64,000 nucleotides of DNA from Pseudomonas cichorii (GCF_018343775.1 NZ_CP074349.1:2718001-2782000), one strand, 5' to 3'; shown: positions 1-64,000, numbered from the stretch's first letter. A program made the numbers and translations. The notes: generated by a model not told the origin, from the sequence alone.

Positions 1-2
1 CG

Positions 3-1562
3 AATTACATGCGTCCGTTTCCCGCGGTCAGCATGTTGCAGTTCGAGCCTCTGGAGCATTCGGGAGCGGGGATTGTAGTTGCCCGAGGAACTCCCGTGGA
101 AAGCATTCCGGTTGAGGACACCGTTTGTCATTTTCGTACCTGCTACGAAACGGCTGTATTACCGTTGAGGCTGAGTGCAGTCAATTACTCCGCAAATGGC
201 AACGGTGTATTGCTTGGCTTGCGTCTTGATATGAACGGTGACGGGCATATCGGTTCTCTGGAGCTGAATGATTTGCGACTGCATTTTGCCGGAGAGCCTT
301 ATGTCAGCCAGACGTTATACCTGGGGTTGATGCGCAATCTCGAAAAAATCAGTTTGACGCCCCTGGATGCGGAAGGTAATCCTTTTGCTGTTGCAGGCGA
401 CGAAACAGTATCTTTCAATATACCTGTCGACAGAATAAAAGCAGTGGGTTTTGCAGAAGAGGAAGCCCTTGTTCCTTATCCATTGAATACTTTTCGAGGG
501 TATCGTTATCTGCAGGAATACTTTGTATTTAAAGAGAAATACCTGTTTGTTGATGTGTCGGGGCTTGAGGTCATCAATTCACTGGCGCCGCAGATTCTGG
601 AAAAATCAAGGAGTATAGAGCTATCGTTTGATATCGCGAAAAATGAAATTCAGCGCCTGCGACCGACACTGCAGAATATCAAACTGTATTGCACGCCTAT
701 CGTGAACCTGTTCGAACAGGATGCACTGCCTGTTCGTCTTGAGGGTACGCAGGATGAATACCGGTTGCTGCCTGGCGGACATGACTCAAAAAAGTGCGGG
801 ATCTTTTCGGTCGACAAGGTGACCGGCTGGCAGCCGGGAGGTCTGGGTTATCAGGAGTTTGTGCTGTTTGAGTCATTCGAGCACGACCCCAGTTTCGACG
901 TGCAACATCCAAGGCCTTATTACAGCATTCGTCAGCATCCTTCACCGCTGCACGAGGGGCTGGACACGTATTTGAGTTTCGATGGTCGTCAGACCCGTCA
1001 GCATGAAACCCTCTCTGTGGAGTTGACCTGTACCCATCAGGACCTTCCCTTGCAGATAGCGGCAGGTGGCATTTGCAGGCCTTGCGAAGAAACACCTGAT
1101 TTTCTGAAGTTCAGAAATATTACACCGGCTACGCGAAGTTTTGCTCCGCCGCTACACAAGGAGTTTCTGTGGCGGGTGATCAGTAACATGTCCTTGAATT
1201 ACCTATCGTTGAATAACGTCTCGGCGTTGAAGTGCATTCTGGAAACGTATGACTTTCCGCGTTATTACGACCAGCAGGCTGAACGGGTCAGCAAGCAGCT
1301 TTTGAACGGACTCAAGTCCATTCGGCATGAACCTGTCGATCATTTATATCGAGGTCTCCCTGTTCGAGGGTTGAAAACGGAGTTGCTGATCGATACGCAA
1401 GGCTGTGCCGGTGAAGGAGGGTTGTTTGTTTTCGCTTCGGTACTTAACGAGTTTTTCGCTCTTTACGCCAGTCTCAACTCTTTCCATGAATTGCATGTCA
1501 GGAGCACCCAGGGAGAAGTATACGAATGGACACCACGCATGGGACTTCAACCTCTGATCTGA
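3..1562 (+). CDS. tssF: T6SS baseplate protein TssF (5' end outside window)
   Basis: TssF is a baseplate subunit that forms wedges with TssG, TssE and TssK below the contractile sheath in the cytoplasm. The reading frame is open from the window edge. The first visible residues, NYMRPFPAVSMLQFEPLE, match the conserved HYLRPIPSM-QFEP segment that lies about 70 residues into full-length TssF (about 590 aa), so the ATG at position 9 is internal and the true start is upstream. About 519 residues are visible and the C-terminus looks complete. It overlaps tssG by 37 bases, which implies translational coupling. The family call is strong and is reinforced by the neighbours tssG and clpV. Confidence 0.93.
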   Translation, partial: NYMRPFPAVSMLQFEPLEHSGAGIVVARGTPVESIPVEDTVCHFRTCYETAVLPLRLSAVNYSANGNGVLLGLRLDMNGDGHIGSLELNDLRLHFAGEPYVSQTLYLGLMRNLEKISLTPLDAEGNPFAVAGDETVSFNIPVDRIKAVGFAEEEALVPYPLNTFRGYRYLQEYFVFKEKYLFVDVSGLEVINSLAPQILEKSRSIELSFDIAKNEIQRLRPTLQNIKLYCTPIVNLFEQDALPVRLEGTQDEYRLLPGGHDSKKCGIFSVDKVTGWQPGGLGYQEFVLFESFEHDPSFDVQHPRPYYSIRQHPSPLHEGLDTYLSFDGRQTRQHETLSVELTCTHQDLPLQIAAGGICRPCEETPDFLKFRNITPATRSFAPPLHKEFLWRVISNMSLNYLSLNNVSALKCILETYDFPRYYDQQAERVSKQLLNGLKSIRHEPVDHLYRGLPVRGLKTELLIDTQGCAGEGGLFVFASVLNEFFALYASLNSFHELHVRSTQGEVYEWTPRMGLQPLI

Positions 1563-2527
1563 AACGATTGAGTCAGACGATACGTAGATACTCGCTGTTT
1601 CAGGCAATACCCTTGATTGTAGAGCAACTACTGGAAGTCAACCCGGATGTCGATGAAGAGGATGTTCAGGACTTGCTGGAGTTTCAAGCCAATCCTGGCC
1701 TGGGATTTCCCGGAAGCGATATTGATGGCCTGGTTTTTTTTGAAGAGCACGGACAGCAGCGGGCACGACTTACGCTCAACTTGCTGGGTTTGTGTGGAGG
1801 CAACTCGCCGTTACCTGCTTTTTATAGTGAGCAAGCGTCAGGCGATAGCGAGTCATCGCAAACGACGCGTTCGTTCCTCGATGTTTTTCATCATCGTTTG
1901 CATCGGCTTATTTTTCCGGTCTGGCGTAAATATCGTTATGAAGCCAGCTTTACACATGGCGCGAAGGATTCTTTTTCAGGGCAACTCTTTGCCCTGATAG
2001 GTCTGGCAGGAGAGGACGTTCGCCGTACTGAAGAACTCAACTGGAAACGTTTGTTTCCCTATCTCGGCTTGCTGAGTTTGAGGGCTCATTCAGCAGCATT
2101 GATAGAGTCTGTACTGCGCTACTACTTCAAGCATGCCAGCTTGTTCATTGAGCAATGTATGGAGCGTTCTGTTGATGTTGTAGAGCGGCAACGCAACCGT
2201 TTGGGGATCGTCAATAGCCGCCTTGGTGAGGATGCAGTGTTGGGCACGCGTGTCTGTGATCGAGGTGGCAAGTTTCGTATTCACATCAAACAACTTGGCT
2301 GGGAGCGCTTTCACGAATTCCTGCCCATAGGTTCCGGCTTTGGATCTCTTGCAGCATTGGTGCGCTTCACCCTGCGCGACCAACTGGATTACGACATTCG
2401 CCTGGAATTACGCCAGGACGAAATCAGAGAGCTGCGTATTGGCGACTCCAACAGTTGCCATCTGGGTTGGAGCAGTTGGCTCGGATGTGAGCGGGCTGAT
2501 GGCCTGGTCACTCTGAACAGTCATTAA
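1526..2527 (+). CDS. tssG: T6SS baseplate protein TssG
   Basis: TssG (333 aa, normal length for the family) is the partner of TssF in the T6SS baseplate wedge. The N-terminal half carries the family signature: a hydrophobic leader (RYSLFQAIPLIVEQLL), then a region like NPGLGFPGSDIDGL, then LTLNLLGLCGGNSPLP, which corresponds to the conserved F-GL-G--GPLP segment. The ATG chosen lies inside the 3' end of tssF; the next in-frame ATG is far downstream, and the overlap arrangement is usual for these genes. It is followed 12 bases later by clpV with a good AAGGA-type ribosome site. Expected to be cytoplasmic. Confidence 0.93.
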   Translation: MDTTHGTSTSDLKRLSQTIRRYSLFQAIPLIVEQLLEVNPDVDEEDVQDLLEFQANPGLGFPGSDIDGLVFFEEHGQQRARLTLNLLGLCGGNSPLPAFYSEQASGDSESSQTTRSFLDVFHHRLHRLIFPVWRKYRYEASFTHGAKDSFSGQLFALIGLAGEDVRRTEELNWKRLFPYLGLLSLRAHSAALIESVLRYYFKHASLFIEQCMERSVDVVERQRNRLGIVNSRLGEDAVLGTRVCDRGGKFRIHIKQLGWERFHEFLPIGSGFGSLAALVRFTLRDQLDYDIRLELRQDEIRELRIGDSNSCHLGWSSWLGCERADGLVTLNSH

Positions 2528-2539
2528 GGACAGATATCG

Positions 2540-5119
2540 ATGATCAATGTAGACCTGCAACAACTGGTGAATGCACTGGATGCAGTTACTCGCAAAGACC
2601 TTGAGGGAACTGCAGAACGCTGTGTGGCAAGAGGTGGCAGCAAGATTCTCGTGGAGGATCTGCTGCTGGCCCTGCTCGAACGCCCTGACGGGATGCTGTC
2701 CCGTGCCTTGCAGGACGCGGATGTAGAACCAGGATCTCTGGCCGTGACCTTGCAAATGACCATGGAGCACCGTTCTTCCTGCAACCCGGTATTCGCTCCG
2801 GAACTGGTCCAGTGGCTTCAGGATGCTTTGCTTGTCGCCAATCTGGAGCTGGGTCAGAGCCAGATCGGGCAGGCGGCCTTGATCCTGGCCTTGCTGCGCA
2901 ATCCCGTCCGCTACGCCGGTAGCCGTTATCAGCCATTGCTGGCGAAGATAAATATCGACCGCTTGCGTGATTTCGCGCTTGGCGAGCAGGTTGCATCTGC
3001 CGATGCCCCCTCACCAACAGGCGAGTCCCTGCTGGCCCGTTTCACCCAGAACCTGACCCGCCAAGCCAGGGACGGCAAGCTCGATCCGGTTCTGTGCCGT
3101 GATCCCGAGATCCGGCAGATGGTCGACATCCTGGCCCGTCGTCGCAAGAACAACCCGATCGTGATCGGCGAGGCGGGTGTCGGGAAGACCGCGATTGTGG
3201 AAGGGCTGGCACTGCGAATTGCCCAGGGTGATGTCCCGCAGCCCTTGCAGGGTGTCGAGCTGCTGTCGCTGGACATGGGCTTGCTGCAGGCTGGAGCAAG
3301 CCTGAAGGGTGAGTTTGAACGTCGCCTCAAAGGCATCATCGATGAGGTGAAGTCTTCTCCCGAGCCGATCATTCTTTTTATCGACGAGGCCCATACCCTG
3401 ATTGGTGCCGGAGCCCAGGCCGGGAGCTCCGATGCGGCGAATCTGCTGAAACCTGCCTTGGCGCGAGGTGAGCTGCGAACCATCGCGGCGACCACATGGG
3501 CAGAGTACAAGAAGTATTTCGAGAAAGACCCGGCATTGTCGCGACGCTTTCAACCCGTGCAAGTGCATGAGCCTTCTGTGGACGAGGCCATTACCATCCT
3601 GCGTGGTCTGGCCCCGGTCTATGAAAAGAGTCACGGCGTTTATCTGCGTGACGATGCGGTCGTTGCGGCTGCCCGGTTATCGGCACGTTACCTGTCCGGA
3701 CGACAGTTGCCGGACAAGGCTGTCGATGTTCTGGACACGGCCTGTGCCCGTGTCCGGATCAGCCTCGCAGCGCCTCCCGAAAGCCTGGAGCTTTTGCGTG
3801 CCGGTCGGGCTGAAGGGCAGCGTCAGATCGATGCCTTGAGGCGCGATGCCGATGCGGGATTACCGGTCGATGCGTGCCTGTTGTATACGCTGCAAGCCCG
3901 GATGGCGCAGGCAGGCGAGGAAGAGGCCGGGCTTGAGCAGCTTTGGCATGAACAACGAGAGGACGCTGAACATTTGCTCCTGTTGCGACAGCAACTGGCT
4001 GATGCGCGCAACCAGCAGGATCGTGAAGGCGTGCCTGAGTCAATCGAGCATGAGCTACAGATCATCCATCAGCGCCTGGTCCTGAGTCAGGCAAGCCATC
4101 GGCTGGTCAGTTTCGAGGTTTGTCCTCGGCTGGTCGCCGAGGTGATCAGCGCCTGGACAGGTATTCCGCTTTCCCAACTGGCTGGCGAATACTGCGACAA
4201 GGTTGCCGACTTTGCTTCGGGCTTGCGTTTCTGGATCCGTGGACAGGAGCAGGCCATCGGGGCACTGGATCGTTCCATGCGTGCCGTTGCAGCGGGGCTG
4301 AACAAGTCCGATGCGCCTGTTGGAGTCTTTCTGCTGACAGGTCCCAGTGGCGTCGGCAAAACCGAAACCGCTCTGGCACTTGCTGACCTGCTGTACGGCG
4401 GCGAGCGTTTTCTGATCACGATCAACATGTCGGAATTCCAGGAGAAACATACGGTTTCCCGGTTGATCGGCTCGCCACCCGGTTACGTCGGTTACGGCGA
4501 AGGTGGAATGCTGACCGAAGCTGTCCGGCAAAAGCCGTATTCGGTGGTTCTGCTGGATGAAGTGGAAAAAGCCGATCCCGATGTTTTGAATCTTTTCTAT
4601 CAGATCTTCGACAAGGGTGTGGTCAATGATGGCGAGGGAAGGGAGATCAACTTCCGCAACACCTTGATCCTCATGACCTCCAATCTGGGCAGCGACGCCA
4701 TTACGGCGCTGTGTCAGAACGGTCAGCTGCCCGAAGCGGATGAACTGGACAAGATCATTCGTCCGCTACTCAGTGCCCACTTCAAGCCGGCGTTGCTGGC
4801 ACGGATGCAAGTGGTGCCTTACTACCCGATCAGCGAGCCGCTGATGCGCGAGTTGATCGAACTCAAACTTCGTCGCCTGGGTGAGCGTCTGTCATCCCGG
4901 CAACTGGTATTCAGTCATTGTCAGGCGCTGGTCACTTACCTGACCGAGCGTTGCGCGCAAAGTGACAGTGGCGCACGGCTGGTGGACTCGCTGCTGGATC
5001 TGCACGTGCTGCCCCTGATCGCAGACCGGGTGCTGGATGCCATGGCCCGAGGCGAAAGGCTGGAAACAGTGCATGCCACGCTCGACGCTGCAGGCACCGT
5101 CATTTGCGAGTGCGCATGA
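2540..5119 (+). CDS. clpV: T6SS sheath-disassembly ATPase ClpV (TssH)
   Basis: Class-I AAA+ unfoldase that recognises contracted TssB/TssC sheath and recycles it. The protein is 859 aa, the usual ClpV size. It has an N-terminal Clp-N domain (about 1-150), a first AAA+ module with Walker A GEAGVGKT near residue 210 and Walker B ILFIDEAH near 278, a middle coiled-coil region (about 400-520), and a second AAA+ module with Walker A GPSGVGKT near 601 and Walker B VVLLDEVEKA near 669. Position after tssF-tssG separates it from housekeeping ClpB. A ribosome site (TTAAGGA) precedes the ATG by 10 bases. The stop codon overlaps the ATG of the next gene (ATGA), so the two are probably coupled. Confidence 0.96.
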   Translation: MINVDLQQLVNALDAVTRKDLEGTAERCVARGGSKILVEDLLLALLERPDGMLSRALQDADVEPGSLAVTLQMTMEHRSSCNPVFAPELVQWLQDALLVANLELGQSQIGQAALILALLRNPVRYAGSRYQPLLAKINIDRLRDFALGEQVASADAPSPTGESLLARFTQNLTRQARDGKLDPVLCRDPEIRQMVDILARRRKNNPIVIGEAGVGKTAIVEGLALRIAQGDVPQPLQGVELLSLDMGLLQAGASLKGEFERRLKGIIDEVKSSPEPIILFIDEAHTLIGAGAQAGSSDAANLLKPALARGELRTIAATTWAEYKKYFEKDPALSRRFQPVQVHEPSVDEAITILRGLAPVYEKSHGVYLRDDAVVAAARLSARYLSGRQLPDKAVDVLDTACARVRISLAAPPESLELLRAGRAEGQRQIDALRRDADAGLPVDACLLYTLQARMAQAGEEEAGLEQLWHEQREDAEHLLLLRQQLADARNQQDREGVPESIEHELQIIHQRLVLSQASHRLVSFEVCPRLVAEVISAWTGIPLSQLAGEYCDKVADFASGLRFWIRGQEQAIGALDRSMRAVAAGLNKSDAPVGVFLLTGPSGVGKTETALALADLLYGGERFLITINMSEFQEKHTVSRLIGSPPGYVGYGEGGMLTEAVRQKPYSVVLLDEVEKADPDVLNLFYQIFDKGVVNDGEGREINFRNTLILMTSNLGSDAITALCQNGQLPEADELDKIIRPLLSAHFKPALLARMQVVPYYPISEPLMRELIELKLRRLGERLSSRQLVFSHCQALVTYLTERCAQSDSGARLVDSLLDLHVLPLIADRVLDAMARGERLETVHATLDAAGTVICECA

Positions 5120-6624
5120 TGTTCAATTCAATTGAAGAGCCTTTCGGCTATGTCCAGAAACTCTGTGCCCAATACACCCGTCTTTCGCATCTCTGCGACA
5201 GCGAGAGCCTGTTGCAGGCGTTTGCGCTTGCTGCCGCAGAGCTGACTGATTGCGAACTGGGCCGCTTATATCTGCTCGATGCTACCCAGACCCGTCTGCA
5301 GTTGTGTGCAGAAGCCCGGGAAGGCCTGATCATTCCGATAAGCCCTGCAAGCCTTGAAGTGGATTGCAAGGGGGAGCAGCTATTGCAGTTCTGTCTCTGC
5401 CAGAACCAGGTTGTCAGTGTGAGTGAACTCAGTATCGGGATCTATGACACCGGCTTCTTGCCGACCCATGAGCAAGCCTGGAAATCGTTGTTGTGTATGC
5501 CACTGGTGGATCAGCAGCAGAGAGTTGCCGGGCTGCTATTGTGCGCCGGCCTGAATCGCAGGGTGCTCGATGGCTTTGCCGAGTCTCTGGGCGAACTCGG
5601 AGCATTTGTACTTTCGCAATTGCAACTGCTGCAGCGTCTGCGACCTTCTGTCAGTCCTCTTGACGTGAAGCCTTCCCGCAAGCGGTACGGCCTGATCGGC
5701 CAGAGCGAGATCATGCACCAGACCTGCCACTTGATCGGCAAGGTGCTGCAAAGCTCATACACGGTCTTGCTGACCGGTGAAACGGGGACAGGCAAGGAAG
5801 TGGTGGCTCGTGCCATTCACGATCACGGGCCTCGCCGCTCCAGGCCTTTTGTCGTGCAGAACTGCACGGCTTTCCCTGAAGGGCTTCTGGAAAGCGAGTT
5901 GTTCGGTTATTGCAGAGGTGCATTTACCGGGGCTGATCGTGATCGGGCAGGCCTGTTCGATACAGCCAATGGTGGCACGTTATTGCTGGACGAGATTGGC
6001 GATATGCCGCTGTCCTTGCAGGCAAAGCTCTTGCGGGTCTTGCAGGAAGGGGAGATTCGCCCGCTGGGGTCAAGCGAGACCCGCAAGGTCGATGTGCGAA
6101 TCATCGCTGCAACTCACCGCAATCTCCTGGCACTGGTGGCCGAAGGGGTGTTCAGGGAAGACCTTTACTATCGGCTTGCCCAGTTTCCCATCGAGTTGCC
6201 GCCATTGCGTCACCGTGAAGGGGACATTGCGGAGCTGGCACGACATTTTGCCGACAAGGCTTGTAACTTTCTTGGGCGTGCGCCTGTTCGATGGTCTGAA
6301 GTGGCGCTTCTGCTGCTGTGCCGACGTAGTTTTCCCGGCAATGTCCGCGAACTGAAAGGGCTGGTGGAGCGCGCTGTTCTGTTATGTGAAGGGGACGAAC
6401 TGTTGCCTGAACACTTTTCTTTTGATGTAAAGCTGTTGGTGCGTGATACGACACTTAATCTTCGAGAGCGCCTTGAACAAGTCGAACGTTGTGTACTGCT
6501 TGATTCCTTGAGGAAAAGTGGCGGCAATCGCAGTCTTGCCGCACGTGAGTTGGGATTGGCACGTCGTACTCTGCTTTATCGCATGTCTCATTTGAATATC
6601 AAACGTGATGAGCTGCATGCCTGA
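5116..6624 (+). CDS. sigma-54-dependent activator in the T6SS operon (Sfa-like)
   Basis: Bacterial enhancer-binding protein of 502 aa. It has an N-terminal GAF-type sensory domain (about residues 15-170), then a central AAA+ domain with Walker A GETGTGKE near 221, the sigma-54 contact loop GAFTGA near 268 and Walker [10 protein letters not shown] near 289, then a C-terminal Fis-type helix-turn-helix (about 455-500, ending in the pattern [20 protein letters not shown]). An intact GAFTGA loop argues that it still activates sigma-54 promoters. A TTG at 5104 is possible, but the ATG overlapping the clpV stop (ATGA) is the better start. The position after clpV equals that of Sfa2/Sfa3 in P. aeruginosa HSI-II/III, so it probably controls T6SS genes; no clear -24/-12 promoter was found inside the window. 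Confidence 0.92.
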
Positions 6625-6675
6625 TCGATAAGTAACTTTTATTGTTTGTTTCACCCATTTTCATAGAGGCATTTT

Positions 6676-6816
6676 ATGAGTGTTCGTTATTGGCTGCCTG
6701 CTGTTTTTGTTTTTGTCGTTTTAAATTTTCTGGCGGGGTGTGGTGGCCACTTCAAATTTGATGATGACGAATATCGTACGTTGGGCGACCCCGACTCAAT
6801 AAATCGTGGCAAGTAG
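6676..6816 (+). CDS. 46-residue T6SS-locus lipoprotein
   Basis: A small gene between the sigma-54 activator and the Fha-like gene. The ATG is preceded by ATAGAGGC as ribosome site. The peptide starts MSVRYWLPAVFVFVV, a hydrophobic export signal, and reaches a lipobox FLAGC at residues 18-22, so Cys22 should be lipidated. The mature part is only 25 residues, polar and acidic (FKFDDDEYRTLGDPDS). It lies on the same strand with 17 bases to the next start, inside an uninterrupted T6SS operon, so it is very likely co-expressed. It is not TssJ, which is present further on. I do not recognise a named family. The hydrophobic stretch, lipobox and ribosome site make it a convincing gene; its role is unknown. 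Confidence 0.72.
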   Translation: MSVRYWLPAVFVFVVLNFLAGCGGHFKFDDDEYRTLGDPDSINRGK

Positions 6817-6833
6817 TGGCAAGAGAAAGAATC

Positions 6834-7595
6834 ATGGAAAATTTCTTTGAAGGGATGAATACCTCGTTGGACCCACTTGCCGCCATGGACATGAAGGCCT
6901 TACCGGGAGCGCCCCTTCAAGCGGGGTATGGGATAGATCATGCTCCCGTGGACAGTGAAAGCCTGTTGCTGCCTGCTCTGATTGATTGTCCGTTCGCCGA
7001 GCCTTGTCAGGGCGAATCACAAACCCTCACTGGCGATTTCTGGAAAGCATTTGGCGACGCGTTGGGTATTAATATCGATCATCTTGAACCGTCGGCTCGT
7101 CAGGTGCTGGCGTTAAATACTGCACGGTTATTCAGGCACTGTATTAGCGGTATAAAAGATAATTTGCGTACCCGCCGTGAGTTGAAAAGCGAGTTGCAGT
7201 TGGCGCCGGAGGGCATGGGGCCAATTGAACGGGCGACCGATGTCAGTGCGGCGGTTGATGGCGTATTGAATGGCAAGTTTCCAGTGTCTTCGCTTGTGCA
7301 GGACTTTCGAGCATTACAGGCTCATCAAGTTGCCATGCTGGATGCCAGTCGCACCATGGCGCGTCTCACGCTGGAGCAGTTTTCACCGCAACAACTGACC
7401 TGGAAGTTTGAACAGGATGGCGGTCTCTCGTTATTGCAAACGGCGGGAAAGCGTTGGCGCGCCTATGTGCGTCATTACCACTCTCTGGAGCAGGAGGGTG
7501 AATGGGAAAAACGTCTGTTGGTCAGCAACTTTGCCCATGCCTATGAAGAACAGATTCGCCTGATAAACACCCTCTACCTGGACACCCAAGGATGA
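6834..7595 (+). CDS. Fha/TagH-type T6SS protein lacking the FHA domain
   Basis: 253 aa. The region from about residue 65 on (DFWKAFGDALGIN, then RQVLALNTARLFRHCISGIKDNLRTRRELKSELQ near residues 85-120) matches the conserved C-terminal domain of T6SS FHA proteins (TagH/Fha1, VI_FHA family). Full-length relatives are about 400-650 aa and begin with a phosphothreonine-binding FHA domain. Here no GR-, S--H- or N-G-type FHA motif precedes it; only about 60 residues of low-complexity Pro/Ala-rich linker are left. The position equals that of fha2 in HSI-II clusters. I chose the ATG at 6834; a GTG at 6816 is in frame. Base composition is more AT-rich than in tssK-tssM. The stop overlaps the tssJ start (ATGA). 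Family assignment is by pattern and position. Confidence 0.72.
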   Translation: MENFFEGMNTSLDPLAAMDMKALPGAPLQAGYGIDHAPVDSESLLLPALIDCPFAEPCQGESQTLTGDFWKAFGDALGINIDHLEPSARQVLALNTARLFRHCISGIKDNLRTRRELKSELQLAPEGMGPIERATDVSAAVDGVLNGKFPVSSLVQDFRALQAHQVAMLDASRTMARLTLEQFSPQQLTWKFEQDGGLSLLQTAGKRWRAYVRHYHSLEQEGEWEKRLLVSNFAHAYEEQIRLINTLYLDTQG

Positions 7596-8095
7596 TAACT
7601 ATGTTTTGCCTCAAGAGTTCGATCATGCTGCCCGTGCTGCTGGCACTGAGCAGTTGTTCGGCATTGTCGCCTTACTCGACCCAGACCCGCTTGAGTCTGC
7701 AACTGATAGCCAGTGACGGCCTTAACCCCGATATCAACGGTCGATCCTCTCCTATCGTGTTGCGCCTGCTTGAGCTGAAGCATCCGGTTGCTTTCGAGAA
7801 CATGGATTTTTTCAGTCTGTATGGACGCTCCAAAGAGTCCCTGAGTACGGACCTCGTCGCAAGCGAGGAGCTGGAATTACTGCCGGGGCAAAGCATCGTT
7901 CTCAAATTGAAGACCGGGAAAGACAGTCAGTATGTCGGAGTTCTGGCTGCTTATCGAAACCTGCCTGAAACCCGGTGGCGCTATGTCATTCCGTTGACGG
8001 TCGAGGGGCATACCCGTACCGAACTGTCGCTCGATGACGCCGGTATTCACCGTAGCGATGAACATCAGCCAGGGCGAATGACCAGCCATGAGTGA
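7592..8095 (+). CDS. tssJ: T6SS outer-membrane lipoprotein TssJ
   Basis: TssJ anchors the TssL-TssM membrane complex to the outer membrane by binding periplasmic TssM. The 167-aa product has a signal peptide with lipobox LALSSC, giving a lipidated Cys near residue 22 (or 19 if the second ATG at 7601 is used). The mature part has the family beta-sandwich pattern: LSLQLIASDGLNPDINGRS, then PIVLRLLELK and the FF-LYG segment, then LVASEELELLPGQS. It starts in an ATGA overlap with the Fha-like gene and its 3' end overlaps tssK by 8 bases. Corresponds to lip2 of HSI-II clusters. Confidence 0.9.
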   Translation: MITMFCLKSSIMLPVLLALSSCSALSPYSTQTRLSLQLIASDGLNPDINGRSSPIVLRLLELKHPVAFENMDFFSLYGRSKESLSTDLVASEELELLPGQSIVLKLKTGKDSQYVGVLAAYRNLPETRWRYVIPLTVEGHTRTELSLDDAGIHRSDEHQPGRMTSHE

Positions 8096-9422
8096 GCATA
8101 AAGTCATCTGGCGTGAAGGCATGTTATTGCGTCCGCAGCACTTTCAGCATAACGACCGTTATTACGATCATCAGATGAGAGTCCGTACCCGGTTGGCCGG
8201 TGCCTATGTGTGGGGCTTCACAGAGTTGGTGATAGACCCGCAGTTTCTGACTTCCGGGCAGATCGTGATCGCTCAGGCGTCGGGGGTTCTTCCCGATGGC
8301 AGCATTTTCGACCTTGGGGATCGTGATAAACCCCTGGCTCTGGATATACCGCCCAATACCATGGACACGCCGGTCTATCTGGCATTGCCACTGGTGACCG
8401 GGAATTGCATTGAGGCGCGGGGACCGGAACAGCCCGATGTGCTGGCCCGATACACCTCCTATACACGCAAGATATCGGACTCCAATGCCGGGGAAGGAAA
8501 CTCCACGGAGATCATTTGCGCGCGCCCGGACTTTCACCTGCTGCCGGGTGAGCAGCAGGGCGAGCAGACGTATGTGAGGCTCAAGGTGTGCCATGTCCTG
8601 TCGGCTTCACCTGACAAGGCAATCACGCTGGCCCCTGGCTTTACCCCGACATTCATCAATGCCCGTCGCTCGACCTATCTGACGTCATGCCTCAAGGAAG
8701 TGGTGGGCTTGCTGGAGTATCGCGGCGATGTCATTGCCAGGCGCGTTCGTGCAAGCGGCAAGGTCGGTGGCGGGCAAGTCGGTGATTTCATGATGCTGCA
8801 ACTGATCAACCGTACCGAGTTGCTGCTCAGGCATTACCTGAACATCGAAGAGGTTCATCCGGAAGAGTTGTACCGCGTGTTGCTGGTCATGCTGGGTGAT
8901 CTGGCCACATTCGGCGGCGACACCCGGCGCCCTGTGCTGAGCAGTGGTTATCGGCACAGTGATCAAGAGGCGACGTTCAGCGCCTTGATGGCCGAGATCC
9001 GGCAAGTGTTGTCGATGGTGCTCGAACAGCATGCAACTGAACTGGAGCTGCAGGCTCGTCAGTATGGCGTTCTGGTGTCCCCGCGTGTCGATCAGCAATT
9101 GCTGGGTTCGGCGTCGTTCGTTCTGGCTGCCAGTGCGCATTGCGATACCGAAGAGTTGCGCCATCGGCTGCCTTCACATCTCAAGGTCGGGTCCGTGGAG
9201 AGCATTCGCGAGCTGGTCAACCTGCATCTGCCGGGAATCAGGCTCAGACCGCTGCCGGTTGCGCCCCGACAGATTCCGTTTCACTCGAACAAGACCTATT
9301 TCATTCTCGAACTCAATGCTCAGGAACAGGCCCTGGTAGAAAACTCCGGAGGCTTTGCTTTCCATGTTTCAGGTGAGTTTGACGGGCTTGATTTGCAATT
9401 CTGGGCCATCAGGAACTCATGA
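8088..9422 (+). CDS. tssK: T6SS baseplate-membrane connector TssK
   Basis: TssK (444 aa, normal family length) is a trimeric protein that joins the baseplate wedges to the TssL/TssM membrane complex. The start MSEHKVIWREGMLLRPQHFQ is the hallmark of the family (W-EG-FL-PQHFQ), which fixes the ATG even though it overlaps tssJ by 8 bases. The C-terminal part keeps the conserved pattern ending in F-V-GEF-GLDL--WAI. No membrane segment or signal peptide is visible, in line with a cytoplasmic location. Its stop overlaps the ATG of tssL. Confidence 0.95.
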   Translation: MSEHKVIWREGMLLRPQHFQHNDRYYDHQMRVRTRLAGAYVWGFTELVIDPQFLTSGQIVIAQASGVLPDGSIFDLGDRDKPLALDIPPNTMDTPVYLALPLVTGNCIEARGPEQPDVLARYTSYTRKISDSNAGEGNSTEIICARPDFHLLPGEQQGEQTYVRLKVCHVLSASPDKAITLAPGFTPTFINARRSTYLTSCLKEVVGLLEYRGDVIARRVRASGKVGGGQVGDFMMLQLINRTELLLRHYLNIEEVHPEELYRVLLVMLGDLATFGGDTRRPVLSSGYRHSDQEATFSALMAEIRQVLSMVLEQHATELELQARQYGVLVSPRVDQQLLGSASFVLAASAHCDTEELRHRLPSHLKVGSVESIRELVNLHLPGIRLRPLPVAPRQIPFHSNKTYFILELNAQEQALVENSGGFAFHVSGEFDGLDLQFWAIRNS

Positions 9423-10300
9423 ACATGCGCTTTGACAGGGAGAACGACCACGACGCCAACGTGGTTCATCAACAGAATACTGCCCATGGAGGCCTGACCG
9501 ATTTCACCCGGCCACCAGGTTTCGAGCAGCTCGAAGAGCGCCTGACTTACACCGCACGCCTGGCACCGGCGCAAACGTTCAGCATCAACATCAATCCTCT
9601 GGTCGCGGCAGCGAGTGATCTGCTGGCACAAGTCGTCGAGCTGGCAGGCAGTGCAAGTGCAGAAGCGGGGGAGCTTCACGCACTGAACCGCAGGCTTGTC
9701 CGGTACATCAAGCTCTTCGAGGCTCGAGCCCGGCAGGACGGGATAGAGAACGATCAATTGCTGGCTGCCCGCTATGTGCTGTGTACGGTGCTTGATGAAA
9801 CCGTCCTGACCACTCCGTGGGGCGGTGAGTGGTCGACGATGAGCCTGTTGAGCCATTTCCATCAGGAAACCTTTGGCGGCGAAAAGTTCTTCCAGTTGCT
9901 GGAGCGCTTGTCGAGCAATCCGGCCCGGCATTTATCCATGCTTGAGTTGATGTATCTGTGCCTGTCATTAGGATTTGAAGGCAAATACCGCGTGATGAAG
10001 CGCGGCAATATCGAGCTGGAAGGCATTCGTGACGGCCTTTACCGGCAGATCCGGCAATTGCGTGGGGATGTCTGCGCAGAACTGTCGCCACACTGGCATG
10101 GGTTACAGACACAGCAGGGCTCGACCGTTCGCACTGCGCCCTGGTGGCTGATCGGCTTGTTCACTTTCGTGAGCCTGGCCGCCATGTATTCGGGGTTCGC
10201 CTGGGTGTTGGCCGAACAGCGCGAAACGGTGCTCAAACCCTATCGGCAAGTCCATTCCGAAGTACTCAAGTCCTCGGTCGTAAACAGAGACATGCAATGA
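9419..10300 (+). CDS. tssL: T6SS inner-membrane protein TssL (DotU family)
   Basis: 293 aa. The core DotU/IcmH domain (about 60-230) shows LVRYIKLFEARARQDGI, the YVLCTVLDETVL segment (conserved DE pair) and the GFEGKYR motif. A single C-terminal membrane segment lies at about residues 240-266 (WWLIGLFTFVSLAAMYSGFA), leaving a short periplasmic tail. There is no OmpA-like peptidoglycan-binding extension, so cell-wall anchoring must come from another protein if it occurs. It overlaps tssK and tssM by four bases at each end, the usual TssK-TssL-TssM order. Confidence 0.94.
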   Translation: MNMRFDRENDHDANVVHQQNTAHGGLTDFTRPPGFEQLEERLTYTARLAPAQTFSININPLVAAASDLLAQVVELAGSASAEAGELHALNRRLVRYIKLFEARARQDGIENDQLLAARYVLCTVLDETVLTTPWGGEWSTMSLLSHFHQETFGGEKFFQLLERLSSNPARHLSMLELMYLCLSLGFEGKYRVMKRGNIELEGIRDGLYRQIRQLRGDVCAELSPHWHGLQTQQGSTVRTAPWWLIGLFTFVSLAAMYSGFAWVLAEQRETVLKPYRQVHSEVLKSSVVNRDMQ

Positions 10301-13300
10301 AAAACCTCTTGAAGAAACTGGCAGCCCTGTTGTGCAAGACATGGGTCTGGACGCTGCTGTCGGTATTGTTTGTGGTGCTGTGCATCTGGTTCACGGGACC
10401 GTTGCTGGCCGTGGCCGATCACAAGTTCTGGGAAAGTCCGACATCCCGGCTCTTGTCCGTAAGCCTGTTGTTTCTGCTGTGGGGGCTGGGCATGGTTTTC
10501 GTCAGTTGGCGCAGCGCAGCAGACAGGAAGCAGAAAGAAGCCGACACCACAGGTCAGGAACAGCTTCGTCAGCAGGCCCTGATTGAAAAGGAACACAAGG
10601 AATTATCCGGTCGCTTCAAGGACGCCCTGCGCGTCATCAGACTCTCCAGCCTGTATGGTGGTGAGGGTAAGCACTTGCCCTGGTACTTGTTGATCGGGCC
10701 GGCCGGGAGTGGCAAGACCAGCCTGCTGGACTTTTCCGGCCTGGACTTCCCGCTCAACAAGGTCGAGCGCAAGTTGACCCGCGATACTCGGGGTACTGCC
10801 GGCAGCGATTGGTACTTTGCCGATCAGGCGGTGATCATCGATACGCCGGGCCGTTATCTGGAGCAGCGTCAGCCACTGATCGATGCCAGTGCCTGGCTGA
10901 TGCTTTTGGGGCTGCTGCGCAATCGTCGGCGTACCTGCCCTGTGAATGGGGTGCTGGTGACATTGCCCGTCGAGATCCTGTCCGGTAACGACGAAGTCCG
11001 TCTGGAAATGATGGCGGAAGCGGTGCGCAGCCGTCTGGATGAGTTGCACCGCCAGTTGCGTGTCGACGTGCCGGTGTATCTGGTGCTGACCAAGGCCGAC
11101 TCGCTGACGGGGTTCGATGAGTTTTTCGACCCTCTGTCCAAGGAAGAGGGTGAGCAGGTGCTTGGCGCAACGTTCGGCCAGGATCAGCGGGGCAGTGACC
11201 CCGATGTGCTCAGACAGGAATTTGAAGCGCTGCTGCGACGTATTGGCAGCCAGGTCATCATGCGCATTCACCAGGAGTATGACCCGCAGCGTCGTGGGCG
11301 AATGCTTGGGTTTCCCGATCAGCTGGGTGGGATCGGGCATCGATTGTGTCTGTTTGCCGAGATGGCTTTTGCGGGCAGTCGCTATCAGCGTGCCACTCAG
11401 TTACGGGGATTTTATTTGACCCGTGCGCCTCACTTGCTCCCAAGCGTTCAAGAGAACGGTGCAGAGGAGGGTGAACATGCCCCGATCAACACCAGAGCAT
11501 TGCCAGGCATGCACGCCGGGCGGCCACGCTTCATTCGTCAGCTCTTGAGTCGGGTGATCTTTCCCGAGGCGGCTCTGGCCATGATGGACAAGGGCGAGCG
11601 TCAGCGGATGAGCTGGATTCGACGCACAGCGTATTGTGCGGCCCTGATGGTCTTGGTGTTGTTCGGCGCGCTATGGGCGAACGGTTTCAGCGCCAATCAT
11701 GATCGTCTGGAGCGTATTCGCCATCTGGCTCAGCAATGGACCCAGCAACGTTCGGGCATGAATGCCCAGACCGATACCCTGGCGATACTCAAGTCCCTGA
11801 ACCTCAGTCATGAAGCCACCCGGGTCTTTCCTGGCAGGGAAGAGGTCGCGCTGCATGAGCGCAGCGGCCTTTATCAAGGCGTCACGAGCAATCAGGTGCT
11901 TTCGGGTGCCTATCAGGCTGAACTGCAAAGCCAGTTGTTACCCCGTGTAGCCCGCACACTGGAAGCACAGATACAGGCCAGTATGAAGGATCGTGAACAA
12001 CTGCTGAGCAGCTTGCGGGCTTACTTGATGCTCTACTTGCCCGAGCGCCGCGACCAGGCCTGGCTGCAAGACTGGATGGCGGCTGACTGGACGCTGCGTT
12101 ATGCAGGTCTGCCCAGGGAACAGAGCGAGCTAAATGGCCATCTGGAGCGCCTGCTTCGGCAACCGTTCAAGTACCCGATCAACGATGCATTGGTGGCACA
12201 GGCTCGTCAGGCGCTTCGCAGTGAATCCCTGGCCACTATCGTCTATCGGCTCCTGCGCGAGCAGGCACGCAGCCTTGCGGATTATCGCCTGGGTCATCAT
12301 ATCGGCACCCAGGCCAGTCTGTTGGTCGGTACGCAATACCCGATTCCCGGTTTCTATACCCGCCAAGGCTATCAACAGTTCTTTGTGACTCAGGGCGTTG
12401 GCGCGGTCAATGACATCCTGCGTGACAACTGGGTGCTGGGCGAGGGTTCAGGCCTGAGCGGCATGGAAATGCGCAGCCTGATGGTCGAGCTGGAGCAGCT
12501 GTATTTTCGTGATTACGCCAATCACTGGAGCGAAGCGGTCGCTCAGGTTGCATTGCAGCCCTTTGAAGGCCCCTTGCATGGGGCAGTTCAAGCAGCCGGC
12601 ATGACAGCTGCCAATTCGCCGTTGGTGCAACTGCTGACGCAAGTACGCGATAACACGCTGTTTCCGACTATTGCCGAAAACCTGGAGCAGGTAGCTGAGG
12701 GCGCGCCTTCAGGTGTGCTGAATGCCGTGGCGTCTGCGGCAGCCGATCAGGCAGCGGCTCTGGCTCCCAAACTGCCGGATACGGCGAAGAAGTCATTGCA
12801 GCGCCGTTTCGAGCCCTTGCATCGTTTGCTGGATGAACACAACGGCCCTGCTGCAGAACTGCTGGCGGTCATGCAGGCCTTGAACGACGTGCAACAGCAA
12901 CTGGCCAGCCTTGGGCGGTCCGGTCAGCCTGAGCTACTGGCTTTCGAGATGGCCAGAGTCCGCATGACGGGTCAGCGGGATGCGCTGAGCAACCTTCGCA
13001 ATGCATCCGCCCGGTTGCCCCAACCTGTTGGCGGATGGTTCAACGGACTGGCCGAAGACACTTGGTCATGGGTTCTGGGTGAGGCCTATCAACACATCAA
13101 CCAGCGTTACAGGAATGAGCTGTACAGCTTTTATGAACAGTCGCTCGATAAACGTTATCCGTTTCATGCCCATAGCAGCAGCGATGTGGCCATCAACGAT
13201 TTTCGGGAGTTCTTCAAGGCTCAAGGCCTTGCCGAGCGCTTTTTCGACAGCTACATGAAGCCTTTTGTCAGCGGTGATCCGGGGCATTATCGCCTGCGCA

Positions 13301-13794
13301 CCATTGATGGCTCAGGCTTGCCAGCCAGCCGTGCCTACCTCGACCAGATGGGGCGCGTGCACACCATTCGCAAAAGCTTCTTTGCAGAAAATCCCGAGGA
13401 GCCGCTGGTGCAGTTCAAGCTGGAACCCTACACGCTGGACCCGGCCGTGAGCCGTGCCGAGTTTCGTCTGGGCGATCAGATGATGGAGTATCGCCATGGT
13501 CCTGTTGTGCCGGTTTCGTTCAGATGGCCGACCGATGCGGATGACGGTCGCGCCAGCCTGGTGCTGGAGCGAATGGCAGAACGGCCCATCGGTATCGAGA
13601 AAACTACCGGGCCATGGTCACTGTTCCGCCTGCTGGATTTGATGCAGACCGAATCCCTCCAGGGCCGGGATGTGCTGGTGCTCAAGGCCGATGTAGGAGG
13701 GCTGAGGGCCAATTACCTGTTGCTCGCCCAGCGAGCGGCCAACCCCTTCGATGTTGCGGTATTGCGCAGATTCCGGATGCCGGCACAGCTTTGA
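10297..13794 (+). CDS. tssM: T6SS membrane-complex protein TssM (IcmF family)
   Basis: 1165 aa. It spans the inner membrane and envelope and binds TssJ and TssL. Two N-terminal membrane segments lie in roughly the first 70 residues, a cytoplasmic domain carries Walker A GPAGSGKTS near residue 134 with a following DTPG-type motif, a third membrane segment sits near 445 (YCAALMVLVLFGALWANGF), and a long periplasmic region ends with the IcmF C-terminal domains. The frame is open upstream into tssL, but the ATG at 10297 forms an ATGA overlap with the tssL stop and starts with the expected short basic leader (MKNLLKKLAALLCK). The intact Walker A suggests NTP binding is retained. It ends only 9 bases from a convergent LysR gene, so the T6SS operon stops here. 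Confidence 0.95.
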   Translation: MKNLLKKLAALLCKTWVWTLLSVLFVVLCIWFTGPLLAVADHKFWESPTSRLLSVSLLFLLWGLGMVFVSWRSAADRKQKEADTTGQEQLRQQALIEKEHKELSGRFKDALRVIRLSSLYGGEGKHLPWYLLIGPAGSGKTSLLDFSGLDFPLNKVERKLTRDTRGTAGSDWYFADQAVIIDTPGRYLEQRQPLIDASAWLMLLGLLRNRRRTCPVNGVLVTLPVEILSGNDEVRLEMMAEAVRSRLDELHRQLRVDVPVYLVLTKADSLTGFDEFFDPLSKEEGEQVLGATFGQDQRGSDPDVLRQEFEALLRRIGSQVIMRIHQEYDPQRRGRMLGFPDQLGGIGHRLCLFAEMAFAGSRYQRATQLRGFYLTRAPHLLPSVQENGAEEGEHAPINTRALPGMHAGRPRFIRQLLSRVIFPEAALAMMDKGERQRMSWIRRTAYCAALMVLVLFGALWANGFSANHDRLERIRHLAQQWTQQRSGMNAQTDTLAILKSLNLSHEATRVFPGREEVALHERSGLYQGVTSNQVLSGAYQAELQSQLLPRVARTLEAQIQASMKDREQLLSSLRAYLMLYLPERRDQAWLQDWMAADWTLRYAGLPREQSELNGHLERLLRQPFKYPINDALVAQARQALRSESLATIVYRLLREQARSLADYRLGHHIGTQASLLVGTQYPIPGFYTRQGYQQFFVTQGVGAVNDILRDNWVLGEGSGLSGMEMRSLMVELEQLYFRDYANHWSEAVAQVALQPFEGPLHGAVQAAGMTAANSPLVQLLTQVRDNTLFPTIAENLEQVAEGAPSGVLNAVASAAADQAAALAPKLPDTAKKSLQRRFEPLHRLLDEHNGPAAELLAVMQALNDVQQQLASLGRSGQPELLAFEMARVRMTGQRDALSNLRNASARLPQPVGGWFNGLAEDTWSWVLGEAYQHINQRYRNELYSFYEQSLDKRYPFHAHSSSDVAINDFREFFKAQGLAERFFDSYMKPFVSGDPGHYRLRTIDGSGLPASRAYLDQMGRVHTIRKSFFAENPEEPLVQFKLEPYTLDPAVSRAEFRLGDQMMEYRHGPVVPVSFRWPTDADDGRASLVLERMAERPIGIEKTTGPWSLFRLLDLMQTESLQGRDVLVLKADVGGLRANYLLLAQRAANPFDVAVLRRFRMPAQL

Positions 13795-13803
13795 AGCAGG
13801 GTC

Positions 13804-14721
13804 TTATTCCGGCGCCTGCTTGCCCCAGCGGTCAATGGTGAAATCGACAAAGCTGCGCAACTTGGGCAACTGATAGCGATCCGGGGAGTAGATCAGATGC
13901 ATGGGCCTGCTGGGCAAGTGATAGTCGGGCAATAGCGCAACCAGCCGGCCATCACGCAGGTCCTGTTCCACATAAGCATCGGGCAGCATGACAATCCCCG
14001 CTCCAACCCTGGCGGTCCGGTACAGGCCTGATGAACTGTTCATCACCATCGGGCCGCTTATCTCCACCGTGACTTCACCTTCCGGCCCGGTCAGGCGCCA
14101 GTTTTTCTCCACGCCGCTCCAGTCATCCCCGGCCGGGTAGGCGAATGCCAGGCAGTCATGCAGTTGCAGATCTTCCGGACGCTGTGGAATGCCGCGACGG
14201 GCCAGGTAATCCGGCGCAGCGCAAATGGTCAGGGTGTAGTCCTGCAAGGGGCGTGCAATCAGGCGGGAGTTTTCCGGCACGTTGCCCATGCGGATCGCCG
14301 CGTCGAAGCCGTTATCGAGCAAGTCCAGGCGCTGGTTGGTCAAGACCAGGTCCAGCTTGACCTTGGGGAACTGCAGAGAGAACTCGCACAGGGACGGAGC
14401 CAGCACTTCCGAGCCGAACGTTAGGGGCGCGGTGATGCGCAGCGTACCGGTGGGTTCGCCCTGAGCCTGCTCGGCCAGCCGTTCGGACGCGGCCACCAGC
14501 CCCAGCACTTCCAGGCAGCGTTCGTAATAGGCAGCACCGAACTCTGTCAGGCGCTGACGCCGGGTGGTGCGCTTGAGCAGGCTCACCCCGAGGCGTTGTT
14601 CCAGGGCCCGCAGATGATTGCCGACCATGGTCGTGGAGATCGAGCACTGCTGCGCTGCGCCGGTCATGCTGCCGGCTTCCACGACTTTTACGTACACCGA
14701 CATTGCCTGGAGCAAATCCAT
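13804..14721 (-). CDS. LysR-family transcriptional regulator
   Basis: 305 aa, normal for LysR proteins. Residues 1-60 form the winged helix-turn-helix (AGSMTGAAQQCSISTTMVGNHLRALEQRLG, shown here only as the family pattern in pieces: GSMTGAA then LRALEQRLGVSLLKRTTR), and about 90-295 form the substrate-binding effector domain. It belongs to the CrgA/DmlR-like subgroup by the TLRITAPLTFG and FDAAIRMG segments. A TTG 12 bases upstream is in frame; the ATG at 14721 is preferred. It is divergent from the class-III aminotransferase (103-base gap), which is the usual layout for a LysR regulator and its target, so it may regulate that gene. The effector is unknown. Confidence 0.9.
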   Translation of the reverse strand: MDLLQAMSVYVKVVEAGSMTGAAQQCSISTTMVGNHLRALEQRLGVSLLKRTTRRQRLTEFGAAYYERCLEVLGLVAASERLAEQAQGEPTGTLRITAPLTFGSEVLAPSLCEFSLQFPKVKLDLVLTNQRLDLLDNGFDAAIRMGNVPENSRLIARPLQDYTLTICAAPDYLARRGIPQRPEDLQLHDCLAFAYPAGDDWSGVEKNWRLTGPEGEVTVEISGPMVMNSSSGLYRTARVGAGIVMLPDAYVEQDLRDGRLVALLPDYHLPSRPMHLIYSPDRYQLPKLRSFVDFTIDRWGKQAPE

Positions 14722-14824
14722 TATCAAGTCCAAGTTTAAAATGATTGAAGGGTTGTACTGTTTATCCAGCTTTGGTGGCTAACGATACTGCAAAAACTGT
14801 CTGACCACCCTGGAGCTTTACGCC

Positions 14825-16027
14825 ATGACCGCCGATTGCCTGATGACTACTTACAAGCCTCTGGACCTGAATCTTGTCCGTGGCCTTGGCACCCGTCTGT
14901 GGGATCAGGCAGGCCGCGAGTATCTGGATGCCGTGGCGGGTGTTGCGGTGACCAATGTCGGGCATTCCCATCCCTTGCTGGTCGCGGCCATCACCGAGCA
15001 GGCCGGGTTACTGTTGCATACCTCCAATCTGTACAGCATTGATTGGCAGCAACGATTGGCGCATAAGCTGACCCGGCTATCGGGTCTGGAGCGTGCGTTT
15101 TTCAACAACTCCGGTGCGGAGGCTAACGAAACGGCACTCAAGCTCGCCCGGCTGCATGGCTGGCACAAAGGTATTGACCAGCCATTGGTGGTGGTCATGG
15201 ACAACGCCTTTCACGGACGTACGCTGGGCACCTTGTCTGCCAGCGACGGGCCTGCCGTGCGGCTGGGTTTCAGCAACTTGCCAGGCGACTTCATCAAGGT
15301 CGCGTTCGGGGATCTGAAGGCCTTCGACCGGGTATGTGAAAGCCATGGCCATCGCATCGCCGCAGTGCTGGTCGAACCTGTGCAGGGCGAGGGCGGCGTG
15401 CAGGTCGCCCCTGAGGGCTATCTGAAAGCCTTGCGTGAACGTTGCACGCGGCGCAACTGGTTGCTGATGCTTGATGAAATCCAGACGGGCATGGGCCGTA
15501 CCGGGCAATGGTTTGCCTTTCAGCACGAAGGTATCGTGCCTGATGTCATGACCCTTGCCAAAGGCCTGGGCAACGGCATCCCCATCGGTGCCTGTCTGGC
15601 GAAAGGTGCGGCTGCCCGGCTGTTTACCCCAGGCAGCCATGGCAGTACGTTTGGCGGTAATCCGCTGGCCTGTCGCGCTGCCTGTACCGTCATCGACATC
15701 ATTGAACAGCAGGATCTTGTGCAAAACGCTCGCCTGCAAGGGCAGCATCTGTTGGAGCGGTTGCGTGAAGAGCTGGGCAGTCATCCCGAGGTGGTAGCAA
15801 TCCGTGGTTCGGGTTTGATGATCGGCATCGAATTGCAACAAGCCATTGCTGATCTGACCTCCGTTGCAGCCAGTCAGCAGGGCTTGTTGATCAATGTGAC
15901 GAGAAGCAAGACCATTCGTCTCTTGCCGCCGTTGATCCTTGATGGCGCAGAGGTCGAGATGATTGTGCAAGGCATCGTCAGGACACTGGATAGCGTCACT
16001 CGCAGGGCTGTTCAGGGCTGTGCCTGA
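14825..16027 (+). CDS. class-III PLP aminotransferase (acetylornithine aminotransferase family)
   Basis: 400 aa, cytosolic. It transfers the delta- or omega-amino group of an ornithine-like substrate to 2-oxoglutarate. Seen: the [13 protein letters not shown]-phosphate-binding segment, the [14 protein letters not shown] motif, the PLP lysine in TLAKGLGNG (Lys246) and [15 protein letters not shown]. Length and motifs fit the ArgD/AruC family, but pseudomonads carry several paralogues and this one stands alone beside a LysR gene rather than in an arginine cluster, so its substrate may be another omega-amino acid. The start [13 protein letters not shown] is preceded by GGAG-type bases; the internal Met7 is an alternative. 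Confidence 0.88.
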
Positions 16028-16154
16028 AGCAATGGATCGAGGGAAAGACAAATCCTGGGCTATACCGTGATGATGCAGATGCGGTAGAACAACGCTGGGA
16101 ATTACGAGTCTCTACGCGTAATGCTTACCCCCATGGATTTGAAAGGAGCCCATC

Positions 16155-16685
16155 ATGCTTATCCGGTCCCTGACCCTCGCCACCTTGCTGATCGCTGCCG
16201 GCCCGTCCTTTGCGGCTGACGGCGATGCACCGCTGGCGCAGGAGCGCGGCAAGACACGTCCGTTGATCATCATTGCTCCCAGCACGGTCGACCCCACCCT
16301 GATCAGCCTGAAAAAGGCCCTTGATGAACCCGCCAATCGCGAGGCATTCGCCCAGCGCAACATGGTCTTGTATACCGTGGTCAACACCATCGGTGAACGT
16401 AACGGCAAGACCATGGATGCCCAGTCCACCATGGCCTTGATACGCGAACTCAAGCTGGGTGCGGGTGTGCAGACCAAGGTCATTCTTGTGGGCAAGGATG
16501 GCGAGAAGAAGATCGAGAAATCCGGCGCAATCGATCCCAAGGAAATCTTCGCCACCATCGATCAGATGCCGATGCGCGAAAAAGAAGCTGCCGTGCCGCC
16601 ACCCGAACCGGAAGCCAAACCGGCCCCTGCCGAAAAGGCTGCGAAACCCGGCAAGGCGACCCAAGGCAAGACGCTGGACGATTGA
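16155..16685 (+). CDS. exported DUF4174-type protein
   Basis: 176 aa. A signal peptide (MLIRSLTLATLLIAAGPSFA, cleavage near residue 21) is followed by a thioredoxin-like fold region of the DUF4174 type (PLIIIAPST near 36, VILVGKDGEKK near 117) without a CXXC pair, so no redox chemistry is expected. The tail (about 145-176) is rich in Pro, Ala, Glu and Lys, typical of a flexible periplasmic linker. A strong ribosome site (AAAGGAG) precedes the ATG. The gene is monocistronic: it stops before a hairpin shared with the convergent CBS gene. Function unknown. Confidence 0.8.
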   Translation: MLIRSLTLATLLIAAGPSFAADGDAPLAQERGKTRPLIIIAPSTVDPTLISLKKALDEPANREAFAQRNMVLYTVVNTIGERNGKTMDAQSTMALIRELKLGAGVQTKVILVGKDGEKKIEKSGAIDPKEIFATIDQMPMREKEAAVPPPEPEAKPAPAEKAAKPGKATQGKTLDD

Positions 16686-16699
16686 TGAGAGAGCAGGGT

Positions 16700-16719
16700 G
16701 GAGCTGTGTTGCCAGCTCC
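16700..16719. terminator. hairpin between convergent genes
   Basis: Inverted repeat GGAGCTG / CAGCTCC with a 6-base loop, followed by CCCTTGTTTGT on the plus strand. It lies between the stops of the convergent DUF4174 and CBS genes and probably terminates the former. Confidence 0.6.
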
Positions 16720-16738
16720 CCCTTGTTTGTGCTGAAAC

Positions 16739-17179
16739 TCAATCGCCGCGAATGTACTGCTCAAGCTGCTGGATAAGGCTGGACTGTTCCGCGATGGCTT
16801 CCTTGACGAGGTCACCGATGGACAACAGCCCCAGCAACTGCCCGTGTTCCACGACCGGCAGATGACGAAGATGATTGTCGGTCATGATGCCCATGCAGGT
16901 TTCCACGCTCTGCTGTGAATCGACCGTGATGACCTTGCTGCTCATGATGGCGCTGACCGGCGTGCCGACAGACGAGCGTCCCTTGAGAATCATCTTGCGT
17001 GCGTAGTCACGCTCGCTGACCACCCCGACAACCACACCGCCTGCAACGACCGGCAATGCCCCGATATTCTTGTCGGCCATCAGCCTGAGTGCATCGAGCA
17101 CCATCTGATCGGGACCGATGGTATGCACTTGCTGGTTGTGTTCGGATTTGAGCTTCAGCAATTGGGCAACGGTTTTCAT
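16739..17179 (-). CDS. CBS-pair domain protein
   Basis: 146 aa made almost entirely of two CBS repeats (about 10-65 and 75-130): DALRLMADKNIGALPVV-GVVVGVVSERDYARKM, then MGIMTDNHLRHLPVVEHGQLLGLLSIGDLVK. CBS pairs bind adenosyl nucleotides and usually sense energy state or S-adenosylmethionine. The frame runs further upstream, but the ATG at 17179 has a clear GGAG ribosome site and gives the usual start MKTVAQLLK. No enzymatic domain is attached, so it is probably a stand-alone sensor or regulator. Widespread in pseudomonads; partner unknown. Confidence 0.88.
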   Translation of the reverse strand: MKTVAQLLKLKSEHNQQVHTIGPDQMVLDALRLMADKNIGALPVVAGGVVVGVVSERDYARKMILKGRSSVGTPVSAIMSSKVITVDSQQSVETCMGIMTDNHLRHLPVVEHGQLLGLLSIGDLVKEAIAEQSSLIQQLEQYIRGD

Positions 17180-17277
17180 GGGGGCTCTCCGTGGGTGAGG
17201 ACCTGAATGATTGTAGCCCTCTGCTGAGGGCACTACAGAATCACGGGATCGGAGAGTTCAGGCAAGTGTTTATGAAA

Positions 17278-17295
17278 GGGGGATGCCAAGCCCCC
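17278..17295. terminator. G/C hairpin after the TonB receptor gene
   Basis: GGGGG and CCCCC separated by 8 bases, immediately past the receptor stop codon on the minus strand. Likely transcription end for the receptor gene, though without a long T-tract. Confidence 0.4.
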
Positions 17296-17306
17296 GATTG
17301 CATGAT

Positions 17307-19811
17307 TTACCAGCGATAGGTCGCACTGGCCTGCACGGTGCGTTGTGCGCCGTACCAGCACCATGAATAGTAATAGCAGGACGCGACGTATTCCTTGTTG
17401 GCCAGGTTGGAGACATTCAACGCCAGGCGCAGGTTGTCCATCGGGTTGTAGAGGTTTGGAATGTCATAGTGCGCCGCGGCGTCGAACAGGGTGTAGCCCG
17501 GTACTTTCAGGCTGTTGGCTTCATCACCCCAGGTCGAGCCGATATAGCGCGCACCCGCGCCGACACCAAAGCCGTCCAGCTTGCCTTCGCGAAAGGTGTA
17601 ATCGACCCAGGCCGAGGCAGTGTGGCGGGGAATGGCTGGCGGGGTTGTGCCTTCAGCCGGCAGCGCCGGGCCATTGGCCTGGCCGACGATGCCCGGCTGG
17701 ACCCGCACGGTGCTGTTTGACTTGCTGATCTGGTTGTCCAGATAGGCATAAGCCGCCGTGATATCCAGGTTGTCGCTCAGGCTGGCCTTGCCTTCAAGCT
17801 CGAAGCCGCGTGACTGGACTTCGCCGGTCTGGACCTGGCAGCGGGCACCATTGCAGATATTCGTCGCGATCGGGTCCGGGGTCAGCACATTGGTGCGTCG
17901 CAAATCGAAGATGGCGGCGCTGATGAAACTGTTGCTACCCGGTGGCTGGTATTTGATGCCCAGTTCGTACTGCTTGCCCTCGGTCGGCTCGAAAGGCTTG
18001 TTGCCCAGGCCCGTACCCGATTGCGGCTCGAAGGATTCGGAATAGCTGATGTAAGGTGCCAGCCCGTTATCGAACAGATAGACCAGGCCCAGGCGTCCGG
18101 TGAAGGCTTCACTTTCCACCGAGCTTTTGGTTTTCACGCCGGTCGCGATTCGCTTAGAGCTGTTAGTGCTGTCAGCCCAGTCGTAACGGCCCCCCATCAG
18201 CAAGACCCATTTGTCCCACTTCAACTGCTCTTGCAGGTACAGGCCTTTCTGCTGACTGCGAGCGGTCGCGTCAGTGGTGTAGGTGATGGGCGCTACCGGG
18301 CGGCCATAGACCGGATCGAACAGATCCAGGGACGGGCCATTGCCATTCCCGGATTCGGTGTCGGTGCTGATGTTCTGATAATCGGCACCAAACAGTACTG
18401 TGTGCTGCACAGGGCCTGTGTCGAATTTGGCCTGCAACTGATTATCGAGGGTGTAGGAGTCCATATTTACATCGCTGCCGATGGTGTAGCGGCCCATGGT
18501 GCGGTAATCGGGCTGCAAGGCATCGGTGCCGTTGTAGATGCTCTGATAGATACCTTCGCTGCGCAGGTAGCGGGTGTTCTGGCGAAAGGTCCAGACATCG
18601 TTCAAGTGATGCTCGAACAGGTAACCGACAGCGTGATATTCACGGTCGCTTTTCTCGAAATCCTTCTCGCCGTCGTAGAAGTCCACATCGATATCGCGTC
18701 CGGTCGGGCTGTTCAGCAATGAGCCGTAAGCCGGGATCGACCCATAGGACGCGCCTTTGGGATCGCTTTGATAATTCGCCAGAAAAGTCAGCGAAGTGTC
18801 TTCATTCGGGCGCCAGGTGAACGCTGTCGCAATGGACTGGCGACGGGTTTCGGTGTGTTTGATCTGGCCGTCCGCATCGTCATACAGCCCGGACACGCGA
18901 TAGGAGTAGACACCCTGATCGTCAATCGGCCCGCCAAAGTCGAAGGTCGTGCGCTTCTTGTTGAAGTTGCCGTACGTGAGCCCGATTTCGCGAAAAGGCG
19001 TCTCGGTCGGCAACTTGCTGACCATGTTCACCACGCCGCTGGGGCTGGCCTGGCCGTACAGCACGGAAGAGGGGCCGCGCAGCACTTCGACACGTTCCAG
19101 ATCGAAGGCATCCTTCTGCGGTGACGCATCCCGGTTGCCCGGCATGCGCAGGCCGTCCAGATAGGTCGCCGGGGAGAAACCGCGAATACTCATCTGGTCG
19201 AGTCGCGAGGCTGTAGAACCACGGGTTTCCGGTACCACCGCCGCGCTGTAGCGCAGGATCTGATTGAGGCTCGATGCGCCCTGGGCTTTCATCTGGTCCT
19301 TGGTGACCACTGAAATCGACTGTGGCGTTTCGATCAGAGCGGTGTCGGTCTTGGTTCCGGTACGTCCACGGGTTGCGACATAACCCGACACCGGACCACT
19401 GGCGCTCTCGGCCTGGGTCGCGCCGATGATGCTGGTGGCTTGCAGCTCCATTGTTCCTTCCGTTGGTTCGGGCGCTGGCTCGATGCGATAACGATTGGCC
19501 GATAACGCCAGGGCTTGCAAGCCAGTACCGCTGAGCAACCGGCTGATGGCCTCCTGGGTACTGAATTGACCCTGTAGCCCGTTGCTGCGTTTGCCTCGGG
19601 TCAGTGCCGGGTCGAATGCCAGTACCAGTTGCGCTTGCTCCGCAAGCGTATTGAGCGCTTCACTCAACTCCCCGGCCGGGATCGAGAAAGGGCTGACAAC
19701 GCTGGCCTGTTGCTCAGGCACGGATGATTCGGCGGCTTGCAGAGGCACCGCAGCGCAGGCCATGAAAATGGCAAGTGCCAAGGGATGCAGCGAACTGGCA
19801 GGGCGAGACAT
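17307..19811 (-). CDS. TonB-dependent siderophore receptor with STN signalling domain
   Basis: 834 aa outer-membrane receptor. Signal peptide to about residue 27 (cleavage after LQA). An STN domain (about 35-115; PFSIPAGELSEALNTLAEQA) of the kind that talks to FecR-type anti-sigma factors is followed by the plug (about 165-280, with a TonB-box-like stretch before it and RGFSPATYLDG inside) and a 22-strand barrel ending in the aromatic YRW. The tail with paired cysteines (CYYYSWCWYG) and overall pattern resemble ferrichrome/ferrioxamine (FhuA/FoxA/FiuA) receptors, so a hydroxamate siderophore is likely (inference). I chose the ATG at 19811 for its AAGGA ribosome site; the open frame extends 16 codons more. 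No sigma/anti-sigma pair is adjacent. Confidence 0.92.
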   Translation of the reverse strand: MSRPASSLHPLALAIFMACAAVPLQAAESSVPEQQASVVSPFSIPAGELSEALNTLAEQAQLVLAFDPALTRGKRSNGLQGQFSTQEAISRLLSGTGLQALALSANRYRIEPAPEPTEGTMELQATSIIGATQAESASGPVSGYVATRGRTGTKTDTALIETPQSISVVTKDQMKAQGASSLNQILRYSAAVVPETRGSTASRLDQMSIRGFSPATYLDGLRMPGNRDASPQKDAFDLERVEVLRGPSSVLYGQASPSGVVNMVSKLPTETPFREIGLTYGNFNKKRTTFDFGGPIDDQGVYSYRVSGLYDDADGQIKHTETRRQSIATAFTWRPNEDTSLTFLANYQSDPKGASYGSIPAYGSLLNSPTGRDIDVDFYDGEKDFEKSDREYHAVGYLFEHHLNDVWTFRQNTRYLRSEGIYQSIYNGTDALQPDYRTMGRYTIGSDVNMDSYTLDNQLQAKFDTGPVQHTVLFGADYQNISTDTESGNGNGPSLDLFDPVYGRPVAPITYTTDATARSQQKGLYLQEQLKWDKWVLLMGGRYDWADSTNSSKRIATGVKTKSSVESEAFTGRLGLVYLFDNGLAPYISYSESFEPQSGTGLGNKPFEPTEGKQYELGIKYQPPGSNSFISAAIFDLRRTNVLTPDPIATNICNGARCQVQTGEVQSRGFELEGKASLSDNLDITAAYAYLDNQISKSNSTVRVQPGIVGQANGPALPAEGTTPPAIPRHTASAWVDYTFREGKLDGFGVGAGARYIGSTWGDEANSLKVPGYTLFDAAAHYDIPNLYNPMDNLRLALNVSNLANKEYVASCYYYSWCWYGAQRTVQASATYRW

Positions 19812-20004
19812 GAAAGATCCTTGGTGCAAATGGAGGGTTTCCTTAGCCCTGACGCACACCGGGAAAAAACAGACAGCAGATGGGAAATATTTTTATTCTG
19901 TTTTGTGAAGCGTACTGATTCAAAGCCTGAAGGAATGAATTCGCTCATGCCGGGGGCTCGAAGGGTAGAATCAGCACCTGAAACACTTTCTTGAGGTCAG
20001 CGCG

Positions 20005-22374
20005 TTGGATTTACAGCAGGGCTTTATCCTGAGCCGACACTGGCGTGATACGCCAGCCGGGACTGAAGTCGACTTCTGGTTAGCCACCGATCATGGCCCC
20101 AGACATATCCGCCTGCCTTGCCAGCCTTCCGTCGCTTTTGTGCCCGCCGAGCAGGGCGAGCGAGCAAGGGAATTGCTGCGCGGTGAGCGTGGTTTAGAGC
20201 TGCGTCCGCTGGCGCTCTGTGATTTTCGTCACCGCCCGGTGCTGGGTGTCTATTGCCAACAGCATCGGCAGTTGATGAACATCGAGAAACTGTTGCGCAA
20301 GGGCAATGTGGATGTCTACGAAGCCGATATCCGCCCCCCTGAACGCTATCTGATGGAGCGTTTCATTACCGCACCGGTGCTGTTCGGCGGTACGCCCGAT
20401 GCGCAGGGTGTGCTGTGCAATGCCCAGATCAAGCCTGACCCCGATTATCGGCCACAACTGAAACTGGTTTCGCTGGATATCGAAACCACCTCCCGTGGCG
20501 AGTTGTATTCGATTGCCCTGGAAGGCTGCGGGCAGCGTCAGGTCTACATGCTGGGACCTGCCAACGGCGGCAATGAAACACTGGATTTCCAGCTCGAATA
20601 TTGCGACACCCGTGCGCAGTTGCTGGAAAGACTGAACCAGTGGCTGGCCCTGCATGACCCGGATGCAATCATCGGCTGGAATGTGGTGCAGTTCGACCTG
20701 CGGGTTCTGCATGAGCATGCCAAGCGCTTGCAGGTCCCTTTGATATTGGGGCGCGATAACCAGCCCATGGGCTGGCGCGAGCATGGCAACCGTGACAACC
20801 ATTACTTTGCCGATATCAGCGGGCGTCTGGTTATCGACGGTATCGAAGCCTTGCGTTCGGCAACGTGGAGTTTCCCTTCGTTCAGCCTTGAAAACGTGTC
20901 GCAGACTCTGCTGGGCGAAGGCAAGGCCATTGATACGCCCTATCAGCGCATGGACGAAATCAACCGCATGTTCGCCGAGGACAAGCCGGCGCTGGCCCGC
21001 TACAACATCAAGGACTGCGAACTGGTCACGCGGATCTTTGCCAAAACCGAATTACTGACTTTCCTGCTGGAGCGTGCAACGGTCACGGGGCTGCCTGCCG
21101 ATCGCAGCGGAGGTTCGGTTGCCGCTTTCTGTCATCTGTATATTCCGCTGATGCATCGTCAGGGCTTTGTCGCGCCCAATCTCGGCGAGCGCCTGCCGGA
21201 AGCCAGCCCCGGCGGCTTTGTCATGGACTCCCAGCCCGGCCTGTATGAGTCCGTGCTGGTGCTGGACTACAAGAGTCTGTACCCGTCGATTATCCGCTCA
21301 TTCCTGATCGATCCTGTTGGTTTGATCGAAGGCATGCGCCAGCCGGATGACGAATATTCCGTGCCGGGCTTTCGTGGCGCACGCTTTTCCCGCACCCGGC
21401 ATAGCCTGCCTTCCATCGTCGAGCGGGTCTGGCGTGGCCGGGAAACCGCCAAGCGTGAACACAATGCGCCGCTGTCCCAGGCGTTGAAGATCATCATGAA
21501 TGCCTTCTATGGCGTGCTGGGGTCGAGTGGTTGCCGCTTTTTCGACCCGCGCCTGGCGTCGTCGATCACCATGCGTGGCCACGAAATCATGCTCAAGACC
21601 CGTGAACTGATCCAGGCTCAGGGCTACACGGTGATCTACGGCGACACCGATTCGACCTTTGTCTGGCTAGGACGCGCCCATGGGCAGGAAGAGGCGACGG
21701 ATATCGGTCGCTCGCTGGTCCAGCACGTCAACCAGTGGTGGCGCGAGCATCTGCACAACGAGTACGGATTGCACAGTGCACTTGAGCTGCAGTTTGAAAC
21801 GCATTTCCGCCGCTTTCTGATGCCGACCATCCGGGGCGCAGAGGAGGGCAGCAAGAAGCGTTACGCCGGCCTGGTAACCCGCGCCGACGGCAGCGAGGAA
21901 ATGGTCTACAAGGGGCTGGAAACCGTACGTACCGACTGGTCACCGCTGGCGCAGCAATTCCAGCAGGAACTGTACCTGCGGATCTTCAAGCGCCAGCCTT
22001 ATCAGGATTATGTGCGCGAGTATGTGCGGCGTACCCTGGCAGGCGAACTCGATGACTTGCTGATCTATCGCAAGCGGCTGCGGCGCAAGCTGGACGACTA
22101 CCAGCGCAACGTACCGCCCCATGTGCGCGCGGCGCGCCTTGCCGATGAGTACAACGACAGCCAGGGGCGACCGCGTCAGTACCAGAGCGGAGGCTGGATC
22201 AGTTATGTGATAACCATTGCCGGGCCTGAGCCTCTGGAGATTCGCACCGCGCCCATCGACTACGACCACTACATCACCAGACAGCTACAACCCTTGGCTG
22301 ATGCCATCCTGCCGTTTGTGCTGTCGCACACCATTGACTTGCAGAGCCTGGATCAGCTCAGCTTTGACTTCTGA
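20005..22374 (+). CDS. polB: DNA polymerase II (family B)
   Basis: 789 aa, the length of PolB. It extends damaged or stalled templates and is a high-fidelity repair polymerase. Seen: exonuclease motif I with Asp158 and Glu160 (LVSLDIETT), polymerase motif [10 protein letters not shown] with Asp421, the motif-B region ([14 protein letters not shown]), and motif C YGDTDS with Asp547 and Asp549. Both proofreading and polymerase centres therefore look intact. The start is a TTG preceded by TTGAGGT; it gives MDLQQGF, the usual beginning of Pseudomonas PolB, and no ATG is available nearby. I saw no LexA box in front, unlike the SOS-regulated E. coli gene, but the upstream segment is short. Confidence 0.95.
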
Positions 22375-22385
22375 TCACGGCTGGC

Positions 22386-22680
22386 TCATTCCGGGATTTC
22401 AATGCGGATTGCACGGGTTCCGATTTCTGAACCGTTCACCGTATCAATTGCAATGGGCTTGATATCGATGCCCGTCTCGGCATCCAGAAAGCGCGTCAGA
22501 TTGCCTTCGCCGCGATGCTTCTTGCCCCAGGCTCCGATCATGAACAGCACCGGCAAGTAGTCACGCCCAGCCTCGGTCAAGACATATTCTTCCCGTGGCG
22601 GACGTTCCGAATACAGGCGTTTCTCCAGCAGTTTCTCGTCCGTCAGGGTCGCAAGACGTTATGTCGTTGTTGCGCACGGC
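22386..22680 (-). pseudogene. HxlR-family regulator remnant (5' truncated, frameshifted)
   Basis: The minus-strand frame reads RLATLTDEKLLEKR, then EEYVLTEAGRDYL and LFMIGAWG, ending near RIEIPE: the C-terminal two thirds of an HxlR-type winged-helix regulator. Upstream, an in-frame TAA (22659-22661) interrupts it, while the homologous continuation (VRNNDIT) sits in another frame, indicating a small deletion. The N-terminal half with the conserved start region is missing: the sirtuin gene ends at 22694. No plausible start codon or ribosome site is present. It lies between polB and the sirtuin as a decayed gene. Confidence 0.75.
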
Positions 22681-22693
22681 CCGCTGATCACAA

Positions 22694-23521
22694 CTAAAGC
22701 AAACGCTCCACCAGCATCGGCAACACCTGTTCGCACGAAGCCTCGATCTTCATGTCCAGCAAATCGTCTGCACGGGTCTTGCCCTGATTGATGGCTATGA
22801 CGGGCTTGCCTTTCTCGACCATCGCCTTGCACAAGCGAAAGGCCGACCAGGCCATCAATGAAGTGCCGACCACCAGCAGCCCTTCTGCCTGTTCGACACT
22901 TTGGGTGGCTTTGGCGGCGGTGTCGGTTGCAACGTTTTCACCAAAGAACACCACGTCCGGTTTCAGTCGCTGGCCATCGCAATGTGGGCAATGGGGTACT
23001 TGAAAGTCTGTCTCGAAAGACGAGTCCAGCAGGGTGTCGCCATCAGGCGCCTGTATGGCGTCGACCCCCGAGAGATAAGGGTTCTGCGCAACCATGATGT
23101 CCTGGATTGCAGCCCGGTCGCTGCGCTGATGGCAGTCCAGGCAGTACACGCGATGCAGGCTGCCATGCAGCTCGATCACGTCATGGCTGCCCGCCTGATC
23201 ATGGAGCGCGTCGACATTCTGGGTGATAAGCCCGCTGATATGCCCACCCGCCTGCAAACTGGCCAATGCCCGGTGCGCGGTATTGGGTTCGGCCTGGCGG
23301 ATACGCGGCCAGCCGAGCATCGCTCGCGCCCAGTAACGCTGGCGTGCGCTGGGTGCCTTGAGGAATTCCTGATACATCATCGGCTGCTTGCCACGCCGCA
23401 CACCGTCCTTGTCGCGATAGTCGGGAATGCCCGACGCGGTGCTGATGCCCGCGCCGGTCAGGACAAGGAGCGGTTTGTCGGTCAGGGCCTGAAGCAGATC
23501 GTGGATTTGGTTGTCCAGCAT
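22694..23521 (-). CDS. NAD-dependent protein deacylase (sirtuin, SIR2 family)
   Basis: 275 aa. It removes acyl groups from protein lysines using NAD. Seen: Rossmann GAGIS near residue 25, DYRD, the QNVDALH motif, the catalytic His in ELHGSLH, two zinc CXXC pairs (CLDC and CPHC), and the VVGTSLMAWSA nucleotide-binding segment. The linker between the zinc pairs is long, as in class-II/SIRT4-like bacterial sirtuins. An upstream-extended frame exists, but the ATG at 23521 has a GAGGT ribosome site 6 bases away. Substrates unknown; no acyltransferase gene is adjacent. Confidence 0.92.
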   Translation of the reverse strand: MLDNQIHDLLQALTDKPLLVLTGAGISTASGIPDYRDKDGVRRGKQPMMYQEFLKAPSARQRYWARAMLGWPRIRQAEPNTAHRALASLQAGGHISGLITQNVDALHDQAGSHDVIELHGSLHRVYCLDCHQRSDRAAIQDIMVAQNPYLSGVDAIQAPDGDTLLDSSFETDFQVPHCPHCDGQRLKPDVVFFGENVATDTAAKATQSVEQAEGLLVVGTSLMAWSAFRLCKAMVEKGKPVIAINQGKTRADDLLDMKIEASCEQVLPMLVERLL

Positions 23522-23570
23522 CGTCGCACCTCTAACGGAGGGTCCAGGTCGAGACATTAACACCGATCGC

Positions 23571-23657
23571 GTGGGGGCGAAGTCATTCGCGAGGTGCCGG
23601 TACATCCCAAGAAAATGTATCGTCTGGAATACCGTCTCGCGAATGGATTCGCCTACC
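23571..23657. repeat. REP pair in inverted orientation (BIME-like)
   Basis: Two copies of a REP-type sequence facing each other: GGGCGAAGTCATTCGCGA (within 23571-23594) and, on the other strand, GGCGAATCCATTCGCGAG (within 23634-23657). They flank about 40 bases between the sirtuin start and the end of the DUF4130 gene. This arrangement is typical of Pseudomonas REP doublets. Confidence 0.7.
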
Positions 23658-24486
23658 GGCCAATCCTTTTACCGGGTCTTGTTCCAATATCACTGGCCTG
23701 GCCATCCTTTTGTTTGCCGGTTCTGGCCTGGGTGATGAGGGCGGGGATCAGGGGGCCTTCGGGCAGGGTTTTCCAGAAGCGGGAAGGCATATGGCCTTGC
23801 ATGACTTTGGGGTTCAGGCGTGCAGGGTTGAAGATATGGCTGTAATAGGTCAGCCACAGGTTGCCATGGGGATCTTCTGCCTGACGGGCCATTTTTTGCC
23901 ACACTTCGGGGCAGCGCCGTTCGTGGATCAGTTGCGTGCCATCGTAATAAACCCCGTCCTGTGGGGTGGCGATCATCCAGCGATGCTGGCCCATGCGCCC
24001 GATGAAGTGCTGGCTGGCGCTTTGCAGAATGTCGTGGGCCGGTTCATGCCACGCGACGTATTCAGGTTGCAGCAGTTCAGGTGTTTCACTTGGGGCGGGA
24101 AGCGCCACAAAACGCAGGAAGGCATGCAGGTGATGGGCTTCGCGGCCGATGGTCTTGAGGCGTCGATGCAACTCACTGCCCAGTCTGTCGCCTGCCAGCA
24201 TGGCGGTGCGGTCGCCATGGCTGACCCGCCAGAGTACTTCATACAACAGACTCCAGCGTTGATCGCCCCGATAGCAGGCGGCGCTTTGCAGCAGTTTCAG
24301 CAACTCCAGCGGCACTCGCGCCTGAAAAGGCCCGTGTTCCTGCGGTACATCTTCGTCGCTGGAGAACAGGTCGGCATCGTCGACAGCCTTCCAGCTCACC
24401 CGGCTGGGATCTATTTCATGGCTCAACAGCCAGCGGGCCTGCTGACGCCAGGTGTCGAACAGGTCATCGCAATCCAGGCAGATCAT
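23653..24486 (-). CDS. UDG-linked putative DNA repair/metabolism protein (DUF4130, TIGR03915 type)
   Basis: 277 aa, cytosolic, no known catalytic activity. The family (DUF4130) is found either fused to a UdgX-type uracil-DNA glycosylase or, as here, separate but next to the radical SAM protein. Seen: the family pattern with SLLYEVLWRVSHG, the VAWHEPAHDILQSASQHFIGRM segment (in pieces WHEPAHDIL, HFIGRM), the WMIATP--GVYYDG motif and FNPARLNPKVM near the C-terminus. No glycosylase domain follows. The start overlaps the stop of the radical SAM gene (ATGA), so both are made from one SOS-controlled message. The extreme 3' end touches a REP repeat. Confidence 0.85.
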   Translation of the reverse strand: MICLDCDDLFDTWRQQARWLLSHEIDPSRVSWKAVDDADLFSSDEDVPQEHGPFQARVPLELLKLLQSAACYRGDQRWSLLYEVLWRVSHGDRTAMLAGDRLGSELHRRLKTIGREAHHLHAFLRFVALPAPSETPELLQPEYVAWHEPAHDILQSASQHFIGRMGQHRWMIATPQDGVYYDGTQLIHERRCPEVWQKMARQAEDPHGNLWLTYYSHIFNPARLNPKVMQGHMPSRFWKTLPEGPLIPALITQARTGKQKDGQASDIGTRPGKRIGR

Positions 24487-25703
24487 CCCCAGAGCCCCAG
24501 TTGTTGAGGTTGTGGCCTGTCACGCAATTGATAATGCAATTGCTCGCTGCTGCTCTCGGCCTGGGACGGATGGTAATCGCTGGTGATGATGAACGGCTTG
24601 GCCTTGGCCAGTACGCAACGCAGGCGAGTCAGGTCTTCGTAGCGAATGCGCCGTTGCCTGCGCAGTTCGACCAGCCGCTGGGTGGTACGAATGCCGATGC
24701 CGGGGATGCGGGCGATCAAGGCCGGTTCGGCATTGTTCAGGTCCAGCGGGAAAACCGACCGGTTATTCAAGGCCCAGGCCAGCTTGGGGTCGATGTCCAG
24801 AGCCAGATCGCCCGGTCCGCTCAGCAGTTCGTTGGCCGTAAAGCCATAGCCGCGCAACAGGAAATCCGCCTGATACAGGCGATGCTCGCGCAGCAGGGGC
24901 GGTGCGGCCAGGGGTACGCTGTTCGGGCTGTTGGGGATCGGGCTGAACGCCGAGTAATAGACCCGGCGCAACTTGAAGTTGCTGTAGAGCGACTGGGCGC
25001 TGTGCAGGATGGTGCTGTCATCGGTAGCGTCGGCACCCACGATCATCTGGGTACTTTGCCCGGCGGGCGCAAAACGCGGGGCGCGGGGTTCGTTGAGTAC
25101 GGTCTGCTCGCCGGTATGGATGGTCTTCATGGCCTGCTTGATGGACTTCACGTCCTTTTCCGGCGCCAGGGTTTGCAGGCTGGCATCGGTGGGCAGCTCG
25201 ATATTCACGCTCAGGCGATCGGCATAGCGACCGGCCTGTTCAATCAGCGCCGGGTCGGCATCCGGGATGGTCTTGAGATGGATGTAGCCGCGAAACTCGT
25301 GTTTTTCCCGCAGCAGGCGGGCGACCTGTATCAGTTGCTCCATGGTGTAGTCGGCGGAGCGGATGATGCCGGAACTCAGGAACAACCCGCTGACGCAGTT
25401 GCGTCGATAGAAATCCAGGGTCAGGGTAACGACTTCTTCCGGGTTGAAGCGGGCGCGAGGCACATCGCTTGAGCGACGGTTGACGCAGTACTGGCAGTCA
25501 TACAGGCAGAAGTTGGTCAGCAGGATTTTCAATAGCGAGACACAGCGGCCATCCGGCGTGAAGCTGTGACAAATGCCCATGCCGGTGGTCGAGCCCAGCC
25601 CGGTCTTGCCTTGTGAGCTGCGCTTGGGCGCGCCACTGCTGGCGCACGACGCATCGTATTTGGCAGCGTCTGCCAGAATGCTGAGCTTGTCGATGAGCTG
25701 CAT
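24483..25703 (-). CDS. radical SAM putative DNA modification/repair protein (rSAM_link_UDG type)
   Basis: 406 aa. Radical SAM enzyme with the cluster motif CLYDCQYC (Cys66, Cys70, Cys73) that binds a 4Fe-4S cluster and S-adenosylmethionine. The N-terminal segment MQLIDKLSILADAAKYDASC is a family hallmark, and the C-terminal part holds a helix-hairpin-helix DNA-binding motif (IPGIGIRTTQRLVELR). The family (TIGR03916) is linked to uracil-DNA glycosylase-type genes and is presumed to act on DNA. A TTG 12 bases upstream is in frame; the ATG at 25703 is preferred. A complete LexA operator lies 12 bases upstream, so it is an SOS gene. The reaction is unknown. Confidence 0.9.
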   Translation of the reverse strand: MQLIDKLSILADAAKYDASCASSGAPKRSSQGKTGLGSTTGMGICHSFTPDGRCVSLLKILLTNFCLYDCQYCVNRRSSDVPRARFNPEEVVTLTLDFYRRNCVSGLFLSSGIIRSADYTMEQLIQVARLLREKHEFRGYIHLKTIPDADPALIEQAGRYADRLSVNIELPTDASLQTLAPEKDVKSIKQAMKTIHTGEQTVLNEPRAPRFAPAGQSTQMIVGADATDDSTILHSAQSLYSNFKLRRVYYSAFSPIPNSPNSVPLAAPPLLREHRLYQADFLLRGYGFTANELLSGPGDLALDIDPKLAWALNNRSVFPLDLNNAEPALIARIPGIGIRTTQRLVELRRQRRIRYEDLTRLRCVLAKAKPFIITSDYHPSQAESSSEQLHYQLRDRPQPQQLGLWG

Positions 25704-25715
25704 GAAAAATACCAA

Positions 25716-25735
25716 TACTGTTTTTATATACAGTA
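25716..25735 (-). promoter_or_regulatory. LexA operator (SOS box)
   Basis: TACTGTTTTTATATACAGTA on the plus strand; its reverse complement, TACTGTATATAAAAACAGTA, equals the gamma-proteobacterial LexA consensus (CTG, 10 AT-rich bases, CAG) including the flanking TA bases. It sits 12 bases before the radical SAM start codon, so it should repress that operon until DNA damage. Confidence 0.93.
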
Positions 25736-25771
25736 TCCGGTTGGGCGCCTTACTACAAGCTCGGATTTTGC

Positions 25772-26665
25772 CTACAACCCTTGACTGGCCCGTATCAATT
25801 CATAGGCCTTGCGAGCCAGCGGATTCACGGTATTGGGCCTGATCCACAGGTGATAGGTCACGTCGGGCAGGCGCGGCAGGCCATCGTTTTCACCCAGTAC
25901 GCGCATGTCCGGCCCGAGCATTTCCATGCTGCGCGGCGTCACGCCAAGGCCTGCGCGAGTGGCGGCCTTGATGCCGATCAGATTGGACGCCAGGTACGCC
26001 TGTCGCCATGGAATATTGGCCGCTTCCAGGGCTTGCAGGGCATAGCGTCGGTAGATACTCGGTTCATCCACCAGAATCAGCGGCAGCGGTTCGTCCGGTA
26101 CATGGATGTATTGCGCGGAACAGATCCACCACACAGGCGAAGTACGCAAGGCAAAACCTTCCAGGGTCGGATCTTCGCGGGTGGAAATCACCATGTCCAC
26201 CTTGCCGCGATGCAGGTCTTCCATCAGGAACGGGCTGCGGCCCACATCGATTTCCAGGCGCAGACGCGGAGCCGAGCGGGCGATATGGCTCAGCAAGGGC
26301 GGCAGGATGGTGTCGGCGATGTCATGGGGCGAGCCGATGCGCAGCACGCCGCTCAGGCTGCTCTCGCGCAACGAGTTCAGGGCATCGTCATTGAGCGACA
26401 GCATCTGCCGTGCGTGGCGCAGCAGTTGCCGGCCTGGCTCGGTCAGTTGCTTCTGGCGACCTTGTTTCTGGAACAGGCTGACACCCACTTGTTGTTCCAG
26501 ACGCTGCATGTGCTGAGTGACCGAAGACTGGGTGCGCGACAGCTGCAGGCCGGCTTCGGCAAAGCTGTGATGATCGACCACCGCGACAAAGGTGCGCAGC
26601 AGTTCCAGATCGAGCGTCGAGGTCGGGCTTGATGGGGCGGTCATGGTGATTTGTGCTGAATTCAT
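25772..26665 (-). CDS. LysR-family regulator divergent from the sulfur amino-acid operon
   Basis: 297 aa. N-terminal helix-turn-helix (about 18-77: DLELLRTFVAVVDHHSFAEAG and TQSSVTQHMQRLE) and a substrate-binding domain (about 105-295, LSGVLRIGSPHD). Met8 at 26644 is an alternative start. It is transcribed away from the operon starting at 26892 across a 226-base gap, the standard arrangement for LysR control of the divergent operon. On this basis I infer that it senses a substrate or intermediate of that pathway. Its 3' end is 36 bases from the LexA box of the next operon. Confidence 0.9.
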   Translation of the reverse strand: MNSAQITMTAPSSPTSTLDLELLRTFVAVVDHHSFAEAGLQLSRTQSSVTQHMQRLEQQVGVSLFQKQGRQKQLTEPGRQLLRHARQMLSLNDDALNSLRESSLSGVLRIGSPHDIADTILPPLLSHIARSAPRLRLEIDVGRSPFLMEDLHRGKVDMVISTREDPTLEGFALRTSPVWWICSAQYIHVPDEPLPLILVDEPSIYRRYALQALEAANIPWRQAYLASNLIGIKAATRAGLGVTPRSMEMLGPDMRVLGENDGLPRLPDVTYHLWIRPNTVNPLARKAYELIRASQGL

Positions 26666-26686
26666 ATCAGGGGTTCAGGCAAATAC

Positions 26687-26696
26687 ATTACGTAAT
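26687..26696. promoter_or_regulatory. palindrome ATTACGTAAT in the LysR/operon divergent region
   Basis: Perfect 10-bp palindrome within an AT-rich 226-base gap (26666-26891) between the LysR gene and the first binding-protein gene. It starts 22 bases upstream of the LysR start. A possible half of a LysR site; no matching second site was confirmed. Confidence 0.35.
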
Positions 26697-26891
26697 TTTA
26701 TGTTTGGTGTGGTGTTTTTTCTGCGCTTTTTAGTTTTGTTCAATGAATACTGGGTTTTTGTTGGCGGTTGAGCAGGCTCTGCATGGAAAGTTATAACCAT
26801 ATTTGATATTTGAATTTCCGTTAACAGGCAACGATCCGTAATGTCCCGGCATCAGTTCGGGGAACTCCGATCATTTGCCTGGGGAATTTAC

Positions 26892-27731
26892 ATGCCGACT
26901 CGCTCATCCGTTTCACGTTTCTTCCCGGCCATGCTGGGGCTGTTTGCCGGTCTTGCGGTCAGTGGTTCGGCACTGGCCGATGCCACCCTGGACAAGATCC
27001 AGGAGCGTCATCGTCTGGTGGTGGGCGTGTTGTTGTCCGGCGGGCCTTTTGGCTCCATCGATCCGGCGACCCAGAAGCCTAAAGGCGCGAACGTGGATCT
27101 GGCTGAAGACCTGGGACGCCGTCTGGGCGTCGAGGTGGAGCTGGTGTCGGTATTGACGGCCAATCGCGTGCAATTCCTGCAACAAGGCAAGGTCGATCTG
27201 TTGATCGCCAATATGGAGTGGACCCCGGAGCGCGGGCAGATTCTCGGTTCGGTACCGACACCTTTTTACAAGGTCGGTGGCACAGCCGTTGTGCTCAAGG
27301 ACAGCAAGATCACCCGTTGGGAGGATCTCAAGGGCCAACCTGTCTGCACGTCTCAGGGCAGCAGCTACATCAAACCGTTGACCGGGTTCGGTGCCGAACT
27401 CAAGGCGTTCAAAAGCTCCGCCGAATCCTTGCTGGCGCTGCGCGGCAATAATTGTGTCGCGGCTGTGCATGACGCCACGCTGATCAATCCGCTACTGGCC
27501 AGCAACGAGGAGTGGAAGGGCTATCGCGCCATTCTCCCGGAACTGAACCCGGCACCTTCGGTGATCTGGACTCGCCTGGGCGAAACCGACACTCAGGCGC
27601 GTCTGGACAGCATCGTCAAGGACTGGCATCGCACCGGCTGGCTGATCGAAGTCGAAAAACGCCACAACATCACGCCAGCCTCCCCGGCACTGGTGGAGCT
27701 GCATGAGCAGTTCAAGGCCAAGGGTGCCTGA
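26892..27731 (+). CDS. amino-acid ABC transporter periplasmic binding protein (copy 1)
   Basis: 279 aa, family-3 solute-binding protein. Signal peptide ends near residue 29 (GSALA, then DATLDKI). The mature protein has the type-II binding fold: LVVGVLLSGGPFGSIDPAT, VDLAEDLGRRLGVEVELV, the NRVQFLQQGKVDLLIANM segment and VCTSQGSSY. The frame is open further upstream, but the ATG at 26892 has a GGGGAA ribosome site. It is about half identical by eye to the next gene, sharing ADATLDKIQERH and NRVQFLQQGKVDLLIANM, so the two are tandem duplicates. Polar or sulfur-containing amino acid as ligand (inference from the operon). Confidence 0.9.
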   Translation: MPTRSSVSRFFPAMLGLFAGLAVSGSALADATLDKIQERHRLVVGVLLSGGPFGSIDPATQKPKGANVDLAEDLGRRLGVEVELVSVLTANRVQFLQQGKVDLLIANMEWTPERGQILGSVPTPFYKVGGTAVVLKDSKITRWEDLKGQPVCTSQGSSYIKPLTGFGAELKAFKSSAESLLALRGNNCVAAVHDATLINPLLASNEEWKGYRAILPELNPAPSVIWTRLGETDTQARLDSIVKDWHRTGWLIEVEKRHNITPASPALVELHEQFKAKGA

Positions 27732-27749
27732 TCGTTCTCCCATTTCCCT

Positions 27750-27770
27750 GCCGACGCGCCTAGCGTCGGC
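27750..27770 (+). promoter_or_regulatory. intercistronic hairpin between the tandem binding-protein genes
   Basis: GCCGACGC, 5-base loop, GCGTCGGC: a perfect 8-bp stem in the 57-base gap. No T-run follows, so it is more likely an mRNA-stabilising or attenuating element than a full terminator. Confidence 0.5.
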
Positions 27771-27788
27771 CATTCAAGGAAGGCTCCC

Positions 27789-28628
27789 ATGAGCAGATTT
27801 TTTACAGCCAAGACGCTGACCGCGCTGGGGCTGGTCCTGTGCGCCGGGCTGGCCAGTGCCGACGCGACCCTGGACAAGATTCAGGAACGCCACAAGATCA
27901 GCATCGGTGTGATCCTCAGCGGTCCTCCGTTCGGCACCATTGATCCCAAGACCGGCGAGCATCTGGGCTATAACGTCGAGCTGTCGAAGGAAATCGCCAA
28001 GCGTCTGAACGTGGAGCTGGAAACCGTTTCGGTGCTGGCCCCCAACCGCGTGCAGTTCTTGCAGCAAGGCAAGGTCGATCTGTTGATCGCCAACATGCAA
28101 CTGACTGAAGAGCGTGCGCAGATTCTCGATTACGTGCCCACGCCTTACGAGGAAGTCGGCGGGGCGGCGCTGATCCGCAAGGGCGCGGGGATCAGCAAAT
28201 GGGAAGACCTCAAGGACAAGCCGGTGTGCGTGTCCCAGGGCAGCAATTTCATCAAGCCGTTGCAGGAAGTCTATGGCGCGCAAATCAAGGCATTTCGCAG
28301 CCAGTCCGAATCGCTGCTGTCGTTGCGTGGCAATGGTTGTGTGGCCGCGGTGCATGTCAGCCCGACCATGCATACCTTGTTGGCCGATGCGGAATGGTCC
28401 GGCTTCGAGATTCCCTTGGCCACGGACCTGATTCCCTCCAAATCGGTGATCTGGCTGCGCAAGGGCGAGAAAGACATTCAGGCCCGTCTGGACGCCATTG
28501 TTCGTGACTGGCATCGCAGCGGCTGGTTGATCGAACTGGGTCATCGCACCGGTATGGCGCCGTCCCAGGCCTTGCATGATCTGCATGAGCAATACCGCAA
28601 TGCAGCGCCGCTGGCTGCCACGCCATGA
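27789..28628 (+). CDS. amino-acid ABC transporter periplasmic binding protein (copy 2)
   Basis: 279 aa, same family and length as copy 1. Signal peptide to about residue 25 (LCAGLASA, then DATLDKI). It keeps ISIGVILSGPPFGTIDPKTG, the identical NRVQFLQQGKVDLLIANM block and VCVSQGSNF. Differences are concentrated around the ligand-cleft positions (for example IANMQLTEER against IANMEWTPER), so the two proteins may bind related but not identical ligands. An AGGAAGG ribosome site precedes the ATG. The stop overlaps the start of the FAD dehydrogenase gene (ATGA), which ties transport to metabolism. Confidence 0.9.
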   Translation: MSRFFTAKTLTALGLVLCAGLASADATLDKIQERHKISIGVILSGPPFGTIDPKTGEHLGYNVELSKEIAKRLNVELETVSVLAPNRVQFLQQGKVDLLIANMQLTEERAQILDYVPTPYEEVGGAALIRKGAGISKWEDLKDKPVCVSQGSNFIKPLQEVYGAQIKAFRSQSESLLSLRGNGCVAAVHVSPTMHTLLADAEWSGFEIPLATDLIPSKSVIWLRKGEKDIQARLDAIVRDWHRSGWLIELGHRTGMAPSQALHDLHEQYRNAAPLAATP

Positions 28629-30046
28629 GTGATGGACTGTTCCAGGCATTGCAGCAACTGTTGGGCGCCAGTCATGTGCAGACTGGCGAACAGGCCCGTG
28701 AGCGCTTGACTGACAAGCAGGAACGCTATGTCGGGCAAGTGGTCGCGGCGGTGCGTCCTGCGGACACCGAACAGGTCGCCGCCGTGGTGCGTTTGTGTGT
28801 CGCCCATGCTGCACCCGTGGTGGTGCAGGGCGGCAACACGGGCCTGATGGGCGCTGCAACGCCGGATGCCAGCGGCAAGGCCGTGTTGTTGCTGCTGGAG
28901 CGCATGAACCGTGTGCGTGAGATCGACACCGATAACGACACCCTGACGGTCGAAGCCGGCTGCATCCTGCAACATCTGCAGGACATCGCTCGCAAGGCTG
29001 ACCGCCTGTTCCCGCTCAGCCTGGGCGCGCAAGGCAGTTGCACCATTGGCGGCAACCTGGGCACCAATGCCGGTGGCAACGCCGTATTGCGTTATGGCAA
29101 TGCCCGCGAACTGACGCTGGGGCTTGAAGTGGTCACGGCCCAGGGTGAAATCTGGGAAGGGCTGCGCGGTCTGCGCAAGGACAATACCGGTTATGACCTG
29201 CGGGACCTGTTCATCGGCAGCGAAGGTACGCTGGGCATTATCACTGCAGCGACCTTGAAACTGTTCCCACTGCCCAAGGCGCAACTCACGGCATTTCTGG
29301 CGTTTGAGTCACTGGCCCAGGCGGTGCGTTTCCTGTCCCACGCCCGTGCCGGGTTTGGAGCAAGCCTGACCGCTTTCGAGCTGCTTTCGGCTGACTGCCT
29401 GACCTTGCTGCGTGAACAGTTTCCACAAGGGCCGCAACCCTTCAGCCATGCTGCGTACCCTTGGTTCGCCTTGCTGGAACTGTCCGATAACCACAGCGAA
29501 AGCCATGCGCGGCAGAGTTTTGAAGCCGTGTTAGGCGATGCATTTGAAGTCGATCTGCTCAGCGATGCCCTGATTGCCGAAAGCCTGGCCCAGAGCCAGG
29601 CGCTGTGGCAGTTGCGCGAGAACATGAGCGATGCCCAGCGGCGTGCCGGGCGCAATATGAAGCACGATATCTCGGTGCCGATTTCCCGTGTCGTTGAGTT
29701 CGTGACCCGGACCGATGCCTTGTTGCAAGAGCACTTTCCCGGTGTACGCAACTTCACGTTTGGTCACCTGGGTGATGGCAACCTGCATTACAACGTCGCG
29801 CATCCGCTGGGCTCCACGGTCGAGGCGCACATGGCTCGTTACGCCGAACTGAGCGAGCGGGTGCACGACAGCGCCCATGCCCATGGCGGCTCGATCAGCG
29901 CCGAACACGGCATCGGCCAGCGCAAGCTGGACATGCTGTCCCGTTACAAAAGCCCTGTGGAACTGGATCTGATGCGCCGCATCAAGCAGGCACTGGACCC
30001 GAACAACCTGCTCAATCCGGGCAAGGTACTGGAGGCCCGAGCATGA
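28625..30046 (+). CDS. FAD-linked 2-hydroxyacid dehydrogenase (GlcD/D-2-hydroxyglutarate dehydrogenase-like)
   Basis: 473 aa. N-terminal FAD-binding type-4 domain (about 35-215) with VVVQGGNTGLMGAATP and the NLGTNAGGNAVLRYGN phosphate-binding stretch, and a C-terminal oxidase domain (about 240-470) with HLGDGNLHYN and the ISAEHGIGQRKLD motif expected of D-lactate/D-2-hydroxyglutarate dehydrogenases. It should oxidise a D-2-hydroxyacid to a 2-oxoacid, passing electrons to a quinone or ETF. No membrane segment. In this operon a plausible substrate is the hydroxy analogue of the transported amino acid (inference). Coupled by ATGA overlaps on both sides. Confidence 0.86.
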   Translation: MSDGLFQALQQLLGASHVQTGEQARERLTDKQERYVGQVVAAVRPADTEQVAAVVRLCVAHAAPVVVQGGNTGLMGAATPDASGKAVLLLLERMNRVREIDTDNDTLTVEAGCILQHLQDIARKADRLFPLSLGAQGSCTIGGNLGTNAGGNAVLRYGNARELTLGLEVVTAQGEIWEGLRGLRKDNTGYDLRDLFIGSEGTLGIITAATLKLFPLPKAQLTAFLAFESLAQAVRFLSHARAGFGASLTAFELLSADCLTLLREQFPQGPQPFSHAAYPWFALLELSDNHSESHARQSFEAVLGDAFEVDLLSDALIAESLAQSQALWQLRENMSDAQRRAGRNMKHDISVPISRVVEFVTRTDALLQEHFPGVRNFTFGHLGDGNLHYNVAHPLGSTVEAHMARYAELSERVHDSAHAHGGSISAEHGIGQRKLDMLSRYKSPVELDLMRRIKQALDPNNLLNPGKVLEARA

Positions 30047-31260
30047 GCATCGGCTTGTCAAAACGCGTACAGCGCGTCTCGCTTTCGGCCAACGCCGCCG
30101 CCAAATCCCGGGCTACCGCCTTGCGCGATGCCGGGGTGGATATTCTCGACCTGACCACCGGCGAGCCGGATTTCGACACCCCTGAACACATCAAGCAGGC
30201 AGCCTTCAAGGCCATTGCCGCGGGTGCCACCAAATACACACCGACCCCCGGTGTGCGGGCCTTGCGCGAAGCGGTGCAAGGCAAGTTGCAGCGCGAAAAC
30301 GCTCTGGATTATCCATTGGCTTCCATCGTGATAGCCAACGGTGCCAAGCAGATCATCTTCAATGCATTCGCCGCGACCCTGAATGACGGCGACGAAGTGC
30401 TGGTGCCAGTGCCGTACTGGCCGTCATTCCCGGACAGTGTGCGTTTCAATGGCGGTGAGCCGGTGTTTATCGAGTGCGGCCTGGAGCAAGGCTGCAAGCT
30501 GACCCCGACGCAACTGGAACGCCATATCGGTGAGCGAACGCGCTGGCTGATCCTCAACGGGCCGGGCAACCCCAGTGGCGCGGTGTATAGCGAGGCGGAG
30601 CTGTTGGCGCTGGCTGACGTGCTGCGTCGTCATCCGCACGTGCTGGTGTTGCTGGACGAGTTGTACGAGCACATTCGTTTCGACGGGCAACCTGCCCAGA
30701 GCTTGCTCAATGTCGCGCCGGACTTGCAGCCGCGCTGCCTGCTGGTGGGCGGCGTGTCCAAGACTTACGCCATGACCGGCTGGCGGGTCGGCTTCGGGGC
30801 CGGACCGCATGAACTCACCACGGCCATGACCGTGGTGCAATCGCAGTCGACCTCCGGAGCTTCATCGGTGGGGCAGGCTGCGGCATTGGCAGCGTTTGAG
30901 GGCGGGCTGGAGTTTCTGCCGCAACACGTGGCGGCCTACCACCTGCGCCGGGACTTGCTGGTTGAAACCCTGAGTGCCGTCGATGGCCTTGAAGTGCTGG
31001 TGCCCCAGGGCGGCTTCTTTGTTTTCGTGCGGTGCGCCGGGTTGCTGGGTCGCTATCGCCCGGACGGCCTGCAACTGGAAAACGATGCCGATGTGGTCGC
31101 CTGGCTGCTGGAGTCCGGCGTGGCCGGTGTCGCAGGCAGTGCTTATGGTTTGTCGCCGTGGTTTCGCCTGTCGATTGCCACGGCCACCGAAACCGTGATC
31201 GAAGCCGGGCAGCGTATTGCCCGTGCCTGTGCGCAGTTGAGTGTGGGGGAGGCGCCATGA
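30043..31260 (+). CDS. class-I PLP aminotransferase
   Basis: 405 aa, aspartate-aminotransferase fold type I. Seen: LTTGEPDFDTPEHIKQAA, YTPTPGVRALREA, LNGPGNPSGAVYSE (substrate Asn), LLDELYEH, and the PLP lysine in GGVSKTYAMTGWRVGF. It probably interconverts the transported amino acid with its 2-oxoacid, which would link to the 2-hydroxyacid dehydrogenase just upstream. General architecture matches aspartate/tyrosine aminotransferases; the true substrate cannot be read from sequence. Overlaps by four bases with both neighbours, so translation is coupled through to the permease genes. Confidence 0.88.
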   Translation: MSIGLSKRVQRVSLSANAAAKSRATALRDAGVDILDLTTGEPDFDTPEHIKQAAFKAIAAGATKYTPTPGVRALREAVQGKLQRENALDYPLASIVIANGAKQIIFNAFAATLNDGDEVLVPVPYWPSFPDSVRFNGGEPVFIECGLEQGCKLTPTQLERHIGERTRWLILNGPGNPSGAVYSEAELLALADVLRRHPHVLVLLDELYEHIRFDGQPAQSLLNVAPDLQPRCLLVGGVSKTYAMTGWRVGFGAGPHELTTAMTVVQSQSTSGASSVGQAAALAAFEGGLEFLPQHVAAYHLRRDLLVETLSAVDGLEVLVPQGGFFVFVRCAGLLGRYRPDGLQLENDADVVAWLLESGVAGVAGSAYGLSPWFRLSIATATETVIEAGQRIARACAQLSVGEAP

Positions 31261-31991
31261 GTCACTTGCTGGAGTCGTTCGTACAGTGGACGGCCGGATT
31301 TGGCCTGAACTACGCCTTTCTGCTGGATGCCTATCAGCGCGGCACGATGGTCGACGGGGCGTTGACCACCTTGCTGCTGTGCCTGCTCACCATCGTTGGC
31401 AGCCTGCTGGTGGGTGTCGCCCTGGCGGCCATGCTCACTTCGGGCAAGCCATGGCTGCGTTCGCCAGCCAGAGTATTCATTGAAGTCACCCGCAATACGC
31501 CGACGCTGGTGCAACTGTATTGCGCCTTTCTGGTGTTGAACATGCTGTTGACCCAGGCCGTCGGTGCAGCCAATCCGCTGACACCTTTCGCCTGGGTGGT
31601 GATCGTGATTTCTCTGCACAAGGGGGCTTTCCATGCTGAAGCCTTGCGGGCCGGTATCGAAGCGGTTCCTTCCGTGACCCTGGAAGCCGCCAGCTCTCTG
31701 GCTTTCAACAGTCGCCAGTTGCTGTGGAACGTGCAGTTGCCACTGGCTGTGCGTTTTGCCTTGCCATCGCTGATCAATAACCTGATCGATCTGGTGAAGA
31801 TGACTGCCGTGGCTTCGGCCATCGCGGTGGGGGACATCACCTATGCGGCGATCATGATCTGGACCCAGAGCGATAACGTGCTGGAACTGATGATCCTGAT
31901 CCTGAGCTTTTTCGGCTTGCTCAGCTTTATCGTCAACTGTGCAGGGCGCGCCCTGGAATCACGCCTGAGGATGCCCGGCTATGGCCATTGA
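31257..31991 (+). CDS. amino-acid ABC transporter permease (1)
   Basis: 244 aa, His/Glu/Gln/Arg-opine family permease. Several membrane segments are visible (LLLCLLTIVGSLLVGVALAAML; LVQLYCAFLVLNMLL; FAWVVIVISL; LMILILSFFGLLSFIV). The EAA loop (EAASSLAFNSRQLLWNVQLPLAV in pieces: EAASSLAF, NVQLPLAVRFALPSL) contacts the ATPase. The open frame extends upstream, but the ATG at 31257 sits in an ATGA overlap with the aminotransferase stop. Forms a heterodimer with the next gene product in the inner membrane. Confidence 0.9.
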   Translation: MSHLLESFVQWTAGFGLNYAFLLDAYQRGTMVDGALTTLLLCLLTIVGSLLVGVALAAMLTSGKPWLRSPARVFIEVTRNTPTLVQLYCAFLVLNMLLTQAVGAANPLTPFAWVVIVISLHKGAFHAEALRAGIEAVPSVTLEAASSLAFNSRQLLWNVQLPLAVRFALPSLINNLIDLVKMTAVASAIAVGDITYAAIMIWTQSDNVLELMILILSFFGLLSFIVNCAGRALESRLRMPGYGH

Positions 31992-32769
31992 TTCATCGGT
32001 TGCCACGCCTGTCGCGTGGCCGCGTCGCCATTTACTGGCGCTGACACTGGTTGTTCTGGCGGTTGCCTGGCTGATTTTCGGTGCGCCGAACAGCCCGGTG
32101 TTCCTGGCATTGATGCAGTGGTCGCCTGCTTTGGCAGTGGGTTTTGGCCAGAACATCCTGATCAGTCTGGTTGCCATCGGTCTGGGGACGGTGTTCGGGC
32201 TGCTGGTCGGCGCTCTGGGAATGTCGCCTTTCAGGCTGCTGCGCCTGCCTGCGCGAATCTGGATACAGATCTTTCGCAATGCGCCCTGGCTGGTGCTGAT
32301 CTATTTCACCACTTATGTGTTCCCGTTCGAGATCAAGATCGGCAGCACCTATATCTCGTTTCCCGACTGGGTGAAGGTCACCATCGGCCTGGCTTTGCCG
32401 GCCAGTGCCAATGTCGCGGAAATCTTCAGGGGAGCCGTGGCGTCGATCCCCAGCACCCAATGGGAAGCCGCACGTTCGCTGGCGTTCACCCGTGGGCAGA
32501 TATTCACCTCGATCATCCTGCCGCAGTGCTTCAAACGCATGCTGCCGCCGTGGATGAACCTCTACGCGGTTATCACCATGGGCACGGCACTGGCTTCGCT
32601 GGTGGGTGTGCATGACGTGATCGACACCGCGCAGATTGCCAGCAACACCGTCAATCAGACCGGTTTCACCGTGATCATTTATTGCAGCCTGCTGGTGCTG
32701 TTCTTTGCCTATTGCTACCCGATTTCCCGTCTGACCCAACGCCTGGAGCGACGTTATGCCTTCTATTGA
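31981..32769 (+). CDS. amino-acid ABC transporter permease (2)
   Basis: 262 aa, second permease of the same importer. Starts 11 bases inside the previous gene. Membrane segments include LLALTLVVLAVAWLIFG, ILISLVAIGLGTVFGLLVGAL and a C-terminal TVIIYCSLLVLFFAYCYPI. The EAA motif is WEAARSLAFTRGQIF followed by IILPQCFKRMLPPWMN. The N-terminal region is longer than in permease 1. Overlaps the ATPase gene by 14 bases. Confidence 0.9.
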   Translation: MAIDSSVATPVAWPRRHLLALTLVVLAVAWLIFGAPNSPVFLALMQWSPALAVGFGQNILISLVAIGLGTVFGLLVGALGMSPFRLLRLPARIWIQIFRNAPWLVLIYFTTYVFPFEIKIGSTYISFPDWVKVTIGLALPASANVAEIFRGAVASIPSTQWEAARSLAFTRGQIFTSIILPQCFKRMLPPWMNLYAVITMGTALASLVGVHDVIDTAQIASNTVNQTGFTVIIYCSLLVLFFAYCYPISRLTQRLERRYAFY

Positions 32770-33592
32770 TTCTGGCGCCGAGCCTCTGGTCAGTCTGCGC
32801 GACCTGCACCTGTCATTTGGCAGCAACCTGGTGCTCAAGGGCATCGATCTGGATGTGCAGCGCGGTCAGGCAGTGTCGATCATCGGCCCGTCCGGTTCGG
32901 GCAAGTCAACCATCCTGCGCTGCATCACCGGGCTGTTGCAGACCCAGCGCGGCACCATCCGCGTGGGCAATACCGACGTTCATGCCCTGACCCGCGAAGC
33001 GGAGCGTATCGAACTGCGCAAACGCGTGGGTTTTGTGTTCCAGCAGTACAACCTGTTTCCGCATCTGTCGGTGCTGGAAAACCTGGTAATCGCCCCGCGC
33101 AAGGTGCTGGGGATCGAGCGCGCCGAAGCTGAGAAACAGGCGCGTGCCTTGCTCGCCAAGGTGCGTATGGAACACAAGGCCGATGCTTATCCTGGGCAAT
33201 TGTCCGGTGGCCAGCAGCAGCGAGTTGCGATTGCCCGGGCCTTGACCATGCGCCCGGAACTGATCCTGTTCGACGAAGTGACCTCGGCCCTGGACCCGGA
33301 AACTGTCGGTGAAGTGCTGACCGTAATCCGCGAGCTGACCGAAGAAGGCATGACCTGTGTGCTGGTGACCCACGAAATGCGTTTCGCCGAAGAAATCAGC
33401 GACGTGGTGTATTTCACCGAGAACGGCCTGATCGTCGAGCACGGCAGCGCCGAGCAGATATTCCAGCGTCCGACCAGTGAGCGAACCCGCGAGTTTCTGC
33501 GCCACGCTCTGGGTGATTCCGGACGTCGTCCGCCGGTGTCCTCCGACCCGTTTGCACTGAGCAATATCAGCCGTTACAGCCTGTCCGTATAA
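32756..33592 (+). CDS. amino-acid ABC transporter ATP-binding protein
   Basis: 278 aa, GlnQ/HisP-type ATPase. Walker A GPSGSGKST near residue 45, Q-loop FQQYNLFPHLSVLENL, signature LSGGQQQRVAIARAL, Walker B LILFDEVTSALDPE and the H-loop VTHEMRFA are all intact. The C-terminus carries about 25 extra residues past the usual end. With the two permeases and two binding proteins it completes an importer; the ordering with enzyme genes between binding proteins and permeases is unusual. Confidence 0.93.
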   Translation: MPSIDSGAEPLVSLRDLHLSFGSNLVLKGIDLDVQRGQAVSIIGPSGSGKSTILRCITGLLQTQRGTIRVGNTDVHALTREAERIELRKRVGFVFQQYNLFPHLSVLENLVIAPRKVLGIERAEAEKQARALLAKVRMEHKADAYPGQLSGGQQQRVAIARALTMRPELILFDEVTSALDPETVGEVLTVIRELTEEGMTCVLVTHEMRFAEEISDVVYFTENGLIVEHGSAEQIFQRPTSERTREFLRHALGDSGRRPPVSSDPFALSNISRYSLSV

Positions 33593-33622
33593 CTAAAATC
33601 GAACCCCACCGGGAGCTACCTG

Positions 33623-34216
33623 ATGAGCAACGCAAACCGAACCCAAGTGATTGAAAATTTTCTGCAGCAGATCCGTGTCATCAACCAGCGCGGCGTAGAC
33701 CGCGAGGCGTTGAAGGAAATCATCGCGCTGCTGGAAGACTTGGCCAAGCGCCATGACCTGTTCAACTTTACCGAGTTTCCTGCGCCGGTACCGGGGCAGG
33801 GCGAGACTGCTTTCCGCTATCGCCTGAACGATGATGGCGAGACCCCGACCCTGTACATGAACTCGCTGCTGCCGGGCAAAAGCACCTTGCCGCACAACCA
33901 TGAAACCTGGGCGGTGATCGTTGCCGTGCAGGGCCAGGAGATCAACTACGTCTGGGCGCGTACCGACGATGGCAGCGACCCGGCCTTCGCTCGTCTGGAG
34001 CTGGAAAAGGAAGTCATTGTCCAGCCAGGCACCCCCATCGGTTTCCTGGGCGAAGACTTGCATGGCATCAAGGTCACGGGCGAAGAGCCGACCTTGCACT
34101 TTCACCTGTATGGCCGCCCGCTGGAATCGCTCAACGGGCGTTTCGGTGTCAATGAAGAAGGCCGTGTCCTGAACTACAACGCCTCGCAGATGGCACCGTC
34201 GATTCAGGCTTATTGA
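33623..34216 (+). CDS. cupin-type thiol (cysteine) dioxygenase family protein
   Basis: 197 aa. Cupin fold resembling cysteine dioxygenase / 3-mercaptopropionate dioxygenase, non-heme iron enzymes that oxidise a thiol to a sulfinate with O2. Seen: the metal-ligand pair HNH in STLPHNHETWAVI (residues about 93-95), a third His in GEDLHGIKV, and the LHFHLYG strand that parallels S-HVYG in known thiol dioxygenases. Substrate specificity cannot be read. A ribosome site (CGGGAG) precedes the ATG. It sits between the transporter ATPase and the rhodanese/PLP-lyase fusion, which strengthens a sulfur role for the operon. Confidence 0.8.
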   Translation: MSNANRTQVIENFLQQIRVINQRGVDREALKEIIALLEDLAKRHDLFNFTEFPAPVPGQGETAFRYRLNDDGETPTLYMNSLLPGKSTLPHNHETWAVIVAVQGQEINYVWARTDDGSDPAFARLELEKEVIVQPGTPIGFLGEDLHGIKVTGEEPTLHFHLYGRPLESLNGRFGVNEEGRVLNYNASQMAPSIQAY

Positions 34217-34246
34217 TAGCCAGCACAGGTTTCCCCTTTCACTTTT

Positions 34247-37018
34247 ATGAGCCACCTCATGAGCCAGACCACCACCGCGGCCCAACTACAACAATGGCTG
34301 TTCGACGGGCAGGAAATTGCCCTGTTCGACCTGCGCGAACATGGCCAGTACGGCGAAGCCCATCTGTTCCATGGCGTCACGCTGCCCTATAGCCGACTGG
34401 AGCTGGATATTCGTCGCCTGGCACCCAACCCTGGCGTGCGGCTGGTGATCTATGACCAGAATGGCGGCGATATCGCTTCGCGTGCCGCCTTGCGACTGGA
34501 AGCGCTCGGCTATCGTCAGGTGCATATTCTGGAAGGGGGCGCCGATGGCTGGCAGGCCGCAGGTCTGCAACTGTTCGCGGGTGTGCATGTGCCGTCCAAG
34601 GCGTTTGGCGAACTGGTGGAAGAGGCTCGCCATACGCCGCATATCAGCGCCACCGAACTGGCGCAGCGTCAGGCTCAGGGCGAGTCGCTGATGGTGCTGG
34701 ACGGCAGACCATTCGACGAATACCGCAAGATGACCATTCCCGGTTCTGTGTGCTGCCCCAATGGCGAACTGGGTTATCGGCTGCCGGAACTGGTCCGCGA
34801 CGAACACACGCCGATCATCGTCAATTGCGCCGGGAGGACCCGCAGCATCATCGGCGCGCAGACGCTGATCGACCTGGGCGTGAAGAACCCGGTCTATGCC
34901 CTGGAAAACGGAACCCAGGGTTGGTATCTGGCCGATCTGCAACTGGAGCACGGCAGCACCCGACGCTACCCGGATGCCGTATCGCCCGAGTCGCTGGCCC
35001 TGCAGCGGGATGCCGCCCAGGCTTTGGCCGAACGTGCAGGGGTGCAGACGGTCAGCTCCAAACAGGTTACCGGCTGGGCCGCAGACAGCGGGCGTAGCCT
35101 GTTCCTGTGCGATGTACGAACCGCCGAGGAGTTTGCGGCAGGCACATTGGCGGGTGCGCAACATACGCCGGGCGGCCAGTTGATTCAGGCGACGGATTTA
35201 TATGTCGGCGTGCGTCAGGCGCGGCTGGTGCTGGTGGACGACGAAGGCATTCGCGCCCCGATTGTCGCCAGTTGGCTGAGGCAACTGGGACATGATGCCT
35301 ATGTGCTGGCTGATGGCGTGAACAGTGGTTTGTCGCTGCCTGTCGCGGGCGAGTATGTTCAGCCGGGCCTGCCGGGCATCAGCGTGCAACTGCTCGCCGA
35401 CGCCTTGAAAGACAGCACGGTAGCGCTTATCGATCTGCGTCCGAGCACAGGTTTTCGCAAAGGCCATATTGAAGGTTCACGCTGGTCGATTCGTCCGCTG
35501 CTGGCTGCCGCCGTTGCTGATGAGTCCCGGCCTCTGGTGCTGATTGCCGATGATCCGGCTCTGGCGCAACTGGCGGTAGAAGAGTTGCCACAGGCGCAGC
35601 GTCAGCAGGTGCGTCTGCTGGACGGCGGGATCAAGGCCTGGCAAACCGCCGGGCTACCGTTGCGCGAAGACAGTGCCAGCCTGGCGGACGAGCAGTGCAT
35701 CGATTTTCTGTTCTTCACTCATGACCGGCATTCCGGCAACAAGGACGCTGCCCGCCAGTACCTGGCCTGGGAAATCGGTCTGCTGGGGCAGATGACCGAG
35801 CAGGAAATTGCCAGCCTCAAGCCCTTATCCGCAAAAAAGCCTGAGCGCCCGTCACAGAACCCCTTGGTCAAGACCCGGTTGATCCATGCCGCGCGTACGG
35901 CCAAGGGCAGTGGCGTGCGCGGGGTGAATGTACCGGTTTCGCGCATGAGCACCGTACTGTTCGACAGCCTCGGGCAGATGCGCGATATCCGCAAGCGCCG
36001 CGATACCGAGCGCCTGTTGAGCTATGGGGCGAGGGGCAATCCAACGGGATTTGCCCTGGAAGACCTCGTGACTGAACTGGAAGGCGGCTATCGCACCCGA
36101 TTGTTCAGCACCGGCCTTGCGGCAGTGGCGCAGACTTTCCTGGCCTATCTGCGCCCCGGCGATCATGTCCTGATAACCGATGCCGTGTATTCGCCGGTGC
36201 GGCGTGTGGCCCGTGACTTCCTTGAGCCATTCGGCATTCAGGTCAGCTATTTCAGGGCCGACGGCCAGGGGCTGGAAGGGCAACTGCAGGCCAATACCCG
36301 CATGGTCTACACCGAAGTGCCGGGTTCGTTGCTCTACGAACTCTGCGACTTGCCGGCCATTGCCGCGCTGTGCAAACCACGAAACATCCTGCTGGCGGTG
36401 GACAACACCTGGGGCTCGGCCTACCTCTATCGGCCACTGGAGCTGGGCGCGGACATTTCCATCATGGCCCTGACCAAGTACCTGTGCGGTCATAGCGATG
36501 TGGTGATGGGCAGCGTCTGCACCCGTGAAGACGTCTGGCAGCCGCTGGGAAGGATGAGCGACACCTTCGGCAATGCGGTCAGCCCCGATGACGCCTATCT
36601 GGTCCTGCGCGGTGCCCGCACCCTGGCTTCACGCATGGAAACCCACGAGCGCCAGGCCCTTGAAGTCGCGTACTGGCTGAACGAACAACCGCAAGTCCGC
36701 CGTGTTTTCCATCCAGCCTTGCCGGACCACCCCGGCCACGCCCTGTGGAAGCGCGACTTCACCGGCAGCAACGGCTTGCTGTCCTTCGAGTTCGAGTCCT
36801 CGGACCCGGGTCAGCTGGAGCGCTTTATCGGCGCGTTGCAACTGTTCGGGCTCGGTGCTTCATGGGGCGGCTACGAAAGCCTGATCACCGTGGCCAACGT
36901 CAGTGATCGCGACAATGAAGCCGATCGACTGCTCAACCCGGTGTTGCGCTTGCATATCGGGCTGGAGGATGTGGCAGCGTTGATCGAGGATTTGCAGAGG
37001 GGGTTTGGGCGAGGATGA
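34247..37018 (+). CDS. four-rhodanese / Cys-Met-metabolism PLP lyase fusion
   Basis: 923 aa. Four rhodanese-like domains (about 8-115, 135-240, 270-370, 385-475) are joined by a linker (about 480-565) to a Cys/Met metabolism PLP enzyme domain (about 570-923). Only domain 2 has the sulfur-carrying loop with cysteine (NCAGRTRS, Cys194). Domains 1, 3 and 4 have YDQNGG, VDDEGIR and ADDPALA at that place and cannot carry persulfide. The PLP part keeps YGARGNPTG, YRTRLFSTG, DNTWGSAYL and the PLP lysine in LTKYLCGHSD (Lys744). It resembles cystathionine beta/gamma-lyases, so it may release a thiol or sulfide that is passed to Cys194 (inference). Met5 (34259) is an alternative start. Confidence 0.88.
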   Translation: MSHLMSQTTTAAQLQQWLFDGQEIALFDLREHGQYGEAHLFHGVTLPYSRLELDIRRLAPNPGVRLVIYDQNGGDIASRAALRLEALGYRQVHILEGGADGWQAAGLQLFAGVHVPSKAFGELVEEARHTPHISATELAQRQAQGESLMVLDGRPFDEYRKMTIPGSVCCPNGELGYRLPELVRDEHTPIIVNCAGRTRSIIGAQTLIDLGVKNPVYALENGTQGWYLADLQLEHGSTRRYPDAVSPESLALQRDAAQALAERAGVQTVSSKQVTGWAADSGRSLFLCDVRTAEEFAAGTLAGAQHTPGGQLIQATDLYVGVRQARLVLVDDEGIRAPIVASWLRQLGHDAYVLADGVNSGLSLPVAGEYVQPGLPGISVQLLADALKDSTVALIDLRPSTGFRKGHIEGSRWSIRPLLAAAVADESRPLVLIADDPALAQLAVEELPQAQRQQVRLLDGGIKAWQTAGLPLREDSASLADEQCIDFLFFTHDRHSGNKDAARQYLAWEIGLLGQMTEQEIASLKPLSAKKPERPSQNPLVKTRLIHAARTAKGSGVRGVNVPVSRMSTVLFDSLGQMRDIRKRRDTERLLSYGARGNPTGFALEDLVTELEGGYRTRLFSTGLAAVAQTFLAYLRPGDHVLITDAVYSPVRRVARDFLEPFGIQVSYFRADGQGLEGQLQANTRMVYTEVPGSLLYELCDLPAIAALCKPRNILLAVDNTWGSAYLYRPLELGADISIMALTKYLCGHSDVVMGSVCTREDVWQPLGRMSDTFGNAVSPDDAYLVLRGARTLASRMETHERQALEVAYWLNEQPQVRRVFHPALPDHPGHALWKRDFTGSNGLLSFEFESSDPGQLERFIGALQLFGLGASWGGYESLITVANVSDRDNEADRLLNPVLRLHIGLEDVAALIEDLQRGFGRG

Positions 37019-37019
37019 A

Positions 37020-37065
37020 AGCTGCAAGCCTCAAGTCAAAAGCGTGTAGTTTAAAACTTGCAGCT
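37020..37065. repeat. inverted repeat AGCTGCAAG / CTTGCAGCT
   Basis: Nine-base arms separated by 28 bases, starting at the stop codon of the fusion gene. Sequences of this kind are common between Pseudomonas operons; may end the long operon. No T-run follows. Confidence 0.45.
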
Positions 37066-37073
37066 CAACTAAA

Positions 37074-37088
37074 TGTTATTTCATAACA
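37074..37088. promoter_or_regulatory. Zur-type operator
   Basis: TGTTATTTCATAACA, a perfect 6-3-6 palindrome flanked by AA, close to the gamma-proteobacterial Zur consensus TGTTATAATATAACA. It lies 54 bases before the first gene of the metal ABC transporter operon and so should repress it when zinc is plentiful. The Zur assignment is from consensus recall. Confidence 0.72.
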
Positions 37089-37141
37089 AAATGCCGAATG
37101 GTCGTGTAATACTGTAACGAATCGTTGCAGGCTACTCTCCC

Positions 37142-37273
37142 GTGAAAGCTCCCCGCGCTCCCTCTGTTGCAGGTTCCGTTCTGGCTCAATCGGCTTTGAA
37201 GCGGGTCCTGCTGGCTCTCGGTATTTTGCTGTTGTTATGGCTGGCCATTGTCTGGTCGGTGGCTATTCCATGA
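37142..37273 (+). CDS. 43-residue single-span membrane peptide leading the metal transporter operon
   Basis: A GTG-start frame of 43 aa: basic, Ser/Ala-rich N-terminus, then one strongly hydrophobic segment (ALGILLLLWLAIVWSVAIP, about residues 25-43) at the very C-terminus. Its stop codon overlaps the ATG of the ATPase gene (ATGA), the pattern of a genuinely translated leader. A weak GCAGG ribosome site lies about 10 bases upstream; a TAA at 37115 closes the frame behind it. No named family recognised. It could be a small transporter accessory subunit or simply a coupling leader. Confidence 0.55.
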   Translation: MKAPRAPSVAGSVLAQSALKRVLLALGILLLLWLAIVWSVAIP

Positions 37274-38019
37274 GTGCCGCCATTGCTCTGGACAATCTGA
37301 CCGTCGCTTACGAACGCCGTCCGGCGGTGCATCACATCAGTGGTCGTTTCGAGGCGGGTAGCCTGACTGCCATCGTCGGCCCCAATGGTGCGGGCAAGTC
37401 CACGCTGATCAAGACCATTGCCGGGACCATGAAGCCAGCGGCGGGGCGTGTGGATCGAGGCCGGTTGGCGACCCGCACGTTGGGTTATCTGCCACAGGCG
37501 GCGGAGATCGATCGTAGTTTTCCCTTGAGCGTGGCCGATACCGTGGCCATGGGTGCTTGGCACAGCATCGGCCCGTTTCGCGGCCTGACTCGCAATCACG
37601 CCAGGCTCACCCGGGATGCGCTGAAAACCGTCGGGCTTGAGGGCTTTGAGGCGCGCAGCATCGGATCTCTGTCCTCCGGGCAGTTCCAGCGGGTGCTGTT
37701 CGCACGGCTGCTATTGCAGGACGCCTCGGTGATTCTGCTGGACGAGCCTTTTACCGCCATCGATGCCCGCACCACCCGCGATCTGCTGGAGCTGGTCCGG
37801 GTCTGGCATGGGCAGGGACGCACCGTCATTGCGGTGTTGCACGATATCGATCAGGTCCGTCAGCACTTTCCGCAAACCCTGTTGATGGCCCGCGAAACCA
37901 TTGCCTGGGGAGCGACAGCCGAAGTATTGAGCGATGCCAATCTGCGGCGCGCCCGCAATATGGCCGAGTTCTGGAGTGCGGATGCTCAGGTCTGCGATAC
38001 CGAAGGTGAGCATTCATGA
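37270..38019 (+). CDS. metal (zinc/manganese) ABC transporter ATP-binding protein
   Basis: 249 aa, ZnuC/AztA/MntB-type ATPase. Walker A GPNGAGKST near residue 37, signature LSSGQFQRVLFARLL, Walker B VILLDEPFTAID and H-loop VLHDIDQV are present. The frame is open for 11 codons upstream, but the ATG at 37270 overlaps the stop of the small peptide gene. The operon is complete with permease and cluster A-I binding protein. Metal inferred as zinc from the upstream Zur-type site. Confidence 0.9.
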   Translation: MSAAIALDNLTVAYERRPAVHHISGRFEAGSLTAIVGPNGAGKSTLIKTIAGTMKPAAGRVDRGRLATRTLGYLPQAAEIDRSFPLSVADTVAMGAWHSIGPFRGLTRNHARLTRDALKTVGLEGFEARSIGSLSSGQFQRVLFARLLLQDASVILLDEPFTAIDARTTRDLLELVRVWHGQGRTVIAVLHDIDQVRQHFPQTLLMARETIAWGATAEVLSDANLRRARNMAEFWSADAQVCDTEGEHS

Positions 38020-38885
38020 TGCTCTATGCCACGCTGATCGAGCCTTTTGTCGAGTTCGGTTTCATGCGCCGGGCTTTGGTGGCCTGCCTCGCGTTGGGAG
38101 TCGGTTCCGGTCCGGTGGGTGTGTTGCTGATGTTGCGGCGCATGAGCCTGGTGGGGGATGCCATGAGCCATGCGGTCCTGCCGGGCGCGGCACTGGGTTT
38201 CATGGTGGCAGGCCTGTCGCTGCCGGCCATGGGCATTGGCGGTCTGATCGCCGGGCTTGCCGTGGCTTTGCTGTCTGGGCTGGTCAGCCGCCTGACCGCC
38301 TTGCGCGAAGACGCCAGCTTCGCCAGTTTCTACCTGACCTCACTGGCTGCCGGAGTATTGATCGTCTCCATGCACGGCTCCAGTGTCGATCTGCTGCACG
38401 TGCTGTTCGGCACCATCCTGGCCATCGATGACAGCGCGATCTATATGGTCGGCGGCATTGCGTCATTCACCCTTATCCTGCTGGCCGTGATCTATCGCCC
38501 GCTGGTGCTCGAATGTTTCGATCCGGGATTCCTGCGTGCCGTTGGCGGCATGGGTTCGCTGTACCACGTGCTGTTTCTGCTGCTGGTCGTTTTGAACCTG
38601 GTGGCGGGTTTTCAGGCGCTCGGCACGCTGATGGCGGTGGGCATGATGATGCTGCCCGCCACGGCTGCCCGGTTCTGGGCCAGCTCATTGAGTGCCCTGA
38701 TGCTGATCTCGACGGTATTGGCGACCGTTTCGGGGCTGATCGGCCTGATCGTTTCCTATCACCTTGGCGTGGCGTCCGGGCCGGCCATCGTTCTGACCGC
38801 CAGCGTCTTTTATGGCTTTTCGCTGCTGTTCGGCCGCACGGGCATCTTGCGTCGACTGTTTCCAAAACCCCACCTGGCCAACTGA
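38016..38885 (+). CDS. metal ABC transporter permease
   Basis: 289 aa, ABC-3 family integral membrane permease with about eight hydrophobic segments. Seen: the family pattern GPVGVLLMLRRMSLVGDAMSHAVLPG (in pieces LLMLRRMSLVGDA and SHAVLPGAALGF), RLTALREDASFASFYL and TLMAVGMMMLPATAARFWA. It pairs with the upstream ATPase, whose stop overlaps its ATG by four bases. One permease gene means a homodimer. Confidence 0.92.
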   Translation: MMLYATLIEPFVEFGFMRRALVACLALGVGSGPVGVLLMLRRMSLVGDAMSHAVLPGAALGFMVAGLSLPAMGIGGLIAGLAVALLSGLVSRLTALREDASFASFYLTSLAAGVLIVSMHGSSVDLLHVLFGTILAIDDSAIYMVGGIASFTLILLAVIYRPLVLECFDPGFLRAVGGMGSLYHVLFLLLVVLNLVAGFQALGTLMAVGMMMLPATAARFWASSLSALMLISTVLATVSGLIGLIVSYHLGVASGPAIVLTASVFYGFSLLFGRTGILRRLFPKPHLAN

Positions 38886-38897
38886 AAAGGGCATGTC

Positions 38898-39791
38898 ATG
38901 AAACGATTGATGATGTTGAGCTCGATGGCGGCGATTGCGCTGTCGGCGTTTGCAAGTCTTGCCCAGGCCAAGCCTCTTGAGGCGGTGGCTTCGTTCACGG
39001 TGATTGCCGATATGGTCAGCAATGTCGGCGGCGATCGGGTTCACGTGACCTCGCTGATCGGCCCCAATGGCGACCCCCATGTTTACGAACCCACCCCGCG
39101 TGATGCCCAGGCACTGAAGAGCGCTGACCTTACCTTTGTCAGCGGCCTGCATCTGGAAGGCTGGATGGACCGCCTGATCAAGGCGTCCGGCTACAAGGGC
39201 CAGCCGGTTGTGTTGTCCGAGGGCATCAAGACCCGTTACATGCAGGAAGACGGCAAGCTCATCACCGATCCCCATGCCTGGAACAGCGCCGCCAACGGGG
39301 TGATCTATGTGCGCAATATCATGACCGCGCTCAAGAAGGCGGACCCTGAAGGTGCCAGCGTCTACGAGGCCAATGGTCAACGCTATATCGTGCAATTGCA
39401 GGAGCTTGACCTCTATGCCCGTGATCAGGTCCAGTCGGTGCCCGAGTCGAAACGCAAGATTCTCACGTCCCACGATGCGTTCGGTTATTTCGGTGACGCC
39501 TATGGCGTGACCTTCCTGTCACCCTTGGGTTTCTCTACCGAGTCGGAAGCGTCGGCGGCAGATGTCGCAAAACTGATCCGCCAGATCAAGAGCGAGCACG
39601 TGACGGCCTATTTCTTCGAAAACTCCGGTGATCCTCGGCTGGTCAAGCAGATCGCCGATGCCAGTGGCGCGCAGCCGGGGGGTGAGCTATACGTCGAGGC
39701 CTTGTCACCCGCGGATGGCCCGGCGGCCAGCTATGCGCAGATGTTTCGCTATAACGTCGACAAGCTGACGGCGGCAATGAAGGGTAAATGA
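38898..39791 (+). CDS. metal ABC transporter substrate-binding protein (cluster A-I, no His-rich loop)
   Basis: 297 aa. Signal peptide to about residue 24 (SLAQA). Ligand positions expected for zinc/manganese binding proteins are visible: His in GDPHVYEPTPRDA, His in TDPHAWNSAANG, His in LTSHDAFGYF and an acidic residue in the FENSGDPRL segment. The His/Asp-rich flexible loop of ZnuA is absent, as in AztC and in manganese binders such as PsaA/MntC. So the protein may be an AztC-like zinc binder or a manganese binder; the Zur-type site favours zinc. Good ribosome site (AAAAGGG). Ends before a strong hairpin. Confidence 0.9.
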   Translation: MKRLMMLSSMAAIALSAFASLAQAKPLEAVASFTVIADMVSNVGGDRVHVTSLIGPNGDPHVYEPTPRDAQALKSADLTFVSGLHLEGWMDRLIKASGYKGQPVVLSEGIKTRYMQEDGKLITDPHAWNSAANGVIYVRNIMTALKKADPEGASVYEANGQRYIVQLQELDLYARDQVQSVPESKRKILTSHDAFGYFGDAYGVTFLSPLGFSTESEASAADVAKLIRQIKSEHVTAYFFENSGDPRLVKQIADASGAQPGGELYVEALSPADGPAASYAQMFRYNVDKLTAAMKGK

Positions 39792-39793
39792 TG

Positions 39794-39829
39794 GTGTGCA
39801 GACTGCGGGAGCTCCCACAGTCTGCACAC
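39794..39829. terminator. 12-bp-stem hairpin between convergent genes
   Basis: GTGTGCAGACTG and CAGTCTGCACAC form a perfect 12-bp stem around a 12-base loop, between the metal-binding-protein gene (plus) and galM (minus). It should end both transcripts. Confidence 0.8.
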
Positions 39830-39832
39830 TTC

Positions 39833-40981
39833 TCAATGAGTCAGAAACTTGAAGATGGTGGTCTGGGTGTAAGCCTTGCCAGGGTCCAGTCGCGTACTGG
39901 GGAAGGCGGGCTGGTTGGGCGCATCGGGGTAGTGCTGGGTTTCCAGGGTGAAGGCACCCCAATGCGGATAGACCTTGCCGGCCTTGCCATGAATGCTGCC
40001 ATCCAGGAAATTGCCGGTATACAACTGCACGCCGGGCTCGGTGGTGAACAGTTGCAAGTGACGGCCTGACTGCGGGTCACTGACTTCTGCCGCAAGTTTG
40101 CTGATGTCACCCTTGGTGTCCAGCACCCAGTTGAAGTCAAAGCCGCCTTGTTTGGGCTCAGCGTACTTGAGCTGTTGATGGTCGGCCTTGATGTTCTTGC
40201 CGATGGCCGTTGGCTTGAGGAAGTCCATGGACGTGCCAGCCACCGGGGCCAGCTCACCGGTAGGGATCAGCTTGTCGTTGACCGGCGTGTAACGGGAAGC
40301 GTGCAGGGTGGCCACCTGCTGGAGAATATCGCCGTTGCCCGCGCCCGCCAGATTGAAATAGCTGTGGTTGGTCAGGTTCAGCACCGTGGGCTTGTCGGTG
40401 GTGGCGCGGTAGTCGATCTTCAGCTCGTTCTGGTCGTTGAGGCTATAGGTGACTTCTGTCAGCAACGCGCCGGGAAAACCCATCTCGCCATCGGGCGACA
40501 GGTAGCTAAGCTTCACCCCGACCGAGCCATTGGCCTTGATGCTTTCGGCTTTCCAGATACGCTTGTCGAAACCCTGATTGCCGCCATGCAGCGCATTGGT
40601 CTTGTCGTTGAGCGGGACGCGGTAGGTCTTGTCGTCCAGCTTGAAGGTGCCGCCCGCCAGTCGGTTGCCGAAACGACCGATGGTTGCACCGAAATACACG
40701 GTGCCGTTGGCCTGATAGCCCTGCACATCATCGAAGCCCAGAACGACGTCTTCGACCTTGCCGTTCCTGTCCGGAACCTTGAGCGATTGCAGGGTTGCGC
40801 CATAGGTAATGATGCTGGCCTGCAGGCCGTGACTGTTTTGCAGGGTGTACTTCTCGATGGGCGTACCATCGGGCAGTTTGCCGAAGAGGCCATGTTCGCT
40901 GGACAGTGCGGCGGCTTGTGCGGTCAGGGTGGCGATCATCAGTGACAGTCCAAGGCTGCTGAGAAGAGCGTGATTTTTCAT
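39833..40981 (-). CDS. galM: exported aldose 1-epimerase (mutarotase)
   Basis: 382 aa. It interconverts alpha and beta anomers of aldoses such as L-arabinose or galactose. A signal peptide (MKNHALLSSLGLSLMIATLTAQA) sends it to the periplasm, which is a common form in pseudomonads. Seen: GATLQSLKVPDR near 60, the NRLAGGTFKLD region, the catalytic His in LTNHSYFNLAG and the conserved Glu in LETQHYPDAPNQ. It is divergent from the L-arabinolactonase gene (210-base gap with shared motifs), so it is likely part of the same arabinose regulon. Confidence 0.92.
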   Translation of the reverse strand: MKNHALLSSLGLSLMIATLTAQAAALSSEHGLFGKLPDGTPIEKYTLQNSHGLQASIITYGATLQSLKVPDRNGKVEDVVLGFDDVQGYQANGTVYFGATIGRFGNRLAGGTFKLDDKTYRVPLNDKTNALHGGNQGFDKRIWKAESIKANGSVGVKLSYLSPDGEMGFPGALLTEVTYSLNDQNELKIDYRATTDKPTVLNLTNHSYFNLAGAGNGDILQQVATLHASRYTPVNDKLIPTGELAPVAGTSMDFLKPTAIGKNIKADHQQLKYAEPKQGGFDFNWVLDTKGDISKLAAEVSDPQSGRHLQLFTTEPGVQLYTGNFLDGSIHGKAGKVYPHWGAFTLETQHYPDAPNQPAFPSTRLDPGKAYTQTTIFKFLTH

Positions 40982-41063
40982 CTGTTCTACTCACTTTTAT
41001 TGTTGTTGTGAAAGGAGAAGGTGACGCAACGCATCTCTGGGTTTTGCTGTCAGACAGCAAATT

Positions 41064-41082
41064 GGTAAGACTATTTGATCGG
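41064..41082 (+). promoter_or_regulatory. putative arabinose-regulon operator, copy A
   Basis: GGTAAGACTATTTGATCGG lies between galM and the lactonase gene. It matches GGTATGACTATTTAACGGG in front of araF (16 of 19 bases). Shared site for an unknown regulator, inferred from conservation only. Confidence 0.55.
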
Positions 41083-41137
41083 TTTTAATCCGATGCAAGG
41101 ATTTATAGACGATAAAAAGCCGCTTGAAAAATAAATC

Positions 41138-41150
41138 GTAATACTATTTA
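41138..41150 (+). promoter_or_regulatory. putative arabinose-regulon half site, copy B
   Basis: GTAATACTATTTA, 71 bases downstream of copy A; shares the GTAnnACTATTT core. Weaker than copies A and C. Confidence 0.35.
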
Positions 41151-41191
41151 GTAGAGGCAGTTCCTAAGAAAAATAAAAAAGGACACCGTCC

Positions 41192-42064
41192 ATGCAATGG
41201 CAGCCGCTATCCGAGCACCGTTTCAAACTGGCTGAAGCCCCTTTCTGGGACCTTGATCAGCAAGCCTTGTACTGGGTCGACATTGCCGGGCGTCTGGCCT
41301 GCAGGCTGGTCCAGGGTCAATACAGCCAATGGCGTCTGCCTGAGGCGGTTTCCGCATTCATTCCCACCGACAAGGGCGATGCCCTGGTGACTCTGGCCAG
41401 CGGCGTATACCGCCTGAGCCTCGAATCGCCTAAAACCTCCATTTCATTGCTGTGCGTGGCCGATCCTGTCGCGGGCAACCGCGCCAACGAATCCCGTTGC
41501 GACGCTCAGGGCCGCCTGTGGCTGGGCAGCATGCAGAACAATCTGGATGACGAAGGTGGCGACTTGCCGTTGGTACGCCGCTCCGGTGGCCTGTTTCGCG
41601 TAGACCCGGATGCAAGGGTCACGCACTTGCTGGACAGGCAGGGCATCGTCAACACCCTTTTGTGGAATGCCCAGGGCACAGTGCTCTACAGCGCCGATAC
41701 CCTTGATGGCGTTATCTACCAATACCCGATTCTGACTGACGACAGCTTGGGCGAGCGTCAGGTGTGGGCGCACGAACACCCCCGCGGCGTACCGGACGGT
41801 TCGGCCATGGATGCCGAAGGCTATGTCTGGAATGCCCGCTGGGGGGGGAGCTGCCTGATCCGCTTTGCCCCCGATGGCAGCGTTGATCGGGTGATCGACC
41901 TGCCTGTCAGTCATCCCACCAGTTGTGTTTTTGGCGGCCCCGGCCTGTCTACGCTCTATGTCACCAGCGCTGCACCGGCCGATGCCCATGGCCAGTTCGA
42001 TGGCGCGCTACTCAAGGCCGACGTGGGTGTTGCCGGGCAGCTTTGCCCGCGCTTCGCAGGCTGA
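41192..42064 (+). CDS. SMP-30/gluconolactonase family, probable L-arabinolactonase
   Basis: 290 aa, cytosolic six-bladed beta-propeller lactonase. Seen: the metal-ligand Glu in FKLAEAPFWDLDQQALYWVDI (short form EAPFWD), NRANESRCDAQGRLWLGSM with substrate/metal residues, the LWNAQGTVLYSADT segment with Asn, and GVPDGSAMDAEGYVWNARWGG with the catalytic Asp. It would hydrolyse L-arabinono-1,4-lactone in the oxidative pathway; the family alone also allows glucono- or galactonolactone. A strong AAAAGGA ribosome site precedes the ATG. The SDR gene follows 29 bases later and the arabinose importer after it. Confidence 0.85.
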   Translation: MQWQPLSEHRFKLAEAPFWDLDQQALYWVDIAGRLACRLVQGQYSQWRLPEAVSAFIPTDKGDALVTLASGVYRLSLESPKTSISLLCVADPVAGNRANESRCDAQGRLWLGSMQNNLDDEGGDLPLVRRSGGLFRVDPDARVTHLLDRQGIVNTLLWNAQGTVLYSADTLDGVIYQYPILTDDSLGERQVWAHEHPRGVPDGSAMDAEGYVWNARWGGSCLIRFAPDGSVDRVIDLPVSHPTSCVFGGPGLSTLYVTSAAPADAHGQFDGALLKADVGVAGQLCPRFAG

Positions 42065-42093
42065 ATTTTCATTGCATTCAAGGAGAGTTGAAC

Positions 42094-42912
42094 ATGGCGA
42101 TACCTTTGTCGTTACCCCCGGTTCCCGAGCCGGTTCGCGGTGAACGCCTCAAAGGCAAGGTGGTGCTGGTGACCGGCGCTGCCCAGGGGATTGGCGAAGC
42201 CATCGTGGCGTGTTTCCAGGCGCAGCAGGCCAGGCTGATCATCAGCGATGTGCAGGGCGAAAAGGTCGAGCAGGTGGCGGCGAAATGGCGCGGGCAGGGG
42301 GCCGAGATTCACGCACTCAAGGTCGATGTCACGCAACAGGACCAGTGGCGCAGCATGGTGGACCTGGCCATCGAGCATTTTGGCCGGGTCGATGTGCTGA
42401 TCAACTGCGCCGGGGTCAATGTGTTCCGCGACCCGCTGGAAATGAGCGACGAAGACTGGAAGCGCTGCTTCGCCATCGATCTGGATGGCGCCTGGTATGG
42501 CTGCCGCAGTGTCTTGCCGAAAATGCTGGAACAGGGCGCGGGCAACATCATCAATATCGCCTCGACCCATTCGAGCAACATCATTCCCGGATGCTTTCCC
42601 TATCCGGTCGCCAAGCATGGCCTGTTGGGCCTGACCCGCGCCCTGGGTATCGAATACGCGCCCAAGGGTATTCGGGTCAACGCCATCGCGCCGGGCTATA
42701 TCGAAACCCAGCTCAACGTCGATTACTGGAACGGCTTCGATGATCCACAGGCCGAGCGGCAACGCGCCTTCGATCTGCATCCGCCCAAACGTATCGGCCA
42801 GCCCATCGAAGTTGCGATGACTGCGCTGTTCCTGGCCACTGATGAGGCGCCGTTCATCAACGCCAGTTGCATCATGATCGATGGCGGCCGCTCGGTGCTT
42901 TATCACGAGTGA
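42094..42912 (+). CDS. SDR oxidoreductase, probable L-arabinose 1-dehydrogenase
   Basis: 272 aa. Classical short-chain dehydrogenase: NAD(P)-binding TGAAQGIGEA near residue 26, NCAGV, catalytic Ser region NIASTHSS, catalytic YPVAK, PGYIETQ and the C-terminal ASCIMIDGG. The start is the ATG at 42094 with an AAGGAGAG ribosome site; the long upstream frame overlaps the lactonase gene and is not used. Its place between a lactonase and araFGH points to oxidation of L-arabinose to the lactone. A different pentose or galactose is possible. Confidence 0.82.
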   Translation: MAIPLSLPPVPEPVRGERLKGKVVLVTGAAQGIGEAIVACFQAQQARLIISDVQGEKVEQVAAKWRGQGAEIHALKVDVTQQDQWRSMVDLAIEHFGRVDVLINCAGVNVFRDPLEMSDEDWKRCFAIDLDGAWYGCRSVLPKMLEQGAGNIINIASTHSSNIIPGCFPYPVAKHGLLGLTRALGIEYAPKGIRVNAIAPGYIETQLNVDYWNGFDDPQAERQRAFDLHPPKRIGQPIEVAMTALFLATDEAPFINASCIMIDGGRSVLYHE

Positions 42913-42943
42913 CACTCGGTTACATTGCTGTTCCTGGCGATAT

Positions 42944-42962
42944 GGTATGACTATTTAACGGG
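42944..42962 (+). promoter_or_regulatory. putative arabinose-regulon operator, copy C
   Basis: GGTATGACTATTTAACGGG, 74 bases upstream of araF, continuing into GTTTTG as copy A continues into GTTTTA. Marks araFGH as a separately transcribed unit under the same control as the lactonase/galM region. Confidence 0.55.
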
Positions 42963-43035
42963 TTTTGGGTGTACAGAGCCTGGAGCCTCACCTTGTTGGA
43001 CGCTGTAGCTATTCAATAAAAATAAGGAGTTAGCT

Positions 43036-44040
43036 ATGTTGAGTCGTCACGGGATTCGTTCCCTATGCTGCGCCGCTGTCACCACTGCCATCCTGGGCAT
43101 GAGTGGCATCCTCCACGCTGCCGAAGAAGTGAAAATCGGCTTCCTGGTCAAGCAACCCGAAGAACCCTGGTTCCAGACCGAATGGGCCTTTGCCGACAAG
43201 GCGGGCAAGGAGCACGGCTTCACGGTGCTCAAGATTGCCGTACCCGATGGCGAGAAAACCCTGGCAGCCATCGACAGCCTGGCAGCCAACGGCGCCAAGG
43301 GTTTTGTCATCTGCCCACCCGATGTTTCCCTCGGCCCGGCCATCGTCGCCAAGGCCAAGGCGTTGGGCTTGAAGGTGATGGCGGTGGATGATCGTTTCGT
43401 CGATGCCAAGGGCAACTTCATGGAAGACGTGCCGTACCTGGGCATGGCCGCTTTCGAGGTGGGTCAGAAACAGGGCGAGGCCATGGCGGCCGAGGCGAAA
43501 AACCGCAATTGGGACTGGAAAGAAACCTACGCCATCATCAACACCTACAACGAACTGGATACCGGCAAGAAGCGCACCGACGGCTCTGTGGATGCGCTGA
43601 AAAAAGCCGGTCTGCCGGAAAGCCATATCCTCTTCACTGCCCAGAAGACCCTCGATGTGCCGGGCAGTATGGATGCGACCAACTCGGCGCTGCCGAAACT
43701 GCCGGGTAATGCCAAGAACCTGATCATCGGTGGCATGAACGACAACACCGTGCTCGGCGGCGTGCGTGCCACAGCCACCAACGGCTTCAAGCCAGCCAAC
43801 GTGATCGGTATCGGCATCAATGGTACTGACGCAATCGATGAACTGAAAAAGAAAGAAAGCGGTTTCTTCGGTTCGATGCTGCCGAGCCCGGACAAGGAAG
43901 GCTATGACACCGCCTACCAGATGTTCAAATGGGTCACGACCGGCGAAGAACCTCCCAAGTACACCGCCATGGACGACGTGACGCTCATTACGCGGGCCAA
44001 CTTCCAGGAAGTCCTGACCAAGATCGGTCTGTGGAAGTGA
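43036..44040 (+). CDS. araF: L-arabinose ABC transporter periplasmic binding protein
   Basis: 334 aa. Signal peptide to about residue 28 (GILHAA). The mature part follows E. coli AraF closely by pattern: VKIGFLVKQPEEPWFQTEWAFADKA (short form EEPWFQTEW), KGFVICPPD, VMAVDDRFVDA, and IGINGTDAIDEL near 275. Binds L-arabinose (and often galactose or fucose) in the periplasm. Excellent ribosome site AAGGAG. A hairpin separates it from araG, so it can be made in excess over the other subunits. Confidence 0.93.
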   Translation: MLSRHGIRSLCCAAVTTAILGMSGILHAAEEVKIGFLVKQPEEPWFQTEWAFADKAGKEHGFTVLKIAVPDGEKTLAAIDSLAANGAKGFVICPPDVSLGPAIVAKAKALGLKVMAVDDRFVDAKGNFMEDVPYLGMAAFEVGQKQGEAMAAEAKNRNWDWKETYAIINTYNELDTGKKRTDGSVDALKKAGLPESHILFTAQKTLDVPGSMDATNSALPKLPGNAKNLIIGGMNDNTVLGGVRATATNGFKPANVIGIGINGTDAIDELKKKESGFFGSMLPSPDKEGYDTAYQMFKWVTTGEEPPKYTAMDDVTLITRANFQEVLTKIGLWK

Positions 44041-44047
44041 GTTCAAG

Positions 44048-44067
44048 GGGGCCTGATCTCAGGCCCC
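44048..44067 (+). promoter_or_regulatory. hairpin between araF and araG
   Basis: GGGGCCTGA / TCAGGCCCC, a 9-bp near-continuous palindrome with a 2-base centre, 7 bases past the araF stop; followed by TTCG, not a T-run. Probably a partial terminator or mRNA-stabilising stem giving high araF dose. Confidence 0.6.
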
Positions 44068-44090
44068 TTCGCGAGTGAGGAGGACAGTTC

Positions 44091-45617
44091 ATGCAGCAGG
44101 CAATCGAACAACAGCAAGCGGCCGGTGGCGCCTTGCGCTTCAGCGGCATCGGCAAGGTCTTTCCCGGCGTCAAGGCGCTGTCGGACATCAGCTTCCAGGC
44201 CAATCCTGGCAGCGTACATGCCTTGATGGGCGAGAACGGGGCTGGCAAGTCCACATTGCTGAAAATACTGGGTGGCTCCTATACGCCCAACAGCGGGACC
44301 TTGCAGATCGGTGAACTCACCCATCAGTTCAGGTCCACCGCAGACAGCATCGCGGCGGGTGTCGCAGTGATTCACCAGGAACTGCATCTGGTGCCGGAAA
44401 TGACCGTGGCAGAAAACCTGCTGCTGGGGCATATGCCCAATCGCTTCGGGATGATCAATCGCCGGCTCATGCTGCGTCAGGCCACGGAACTGCTCAAGGG
44501 GCTTGCCGACGAAATCGATCCGGGAATGCGTCTCGGGGATTTGTCGCTGGGGCTGCGGCAATTGGTGGAAATCGCCAAGGCCATGTCGCGCAATGCCCAT
44601 GTGATTGCCTTCGATGAACCCACCAGCAGCCTGTCGGCGCGTGAGATCGACCGCTTGATGGCGATCATCGCCAAATTGCGCGACGAGGGCAGGGTGATTC
44701 TTTACGTGTCCCACCGCATGGAAGAAATTTTCCGTATCTGCGATGCCGTGACGGTGTTCAAGGACGGGCGTTTCGTACGCACCTTCGAGGACATGGCAGA
44801 GCTTGACCATGATCGTCTGGTGACCTGCATGGTCGGGCGCGATATCCAGGATATCTATGACTATCGGCCCCGTGAGCATCAAGGCCCGAGTCTGCGGGTT
44901 ACTGGCCTGCTCGGGCCGGGATTGCAGGAGCCGGTGAGCTTCGCAGTCGAGAAGGGCGAAGTGCTGGGCTTCTTCGGGCTGGTGGGGGCTGGTCGTACCG
45001 AGCTGTTTCGCCTGTTGTCCGGCATGACCCGCAGCAAGGCTGGCACGCTGCAACTGGACGGCAAGCCGCTGACCTTGAAGTCTCCTCGGGACGCGATTGC
45101 CGCTGGCATATTGCTCTGCCCGGAGGACCGCAAGAAAGAAGGCATCGTGCCGCTGTCCAGTGTGGCCGAGAACATCAATATCGGCGCCCGGTCCCGGCAT
45201 GTGAGCCTGGGTTGCCTGCTTCAAGGACGTTGGGAACGCGAGAACGCCGAAAAACAGATTCGGGCGATGAACGTCAAGACGCCTTCGCCGGATCAGCAGA
45301 TTGTCTTTCTTTCCGGTGGTAATCAGCAGAAGGCGATTCTGGGTCGCTGGTTGTCTATGCCGATGAAAGTCCTGCTGCTGGACGAGCCCACCCGAGGCAT
45401 TGATATCGGTGCCAAATCCGAGATTTACCAGATCATCCATAACCTGGCGGCGCAAGGCATCGCGGTGATTGTGGTGTCCAGCGACCTGATGGAAGTCATG
45501 GGCATCTCAGACCGCATTCTGGTCATGAGCGAAGGGGCCATTACCGGTGAACTCAACCGCGACGAGGCCGATGAGTCGCGACTTCTACAACTGGCATTAC
45601 CCCGCTCACGCGGCTGA
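44091..45617 (+). CDS. araG: L-arabinose ABC transporter ATP-binding protein
   Basis: 508 aa, two fused ABC domains as in AraG/RbsA. Domain 1: Walker A GENGAGKST near 45, signature LSLGLRQLVEIAKAM, Walker B VIAFDEPTSSL. Domain 2 has the usual degenerate Walker A (GLVGAGRTEL, near 300), signature LSGGNQQKAILGRWL and Walker B VLLLDEPTRGID. A strong ribosome site (GAGGAGG) precedes the ATG. Followed 41 bases later by the permease gene. Confidence 0.95.
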   Translation: MQQAIEQQQAAGGALRFSGIGKVFPGVKALSDISFQANPGSVHALMGENGAGKSTLLKILGGSYTPNSGTLQIGELTHQFRSTADSIAAGVAVIHQELHLVPEMTVAENLLLGHMPNRFGMINRRLMLRQATELLKGLADEIDPGMRLGDLSLGLRQLVEIAKAMSRNAHVIAFDEPTSSLSAREIDRLMAIIAKLRDEGRVILYVSHRMEEIFRICDAVTVFKDGRFVRTFEDMAELDHDRLVTCMVGRDIQDIYDYRPREHQGPSLRVTGLLGPGLQEPVSFAVEKGEVLGFFGLVGAGRTELFRLLSGMTRSKAGTLQLDGKPLTLKSPRDAIAAGILLCPEDRKKEGIVPLSSVAENINIGARSRHVSLGCLLQGRWERENAEKQIRAMNVKTPSPDQQIVFLSGGNQQKAILGRWLSMPMKVLLLDEPTRGIDIGAKSEIYQIIHNLAAQGIAVIVVSSDLMEVMGISDRILVMSEGAITGELNRDEADESRLLQLALPRSRG

Positions 45618-45658
45618 ACCTTTGGTCTACGACCATGAACAATAAAAAAGAGGTGCGT

Positions 45659-46624
45659 ATGTCTACCGAAACCAGCCTGCGGGCTCCCCGTCAGGGCGTG
45701 AATATGCGCCGCTTTCTCGATGAATGGGTCATGTTGCTGGCTGCACTGGGTATTTTCATGCTGTGTGCGGTGTTCATCGATAACTTCCTGTCGCCGCTGA
45801 ACATGCGCGGGTTGGGGCTGGCAATTTCCACCGTGGGCATTGCCGCCTGCACCATGCTTTATTGCCTGGCTTCCGGGCACTTCGACCTGTCGGTCGGTTC
45901 GGTACTGGCGTGTGCCGGTGTGATTGCCGGGATCGTGATTCGCGATACCGACAGCGTATTCCTCGGAGTGAGCGCTGCCCTTGCCATGGGCCTGCTGGTG
46001 GGGCTGATCAACGGTATCGTCATTGCCAAGCTGCGCATCAATGCCCTGATCACGACCCTGGCGACCATGCAGATCGTTCGTGGGCTGGCGTATATCTTTT
46101 CCAACGGCAAGGCTGTGGGGGTTTCCAACGAGGACTTCTTCGTCTTCGGCAACGGCCAGTTCTATGGTGTGCCGGTACCGATCCTGATCACCATTGCCTG
46201 CTTTATCTTCTTTGGCTGGCTGCTCAACTACACCACCTATGGCCGCAACACCATGGCCATTGGCGGTAACCAGGAGGCCGCCTTGCTGGCGGGTGTGCAT
46301 GTCGACCGGACCAAGATCATCATCTTTGCCGTACACGGCCTGATTGGTGCGCTGGCCGGCGTGGTGCTGGCTTCACGCATGACTTCCGGGCAACCCATGA
46401 TCGGCCAGGGCTTCGAGCTGACAGTCATCTCGGCCTGTGTGCTGGGCGGCGTCTCGCTGAGCGGCGGTATCGGCATGATTCGCCATGTGATCGCGGGTGT
46501 GCTGATTCTGGCGATCATCGAGAATGCGATGAACCTCAAGAACATCGACACCTTCTACCAGTACGTCATTCGCGGCACCATTCTGTTACTGGCGGTGATT
46601 ATCGACAGGTTGAAGCGCCGCTGA
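45659..46624 (+). CDS. araH: L-arabinose ABC transporter permease
   Basis: 321 aa, carbohydrate ABC permease of the AraH/RbsC family with about eight to ten membrane segments (WVMLLAALGIFMLCAVFIDNF at the start). Seen: the conserved ASGHFDLSVGSVLA and NGIVIAKLRINALITTLATM regions (in pieces) and the VLGGVSLSGGIGMI near the end. Of two ATGs, 45635 and 45659, the second has the good ribosome site AAAGAGGTG, so it was chosen. Last gene of the araFGH unit. Confidence 0.93.
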   Translation: MSTETSLRAPRQGVNMRRFLDEWVMLLAALGIFMLCAVFIDNFLSPLNMRGLGLAISTVGIAACTMLYCLASGHFDLSVGSVLACAGVIAGIVIRDTDSVFLGVSAALAMGLLVGLINGIVIAKLRINALITTLATMQIVRGLAYIFSNGKAVGVSNEDFFVFGNGQFYGVPVPILITIACFIFFGWLLNYTTYGRNTMAIGGNQEAALLAGVHVDRTKIIIFAVHGLIGALAGVVLASRMTSGQPMIGQGFELTVISACVLGGVSLSGGIGMIRHVIAGVLILAIIENAMNLKNIDTFYQYVIRGTILLLAVIIDRLKRR

Positions 46625-46690
46625 ATCACTAGGAGATCACCCGAGTGTTGAGCCTGAGAAACAGGTTGGCTCGCTGACACGAATTAAATA

Positions 46691-46706
46691 GAATGATTCT
46701 CATTTT
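46691..46706 (+). promoter_or_regulatory. Fur box before the sigma factor gene
   Basis: GAATGATTCTCATTTT resembles the Fur consensus GATAATGATAATCATTATC core (nATnATTnTCAT), 26 bases upstream of the ECF sigma start. Iron repression of the sigma gene is expected from such placement in pseudomonads. Confidence 0.7.
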
Positions 46707-46732
46707 AAGTCGCTGTCATGGGTGGCCTTTGA

Positions 46733-47254
46733 ATGAGTGATGCAGCAGGGTCATCGGGTATACAGCCTGGCCTGGACAACTTCTATCGTGATCACCGTAG
46801 CTGGCTGGAAAACTGGCTACGGTGCCGCTTGGGCAATGCGTGGGATGCCGCCGATCTCAGTCAGGATACGTTCTTGCGGATCATGGCGACCTGGCAGAGC
46901 GAACCCTTGGCTAACCTGCGTGAGCCGCGTGCCTATCTGGTGACCGTGGGCAAGCGGTTGCTGATCAATCACTACAAGCGCCGCAGTCTCGAACAGGCTT
47001 ATCTGGAGGCTTTGGCGGCATTGCCCGAAGAGGCCGTTCCATCTCCCGAGCAGCGCTGGATCCTGTTGCAGACCCTGCAGGCACTGGATGAGTTACTCGA
47101 CGACTTGCCGGTGGTGGTGCGTCGGGCGTTTCTCTGGTCGCAGCTTGAAGGCCTGGGTTATGCGCAGATCGCCCTCAGGCTGAAGGTGTCCGAACGTACC
47201 GTGAAACGCTACATGGCACAGGCCTATGCACATTGCCTGATGGCCGAGCTATGA
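46733..47254 (+). CDS. FecI-type ECF sigma factor
   Basis: 173 aa iron-starvation sigma factor. Region 2 (about 20-85: WDAADLSQDTFLRIM and REPRAYLVTVGKRLLINHYKRR) and region 4 (about 110-165: RAFLWSQLEGLGYAQIALRL and SERTVKRYM) are complete. Preceded by a Fur box and followed, with a four-base ATGA overlap, by the FecR-like gene, then the TonB receptor. It should direct transcription of the receptor gene once the ferri-siderophore binds. Confidence 0.93.
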   Translation: MSDAAGSSGIQPGLDNFYRDHRSWLENWLRCRLGNAWDAADLSQDTFLRIMATWQSEPLANLREPRAYLVTVGKRLLINHYKRRSLEQAYLEALAALPEEAVPSPEQRWILLQTLQALDELLDDLPVVVRRAFLWSQLEGLGYAQIALRLKVSERTVKRYMAQAYAHCLMAEL

Positions 47255-48225
47255 GTGACATGGCGCGTGATGAGCAGGCCCGGCAAGTGGCGCATGCTGC
47301 GGCCTACTGGCTGGCGTTGCTGGAGTCCGGGACGGCCAGTGCTCAGGAGTACGAACAATTGCAGCGCTGGCGCGAGCAATGCCCAAGTCATGAGCAGGTG
47401 TGGCAGCGGGCACAAGGCTTGCGGCAGCGTTTCTCCGAACTGCCGCCCGAACTGGCCATGGCCAGCCTCGATCGGGCAGACCTCAAGCGAAGCGAGCCGA
47501 CGCGTCGGGCGATTCTCAAGCGTGCGCTGGTTATTGCGGCTCTGATTCCCGGCGGCTGGATCGTCAGCAGTCAGTTGCCCGTCAGGGCCTGGCGCGCCGA
47601 TCTGCGCACCGCAACCGGCGAGCGCAAGACCTTGCGCCTGCCCGATGGCAGTCAATTGCAACTCAATACCGCCAGTGCCGTGGATCTCGACTTCCTGGAC
47701 GGCAGGCGCCAGTTAGTGTTGATCGAAGGGGAGATTGCCTTGACCATGGCTGGCAATGCGCCGGCCGTGAGCATCAATACCCGCATGGGCCATATCATCG
47801 CCAACGGTGCCGAACTGTGCATTCGACAGGACGAGCACCGTTGTCGGGTTTCGGTGGCGAGTGGCAGTGTCGATCTGCTGTCCAGACAAGGCGCGACCTT
47901 GCGTCTCAAGGGGGGCGAACGGGCAGCCCTGACTGCTCAAGGTGTTACTGCGGTCGAACGCTTCGACGCTCGCCAACCGGATTGGCGCCAGGGCGTGTTG
48001 ACCGTAGAGAATCGCCCGCTGGGGAGTTTCCTGACCGAACTCAATCGCTATCGTCCCGGGATTCTGCGCTGGGAACCCGAGCTGGAGGCCTTGAGGGTGA
48101 CCGGCTCGTTCCGGCTGGACGATACTGATCGCATTCTGGATTTGCTGGTTGCAAGCCTGCCTGTACAGGTGCATTCGCGGACACGGTACTGGATCACCCT
48201 GGGGCCTCGAAATATTTCTGCCTGA
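47251..48225 (+). CDS. FecR-type anti-sigma regulator
   Basis: 324 aa. N-terminal cytoplasmic anti-sigma domain (about 10-70, with AHAAAYWLALLESG and QRWREQCPSHEQVWQRA), one membrane segment (about 92-110: ALVIAALIPGGWIVSS) and a periplasmic FecR domain (about 125-225: TATGERKTLRLPDGSQL, IEGEIALTM) plus a C-terminal STN-like domain contacting the receptor. The ATG inside the sigma stop (ATGA) is chosen over one 18 bases earlier. It transmits the receptor signal to the sigma factor. Confidence 0.93.
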   Translation: MSDMARDEQARQVAHAAAYWLALLESGTASAQEYEQLQRWREQCPSHEQVWQRAQGLRQRFSELPPELAMASLDRADLKRSEPTRRAILKRALVIAALIPGGWIVSSQLPVRAWRADLRTATGERKTLRLPDGSQLQLNTASAVDLDFLDGRRQLVLIEGEIALTMAGNAPAVSINTRMGHIIANGAELCIRQDEHRCRVSVASGSVDLLSRQGATLRLKGGERAALTAQGVTAVERFDARQPDWRQGVLTVENRPLGSFLTELNRYRPGILRWEPELEALRVTGSFRLDDTDRILDLLVASLPVQVHSRTRYWITLGPRNISA

Positions 48226-48288
48226 CGTGTCCCTTTTTTTTCCGTCGCTTGTCATCTCTCTCAAGTGAACACAAAAGAGAGTGCTCCA

Positions 48289-50724
48289 ATGCCCGTAGTT
48301 TTCTTGCGTCGCCTGCGTCTTGCCCGTTTCGGCATGGCTCCGTTGCTGCATATGAGTTGCCAGGCCAGCGTGGTGATCGGTCTTGGCGTCGCGCCGGTAT
48401 TCGTGGCTTCGGTCCAGGCGGAGGAGTCTGTGCGGCGCAGTTATCAGATTCCGGCTGGCAGCCTGAGTGCCGCCTTGACCCGCTTTGCTGCGCTGTCTGG
48501 CGTCAGCCTTTCCGTAGACCCGGCACTGGTGGCCGGTCGCAACAGCAAGGGGCTTGATGGCGAATACCCTGTCGATGAGGGCTTCATGCTTTTGCTGCAA
48601 GGCTCCGGACTGCAATTGCAACCGCTCGGCAATCAGTCCTATACGCTGGTGCCTGCACCGGTCGCAGAAAACGGCTCGATGGTATTGCCCAATACGTCCA
48701 TCGACGGCAGCCGGCTGGACGGGCCGGGCGACATTTATGCCGGTGGCCAGGTCGCCCGCAGCGGTTCCCAGGGCATGCTGGGCGATCGTGATTTCATGGA
48801 GACGCCCTTCAACCAGACGTCCTATACCAGCACCACGATCAAAAACCAGCAGGCGCGTACTCTTGGCGATATGGTTGCCAGCGACCCGTCGGTGCGTACC
48901 ACCAACCCGGCAGGCGGGCGTTTCGAGCAGTTCTCGATTCGAGGGTTCAGTCTGTTCAACAGCGATGTGTCGTTTGGTGGGTTGTATGGCGTGCTGCCGA
49001 CGTACTCCATCGACATGGAGATGGTCGAGCGGGTCGATATCCTCAAAGGGCCCGGCGCGTTATTGGGTGGCATCGTTCCGCGCGGCAGTGTGGGCGGCAA
49101 TATCAATATCGAGCCCAAGCGCGCCGGCAGCGAACCGTTGACCGAATTCACCGGCAGCTTTGCATCGGCCGGGCAGTTTGGCGGGCACGTGGATATCGGT
49201 CGCCGCTTTGGCGATAACCAGCGTTTCGGGGTGCGTTACAACGGGGTACGGCAATCGGGCGATACCGAGTGGGATCACCAGAAAGTCGAGCGTGAAGCTT
49301 CGGTCATCGGGCTGGACTGGCGTGAAGACCGGATGCGCATGTCGCTGGATCTCGGGGAGCAGGAGCGTTATGCCGATGCGCCCATCGAGCGGGTCGAAGT
49401 CGCCGCCGGTATCGCCATGCCCAAGGCCAGGGATATTCGTCGCAACATTGCCCAGCCCTGGACTTATTCCCACTCCAAGGACTCTTTCGGCGCATGGCGA
49501 GGTGAGTTCGATCTGAGTGATGCAGTGATGGTGTATGCCGCTGCCGGTGCGCGCAAGGGCAATTATGACTTCCTGCGCCACACGGTTCCTGTGACCACCA
49601 GCAGTGGCGATTTTACCGTGACGCCGCGTACTTTTCGGCGCGACGAGGAGGTCAAGACCTTCACGGTCGGTGCGCGTAGCTGGTTCAACACCGGGCCGGT
49701 GGGGCATACGCTGAACATCAGCCTCAACCGTTTCGACTTCGAGTTCGATAACGCCGGCGAACGTTACCAGCCTCGCACCAGCAACCTTTATAACCCGGTC
49801 GTGTTGCCGTATCCGGGTGCGCCAACCCGCTTCGATACCTCGACTCATACCGAAAACCTGTTCACCAGTATTGCGCTGGCCGATACCTTGAGCTTTCTTG
49901 ACGATCGCGTGCTGTTGACCCTGGGCGCTCGCCTGCAGCGGGTTGAAGTGGACAGCTATTCCAATGGTGCGCTGGGGCAGCGCTACGACGAGCGCGCCAC
50001 GTCTCCCGCCATGGGGCTGGTGATCAAGGCCACCGACTCGATCTCGCTATATGCCAACTACATGGAAGGCCTTAGCCAGGGCGAGACTGCGCCCACGACT
50101 GCCACTAACAGCGACGAAGTGTTTGCACCCTACAAGTCCAAGCAGACGGAAGTCGGCGTGAAGTATGACCATGGCACTTTTGGCACCAGCCTGAGTGTAT
50201 TCCGCATAGAACAGCCGGCCTACATCACCGATGCCCAAGGCAACTTCAAGCCCGATGGCGAACTGCGCAATCAGGGTGTCGAGTTGAATATGTTCGGTGA
50301 ACCCTTATCGGGTGTACGGCTGCTGGGTGGCGTCATGTTACTTGACAGTGAGCAGACCAAAACCGCGCTGGGCACTTTCGATGGCAATCGCGGCACCGGC
50401 TCGCCTGAGGTCAACGCCAATATGGGTGTGGAGTGGGATATCAATCGCCTGCCAGGCCTGACGCTTACTGCCCGTGCCATTCATACAGGGTCGCAATACC
50501 TGGATGCTGCCAATAACCAGAAAATCGACTCATGGGAACGTTATGACGTCGGTGGCCGTTATGCCTTCAAGCTGGGCGATAATCCCGTCACCGTGCGCGC
50601 TTCTGTAGAAAACGTGCTGGATAAAACCTATTGGGCATCGGCAGCAACTTCGTCAGACAGTGCGGCGGGCCTTACATTGTCGACACCGAGGACTTATCTG
50701 GTGTCGGCGACTGTCGGGTTTTAA
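48289..50724 (+). CDS. TonB-dependent siderophore receptor with STN domain (FecA/FpvA type)
   Basis: 811 aa outer-membrane receptor. Signal peptide (cleavage near VQA, about residue 43, after a long N-region), STN domain (about 48-125: YQIPAGSLSAALTRFAALSG), plug (about 165-290 with SIRGFSLFNS and VDILKGPGALLGG) and barrel ending with VSATVGF, a terminal aromatic. The ATG at 48289 has an AGAGAG ribosome site; a GTG 24 bases earlier is in frame. The adjacent sigma/anti-sigma pair is its signalling partner. The siderophore is unknown; no biosynthetic genes are nearby, so a xenosiderophore is likely (inference). Confidence 0.93.
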   Translation: MPVVFLRRLRLARFGMAPLLHMSCQASVVIGLGVAPVFVASVQAEESVRRSYQIPAGSLSAALTRFAALSGVSLSVDPALVAGRNSKGLDGEYPVDEGFMLLLQGSGLQLQPLGNQSYTLVPAPVAENGSMVLPNTSIDGSRLDGPGDIYAGGQVARSGSQGMLGDRDFMETPFNQTSYTSTTIKNQQARTLGDMVASDPSVRTTNPAGGRFEQFSIRGFSLFNSDVSFGGLYGVLPTYSIDMEMVERVDILKGPGALLGGIVPRGSVGGNINIEPKRAGSEPLTEFTGSFASAGQFGGHVDIGRRFGDNQRFGVRYNGVRQSGDTEWDHQKVEREASVIGLDWREDRMRMSLDLGEQERYADAPIERVEVAAGIAMPKARDIRRNIAQPWTYSHSKDSFGAWRGEFDLSDAVMVYAAAGARKGNYDFLRHTVPVTTSSGDFTVTPRTFRRDEEVKTFTVGARSWFNTGPVGHTLNISLNRFDFEFDNAGERYQPRTSNLYNPVVLPYPGAPTRFDTSTHTENLFTSIALADTLSFLDDRVLLTLGARLQRVEVDSYSNGALGQRYDERATSPAMGLVIKATDSISLYANYMEGLSQGETAPTTATNSDEVFAPYKSKQTEVGVKYDHGTFGTSLSVFRIEQPAYITDAQGNFKPDGELRNQGVELNMFGEPLSGVRLLGGVMLLDSEQTKTALGTFDGNRGTGSPEVNANMGVEWDINRLPGLTLTARAIHTGSQYLDAANNQKIDSWERYDVGGRYAFKLGDNPVTVRASVENVLDKTYWASAATSSDSAAGLTLSTPRTYLVSATVGF

Positions 50725-50734
50725 GGCTGTTGCA

Positions 50735-50787
50735 GCGGCATTCCGTGTACGACCGAATGCCGCTCCGGCCTTCCTGGAGAAGGCCGG
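50735..50787. terminator. two tandem hairpins after the receptor gene
   Basis: First stem GCGGCATTC/GAATGCCGC (50735-50763), second CCGGCCTTC/GAAGGCCGG (50765-50787), back to back, between the receptor stop and the convergent XRE gene stop. They should end both transcripts. Confidence 0.75.
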
Positions 50788-50791
50788 GAGA

Positions 50792-51229
50792 TCAATTCAG
50801 TTTCGAACTCACGTAGATCAAGCGTACTGCCGCAACTGTAATGGCTTCCGCTTCTTCCTTGATAGTGCCCACTTGTGACCTGATCGAGGTATTTTCATGG
50901 TTCTCGAGTAATCGGGCCATGTGGTAGATGTTCTGCGTGACTTCATGCAGGTTTTTATGCAGGCGCGATATGACGCGATTCAGGCGCTCGCTCGTGTCAT
51001 GAATCTCCAGAGTGGGGAGAGGGCGCTCAAGGCTGAAACCTGTCACTACATAGGTTACATCGATGCCTGCGTCTGAAATACGGGCCAGGTAGTCGGCTCT
51101 GGGTGAACGTATGCCGTTCTCGTAATTGCTCTGGGCATTGGTTTCAACACCCCCAATAGCGCCCAGCGTGCTTTGTGACAGTTTGAGTCTTATTCGTTCT
51201 CGTTTGAGGCGGGGGCCGATTCCGGGCAT
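50792..51229 (-). CDS. XRE-family transcriptional regulator
   Basis: 145 aa. N-terminal Cro/CI helix-turn-helix (about 5-65: RLKRERIRLKLSQSTLG, NAQSNYENGIRSPRADYL, GIDVTYVVTG), a common small Pseudomonas regulator type. The C-terminal half (about 75-145) is helical with NRVISRLHKNLHEVTQN, likely for oligomerisation. No ligand domain. It may control itself; no partner gene is close, as the sequence upstream (51230-51532) is an AT-rich gap. Target unknown. Confidence 0.85.
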   Translation of the reverse strand: MPGIGPRLKRERIRLKLSQSTLGAIGGVETNAQSNYENGIRSPRADYLARISDAGIDVTYVVTGFSLERPLPTLEIHDTSERLNRVISRLHKNLHEVTQNIYHMARLLENHENTSIRSQVGTIKEEAEAITVAAVRLIYVSSKLN

Positions 51230-51532
51230 TCAGTTGTCCTCTAGAAGCGCCTGCCTTAAAGAAGGCTGTGGCAGAATTGTAAGGAGTGTGTAAGGAGTTC
51301 CATGACCTTACAGACATATCCGGCACGACTGATCAATAAGCAAAAGTCGACATCATTCAGGTAAACAATTGCCGAGATGAAGATAGCTGCACAGCGATGC
51401 TGTATTTGATCGGGAGTGTAATGGCCTATTGGGTACTTTTGATACTGTTTTATACTTATTTGTACTTGTGTATATAAATTTTCGGGTGGTCTTTCATTCC
51501 TCTTATGCAATCAATAAAGCCTGCACAATAGA
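51230..51532. other. AT-rich intergenic gap
   Basis: About 300 bases with clearly higher AT content than the rest. Stop codons are frequent. The only open frame on the minus strand (51256-51510) lacks a ribosome site and shows no recognisable domain. Probably holds the promoter of the XRE gene (minus strand). Confidence 0.5.
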
Positions 51533-51556
51533 AAAGGCCCCTGTTACGGGGCCTTT
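51533..51556 (-). terminator. terminator of the pqi operon
   Basis: AAAGGCCCC, TGTTAC loop, GGGGCCTTT: a 9-bp stem ending in AAA/TTT. On the minus strand it follows the pqiC stop and continues TTCTATTG. Rho-independent type. Confidence 0.75.
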
Positions 51557-51566
51557 GAGTCGGTTT

Positions 51567-52190
51567 TCAGAGACATCGTGAGGAAGGATTCTGTGCCCAG
51601 CCCTGTGCGGTGTCGGCAATTTCCTGTGCGAGTTTCGAGACGGCCTGCTGGTGAGCCAGGATCAGGTTTTCCATACCCAATGCAGCCTGTTCGCGGATCA
51701 CGCTGCTGCAGGTCAGGTTGATGCGCTTGTTGCCAGCGGTGGCACCTGTGTTGCGCAGGCTCAGACTCCAGACCACATCAATCAGTGCGTACTGGCCGGG
51801 GACCGACTCGAAGCGTCTGACATCGGTGCGCAATGAAAGCACTGGCTGCCCGCTGTCCTTTGGCAGTCCCGCCATGTCGCGGCTACCAAAGCGGCGTTCC
51901 AGCTTGGCGGTCAGCGCATCGTGAAACTCGTCGCCCAGTGGCGAGCCCCAGCGCTCGGTATCCAGGATTTCCAGGCTGCCATCGCCCTGGCGCACGACCA
52001 GAGGAGGTTGATCCACCTGGACAGGCATCAGCACCGGCAGCATCTCGAACTGGAACGGCGCAGGCTGTGCACTGGGCACGCTGGCGGAGTCCATGGGGGC
52101 GATCAGCGTGTAGTAGCGGGTCGGTGTCGAGGAGCAGGCACCCAGGCCCAGTGCCGCAGCCAATACCAACAGTTTAAGGCGAAAGGTCAT
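51567..52190 (-). CDS. pqiC: PqiC-type outer-membrane lipoprotein
   Basis: 207 aa, ABC-type transport auxiliary lipoprotein (PqiC/YmbA family). Signal peptide with lipobox GLGAC (Cys19), then SSTPTRYYTLIAPM, the family start of mature PqiC. It forms the outer-membrane end of the PqiAB(C) lipid/envelope transport bridge. Starts in an ATGA overlap with pqiB, ends before a terminator; last gene of the operon. Confidence 0.9.
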   Translation of the reverse strand: MTFRLKLLVLAAALGLGACSSTPTRYYTLIAPMDSASVPSAQPAPFQFEMLPVLMPVQVDQPPLVVRQGDGSLEILDTERWGSPLGDEFHDALTAKLERRFGSRDMAGLPKDSGQPVLSLRTDVRRFESVPGQYALIDVVWSLSLRNTGATAGNKRINLTCSSVIREQAALGMENLILAHQQAVSKLAQEIADTAQGWAQNPSSRCL

Positions 52191-53869
52191 TGTTTTGGCT
52201 CCAGATCGATTGCACGGGACGAAGACGGCGCTTTGTATGAGGCTGGTGCCGCATCGCCGCTGCGACCGCGAATCAGCGCTTCAGGATGACGGCTCAGGAA
52301 GTCGGTCAATACCCGTACCGAGCGGGCAGTGCGCTGCACTTCTTCCATGGCCTGAGTCAGTTGCTGGCGGCCTGGAGAGTCTTCGCCCAGAGTTTCGTTG
52401 GCGCTGCTCAGGGTTTTTTCTGCCTGCTGCAAGGTGCCGCGCATTTGCGGCAAGACGCTGCCATTGACCTGCTTGAGGGTTTTCTGCAGTTCGGTCAGGT
52501 TGCCATTGAGGTTCTTGGCCAGTTCATCGATAGGCACTTTGCTGAGCTTGTCGACGAATGCCTGCAACTGCTCCTGCAGCTTGTCGAAGTTACCCGGTAC
52601 GGTAGGAATCTCAAGAGGCCTGGCCTTGGGGTTGAAAGTCACCTTTGGCGCCTTTGGGTCGAACTCCATTGCAATGTATAACTGGCCGGTCAACAGGTTG
52701 CCGGTGCGAGCCTGTGCCCGCAGCCCGTTATTGACGAAGGCGTTGAGAATTCTGGCTGACTGTTCTTCTTCGTCGCCGCTACCGCCCAGCTGGCGCAGTT
52801 TGGATTCGGCAGCGCCCAGACGGTTGGGGTAGATAACGGCGCCGACAATGCTCGGGAAGGTCCCGGTTTTCGGGTCGTAATCCAGATCCACCGACACCAC
52901 TTTGCCGATGTTCACACCCAGGAAGTCCACCGGGGAGTTTACTGCCAGGCCGCGCAGTGACTGGTTGAAGCGCATGCGGATGTAGCGTGGCTCACCGTCA
53001 GGCGGCGCCAGGGCCGTGGCCTGATCATCGAAGATCTTGAACTCGGCGTTCTCATCGGCGGGCTTCGATTCCGGGCTCCAGTTCGGCTCGCGGAATGCGA
53101 TGCCGCCGGACAGGATCGAGGTCAGCGACTGGGTATTGATCTTCAGGCCAGCGGTACCGACGGTCACGTCCACGCCGCTGGCATTCCAGAAGCGTGTGTC
53201 GGTGGTGATGTACTGATCGTTCGGGGAGTTGATGAAAATCTGTACGTCGACACCCTTGCCATCCGGGGACAGCTCATAGGCCACCACCTGACCTACCTGA
53301 ATGCGGCGGTAATAGATCGGCGAGCCGATATCCAGCGACCCCAGATCGTCGGTGTGCAGGGTGAAACGCTTGCCTTTCTCGCCGAAGGTCACCGGAGGCG
53401 GTGTCTCAAGGCCGGTAAAGTCGCTTTTGGTTTCCTGCGAGTTACCCGCGTCGGCACCAATGAATGCGCCCGACAGCAAGGTATCGACACCCGAAACGCC
53501 ATGGGCTCCGATACGTGGCCGCACGACCCAGAACTGGCTGTCGACCCGGGTGAAAGGCGTGGCCGTGTTATTGAGATCGACCGCTGCCAGCACATGCGTG
53601 CGGTCTTCGCTCAGGGTGATGTCCGTCACCATGCCGATCACCACGTTCTTGTACTTGACCTGCGTCTTGTTGGCTTCCAGGCCTTCGGCAGTCTGGAAAC
53701 TGATGGTGATGCGCGGACCTATGTTCATCCAGTCATGAAAGGCCATGGACAGGCCGATCAGGCCGGCAACGATCGGCACCAGCCAGATCAGTGAAACGCG
53801 CATGCGCCGCTGCTTGACCTCGGGACGAAGTGGCGACGAACGGGGGGCGGTATTCTCAGACATCTTCAA
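52187..53869 (-). CDS. pqiB: PqiB, MCE-domain envelope tunnel protein
   Basis: 560 aa, close to the E. coli length of 546. N-terminal membrane anchor (about 25-45: LIWLVPIVAGLIGLSMAF), three MCE domains (about 48-140, 165-255, 295-400: ITISFQTAEGLEANKTQVKYKNV, in pieces; GSPIYYRRIQVGQV; NSPVDFLGVNIGKV) and a C-terminal coiled-coil (about 425-530) that makes the periplasmic tunnel. Overlaps pqiA-2 and pqiC. The operon is thought to move lipids across the envelope. Confidence 0.93.
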   Translation of the reverse strand: MKMSENTAPRSSPLRPEVKQRRMRVSLIWLVPIVAGLIGLSMAFHDWMNIGPRITISFQTAEGLEANKTQVKYKNVVIGMVTDITLSEDRTHVLAAVDLNNTATPFTRVDSQFWVVRPRIGAHGVSGVDTLLSGAFIGADAGNSQETKSDFTGLETPPPVTFGEKGKRFTLHTDDLGSLDIGSPIYYRRIQVGQVVAYELSPDGKGVDVQIFINSPNDQYITTDTRFWNASGVDVTVGTAGLKINTQSLTSILSGGIAFREPNWSPESKPADENAEFKIFDDQATALAPPDGEPRYIRMRFNQSLRGLAVNSPVDFLGVNIGKVVSVDLDYDPKTGTFPSIVGAVIYPNRLGAAESKLRQLGGSGDEEEQSARILNAFVNNGLRAQARTGNLLTGQLYIAMEFDPKAPKVTFNPKARPLEIPTVPGNFDKLQEQLQAFVDKLSKVPIDELAKNLNGNLTELQKTLKQVNGSVLPQMRGTLQQAEKTLSSANETLGEDSPGRQQLTQAMEEVQRTARSVRVLTDFLSRHPEALIRGRSGDAAPASYKAPSSSRAIDLEPKQ

Positions 53870-54470
53870 CCTCTGCGTCCCAGATAAGCCGGGGATCGAA
53901 ACTCATGGCGGCGAACATCGTCATCACCACTACCAGACCAAAAAACAGGATGCCGATCATCGGCTCGATGGTGCTCAGTTCATGGAACTGGACAAGGGAG
54001 GCCACCAGCGCAACCACCAGCACATCGAGCATCGACCAATAGCCGATCAGCTCGATAAAACGATAAAGCCGCGCACGCTCCAGCATGGCCCAGCGACTGC
54101 GCCGCTGACAGGTGACCAGAAGCATGCCTAGTACCAGGAACTTGATGCAGGGCACCACGACGCTGGCAATGAAAATCAGCAGGGCAATATCCCATGACCC
54201 GCTTTTGAAGAACTCGATCACGCCGCTCATGATGGTGTTCTGGCTGCTGTTGCCCAGCAGGGTGGTGTACATCACGGGCAGCACATTGGCCGGCACGTAG
54301 AAAATCAGTCCGGCAATCAGGAACGCCCAGGTCCGGGCAATGCTGTTGGGCTTGCGCCGATGCACGGGCGAGTCGCAACGCGGGCAGTGATGGACATCTT
54401 CCGGGCAGGCGTAGCCGCAGGTGTGGCACAGGCACAAATGCTGTTCATGGGCGAAAGGAATGCCGTTCAT
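53856..54470 (-). CDS. pqiA: PqiA domain protein, second half
   Basis: 204 aa. N-terminal zinc-ribbon-like CXXC pairs (CHTCGYACPEDVHHCPRC) then four membrane segments (about 48-170: AFLIAGLIFYVPANVLPVMY first). E. coli PqiA is one protein of about 417 aa with two such halves; here the two halves are separate genes with an ATGA-type overlap, so the split is organised, not a frameshift. Partner of PqiB in the inner membrane. Confidence 0.9.
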   Translation of the reverse strand: MNGIPFAHEQHLCLCHTCGYACPEDVHHCPRCDSPVHRRKPNSIARTWAFLIAGLIFYVPANVLPVMYTTLLGNSSQNTIMSGVIEFFKSGSWDIALLIFIASVVVPCIKFLVLGMLLVTCQRRSRWAMLERARLYRFIELIGYWSMLDVLVVALVASLVQFHELSTIEPMIGILFFGLVVVMTMFAAMSFDPRLIWDAEVEDV

Positions 54471-55096
54471 CCTGGCTGGACTCCCAGTTCATCCCACAGG
54501 CGGCGGATATCCTTGTTGGCGATCAGCAGGATCAGCACCATCAGCATCGCCATGGCCCACAAGCCAAGGCCGGGATGCACATCGAGCATCCCCGAGAGCT
54601 TGATGATGGCGACCAGGATCCCGAGCATGCACACCTCCAGCATGCTCCAGGGACGCAGGTGTTCCAGTGCGCGCATGCACGTCTTGAAGCCCGGGGCAAT
54701 GACGCCGCTGTGCGCGTGCAGCAGCACCCAGAAGAGCAGGGCGATCTGCAGCAGTGGAGCAAGGATGATCGACAGGCCGGCCACGAGAGCAATGATCGTG
54801 ATGCGCCCTTGAGCCAGGGCTTCCACCGACTCCCAGAGGGTCACTTCATTGGTCAGGCCCTTCATGCTGATGCTGATCACCGGAAAGAAATTGGCGAACA
54901 GAAAGAGCAGGGCGGCGGCAATGGTCAGGGCCAGCAACTGCTCGATGGTCAGGCGATGGCCTCGGCCCAGCAATGCCTTGCAGCGCAGGCAATGCGCCGA
55001 TTCGCCAGCCTTCAGGGGCGTGGCTTCATACAGCGAGTCGCAGTGCTCGCAGATGATCAGATCCGAGAGAGGTTTCATGGAATGCACAGTGGTCAT
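54467..55096 (-). CDS. pqiA: PqiA domain protein, first half
   Basis: 209 aa. Zinc-ribbon-like cysteines CEHC...CLRC near the N-terminus (about 17-40), then four membrane segments (about 60-195; LLALTIAAALLFLFANFFPV first). It is the N-terminal half of PqiA, here an independent gene, and the first gene of the operon. The start is uncertain: ATGs at 55096 and 55078 both lack a strong ribosome site, and the frame is open further up to 55222. Residues after MKPLSDLIICEHCD are conserved in character, so either start keeps the domain. Confidence 0.85.
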   Translation of the reverse strand: MTTVHSMKPLSDLIICEHCDSLYEATPLKAGESAHCLRCKALLGRGHRLTIEQLLALTIAAALLFLFANFFPVISISMKGLTNEVTLWESVEALAQGRITIIALVAGLSIILAPLLQIALLFWVLLHAHSGVIAPGFKTCMRALEHLRPWSMLEVCMLGILVAIIKLSGMLDVHPGLGLWAMAMLMVLILLIANKDIRRLWDELGVQPG

Positions 55097-55477
55097 CGAC
55101 GCCGTTGATGCAGGATTTGCCGGGTTGAAAAAAACGAGGACGGGAAGATACCTCGTTAATGGCATTACGGCATATTTTTCTGTGTAAACAACTGTTCTGT
55201 GTAAGCAGCAAGGTTGAAGCATTGACCACAGCCATGGGTTGTCGTTCCCATATCATTGCGCCATTAGTTTGTAATTGTTCTGTTACTTACGGGCTGCCTG
55301 AAGAAACATTTCATTACACGATGGCAAGTTGCGCCCGGCCTCATGCCCCGTCTGCCCTGTAGCGCTGAACAGGGCGTTCATGCCCGCCAAAGTGCCCTGC
55401 GTCACCTCGACACAGCGGCTCATGGCCCGATGCAGTAGTGCTAGACTCGCGCCACTTCAGACAAGGAGCAGACTTAC
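55097..55477. other. divergent intergenic region of pqi operon and SPOR-like lipoprotein
   Basis: About 380 bases with no gene. Holds an inverted repeat AACGAGG/CCTCGTT (55133-55157) and a direct repeat TTCTGTGTAA at 55178 and 55195, 17 bases apart, upstream of the pqi start. No consensus promoter is evident. Confidence 0.5.
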
Positions 55478-55834
55478 GTGCGCAAGACGGTAATGATAAT
55501 GGCAGCGCTGACGCTGGTGCTGGCCGGATGCGATGCAGGAAACTCTCGGCCATCGGCCCGCGACAAGGCCGAGCCAGTGACTCAGCCTCCGCAAGCGGCC
55601 ACGCCACAGTGGTTCATCCAGATGAACTCCAAAGAGGCGGTCAGCGATATCAGTGCCTGGTTGCTCGAGCGTAGTTATGCGCCGGTCGTGGTCACGATCG
55701 ACGGCAAGCAGCAATTGTTGATTGGTCCGTTCCAGAGCGCGGAACAGGCAGAAGAGCAGCGCGTCGGCCTGCTGGCCAAGGTTGCCAAGTCCCATCGCCT
55801 GGCTGCGCCTGTAGTCATTCAGCGTAACCAGTAA
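55478..55834 (+). CDS. SPOR-like domain lipoprotein
   Basis: 118 aa. Signal peptide with lipobox LAGC (about Cys18; MAALTLVLAGC), then a Ser/Pro-rich linker and a SPOR-type region (about 43-115: WFIQMNSKEAVSD, VVVTIDGKQQLLIGPFQSAEQAEE), the domain that binds denuded peptidoglycan glycans. Start is a GTG with an AAGGAG ribosome site. Possibly a septal or envelope lipoprotein. Located alone between the pqi operon and a DUF883 gene. Confidence 0.8.
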   Translation: MRKTVMIMAALTLVLAGCDAGNSRPSARDKAEPVTQPPQAATPQWFIQMNSKEAVSDISAWLLERSYAPVVVTIDGKQQLLIGPFQSAEQAEEQRVGLLAKVAKSHRLAAPVVIQRNQ

Positions 55835-55843
55835 TGCAGATGT

Positions 55844-55875
55844 CCTGTGCTGCCAGTGTTGACTGGCAGCACAGG
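55844..55875. terminator. 14-bp-stem hairpin
   Basis: CCTGTGCTGCCAGT and ACTGGCAGCACAGG around GTTG, a perfect 14-bp stem between two convergent genes. No T-run follows, but it is well placed to end both transcripts. Confidence 0.75.
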
Positions 55876-55881
55876 CATGCA

Positions 55882-56199
55882 TCAACGACGTCCCAGCAGC
55901 AAGCCCACCACCAGACCGAATCCGGCAGAAATGGCCACGGTCTGCCATGGGTGCCCGCCGATATAGGTTTCAGTGGCCTCGACCACAGGCTTGGTGCGCT
56001 CACGTACGCTGGATACCGAATCCAGTGCCTGCCTGAGCTTCAGGCTCAATTGTGCGCGCAGGGTTTCCGCTTCTTCGCCAACCAGCGCGGCGCTGTCTTT
56101 GAGCAGTTTGTCTGATTCTTCGATCAGAGCCTGCAATTCGCTGAATGCCTGGTCTTTGATCTGATCGGCAGTATTTTGCGCAGCGGTTTTACGAGCCAT
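55882..56199 (-). CDS. DUF883 (ElaB/YqjD) family membrane protein
   Basis: 105 aa. Helical region (about 10-70) then a C-terminal membrane segment (about 82-101: VAISAGFGLVVGLLLGRR) ending in the arginine tail typical of YqjD/ElaB. E. coli members bind ribosomes at the inner membrane in stationary phase. AAAGGAAA ribosome site. Common small membrane-anchored protein; physiology here unknown. Confidence 0.9.
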   Translation of the reverse strand: MARKTAAQNTADQIKDQAFSELQALIEESDKLLKDSAALVGEEAETLRAQLSLKLRQALDSVSSVRERTKPVVEATETYIGGHPWQTVAISAGFGLVVGLLLGRR

Positions 56200-56300
56200 G
56201 ATGTTTTCCTTTCAGTTGATGGCAGTGTTCCTCAATGGAGTCCTCAGTGTTGCGGAAAGTTGCAATTGCACAAGTCATCTCTCTCAAGCACTGCAAAAAC

Positions 56301-56329
56301 TGTAGGAGCGAATTCATTCGTGAAGGACC
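56301..56329 (+). repeat. REP element
   Basis: GTAGGAGCGAATTCATTCGT within this span is the classic Pseudomonas REP sequence, one copy, between the DUF883 gene and the 84-residue gene. Confidence 0.8.
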
Positions 56330-56377
56330 AGGGTGTAAGATGCAGCCGTTTTTAGTCGTAGGTAGTAGGTGAACGCT

Positions 56378-56632
56378 ATGAGTTTCAATCTGGCCAACCG
56401 GTCTCTTCCCGAACGCGCTGCCATCGAGGATGAAAAGTCCCGCCTGTTTGAACTCTGGCAGAGCAATCTGGGCAAGGCCAAGGGGGATGCGGCTCGTCTG
56501 ATGGGTGAAAAGTCCAAGCGCAAGGGCAAGTGGTCGGAGTGGGTTCGCTCCGAACTGGACGCCATGAGCCCGCCGGAGTACGCCAACATGGTTCGCAGCG
56601 AAGTGAATCGCCTCATGGCTGCTGCCAGGTAA
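56378..56632 (+). CDS. hypothetical protein, 84 residues
   Basis: Small, strongly charged, helical protein: MSFNLANRSLPERAAIED, then KSKRKGKWSEWVRSEL and a C-terminal MAAAR. No signal peptide or membrane segment. A TAGGTGA ribosome site supports the ATG at 56378; a GTG 9 bases earlier is in frame. It ends 2 bases before the convergent LysR stop. No named family recognised. Confidence 0.72.
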   Translation: MSFNLANRSLPERAAIEDEKSRLFELWQSNLGKAKGDAARLMGEKSKRKGKWSEWVRSELDAMSPPEYANMVRSEVNRLMAAAR

Positions 56633-56634
56633 AT

Positions 56635-57531
56635 TCAGAACAGCCCGATAATGGCTTCACGAACGGCATCCACTGCCGGATCGGGCTGTGAGCCGGTGCG
56701 CCAGCCCAATTCTATTGGATAACGTGGCATGGCCAGCGGGCAGGGCAACAAGGTAAGGTCGGTGAGTTGCACAATCGCCTGCGCCGCGTGAGTGGGGATC
56801 GTGGCCAGTGCCTGTGTGCCCTTGAGCAGATAGGGCAATGCCGCAAAATGTGTGGTCGACGCACACACCCGGCGGTTCAGGCCCAGACTGGCCAGCCCTT
56901 CATCGACCATACCGATCAGCCCGCCGGATGAAATCAGGATATGTTCACGCTCAATGAACGCCTGAATGCTCAGTTGCGTCTGGCCGGGCTCAAGGCTGGC
57001 CGGGTCCACCAGACATGAATAGTCGCCTTCTCCCAATACCCTGCGGGTCAGCAAACGATTGGCGAAGCCTCCCGAGGCAATCGCCAGATCGATGGTGCGG
57101 TCCAGCAAGGCTGTCGCAACGATCTGGCTGTGGGTCTGGCGGAACATCAACCTCAACCTGGGTGCTGTAACGCTGACCGCGCTCATCAGGCGTTGGCCCA
57201 GTGCCATTTCAAAGTCATCCGACAGGCCGATGACCACCAACCTTCCTTCGTAATCCTCCGATGCCGTTGCAACCATTGCCAGGCTCTGTCGGCATTTGTT
57301 GAGAGCTTCGGTGACCACAGGCTTTAGCTGGTCGGCCCGCAAGGTCGGCGCCAGACCTCGTCCGGTACGTACGAACAACTGATCGCCATACAGCGCTCGC
57401 AGACGCCGCAAGGCCGCACTGATGGCCGACTGAGTCACGCCCAGGCGCAACGCCGCCCGGCTGGCGCTGGACTCATCGTGTAACGCCTCAAAGACTTTGA
57501 GCAGATTGAGATCGATGGTGCTGATATTCAT
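56635..57531 (-). CDS. LysR-family regulator of nitrilase
   Basis: 298 aa, NodD/NahR-type LysR protein: TIDLNLLKVFEALHDESSASRAALRLGVTQSAIS (short form) at the start, then the substrate-binding domain. Upstream in-frame ATGs exist (57540) and the open frame runs to 57570, but that would cover the LysR box, so the start at 57531 is preferred. Divergent from the nitrilase gene (92-base gap with a clear LysR-type site), so it likely controls it. Confidence 0.88.
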   Translation of the reverse strand: MNISTIDLNLLKVFEALHDESSASRAALRLGVTQSAISAALRRLRALYGDQLFVRTGRGLAPTLRADQLKPVVTEALNKCRQSLAMVATASEDYEGRLVVIGLSDDFEMALGQRLMSAVSVTAPRLRLMFRQTHSQIVATALLDRTIDLAIASGGFANRLLTRRVLGEGDYSCLVDPASLEPGQTQLSIQAFIEREHILISSGGLIGMVDEGLASLGLNRRVCASTTHFAALPYLLKGTQALATIPTHAAQAIVQLTDLTLLPCPLAMPRYPIELGWRTGSQPDPAVDAVREAIIGLF

Positions 57532-57549
57532 AGTGTTCATATCATTAAG

Positions 57550-57572
57550 CATTGAGATGGGCTTTATCAATG
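57550..57572. promoter_or_regulatory. LysR-type operator (T-N11-A)
   Basis: CATTGA, 11 bases, TCAATG: a perfect 6-bp inverted repeat containing the T-N11-A core, lying between the divergent LysR and nitrilase genes, 51 bases upstream of the nitrilase start. Confidence 0.75.
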
Positions 57573-57623
57573 TTGGGCGGCCAGTCGAGAATTGGCAACA
57601 CTCATCGCCAACGGAGCCCCGTC

Positions 57624-58550
57624 ATGTCCAGATCCATCGTCGCAGCACTGCAAATCGGCGCCTTGCCGGGCGGCAAGGCAGACACCCTTGAGCTGATCCT
57701 CTCCTACGAACAGGCCATCATCGAGTCTGGCGCCCGTGTGGTGGTCATGCCCGAGGCGCTGCTGGGGGGATATCCCAAGGGTGAAACCTTCGGTACCCAA
57801 CTGGGTTACCGCCTGCCTCAGGGGCGTGAGGCCTTTGCCCGTTACTTCGAGAACGCCATCGATGTGCCGGGCGATGAAACCCGGACACTGGAGCAACTGT
57901 CGGCCCGCACGGGTGCGAGTCTGGTGTTGGGCGTGATCGAGCGTTCCGGCAGCAGCCTTTATTGCACGGTGCTGCTGTTCGAGCCTGAAGGCGGACTGGT
58001 CGCGACGCATCGCAAATTGATGCCGACCGGTACTGAGCGGTTGATCTGGGGCAAGGGCGATGGCTCGACCCTGTCAGTGGTCCCGAGCCGCGCCGGGCGC
58101 CTGGGGACGGCAGTCTGCTGGGAAAATCATATGCCGCTGCTGCGCACCGCGATGTATGCCAAGGGCGTGGAAATCTGGTGTGCGCCAACAGTGGACGAGC
58201 GCGAAATATGGCAATGTTCGATGCGCCATATTGCCCATGAGGGCCGTATGTTCGTGATCAGCGCCTGTCAGGTGCAGCTATCGCCGCAAGCGCTGGGCAT
58301 CGATGTCGCCAACTGGCCTGCCGAGCGCCCGCTGATCAATGGTGGCAGCGTGATTGTCGGGCCGATGGGCGATGTGCTGGCCGGTCCGCTGATTGGTGAA
58401 ACCGGGCTGCTGGTGGCTGAAATCGATGTCGATGAACTGGTCAAGGCGCGTTATGACTTCGATGTAGTGGGGCATTACTCACGGCCAGATATCTTCGAGC
58501 TGGTGGTGGATGAGCGTTCAAAGCCCGGCGTGCGCTTCATCACGGACTGA
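57624..58550 (+). CDS. nitrilase (aliphatic/arylacetonitrilase type)
   Basis: 308 aa. Hydrolyses a nitrile to a carboxylic acid and ammonia. Catalytic triad visible: Glu in [14 protein letters not shown] (about residue 47), Lys in [12 protein letters not shown] (about 129), Cys in [14 protein letters not shown] (about 163). The WENHMP motif separates nitrilases from amidases. Pattern like plant-associated Pseudomonas arylacetonitrilases that act on indole- or phenylacetonitrile. ACGGAG ribosome site before the ATG at 57624. Controlled by the divergent LysR gene (inference). Confidence 0.9.
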
Positions 58551-58553
58551 GTG

Positions 58554-58862
58554 CTACCAGTCGCCAGTGATGGGTTGCGGCAGGCTCAGGGTGCCGCTGT
58601 CCCTGAAGCGCACGGTGCCGAATACGCCACCTGCCAGTTTGCCGCGCAGGGTGTAGGGCAGGTTGTCCAGGCGTTGGGTCTGGGTCAGGCCCACAGCCTG
58701 GCGCAGCGCCGAGAAGGCAGAAATGCTCACTGGCACCACCAGCACGGTTTCGGAGAACCGCCCGATGCTGCCCCGCTGGTCACTGACACCTGAGGCCAGC
58801 AGCTTGCCATTGACCTCCAGGTCCAGCGCCACGCCGTTGTAGTCAGTGCTGGCGATATTGGC
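58554..58862 (-). pseudogene. LEA type-2 (WHy) lipoprotein remnant
   Basis: Minus-strand frame reading YNGVALDLEVNGKLLASGVSDQ and later the basic/hydrophobic pattern of LEA-2 proteins (VVPVSISAFSALRQA, YTLRGKL) up to a stop at 58554. An in-frame TGA (58863-58865) closes the frame upstream, and the signal peptide and first half of the domain are missing. Remaining about 100 codons equal the C-terminal part of a roughly 160-residue LEA-2 lipoprotein. Decayed gene beside the nitrilase. Confidence 0.65.
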
Positions 58863-58972
58863 TCAGACCGCAGGCTCTGTCAGAGATTCGTCTGTTGCGA
58901 CCTTTGCCTCGCACTCTACAAAAGTCGATGATTTCTGCTATTCCAATAACAACAGCATTCTGGAAATCTGCC

Positions 58973-60178
58973 ATGTCCATCGAGAACAAGACACCGCCTC
59001 ACGACCCTGTCGTCATCGTCAGTGCCGCCCGAACGCCCATTGGCGGTTTTCAAGGAGATTTGAAAAGCCTCACTGCGCCGCAACTGGGTTCGGCAGCCAT
59101 TCGTGCCGCTGTCGAGCGGGTGGGTATCGATCCGCAGGACGTCGAAGAAGTCCTGTTCGGTTGCGTGTTGCCAGCCGGACTCGGCCAGGCGCCAGCGCGT
59201 CAGGCGGCGTTGGGGGCGGGGTTGAGCACCTCGGCCCTGTGCACCACCGTCAATAAGATGTGCGGCTCCGGCATGCAGACTGCCATTCTGGCCCATGACC
59301 TGCTGCTCGCCGGCAGTGTCAGCGTGGTTGTCGCGGGCGGTATGGAAAGCATGTCCAATGCGCCTTACTTGCTGGATCGCGCCCGCAGTGGCTACCGGAT
59401 GGGTCATGGACGGGTACTGGACCACATGTTTTTCGACGGCCTTGAAGACGCCTACGAGCCAGGCCGGTTGATGGGTACGTATGCCGAGGATTGCGCCCAG
59501 ATGAACGGTTTCAGTCGCGAGGCGCAGGATGCCTTTGCCGTGGCTTCCCTGACGCGCGCGCAGGAAGCCATCGCCGAAGGTCATTTCGATGCCGAGATCG
59601 TTCCGTTGCAGGTTACGGTGGGCAAAGAGCAGCGATTGATCAGTCACGACGAACAGCCGCCCAAGGCGCTACTGGAAAAGATTCCGCTTCTGAAACCTGC
59701 CTTTCGTGAGGAAGGCACCGTGACTGCCGCCAACTCCAGCTCCATCTCCGACGGGGCTGCGGCCCTGTTGCTGATGCGTCACTCCGAAGCACAACGCCGT
59801 GGCCTGACTCCGCTGGCAAGGATTCATGCCCATGCCGCTTTTGCCGATGTTCCCGGTCTCTTTCCTACGGCGCCGATAGGGGCGATTACCCGCTTGCTGG
59901 GCAAGACCGGCTGGTCGGTGGATGATGTGGACCTGTTTGAAATCAATGAAGCCTTTGCCGTGGTGCCACTGGCGGCCATGAGCCGCCTCGAACTGCATCA
60001 CGAGAAGGTCAATATCAGCGGCGGCGCCTGCGCGCTGGGGCATCCGGTGGGAGCGTCGGGTGCGCGGATCATCGTTACCTTGCTGGCGGCATTGCGCCGT
60101 AAACAGCTCAAGCGCGGTATCGCTGCAATCTGCATTGGTGGTGGTGAAGCAACTGCCATGGCGGTCGAGTTGATGTAG
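58973..60178 (+). CDS. acetyl-CoA acetyltransferase (thiolase)
   Basis: 401 aa. Thiolase family: catalytic Cys in NKMCGSGMQ (about residue 97), GGMESMSNAPY, the INEAFAV His-loop region and CALGHPVGASGARI with catalytic His and the terminal Cys in AAICIGGGEA. Fits the AtoB/PhaA biosynthetic type. Reversible condensation of acetyl-CoA or thiolysis of 3-ketoacyl-CoA. The frame extends upstream; the ATG at 58973 gives the usual start. With the enoyl-CoA hydratase downstream it looks like a short beta-oxidation segment. Confidence 0.92.
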   Translation: MSIENKTPPHDPVVIVSAARTPIGGFQGDLKSLTAPQLGSAAIRAAVERVGIDPQDVEEVLFGCVLPAGLGQAPARQAALGAGLSTSALCTTVNKMCGSGMQTAILAHDLLLAGSVSVVVAGGMESMSNAPYLLDRARSGYRMGHGRVLDHMFFDGLEDAYEPGRLMGTYAEDCAQMNGFSREAQDAFAVASLTRAQEAIAEGHFDAEIVPLQVTVGKEQRLISHDEQPPKALLEKIPLLKPAFREEGTVTAANSSSISDGAAALLLMRHSEAQRRGLTPLARIHAHAAFADVPGLFPTAPIGAITRLLGKTGWSVDDVDLFEINEAFAVVPLAAMSRLELHHEKVNISGGACALGHPVGASGARIIVTLLAALRRKQLKRGIAAICIGGGEATAMAVELM

Positions 60179-60217
60179 GAGATCGAATTTATTCGCGAAT
60201 GAATTCGCTCCTGCAGG
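60175..60217. repeat. REP element overlapping the thiolase 3' end
   Basis: Contains ATTCGCGAATGAATTCGCTC, the reverse complement of the REP core, and a second partial copy (GAATTTATTCGCGAA) overlapping it. The 5' edge includes the thiolase stop codon. Confidence 0.75.
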
Positions 60218-60244
60218 ATGATTATTGACATTGGATTTATATCA

Positions 60245-61018
60245 ATGAGTTACGAGACAGTCTTAAGAGAGATTAGAGGTAAGGTCGGCCTGATTACCTT
60301 GAACCGTCCCCAGGCGCTCAACGCCCTGAATGCCCAGCTCATCGATGAGCTGAATCAGATTCTGGACGAGTTCGAGCGCAATCAGGACATCGGTTGCATT
60401 GTGCTCACCGGTTCCAGCAAGGCATTTGCTGCCGGGGCCGATATCAAGGAGATGGCCGAACTGACCTACCCGCAGATCTACCTTGATGATCTTTTCGCCC
60501 AAAGCGACCGGATTGCAGCGCGGCGCAAGCCCATCATTGCCGCAGTGGCGGGGTTTGCCTTGGGGGGCGGTTGCGAGCTGGCGCTGATGTGCGATTTCAT
60601 TCTGGCAGCAGAAAACGCCCGATTCGGCCAGCCCGAGATCAATCTGGGCGTGTTGCCCGGTATGGGCGGCACCCAGCGTCTGACGCGAGCAGTAGGCAAG
60701 GCCAAGGCCATGGAAATGTGCCTGACCGGCCGTTTGATGGATGCCCGCGAGGCCGAGAGTGCCGGCCTCGTCGCACGTATTCTGCCTACCGAGCAATTGC
60801 TCGACGAGGCATTGGCGGTGGCCGCCGTGATTGCCGAGAAATCCCTGCCGGTCGCGATGATGGTCAAGGAAAGCGTCAACCGGGCGTTTGAAGTCAACCT
60901 TGCTGAAGGCGTGCGCTTTGAGCGACGGGTGTTCCATGCCGTCTTTGCCAGCGAGGACCAGAAAGAAGGCATGCAGGCTTTCATCGAGAAGCGAGCGGCC
61001 AGCTTCAAAGGCCGCTGA
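60245..61018 (+). CDS. enoyl-CoA hydratase/isomerase family protein
   Basis: 257 aa, crotonase fold. Seen: [24 protein letters not shown] (oxyanion hole), [35 protein letters not shown] with the catalytic Glu pair, and a C-terminal helical region. Acts on trans-2-enoyl-CoA. The ATG at 60245 gives the usual start MSYETVL; its ribosome site is weak and an earlier in-frame ATG (60218) lies at the REP edge. Convergent with vgrG; the two overlap by 14 bases. Confidence 0.9.
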
Positions 61019-62951
61019 GTATGAACGCCTGTCGCTGCTGCTCGTTCCAGTTCTGCTGGATGTAGTCCTGCAGCCTGACGCACTGGCCGGGGTGGACCAG
61101 ACACAGGCTGCCGGGCGATGTGTTGTAGTACGCCGCCAGTTGCTGCAATTGCTCCTGGCTCAGGCCCAGATAGCCCGATTCATCGGTTTTGCCCTCGAAC
61201 AGAAAGTCTGCCGGCTCGATATGCGCCAGATGCTCCAGCCCCGGTTTGGCCATACGCACGATGTACCAGGTGCGCCGGGCCAGTGGCTCGCCTTGCAGCC
61301 CCGGCTTTTGCGTCAGGCGCAGATCGGTGAGGGGCACTGCGGTGGCGTCCTGTTGCTCGGGGGGCGAAGCTTTCATGGTTCGCGGCCCGATGATGGAAAT
61401 ACCTTGGGCCGCGATCTGCAAGGCACCCTGTGCACCATGCAGGATCAGGTCTTCGCGGGTATCAATGTGCAAGCGTTGTCCGCTGCCCAGACGAATGCTC
61501 TCGGCCTTCGGGTCCAGTGGCGTGCCGTCGAGCTGGATGCGTGGCTGGGGATTGACCTCGTTGCCCGGTAGCAGGCCACAGATCACCGGTCGGTCCGGAT
61601 CGTTGTTCAGATGACGGATCAATACCCTGGCTCCGACCTGCACCTCATCAAGGCCCGATTCGCCAGTCCGGGCAATCCGCGCCATAGGCCAGCGGCGGAT
61701 ATCGGACGCGGGCTGTGCCAGGGTCTGCCAGTCAAAGCGGACGGGCAGGCGACCTTGCTCATCGATTTTGCCATCGTCCATCAAGGTTGCCGTCTGATAA
61801 CCGCTGACCAGAGGCCTGTGGCGCTTCAATGACGGGCGAAAGGGCATGGCCCAGGGAATGACGCGAAAAGTATTGCGATAGCCGTCATCCAGCTTGTCTG
61901 TGCCTGACGACACCGAGAGATTGACGATGGCGGTAATGTCGTGAGGGTCTAAGCCTTCCATGAGATGGCGCTGCATGCCTGTGTGCTGCACCTGGGTCAG
62001 CAGCCAGTGATCATTGAGCGTCGGTTCGGGATGATCGAGCACCTGCATGACCTGTCCGCTGTGCAGGGCCGGTTGATGACTGCCGCCACTAATGTGTCGT
62101 CGCTCGCAACGCAGGCGCTCCAGCCTTCGGGCACTGCGTTGTCGCTGAAAGGCTTCGTCCTGGTTCCTGGGGCGTGAGGCGATGGACTCTTCAAAAGGAT
62201 GGTTGATTCCGGGATTGCCTCCCGTGTCGATGGGAGACAGCGCAATCAGCGGCGCAGCGCCATGCCGGTGGACGGTGTGGCTGCTGTAGCCGGGGGATAT
62301 CGACAGGCATTCGACCAGATGGGTAATGGCGGGTTGTTCGGGGACTTGTTCGTCATCGGCCCTGAAATGCATTGGCCAGGGCAGTTCCGGGAAACGGGCC
62401 GGGTCATCGGAAAATACCAACTGGTGGCCGGTACTGCTGTGCTCGAAGCGAAAATGAATGCCTTCTTCTTCGCACAGGCGTTGCAGCAGGTGCAGGTCGC
62501 TTTCATCGTATTGCACGCACAACGTGCGGGCCGGATACAGGCCTATGGTTTCGAAACGGTAGGCATTTTCTTCGATGCCATGCTCTTCAAGCAGCCGGGC
62601 AATCAACTGGAGAGCGCTGAGGTCATGATAGGCTCGTCGCTGCTGGCGTTGAGCAAGCGCTTGCAGGCGTGGCATCAGGCTGACCCGGTAATGGCTCAGG
62701 CAAGTACCAGCATATTGCTGGCTGGCGTGAAGGATCTGACCATGCACGCCGACATGTTCCGGCCCGAAATTCAGAAAGGCGTCACGCTTCAGGAGGGTGG
62801 CGAAATCCAGGTGGGGGTCGCTGCAGATCAGGTCAATGTCGAAACGATACACTTCGTTCAAGGCGTCCAGGCCGGTAAAGCTGATGACATGCAGATCCAT
62901 CTGGCAGTCGGCAATCGCCAGAAATATTGGCATTTGCGGGTCTTCGCACAT
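61005..62951 (-). CDS. vgrG: VgrG-type T6SS spike protein
   Basis: 648 aa. N-terminal gp27-like part (about 1-350: [23 protein letters not shown], in pieces; [32 protein letters not shown]), a gp5-like OB domain (about 360-450: [24 protein letters not shown], in pieces; [14 protein letters not shown]) and a short beta-needle (about 485-520). The C-terminal 120 residues (from about 530: [13 protein letters not shown] to [14 protein letters not shown]) form an extension without a recognised toxin domain. It lies far from the T6SS cluster and has no adaptor or effector gene beside it. Two ATGs at 62951 and 62933 are possible. Confidence 0.9.
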
Positions 62952-63266
62952 TCGCGGGCTCTCTCACCATGAAGTTCAGGCTGCGAAGGGTACGAAATGC
63001 AAAGCCTCAAGGGCATCGTTGCAGGTTTTTTCAGAAAAGGACTACAAGGCAAGGCGTGATCCTGGTAATTGCGAGCAAGCAATTCAGGGTCAGGCAAAGC
63101 GGATGTTCGATCTCAGGGGTTTCATCTGGCGCCATCGCGTATAAAATGCGCCCGGCGTCTCAGGCGCGTCATTATCGGTAACCATTTTTTCAGCGCTTTG
63201 CCATTCCTGCGGCCTGCTTGCCTGACAAGCCAGGCGGCAAGGCGCAATCGGATCAAGAGAGCACAC
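62952..63266. other. divergent intergenic region of vgrG and the YebC-like gene
   Basis: About 315 bases without a confident gene. A frame open on the plus strand is only the upstream extension of the YebC-like gene. A TATAAA (63140-63145) and a GCGCC/GGCGC short hairpin are visible; no -35 partner is convincing. Confidence 0.45.
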
Positions 63267-63971
63267 ATGGGCGCACAGTGGAAGGTCAAGCATAAAGAAG
63301 CGGCAGCCAACGCCAAGGGGCGTGTTTTTGGCAAGCTGTCCAAGGAAATCATGATCGCTGCCCGTGCAGGTGCCGATCCGGATATGAACTCGCGTTTGCG
63401 ACTGGTGGTCGAGCAGGCGAAAAAAGCCTCCATGCCCCGTGAAACCCTGGAGCGTGCCATCAAGAAGGGCGCGGGTCTGCTGGGCGAAAGCGTGACCTTC
63501 GAGCGCCTGACTTACGAAGGTTTTGCTCCGCATCGGGTGCCGGTCATCGTCGAGTGCCTGACCGACAACATCAACCGTACCGTTTCGGAAATCCGCGTGC
63601 TGTTCCGAAAGGGACAATTGGGTGCCGCCGGTTCGGTTTCCTGGGATTTCCTCTATCAGGGCATGATCGAAGCCGTTCCGACCTCACCGGATGCCGATCC
63701 TGATGAGGCGGCCATCGAAGCGGGCGCCCAGGATTGCGAAGCGGGTGAAGAGGGCGCGACCCTGTTCCTGACCGAGCCCACCGACATGGACGCCGTGTGC
63801 AAGAAATTGCCCGAGTTCGGTTTTACCGTACAGTCGGCACAACTGGGCTACCGCCCGAAAAGCACAGTCGACGGCCTGAGCGACGAGCAGATGGCTGAAG
63901 TCGAAGCCTTTCTGGAAGCCATCGACGGCCACGACGACGTGCAGAACGTTTATGTAGGTCTGGCAGGCTGA
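63267..63971 (+). CDS. YebC/TACO1-family protein
   Basis: 234 aa. Start [19 protein letters not shown] matches the YebC-type N-terminus (in E. coli YebC/YeeN MxGxxKW...), then [41 protein letters not shown], and [19 protein letters not shown]. Pseudomonads have the main YebC beside ruvC; this is the paralogue type, lacking the MAGHSKW start. YebC proteins act on ribosomes at difficult (proline-rich) motifs and were earlier described as DNA-binding regulators. An AAGAGAG ribosome site precedes the ATG; the ORF continues upstream without a good start. Stands alone. Confidence 0.88.
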
Positions 63972-64000
63972 TCTGTGTGCGTGGGCTGTTTCAGACAGCC

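Follow-up and report, generated by a model that had tools for sequence, protein, structure and literature searches.

A Pseudomonas operon that may import and degrade carboxylated cysteine S-conjugates, with an all-or-none cassette predicted to add their 2-hydroxy analogues

Nine genes and a divergent lysR gene in Pseudomonas cichorii form an operon that would import and degrade carboxylated cysteine S-conjugates, and a three-gene cassette within it would add the 2-hydroxy analogues. Taken as a whole, with substrates read from protein families and neighbouring genes, we consider this assignment slightly more probable than its negation. It is partly in line with the preliminary description of the locus, which had suggested an operon for uptake and catabolism of organosulfur amino acids and named thioethers among the candidate substrates. 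New here are a rhodanese-lyase fusion, the all-or-none behaviour of the cassette, an Asp/Val split between two binding proteins (SBP1 and SBP2), and a dehydrogenase that largely keeps its second-carboxylate site.

Results

Organization of the operon

The window, that is, the whole stretch of 64,000 nucleotides analysed, contains nine ORFs at 26892-37018, all on one strand and each with an ATG start. ORFs and Pfam matches agreed with the gene number and families given in the preliminary description, including the divergent LysR gene. Overlaps of 4-14 bases, also mentioned there, were found at five of the eight junctions (4, 4, 4, 11, and 14 bases); at the remaining three, the genes are separated by 57, 30, and 30 bases. 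The features are as follows.

25772..26665, minus strand: lysR, LysR-type regulator gene (297 aa), divergent from the operon; Pfam HTH_1 and LysR_substrate
26789..26822, no strand: nearly invariant 34-base block between lysR and sbp1; alignment of 76 intergenic regions, window included
26892..27731, plus strand: sbp1, periplasmic binding protein; Pfam SBP_bac_3
27789..28628, plus strand: sbp2, second binding protein, cassette gene 1; Pfam SBP_bac_3
28625..30046, plus strand: FAD-dependent D-2-hydroxyacid dehydrogenase, cassette gene 2; Pfam FAD_binding_4 and FAD-oxidase_C
30043..31260, plus strand: aspartate-type class I aminotransferase, cassette gene 3; Pfam Aminotran_1_2
31257..31991, plus strand: permease 1 of a polar amino-acid ABC importer; BPD_transp_1, TIGR01726 above cut-off
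31981..32769, plus strand: permease 2 of the same importer type; BPD_transp_1, TIGR01726 above cut-off
32756..33592, plus strand: importer ATPase; ABC_tran, best NCBIfam match TcyN, below its cut-off
33623..34216, plus strand: cupin thiol dioxygenase of predicted mercaptosuccinate dioxygenase type; 8vni match and predicted fold
34247..37018, plus strand: fusion of four rhodanese domains and a cystathionine beta-lyase-like PLP enzyme; four Pfam Rhodanese stretches and Cys_Met_Meta_PP
34247..35806, plus strand: rhodanese part of the fusion, about residues 1-520; four Rhodanese stretches, 1yt8 at E 6.5e-112
34826..34828, plus strand: codon of Cys194, the conserved rhodanese cysteine; residue conservation in alignment
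35873..37006, plus strand: C-S lyase part of the fusion, residues 543-920, PLP lysine K744; TIGR01324

The 34-base block is probably the LysR site, the promoter, or both, and its 17-base core has a single exact match in the whole genome. LysR would presumably turn the operon on, with the thiol as inducer.

Conservation of the core genes

Loci were fetched by the fusion protein, which yielded 79 in Pseudomonas, and a gene was counted as present at ≥80% coverage. By this measure, the cupin and the rhodanese part were present in all 79 loci, lysR in 78, the lyase part in 76, and sbp1 and the importer genes in 75. Since core genes recur in 75-79 of the 79 loci, the operon is not a chance assembly. 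A search of 298 same-genus genomes at E 1e-200 matched the fusion in 52; the match was almost full-length in 51 of them and spread over two contigs in the other one.

Relatives of the cupin were also matched in 21 plasmid records, eight of which were examined. The lyase gene lay inside the cluster in seven of the eight (L116-L122), adjoining the cupin in five and beyond the rhodanese in two. One of them, L121, whose cupin shares 89% identity with 8vni, has the same linkage of LysR, dioxygenase, beta-lyase, and rhodanese genes as the window, and none of the ORFs searched there was recognized as an importer gene. The LysR encoded beside the dioxygenase is 57% identical to that of the window in L121, and 61% in L120. 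All five plasmid relatives with an amino-acid-type importer (L116-L119 and L122) have the lyase, which fits an amino-acid substrate rather than mercaptosuccinate itself.

A simpler scheme, to which we give quite a low probability, is that the importer carries mercaptosuccinate or another mercapto-acid as such, the lyase being a passenger or serving another reaction. As a matter of fact, Advenella and Variovorax use mercaptosuccinate via homologous genes, and the importer binding protein becomes more abundant on mercaptosuccinate (PMC5373536, available text). Moreover, no lyase match was found beside the cupin relative and rhodanese in L109, L110, L111, L112, and L123, so the pair does not need the lyase; the pair in L123, from Marinobacter, lies near TRAP transporter genes. 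Against this scheme, the linkage of the lyase in seven of the eight plasmid relatives and its fusion in Pseudomonas indicate that it is probably not a passenger, and SBP1 keeps an amino-acid-type Asp (see below).

A dioxygenase related to mercaptosuccinate dioxygenase

The cupin gave no Pfam or NCBIfam match at E 1e-3. Its best PDB sequence match was the mercaptosuccinate dioxygenase 8vni (E 2.3e-36), followed by 6xb9 (4e-4). The predicted fold also ranked 8vni first (TM 0.84/0.86, rmsd 1.5 A); chains of the 3-mercaptopropionate dioxygenase type reached TM 0.69-0.77, and mammalian cysteine dioxygenases about 0.6. By sequence and predicted fold, the cupin is thus a homologue of mercaptosuccinate dioxygenase and may act on mercaptosuccinate. 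In the Marinobacter locus L123, the cupin match was in two pieces, and that gene may be broken.

The three-His metal site (H91, H93, and H147) and the second-shell residues H161 and Y163 were kept in 79/79 Pseudomonas and 10/10 other loci. R65, kept in all 79 Pseudomonas loci, is common to 8vni, and the aligned residue is Gln in 3-mercaptopropionate-type proteins. R165 is also shared by the window and 8vni, but is Leu in 46 of the 79 loci. At conserved positions, the cupin group has R67 for L, L158 for R, and E/D94 for T relative to the verified type. These changes, the variable R165, and an identity of only 38-40% to verified mercaptosuccinate dioxygenase mean that the specificity of the cupin may differ from that of the verified enzyme.

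A four-domain rhodanese fused to a C-S lyase

In Pseudomonas, the lyase is joined to a rhodanese of four domains in one protein, which is new relative to the published cluster. A conserved active-site cysteine of the rhodanese part is found in the second domain only: Cys194 is present in 79/79 Pseudomonas loci and in the 10 other relatives examined, and none of the four other cysteines is kept in all 10 non-Pseudomonas relatives.

The lyase part scored 396.1 bits against the cystathionine beta-lyase model TIGR01324 (cut-off 365.9). It shares with Escherichia coli MetC this family model, the PLP lysine (K744 aligned to MetC K210), and the positions of S339, W340, and R372, and differs from it in being fused to a rhodanese. 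The pockets differ too, MetC R58, Q115, D116, and Y238 being replaced by Ala, Arg, Arg, and Asp. Three of these MetC residues are on the distal side of the substrate, as we assume for D116 and Y238, and correspond to A595, R653, and D772 in the window. MetC R58 contacts the distal carboxylate of cystathionine (PMC5025676, available text). D116 is also missing from the unlinked Pseudomonas lyases L108 and L114, so lyases outside the cluster share its loss. The fused lyases and those of L116-L121 have an acidic residue at position 238, where L122 has Ala; such a residue does not obviously suit a dicarboxylate substrate.

Two binding proteins with different predicted ligand sites

The nearest solved chains to SBP1 were 2yjp, then 1xt8, both of which we take to be cysteine-binding. 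SBP1 Asp194 is aligned to an Asp in both and is Asp in all 75 Pseudomonas loci with sbp1; in L088, sbp1 is split into two ORFs. In SBP2, Val190 takes the place of this Asp in 59/59 Pseudomonas proteins. SBP1 and SBP2 differ by 20 fixed differences, among which are four charge changes, the Asp-to-Val replacement being one of the four. The lobe-2 Asp of SBP family 3 presumably pairs with the alpha-amino group of the ligand. We infer that SBP1 would bind an amino acid, namely a cysteine S-conjugate, and SBP2 a 2-hydroxy acid. A plasmid relative, L119, has an sbp2-like gene, and neither the FAD enzyme nor the aminotransferase was found within the 24.6 kb fetched.

The solved relatives of SBP1 could instead point to catabolism of cystine or lanthionine, which we regard as unlikely. 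The lyase would then produce the persulfide thiocysteine from cystine, or cysteine from lanthionine; the rhodanese would take the sulfane sulfur, the cupin would be a cysteine or persulfide dioxygenase, and the aminotransferase would remove cysteine sulfinate. A rhodanese-lyase fusion suits a persulfide product, and cupin R65 lies where, as we take it, cysteine dioxygenases have their carboxylate-binding Arg. The ATPase is best matched by the cystine importer model TcyN, but below its cut-off. The cupin, however, is far closer in sequence and fold to mercaptosuccinate dioxygenase than to cysteine dioxygenases, the aminotransferase is missing from 16 compact operons of the 79 loci, and the D-2-hydroxyacid dehydrogenase and SBP2 are left unexplained.

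A cassette gained and lost as a block

The cassette (sbp2, FAD dehydrogenase, and aminotransferase) was present in 59 of the 79 loci and absent from 16, the other four being incomplete. Its three genes were ≥80% covered in the same 59 loci and gave no match in the other 20, in 16 of which sbp1 and the permease adjoin. Cassette state changed 14 times on the tree, and at least 11 changes are forced by well-supported branches. The cassette thus comes and goes as a block, independently of the core. It is found inside the same operon in Cupriavidus as well (L118).

No trace of the FAD enzyme or aminotransferase was found between sbp1 and the permease in the 16 loci or in 5/5 more divergent same-genus loci. 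Since such cores exist, a 2-oxoacid step cannot be on the obligatory path. This argues strongly against the order put forward in the preliminary description, in which cleavage follows the conversion of an imported D-amino acid or mercaptolactate to a 2-oxoacid. Both a D-2-hydroxyacid dehydrogenase and an aminotransferase are present, but the substrates of beta-lyases of this family are amino acids rather than 2-oxoacids, and we consider this order very improbable. A D-amino acid substrate also fits poorly with the FAD enzyme, which is of the D-2-hydroxyacid dehydrogenase kind.

Among named solved relatives, the nearest to the FAD enzyme is D-2-hydroxyglutarate dehydrogenase (E 1.3e-85), the putative oxidoreductase 3pm9 scoring E 6.5e-131. 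Human D-2-hydroxyglutarate dehydrogenase R386, H434, H441, E475, and H476 correspond to R331, H381, H388, E427, and H428 in the window. Across the 58 Pseudomonas loci aligned, of 59 with a match, these metal, C1-carboxylate, and hydroxyl residues were kept in 58/58, except H388 (57/58). Lys401, Asn443, and Thr390 hold the second carboxylate in the human enzyme (PMC7801405, available text). The second-carboxylate residues T390, K401, Y432, and N443 correspond to S335, K346, F379, and N390, that is, two are kept, one is conservative (Ser for Thr390), and one is changed (Phe for Tyr432); S335, K346, and N390 are found in 58/58 loci. As this site is largely kept, the hydroxy acid would probably carry a distal carboxylate.

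Another possibility was that the cassette has only the importer in common with the core and handles a dicarboxylate of another kind, for instance D-2-hydroxyglutarate or D-malate. The FAD enzyme would then yield 2-oxoglutarate or oxaloacetate, and the aminotransferase glutamate or aspartate. The largely kept D-2-hydroxyglutarate site would agree with this, as would the nearest solved chains of the aminotransferase, 6f35 and 6f77 (aspartate aminotransferases B and A), and a gain and loss independent of the core. Yet SBP1 and SBP2 are paralogues whose genes accompany the same permeases, and in Cupriavidus, too, the cassette sits inside this operon; we hold this possibility to be improbable.

Discussion

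Proposed pathway

For the cysteine S-conjugate pathway that we favour, substrates would be of the type R-S-CH2-CH(NH2)-COOH, with one or more carboxylates on R. SBP1 and the ABC importer would take up the amino acid, and the C-terminal lyase of the fusion would, as its family suggests, cut the beta C-S bond to give pyruvate, ammonia, and a mercapto-carboxylate. The cupin would oxidize the thiol to a sulfinate, from which sulfur would be shed as sulfite, by analogy with the chemistry reported for the Advenella and Variovorax enzymes. The related Advenella cluster also speaks for the pathway: in a mercaptosuccinate/succinate comparison, the importer binding protein rose 22.7-fold (5.6 in an apparent second spot) and the importer ATPase 7.0-fold (6.8), and growth on mercaptosuccinate was restricted by deletion of the dioxygenase gene and suppressed by deletion of lysR (PMC5373536, available text). 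The rhodanese part may handle released or sulfane sulfur via Cys194. Where the cassette is present, the same permeases would also admit the D-2-hydroxy analogue, delivered by SBP2; the FAD enzyme would convert it to the 2-oxo acid, and the aminotransferase would make the L-amino acid that the lyase can cleave.

Fumarate succinates thiols, a general kind of damage in metabolism. The most specific candidate substrate is S-(2-succino)cysteine (2SC), which forms spontaneously from fumarate and cysteine; its beta-cleavage would yield mercaptosuccinate, the substrate of the closest characterized dioxygenase. We tentatively propose, as an idea that is more probably wrong than right, a third 2SC route in which the rhodanese-fused lyase gives pyruvate and mercaptosuccinate, the latter going to succinate and sulfite, and in which the all-or-none cassette adds the thiolactate form, with a binding protein devoid of the amino-group aspartate. 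No report of such a route was found in the literature searched. If it exists, it would explain why bacteria carry mercaptosuccinate dioxygenases, give these enzymes a natural source of substrate, and account for the company of a C-S lyase and an amino-acid importer in which their genes occur. The two binding proteins, with their difference at the amino-group aspartate, and the linked gain and loss of the dehydrogenase and aminotransferase would clearly illustrate how a catabolic operon extends its substrate range, here from an amino acid to the hydroxy analogue.

Comparison with known systems

The preliminary description held the system to be undescribed, but its core gene set is already known from Advenella mimigardefordensis DPN7, where it was published as a mercaptosuccinate cluster (MIM_c37410-37480) that, like the Pseudomonas operon, has LysR, a cupin dioxygenase (Msdo), a cystathionine beta-lyase, a rhodanese, and a PAAT amino-acid ABC transporter; part of it, a rhodanese and a lyase beside the dioxygenase gene, was noted in Variovorax paradoxus B4. 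In contrast to Pseudomonas, rhodanese and lyase are separate genes there. The available text mentions no second binding protein, FAD dehydrogenase, or aminotransferase, has mercaptosuccinate itself as the substrate used, and gives lyase and importer no role (PMC5373536).

The same P. cichorii genome has a second pair (L109) of a 3-mercaptopropionate dioxygenase gene (7979-8629) followed by a rhodanese gene (8620-10173) homologous over the whole four-domain part. This dioxygenase differs in having Gln where Arg aligns to R65, and the 19 kb of L109 contain nothing that matches the operon's importer or lyase genes.

The proposed substrate 2SC would be shared with the Bacillus subtilis yxe/scm operon and the Enterococcus/Dickeya 2SL lyase, and the term "mercaptosuccin" is absent from the main text of both reports (PMC9706529, PMC12757645). 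The enzymes of these routes (acetyltransferase, monooxygenase or 2SL lyase, and deacetylase) were not represented in the Pfam matches of the ten proteins of the operon, so it could only provide a different route to the same substrate. In the available text, both named routes proceed by acetylation and split the adduct on the succinyl side, with recovery of cysteine (PMC9706529, PMC12757645), whereas the Pseudomonas lyase would cut on the cysteine side and so release pyruvate and mercaptosuccinate.

Organization of the operon and its fusion protein

As the preliminary description had stated, nine co-directional genes lie opposite a divergent lysR. They encode, in order, two paralogous binding proteins (SBP1 and SBP2), an FAD dehydrogenase, an aminotransferase, two permeases, an ATPase, a cupin homologous to mercaptosuccinate dioxygenase, and a rhodanese/lyase fusion. 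Pfam and NCBIfam assigned every gene to a family except the cupin, for which neither gave anything at E 1e-3. The features were as follows.

25772-26665, divergent: lysR
26789-26822: nearly invariant 34-base intergenic block
26892-37018: the nine co-directional genes
31257: start of the first permease gene, which overlaps the preceding gene by 4 bases
34247-37018: gene of the fusion protein
37300-39791 (+): znuC, znuB and znuA-like genes for a zinc importer, identified by reading translations

The fusion protein carries four rhodanese stretches in residues 1-520, with 1yt8 as nearest structure, followed by a cystathionine beta-lyase-like enzyme in residues 543-920. Its conserved active-site cysteine, Cys194, belongs to the second rhodanese stretch and was found in 79/79 Pseudomonas loci and 10/10 others. 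The protein is 96% identical to its counterpart in Pseudomonas cichorii MAFF 302096. Of 298 same-genus genomes, 52 gave a match at E 1e-200, which covered nearly the whole protein in 51 and was split across two contigs in one. A search with the junction region, which scored only the 7997 candidates with the most shared words, returned 504 proteins; both Pfam domains were present in all of the best 120 of 504, and the organism-named ones among these were Pseudomonas. The two halves are separate genes in Burkholderiales and Aminobacter. One position of the fused lyase pocket is acidic. The replacement by R of D116 of the E. coli lyase MetC was considered as a sign of a new substrate, and this marker was weakened because Pseudomonas lyases unlinked to the operon also lack D116.

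The zinc importer genes are directly downstream of the operon. Such genes adjoin it in 13/79 Pseudomonas loci (L021-L030, L032, L037, L098); for the remaining 66 stretches, the listing had no match to them.

A core operon and an all-or-none cassette

Scanning one genome of each species yielded 83 relatives, from which 80 loci were retained (79 from Pseudomonas). The full gene set occurred in 59/79, and a compact form (lysR-sbp1-perm1-perm2-ATPase-cupin-fusion, with sbp1 and perm1 adjacent at a gap of at most 227 bases) in 16/79. Four loci were incomplete or cut (L030, L076, L087, L090), L030 being devoid of lysR; among the 75 others, L089 stops inside the fusion gene and sbp1 of L088 is split over two ORFs. 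The lyase part was absent or short in L087, L089 and L090.

The genes for SBP2, the FAD enzyme and the aminotransferase, hereafter the cassette, each showed coverage of 80% or more in one and the same set of 59 loci and had no match in the remaining 20, counts that were confirmed without ORF picking. A FastTree tree built from 76 fusion proteins implies 14 changes of cassette state, at least 11 of these being forced by branches with 95% support. The distribution of the cassette showed no more clustering than labels assigned by shuffling, with a value as low in 177 of 500 shuffles. All five same-genus copies of greater divergence (64-67% identity) were compact, with an sbp1 bearing Asp at position 194. 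Because of these locus counts, the tree and the divergent compact copies, we conclude that neither the FAD enzyme nor the aminotransferase is needed for the core to work, and that the three cassette genes act as one unit.

The 34-base block is nearly invariant across 76 intergenic regions; within the genome, its 17-base core is matched exactly only once, at this operon. The block probably represents a LysR site or promoter belonging to the operon itself. When the core was searched in the same genome at up to 3 mismatches, there were six 3-mismatch matches versus four for a reversed control, and thus no sign of a regulon shared under this motif. Visual inspection of the lysR-dioxygenase spacers in three loci from outside Pseudomonas (L100, L120 and L121) did not reveal the block.

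Binding proteins and cassette enzymes

In family-3 binding proteins, one Asp pairs with the alpha-amino group of the ligand. SBP1 Asp194 aligns with this residue in 2yjp and 1xt8, and is Asp in 75/75 Pseudomonas loci with sbp1 as well as in SBP1 of L116-L119, the clusters of Variovorax, Caballeronia, Cupriavidus and Paraburkholderia; an additional SBP1-like protein of L118 has Glu there. In SBP2 the residue is Val in 59/59 Pseudomonas loci and in L119, and L118 has both Val and Ile. Neither the FAD enzyme nor the aminotransferase was seen in the fetched stretch of L119 containing the sbp2-like gene. Where a column is fixed in both Pseudomonas groups, SBP1 and SBP2 agree in 103 cases and disagree in 20; charge changes in 4 of these 20, Asp194-Val190 being one of the four.

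The nearest structure to the FAD enzyme is 3pm9, a putative oxidoreductase. Among named enzymes, human D-2-hydroxyglutarate dehydrogenase came first (E 1.3e-85), and D-lactate dehydrogenase gave 4e-50. According to PMC7801405, the human enzyme holds the second carboxylate by Lys401, Thr390, Tyr432 and Asn443, and most enzymes acting on lactate or glycolate have other residues in place of these four. Their counterparts in the operon enzyme are Lys346, Ser335, Phe379 and Asn390, identical in 58/58 aligned Pseudomonas loci (59 with a match); in L118 the Ser is replaced by Gly. The closest structures to the aminotransferase are those of aspartate aminotransferases B and A (6f35, 6f77). Taken together, the site residues and the aspartate-type aminotransferase point to a putative substrate with a distal carboxylate.

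The cupin

Against 8vni, a solved and verified mercaptosuccinate dioxygenase, the cupin gave E 2.3e-36, the second-best match being a 3-mercaptopropionate dioxygenase at 4e-4. An AlphaFold2 model (mean pLDDT 90.7) also matched 8vni best in the PDB (TM 0.84/0.86, rmsd 1.5 A). Chains of the 3-mercaptopropionate dioxygenase type scored lower (TM 0.69-0.77), as did mammalian cysteine dioxygenases (about 0.6). The cupin is rare, found at E 1e-10 in 5/369 genomes of the class, this one counted. For P0002, the organism-named entries among the best 120 of 476 homologues are Pseudomonas.

Conserved positions differ between the operon cupin group and the verified mercaptosuccinate dioxygenase type. From strand periodicity, R65 and R67 would face the metal. 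R165 was dropped as a sign of mercaptosuccinate binding, the position being L in 46/79 loci; nor does its R/L split track the cassette (25/34 with, 4/12 without). The cupin tree was poorly resolved, with 4/19 inner branches starred. In the tree and alignment, the row of a cupin-rhodanese ORF from L118 was disregarded as a mis-cut cupin segment, and the homology of that ORF was established separately from this row.

Related clusters outside Pseudomonas

A plasmid collection held 21 records with a cupin match, of which 8 were opened. L116-L119 possess an importer, a cupin 51-56% identical to the window's, rhodanese genes, and a separate lyase gene adjoining the cupin. In L118, from Cupriavidus necator, three binding-protein genes precede those of an FAD enzyme (65-66%) and an aminotransferase (58%), ordered as in the P. 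cichorii operon. A second type, L120/L121, has LysR (61/57%), a cupin (63/89% to 8vni), a rhodanese, and a lyase that in both records is 57% identical to the window's lyase; L120 includes a TctC-type receptor gene, and no importer was identified in the L121 cluster. In Aminobacter L122, lyase, cupin and rhodanese precede a branched-chain-type importer. Cupin and rhodanese are adjacent in L110, L111, L112 and Marinobacter L123; no lyase match appeared in the fetched stretches of these loci or of L109, from the P. cichorii genome itself. L100, a Burkholderiales contig, stops inside the rhodanese. Overall, a cupin of the thiol dioxygenase type shares a fetched stretch with a rhodanese of four domains in 13/13 loci (L100, L109-L112, L116-L123), the lyase being present in 7 of 12 uncut loci and in 5/5 importer-bearing clusters opened outside Pseudomonas.

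Other genes were noticed in the fetched loci.

L108, 9554-10726: the genome's second lyase, 58% identical to the fused one, adjoining a glutathione S-transferase gene
L109, 7979-10173: the genome's second pair of thiol dioxygenase and rhodanese genes, belonging to the Gln-type 3-mercaptopropionate dioxygenases
L116, 13919-19517: in Variovorax VAI-C, hydantoinase/oxoprolinase genes directly after the cupin-lyase genes
L117, 17050-17826 (-): TauE/SafE-type sulfite exporter gene adjoining the Caballeronia cluster
L118, 16107-20114 (-) and 821-2206 (-): beside the operon, genes for an AstE/AspA-type deacylase and a luciferase-type monooxygenase, and a large ORF that combines a dioxygenase-like cupin with four rhodanese domains
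L123, 10001-10539: Marinobacter plasmid cupin matching in two overlapping pieces, annotated in part only

The L116 genes could hint at glutathione-derived conjugates, those flanking L118 possibly represent another sulfur-compound route, and the L117 exporter is consistent with sulfite as end product. The L123 cupin gene may be broken as deposited.

Proposed pathway and substrate

The analysis established the gene identities, their linkage, the behavior of the cassette and the residue patterns; in the route proposed next, the substrates, the direction and sequence of the steps and the part played by the rhodanese are inferred. SBP1 and the ABC importer would bring in a carboxylated cysteine S-conjugate, which the fusion lyase would beta-cleave to pyruvate, ammonia and a mercapto-acid. 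By analogy with relatives, in which the dioxygenase reaction and LysR regulation have been reported, the mercapto-acid would be dioxygenated to a sulfinate that loses sulfite, and Cys194 would handle sulfur. SBP2 would import the D-2-hydroxy analogue, to be oxidized by the FAD enzyme and converted by the aminotransferase into the L-amino acid, which then would enter the core.

The importer belongs to the polar amino-acid class, whereas mercaptosuccinate is not an amino acid. On balance, we favor a carboxylated cysteine S-conjugate, in this general sense, as the operon substrate. S-(2-succino)cysteine is the sole natural cysteine conjugate considered whose beta-cleavage yields mercaptosuccinate; as the specific substrate we hold it possible but doubtful, because S-carboxymethyl- and S-(2-carboxyethyl)cysteine are candidates too. 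The differences at conserved cupin positions and the acidic lyase pocket position also count against certainty on the conjugate. Plant thiolactate conjugates may be a natural source; "thiolactic acid" is absent from the best 10 of 72 papers matched for them. For S-(2-succino)cysteine, the available portions of PMC9706529 and PMC12757645 describe breakdown by acetylation, a split on the succinyl side and deacetylation, and the term "mercaptosuccin" is absent from those of both. The system offers a proposal on the natural substrate that can be tested.

Comparison with the published cluster

Within the paper collection searched, gene names combined with Pseudomonas led to no paper on the fusion operon and matched only PMC5373536, on Advenella. 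Among the best 15 of 119 papers with at least three of mercaptosuccin-, cysteine, beta-lyase and dioxygenase, this was also, by title and abstract, the only paper concerning such a cluster. In its available portions, the Advenella cluster comprises LysR, mercaptosuccinate dioxygenase, cystathionine beta-lyase, rhodanese and a PAAT amino-acid importer, and the Variovorax gene is likewise adjoined by a rhodanese and a cystathionine beta-lyase (PMC5373536). The Advenella dioxygenase had a Km of 0.2 mM and an activity of 17.1 umol/mg/min; growth on mercaptosuccinate was restricted by deletion of the dioxygenase gene and suppressed by that of lysR (PMC5373536). In a comparison of mercaptosuccinate with succinate, the importer binding protein was up 22.7-fold and the ATPase 7.0-fold, with apparent second spots at 5.6 and 6.8, respectively; the same portions assign the lyase and the importer no role (PMC5373536). 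The preliminary description had proposed an undescribed system for uptake and catabolism of organosulfur amino acids. Its observation was correct and its interpretation partly so: the operon is a Pseudomonas variant of this known cluster, and its new features are the fusion and the all-or-none cassette.
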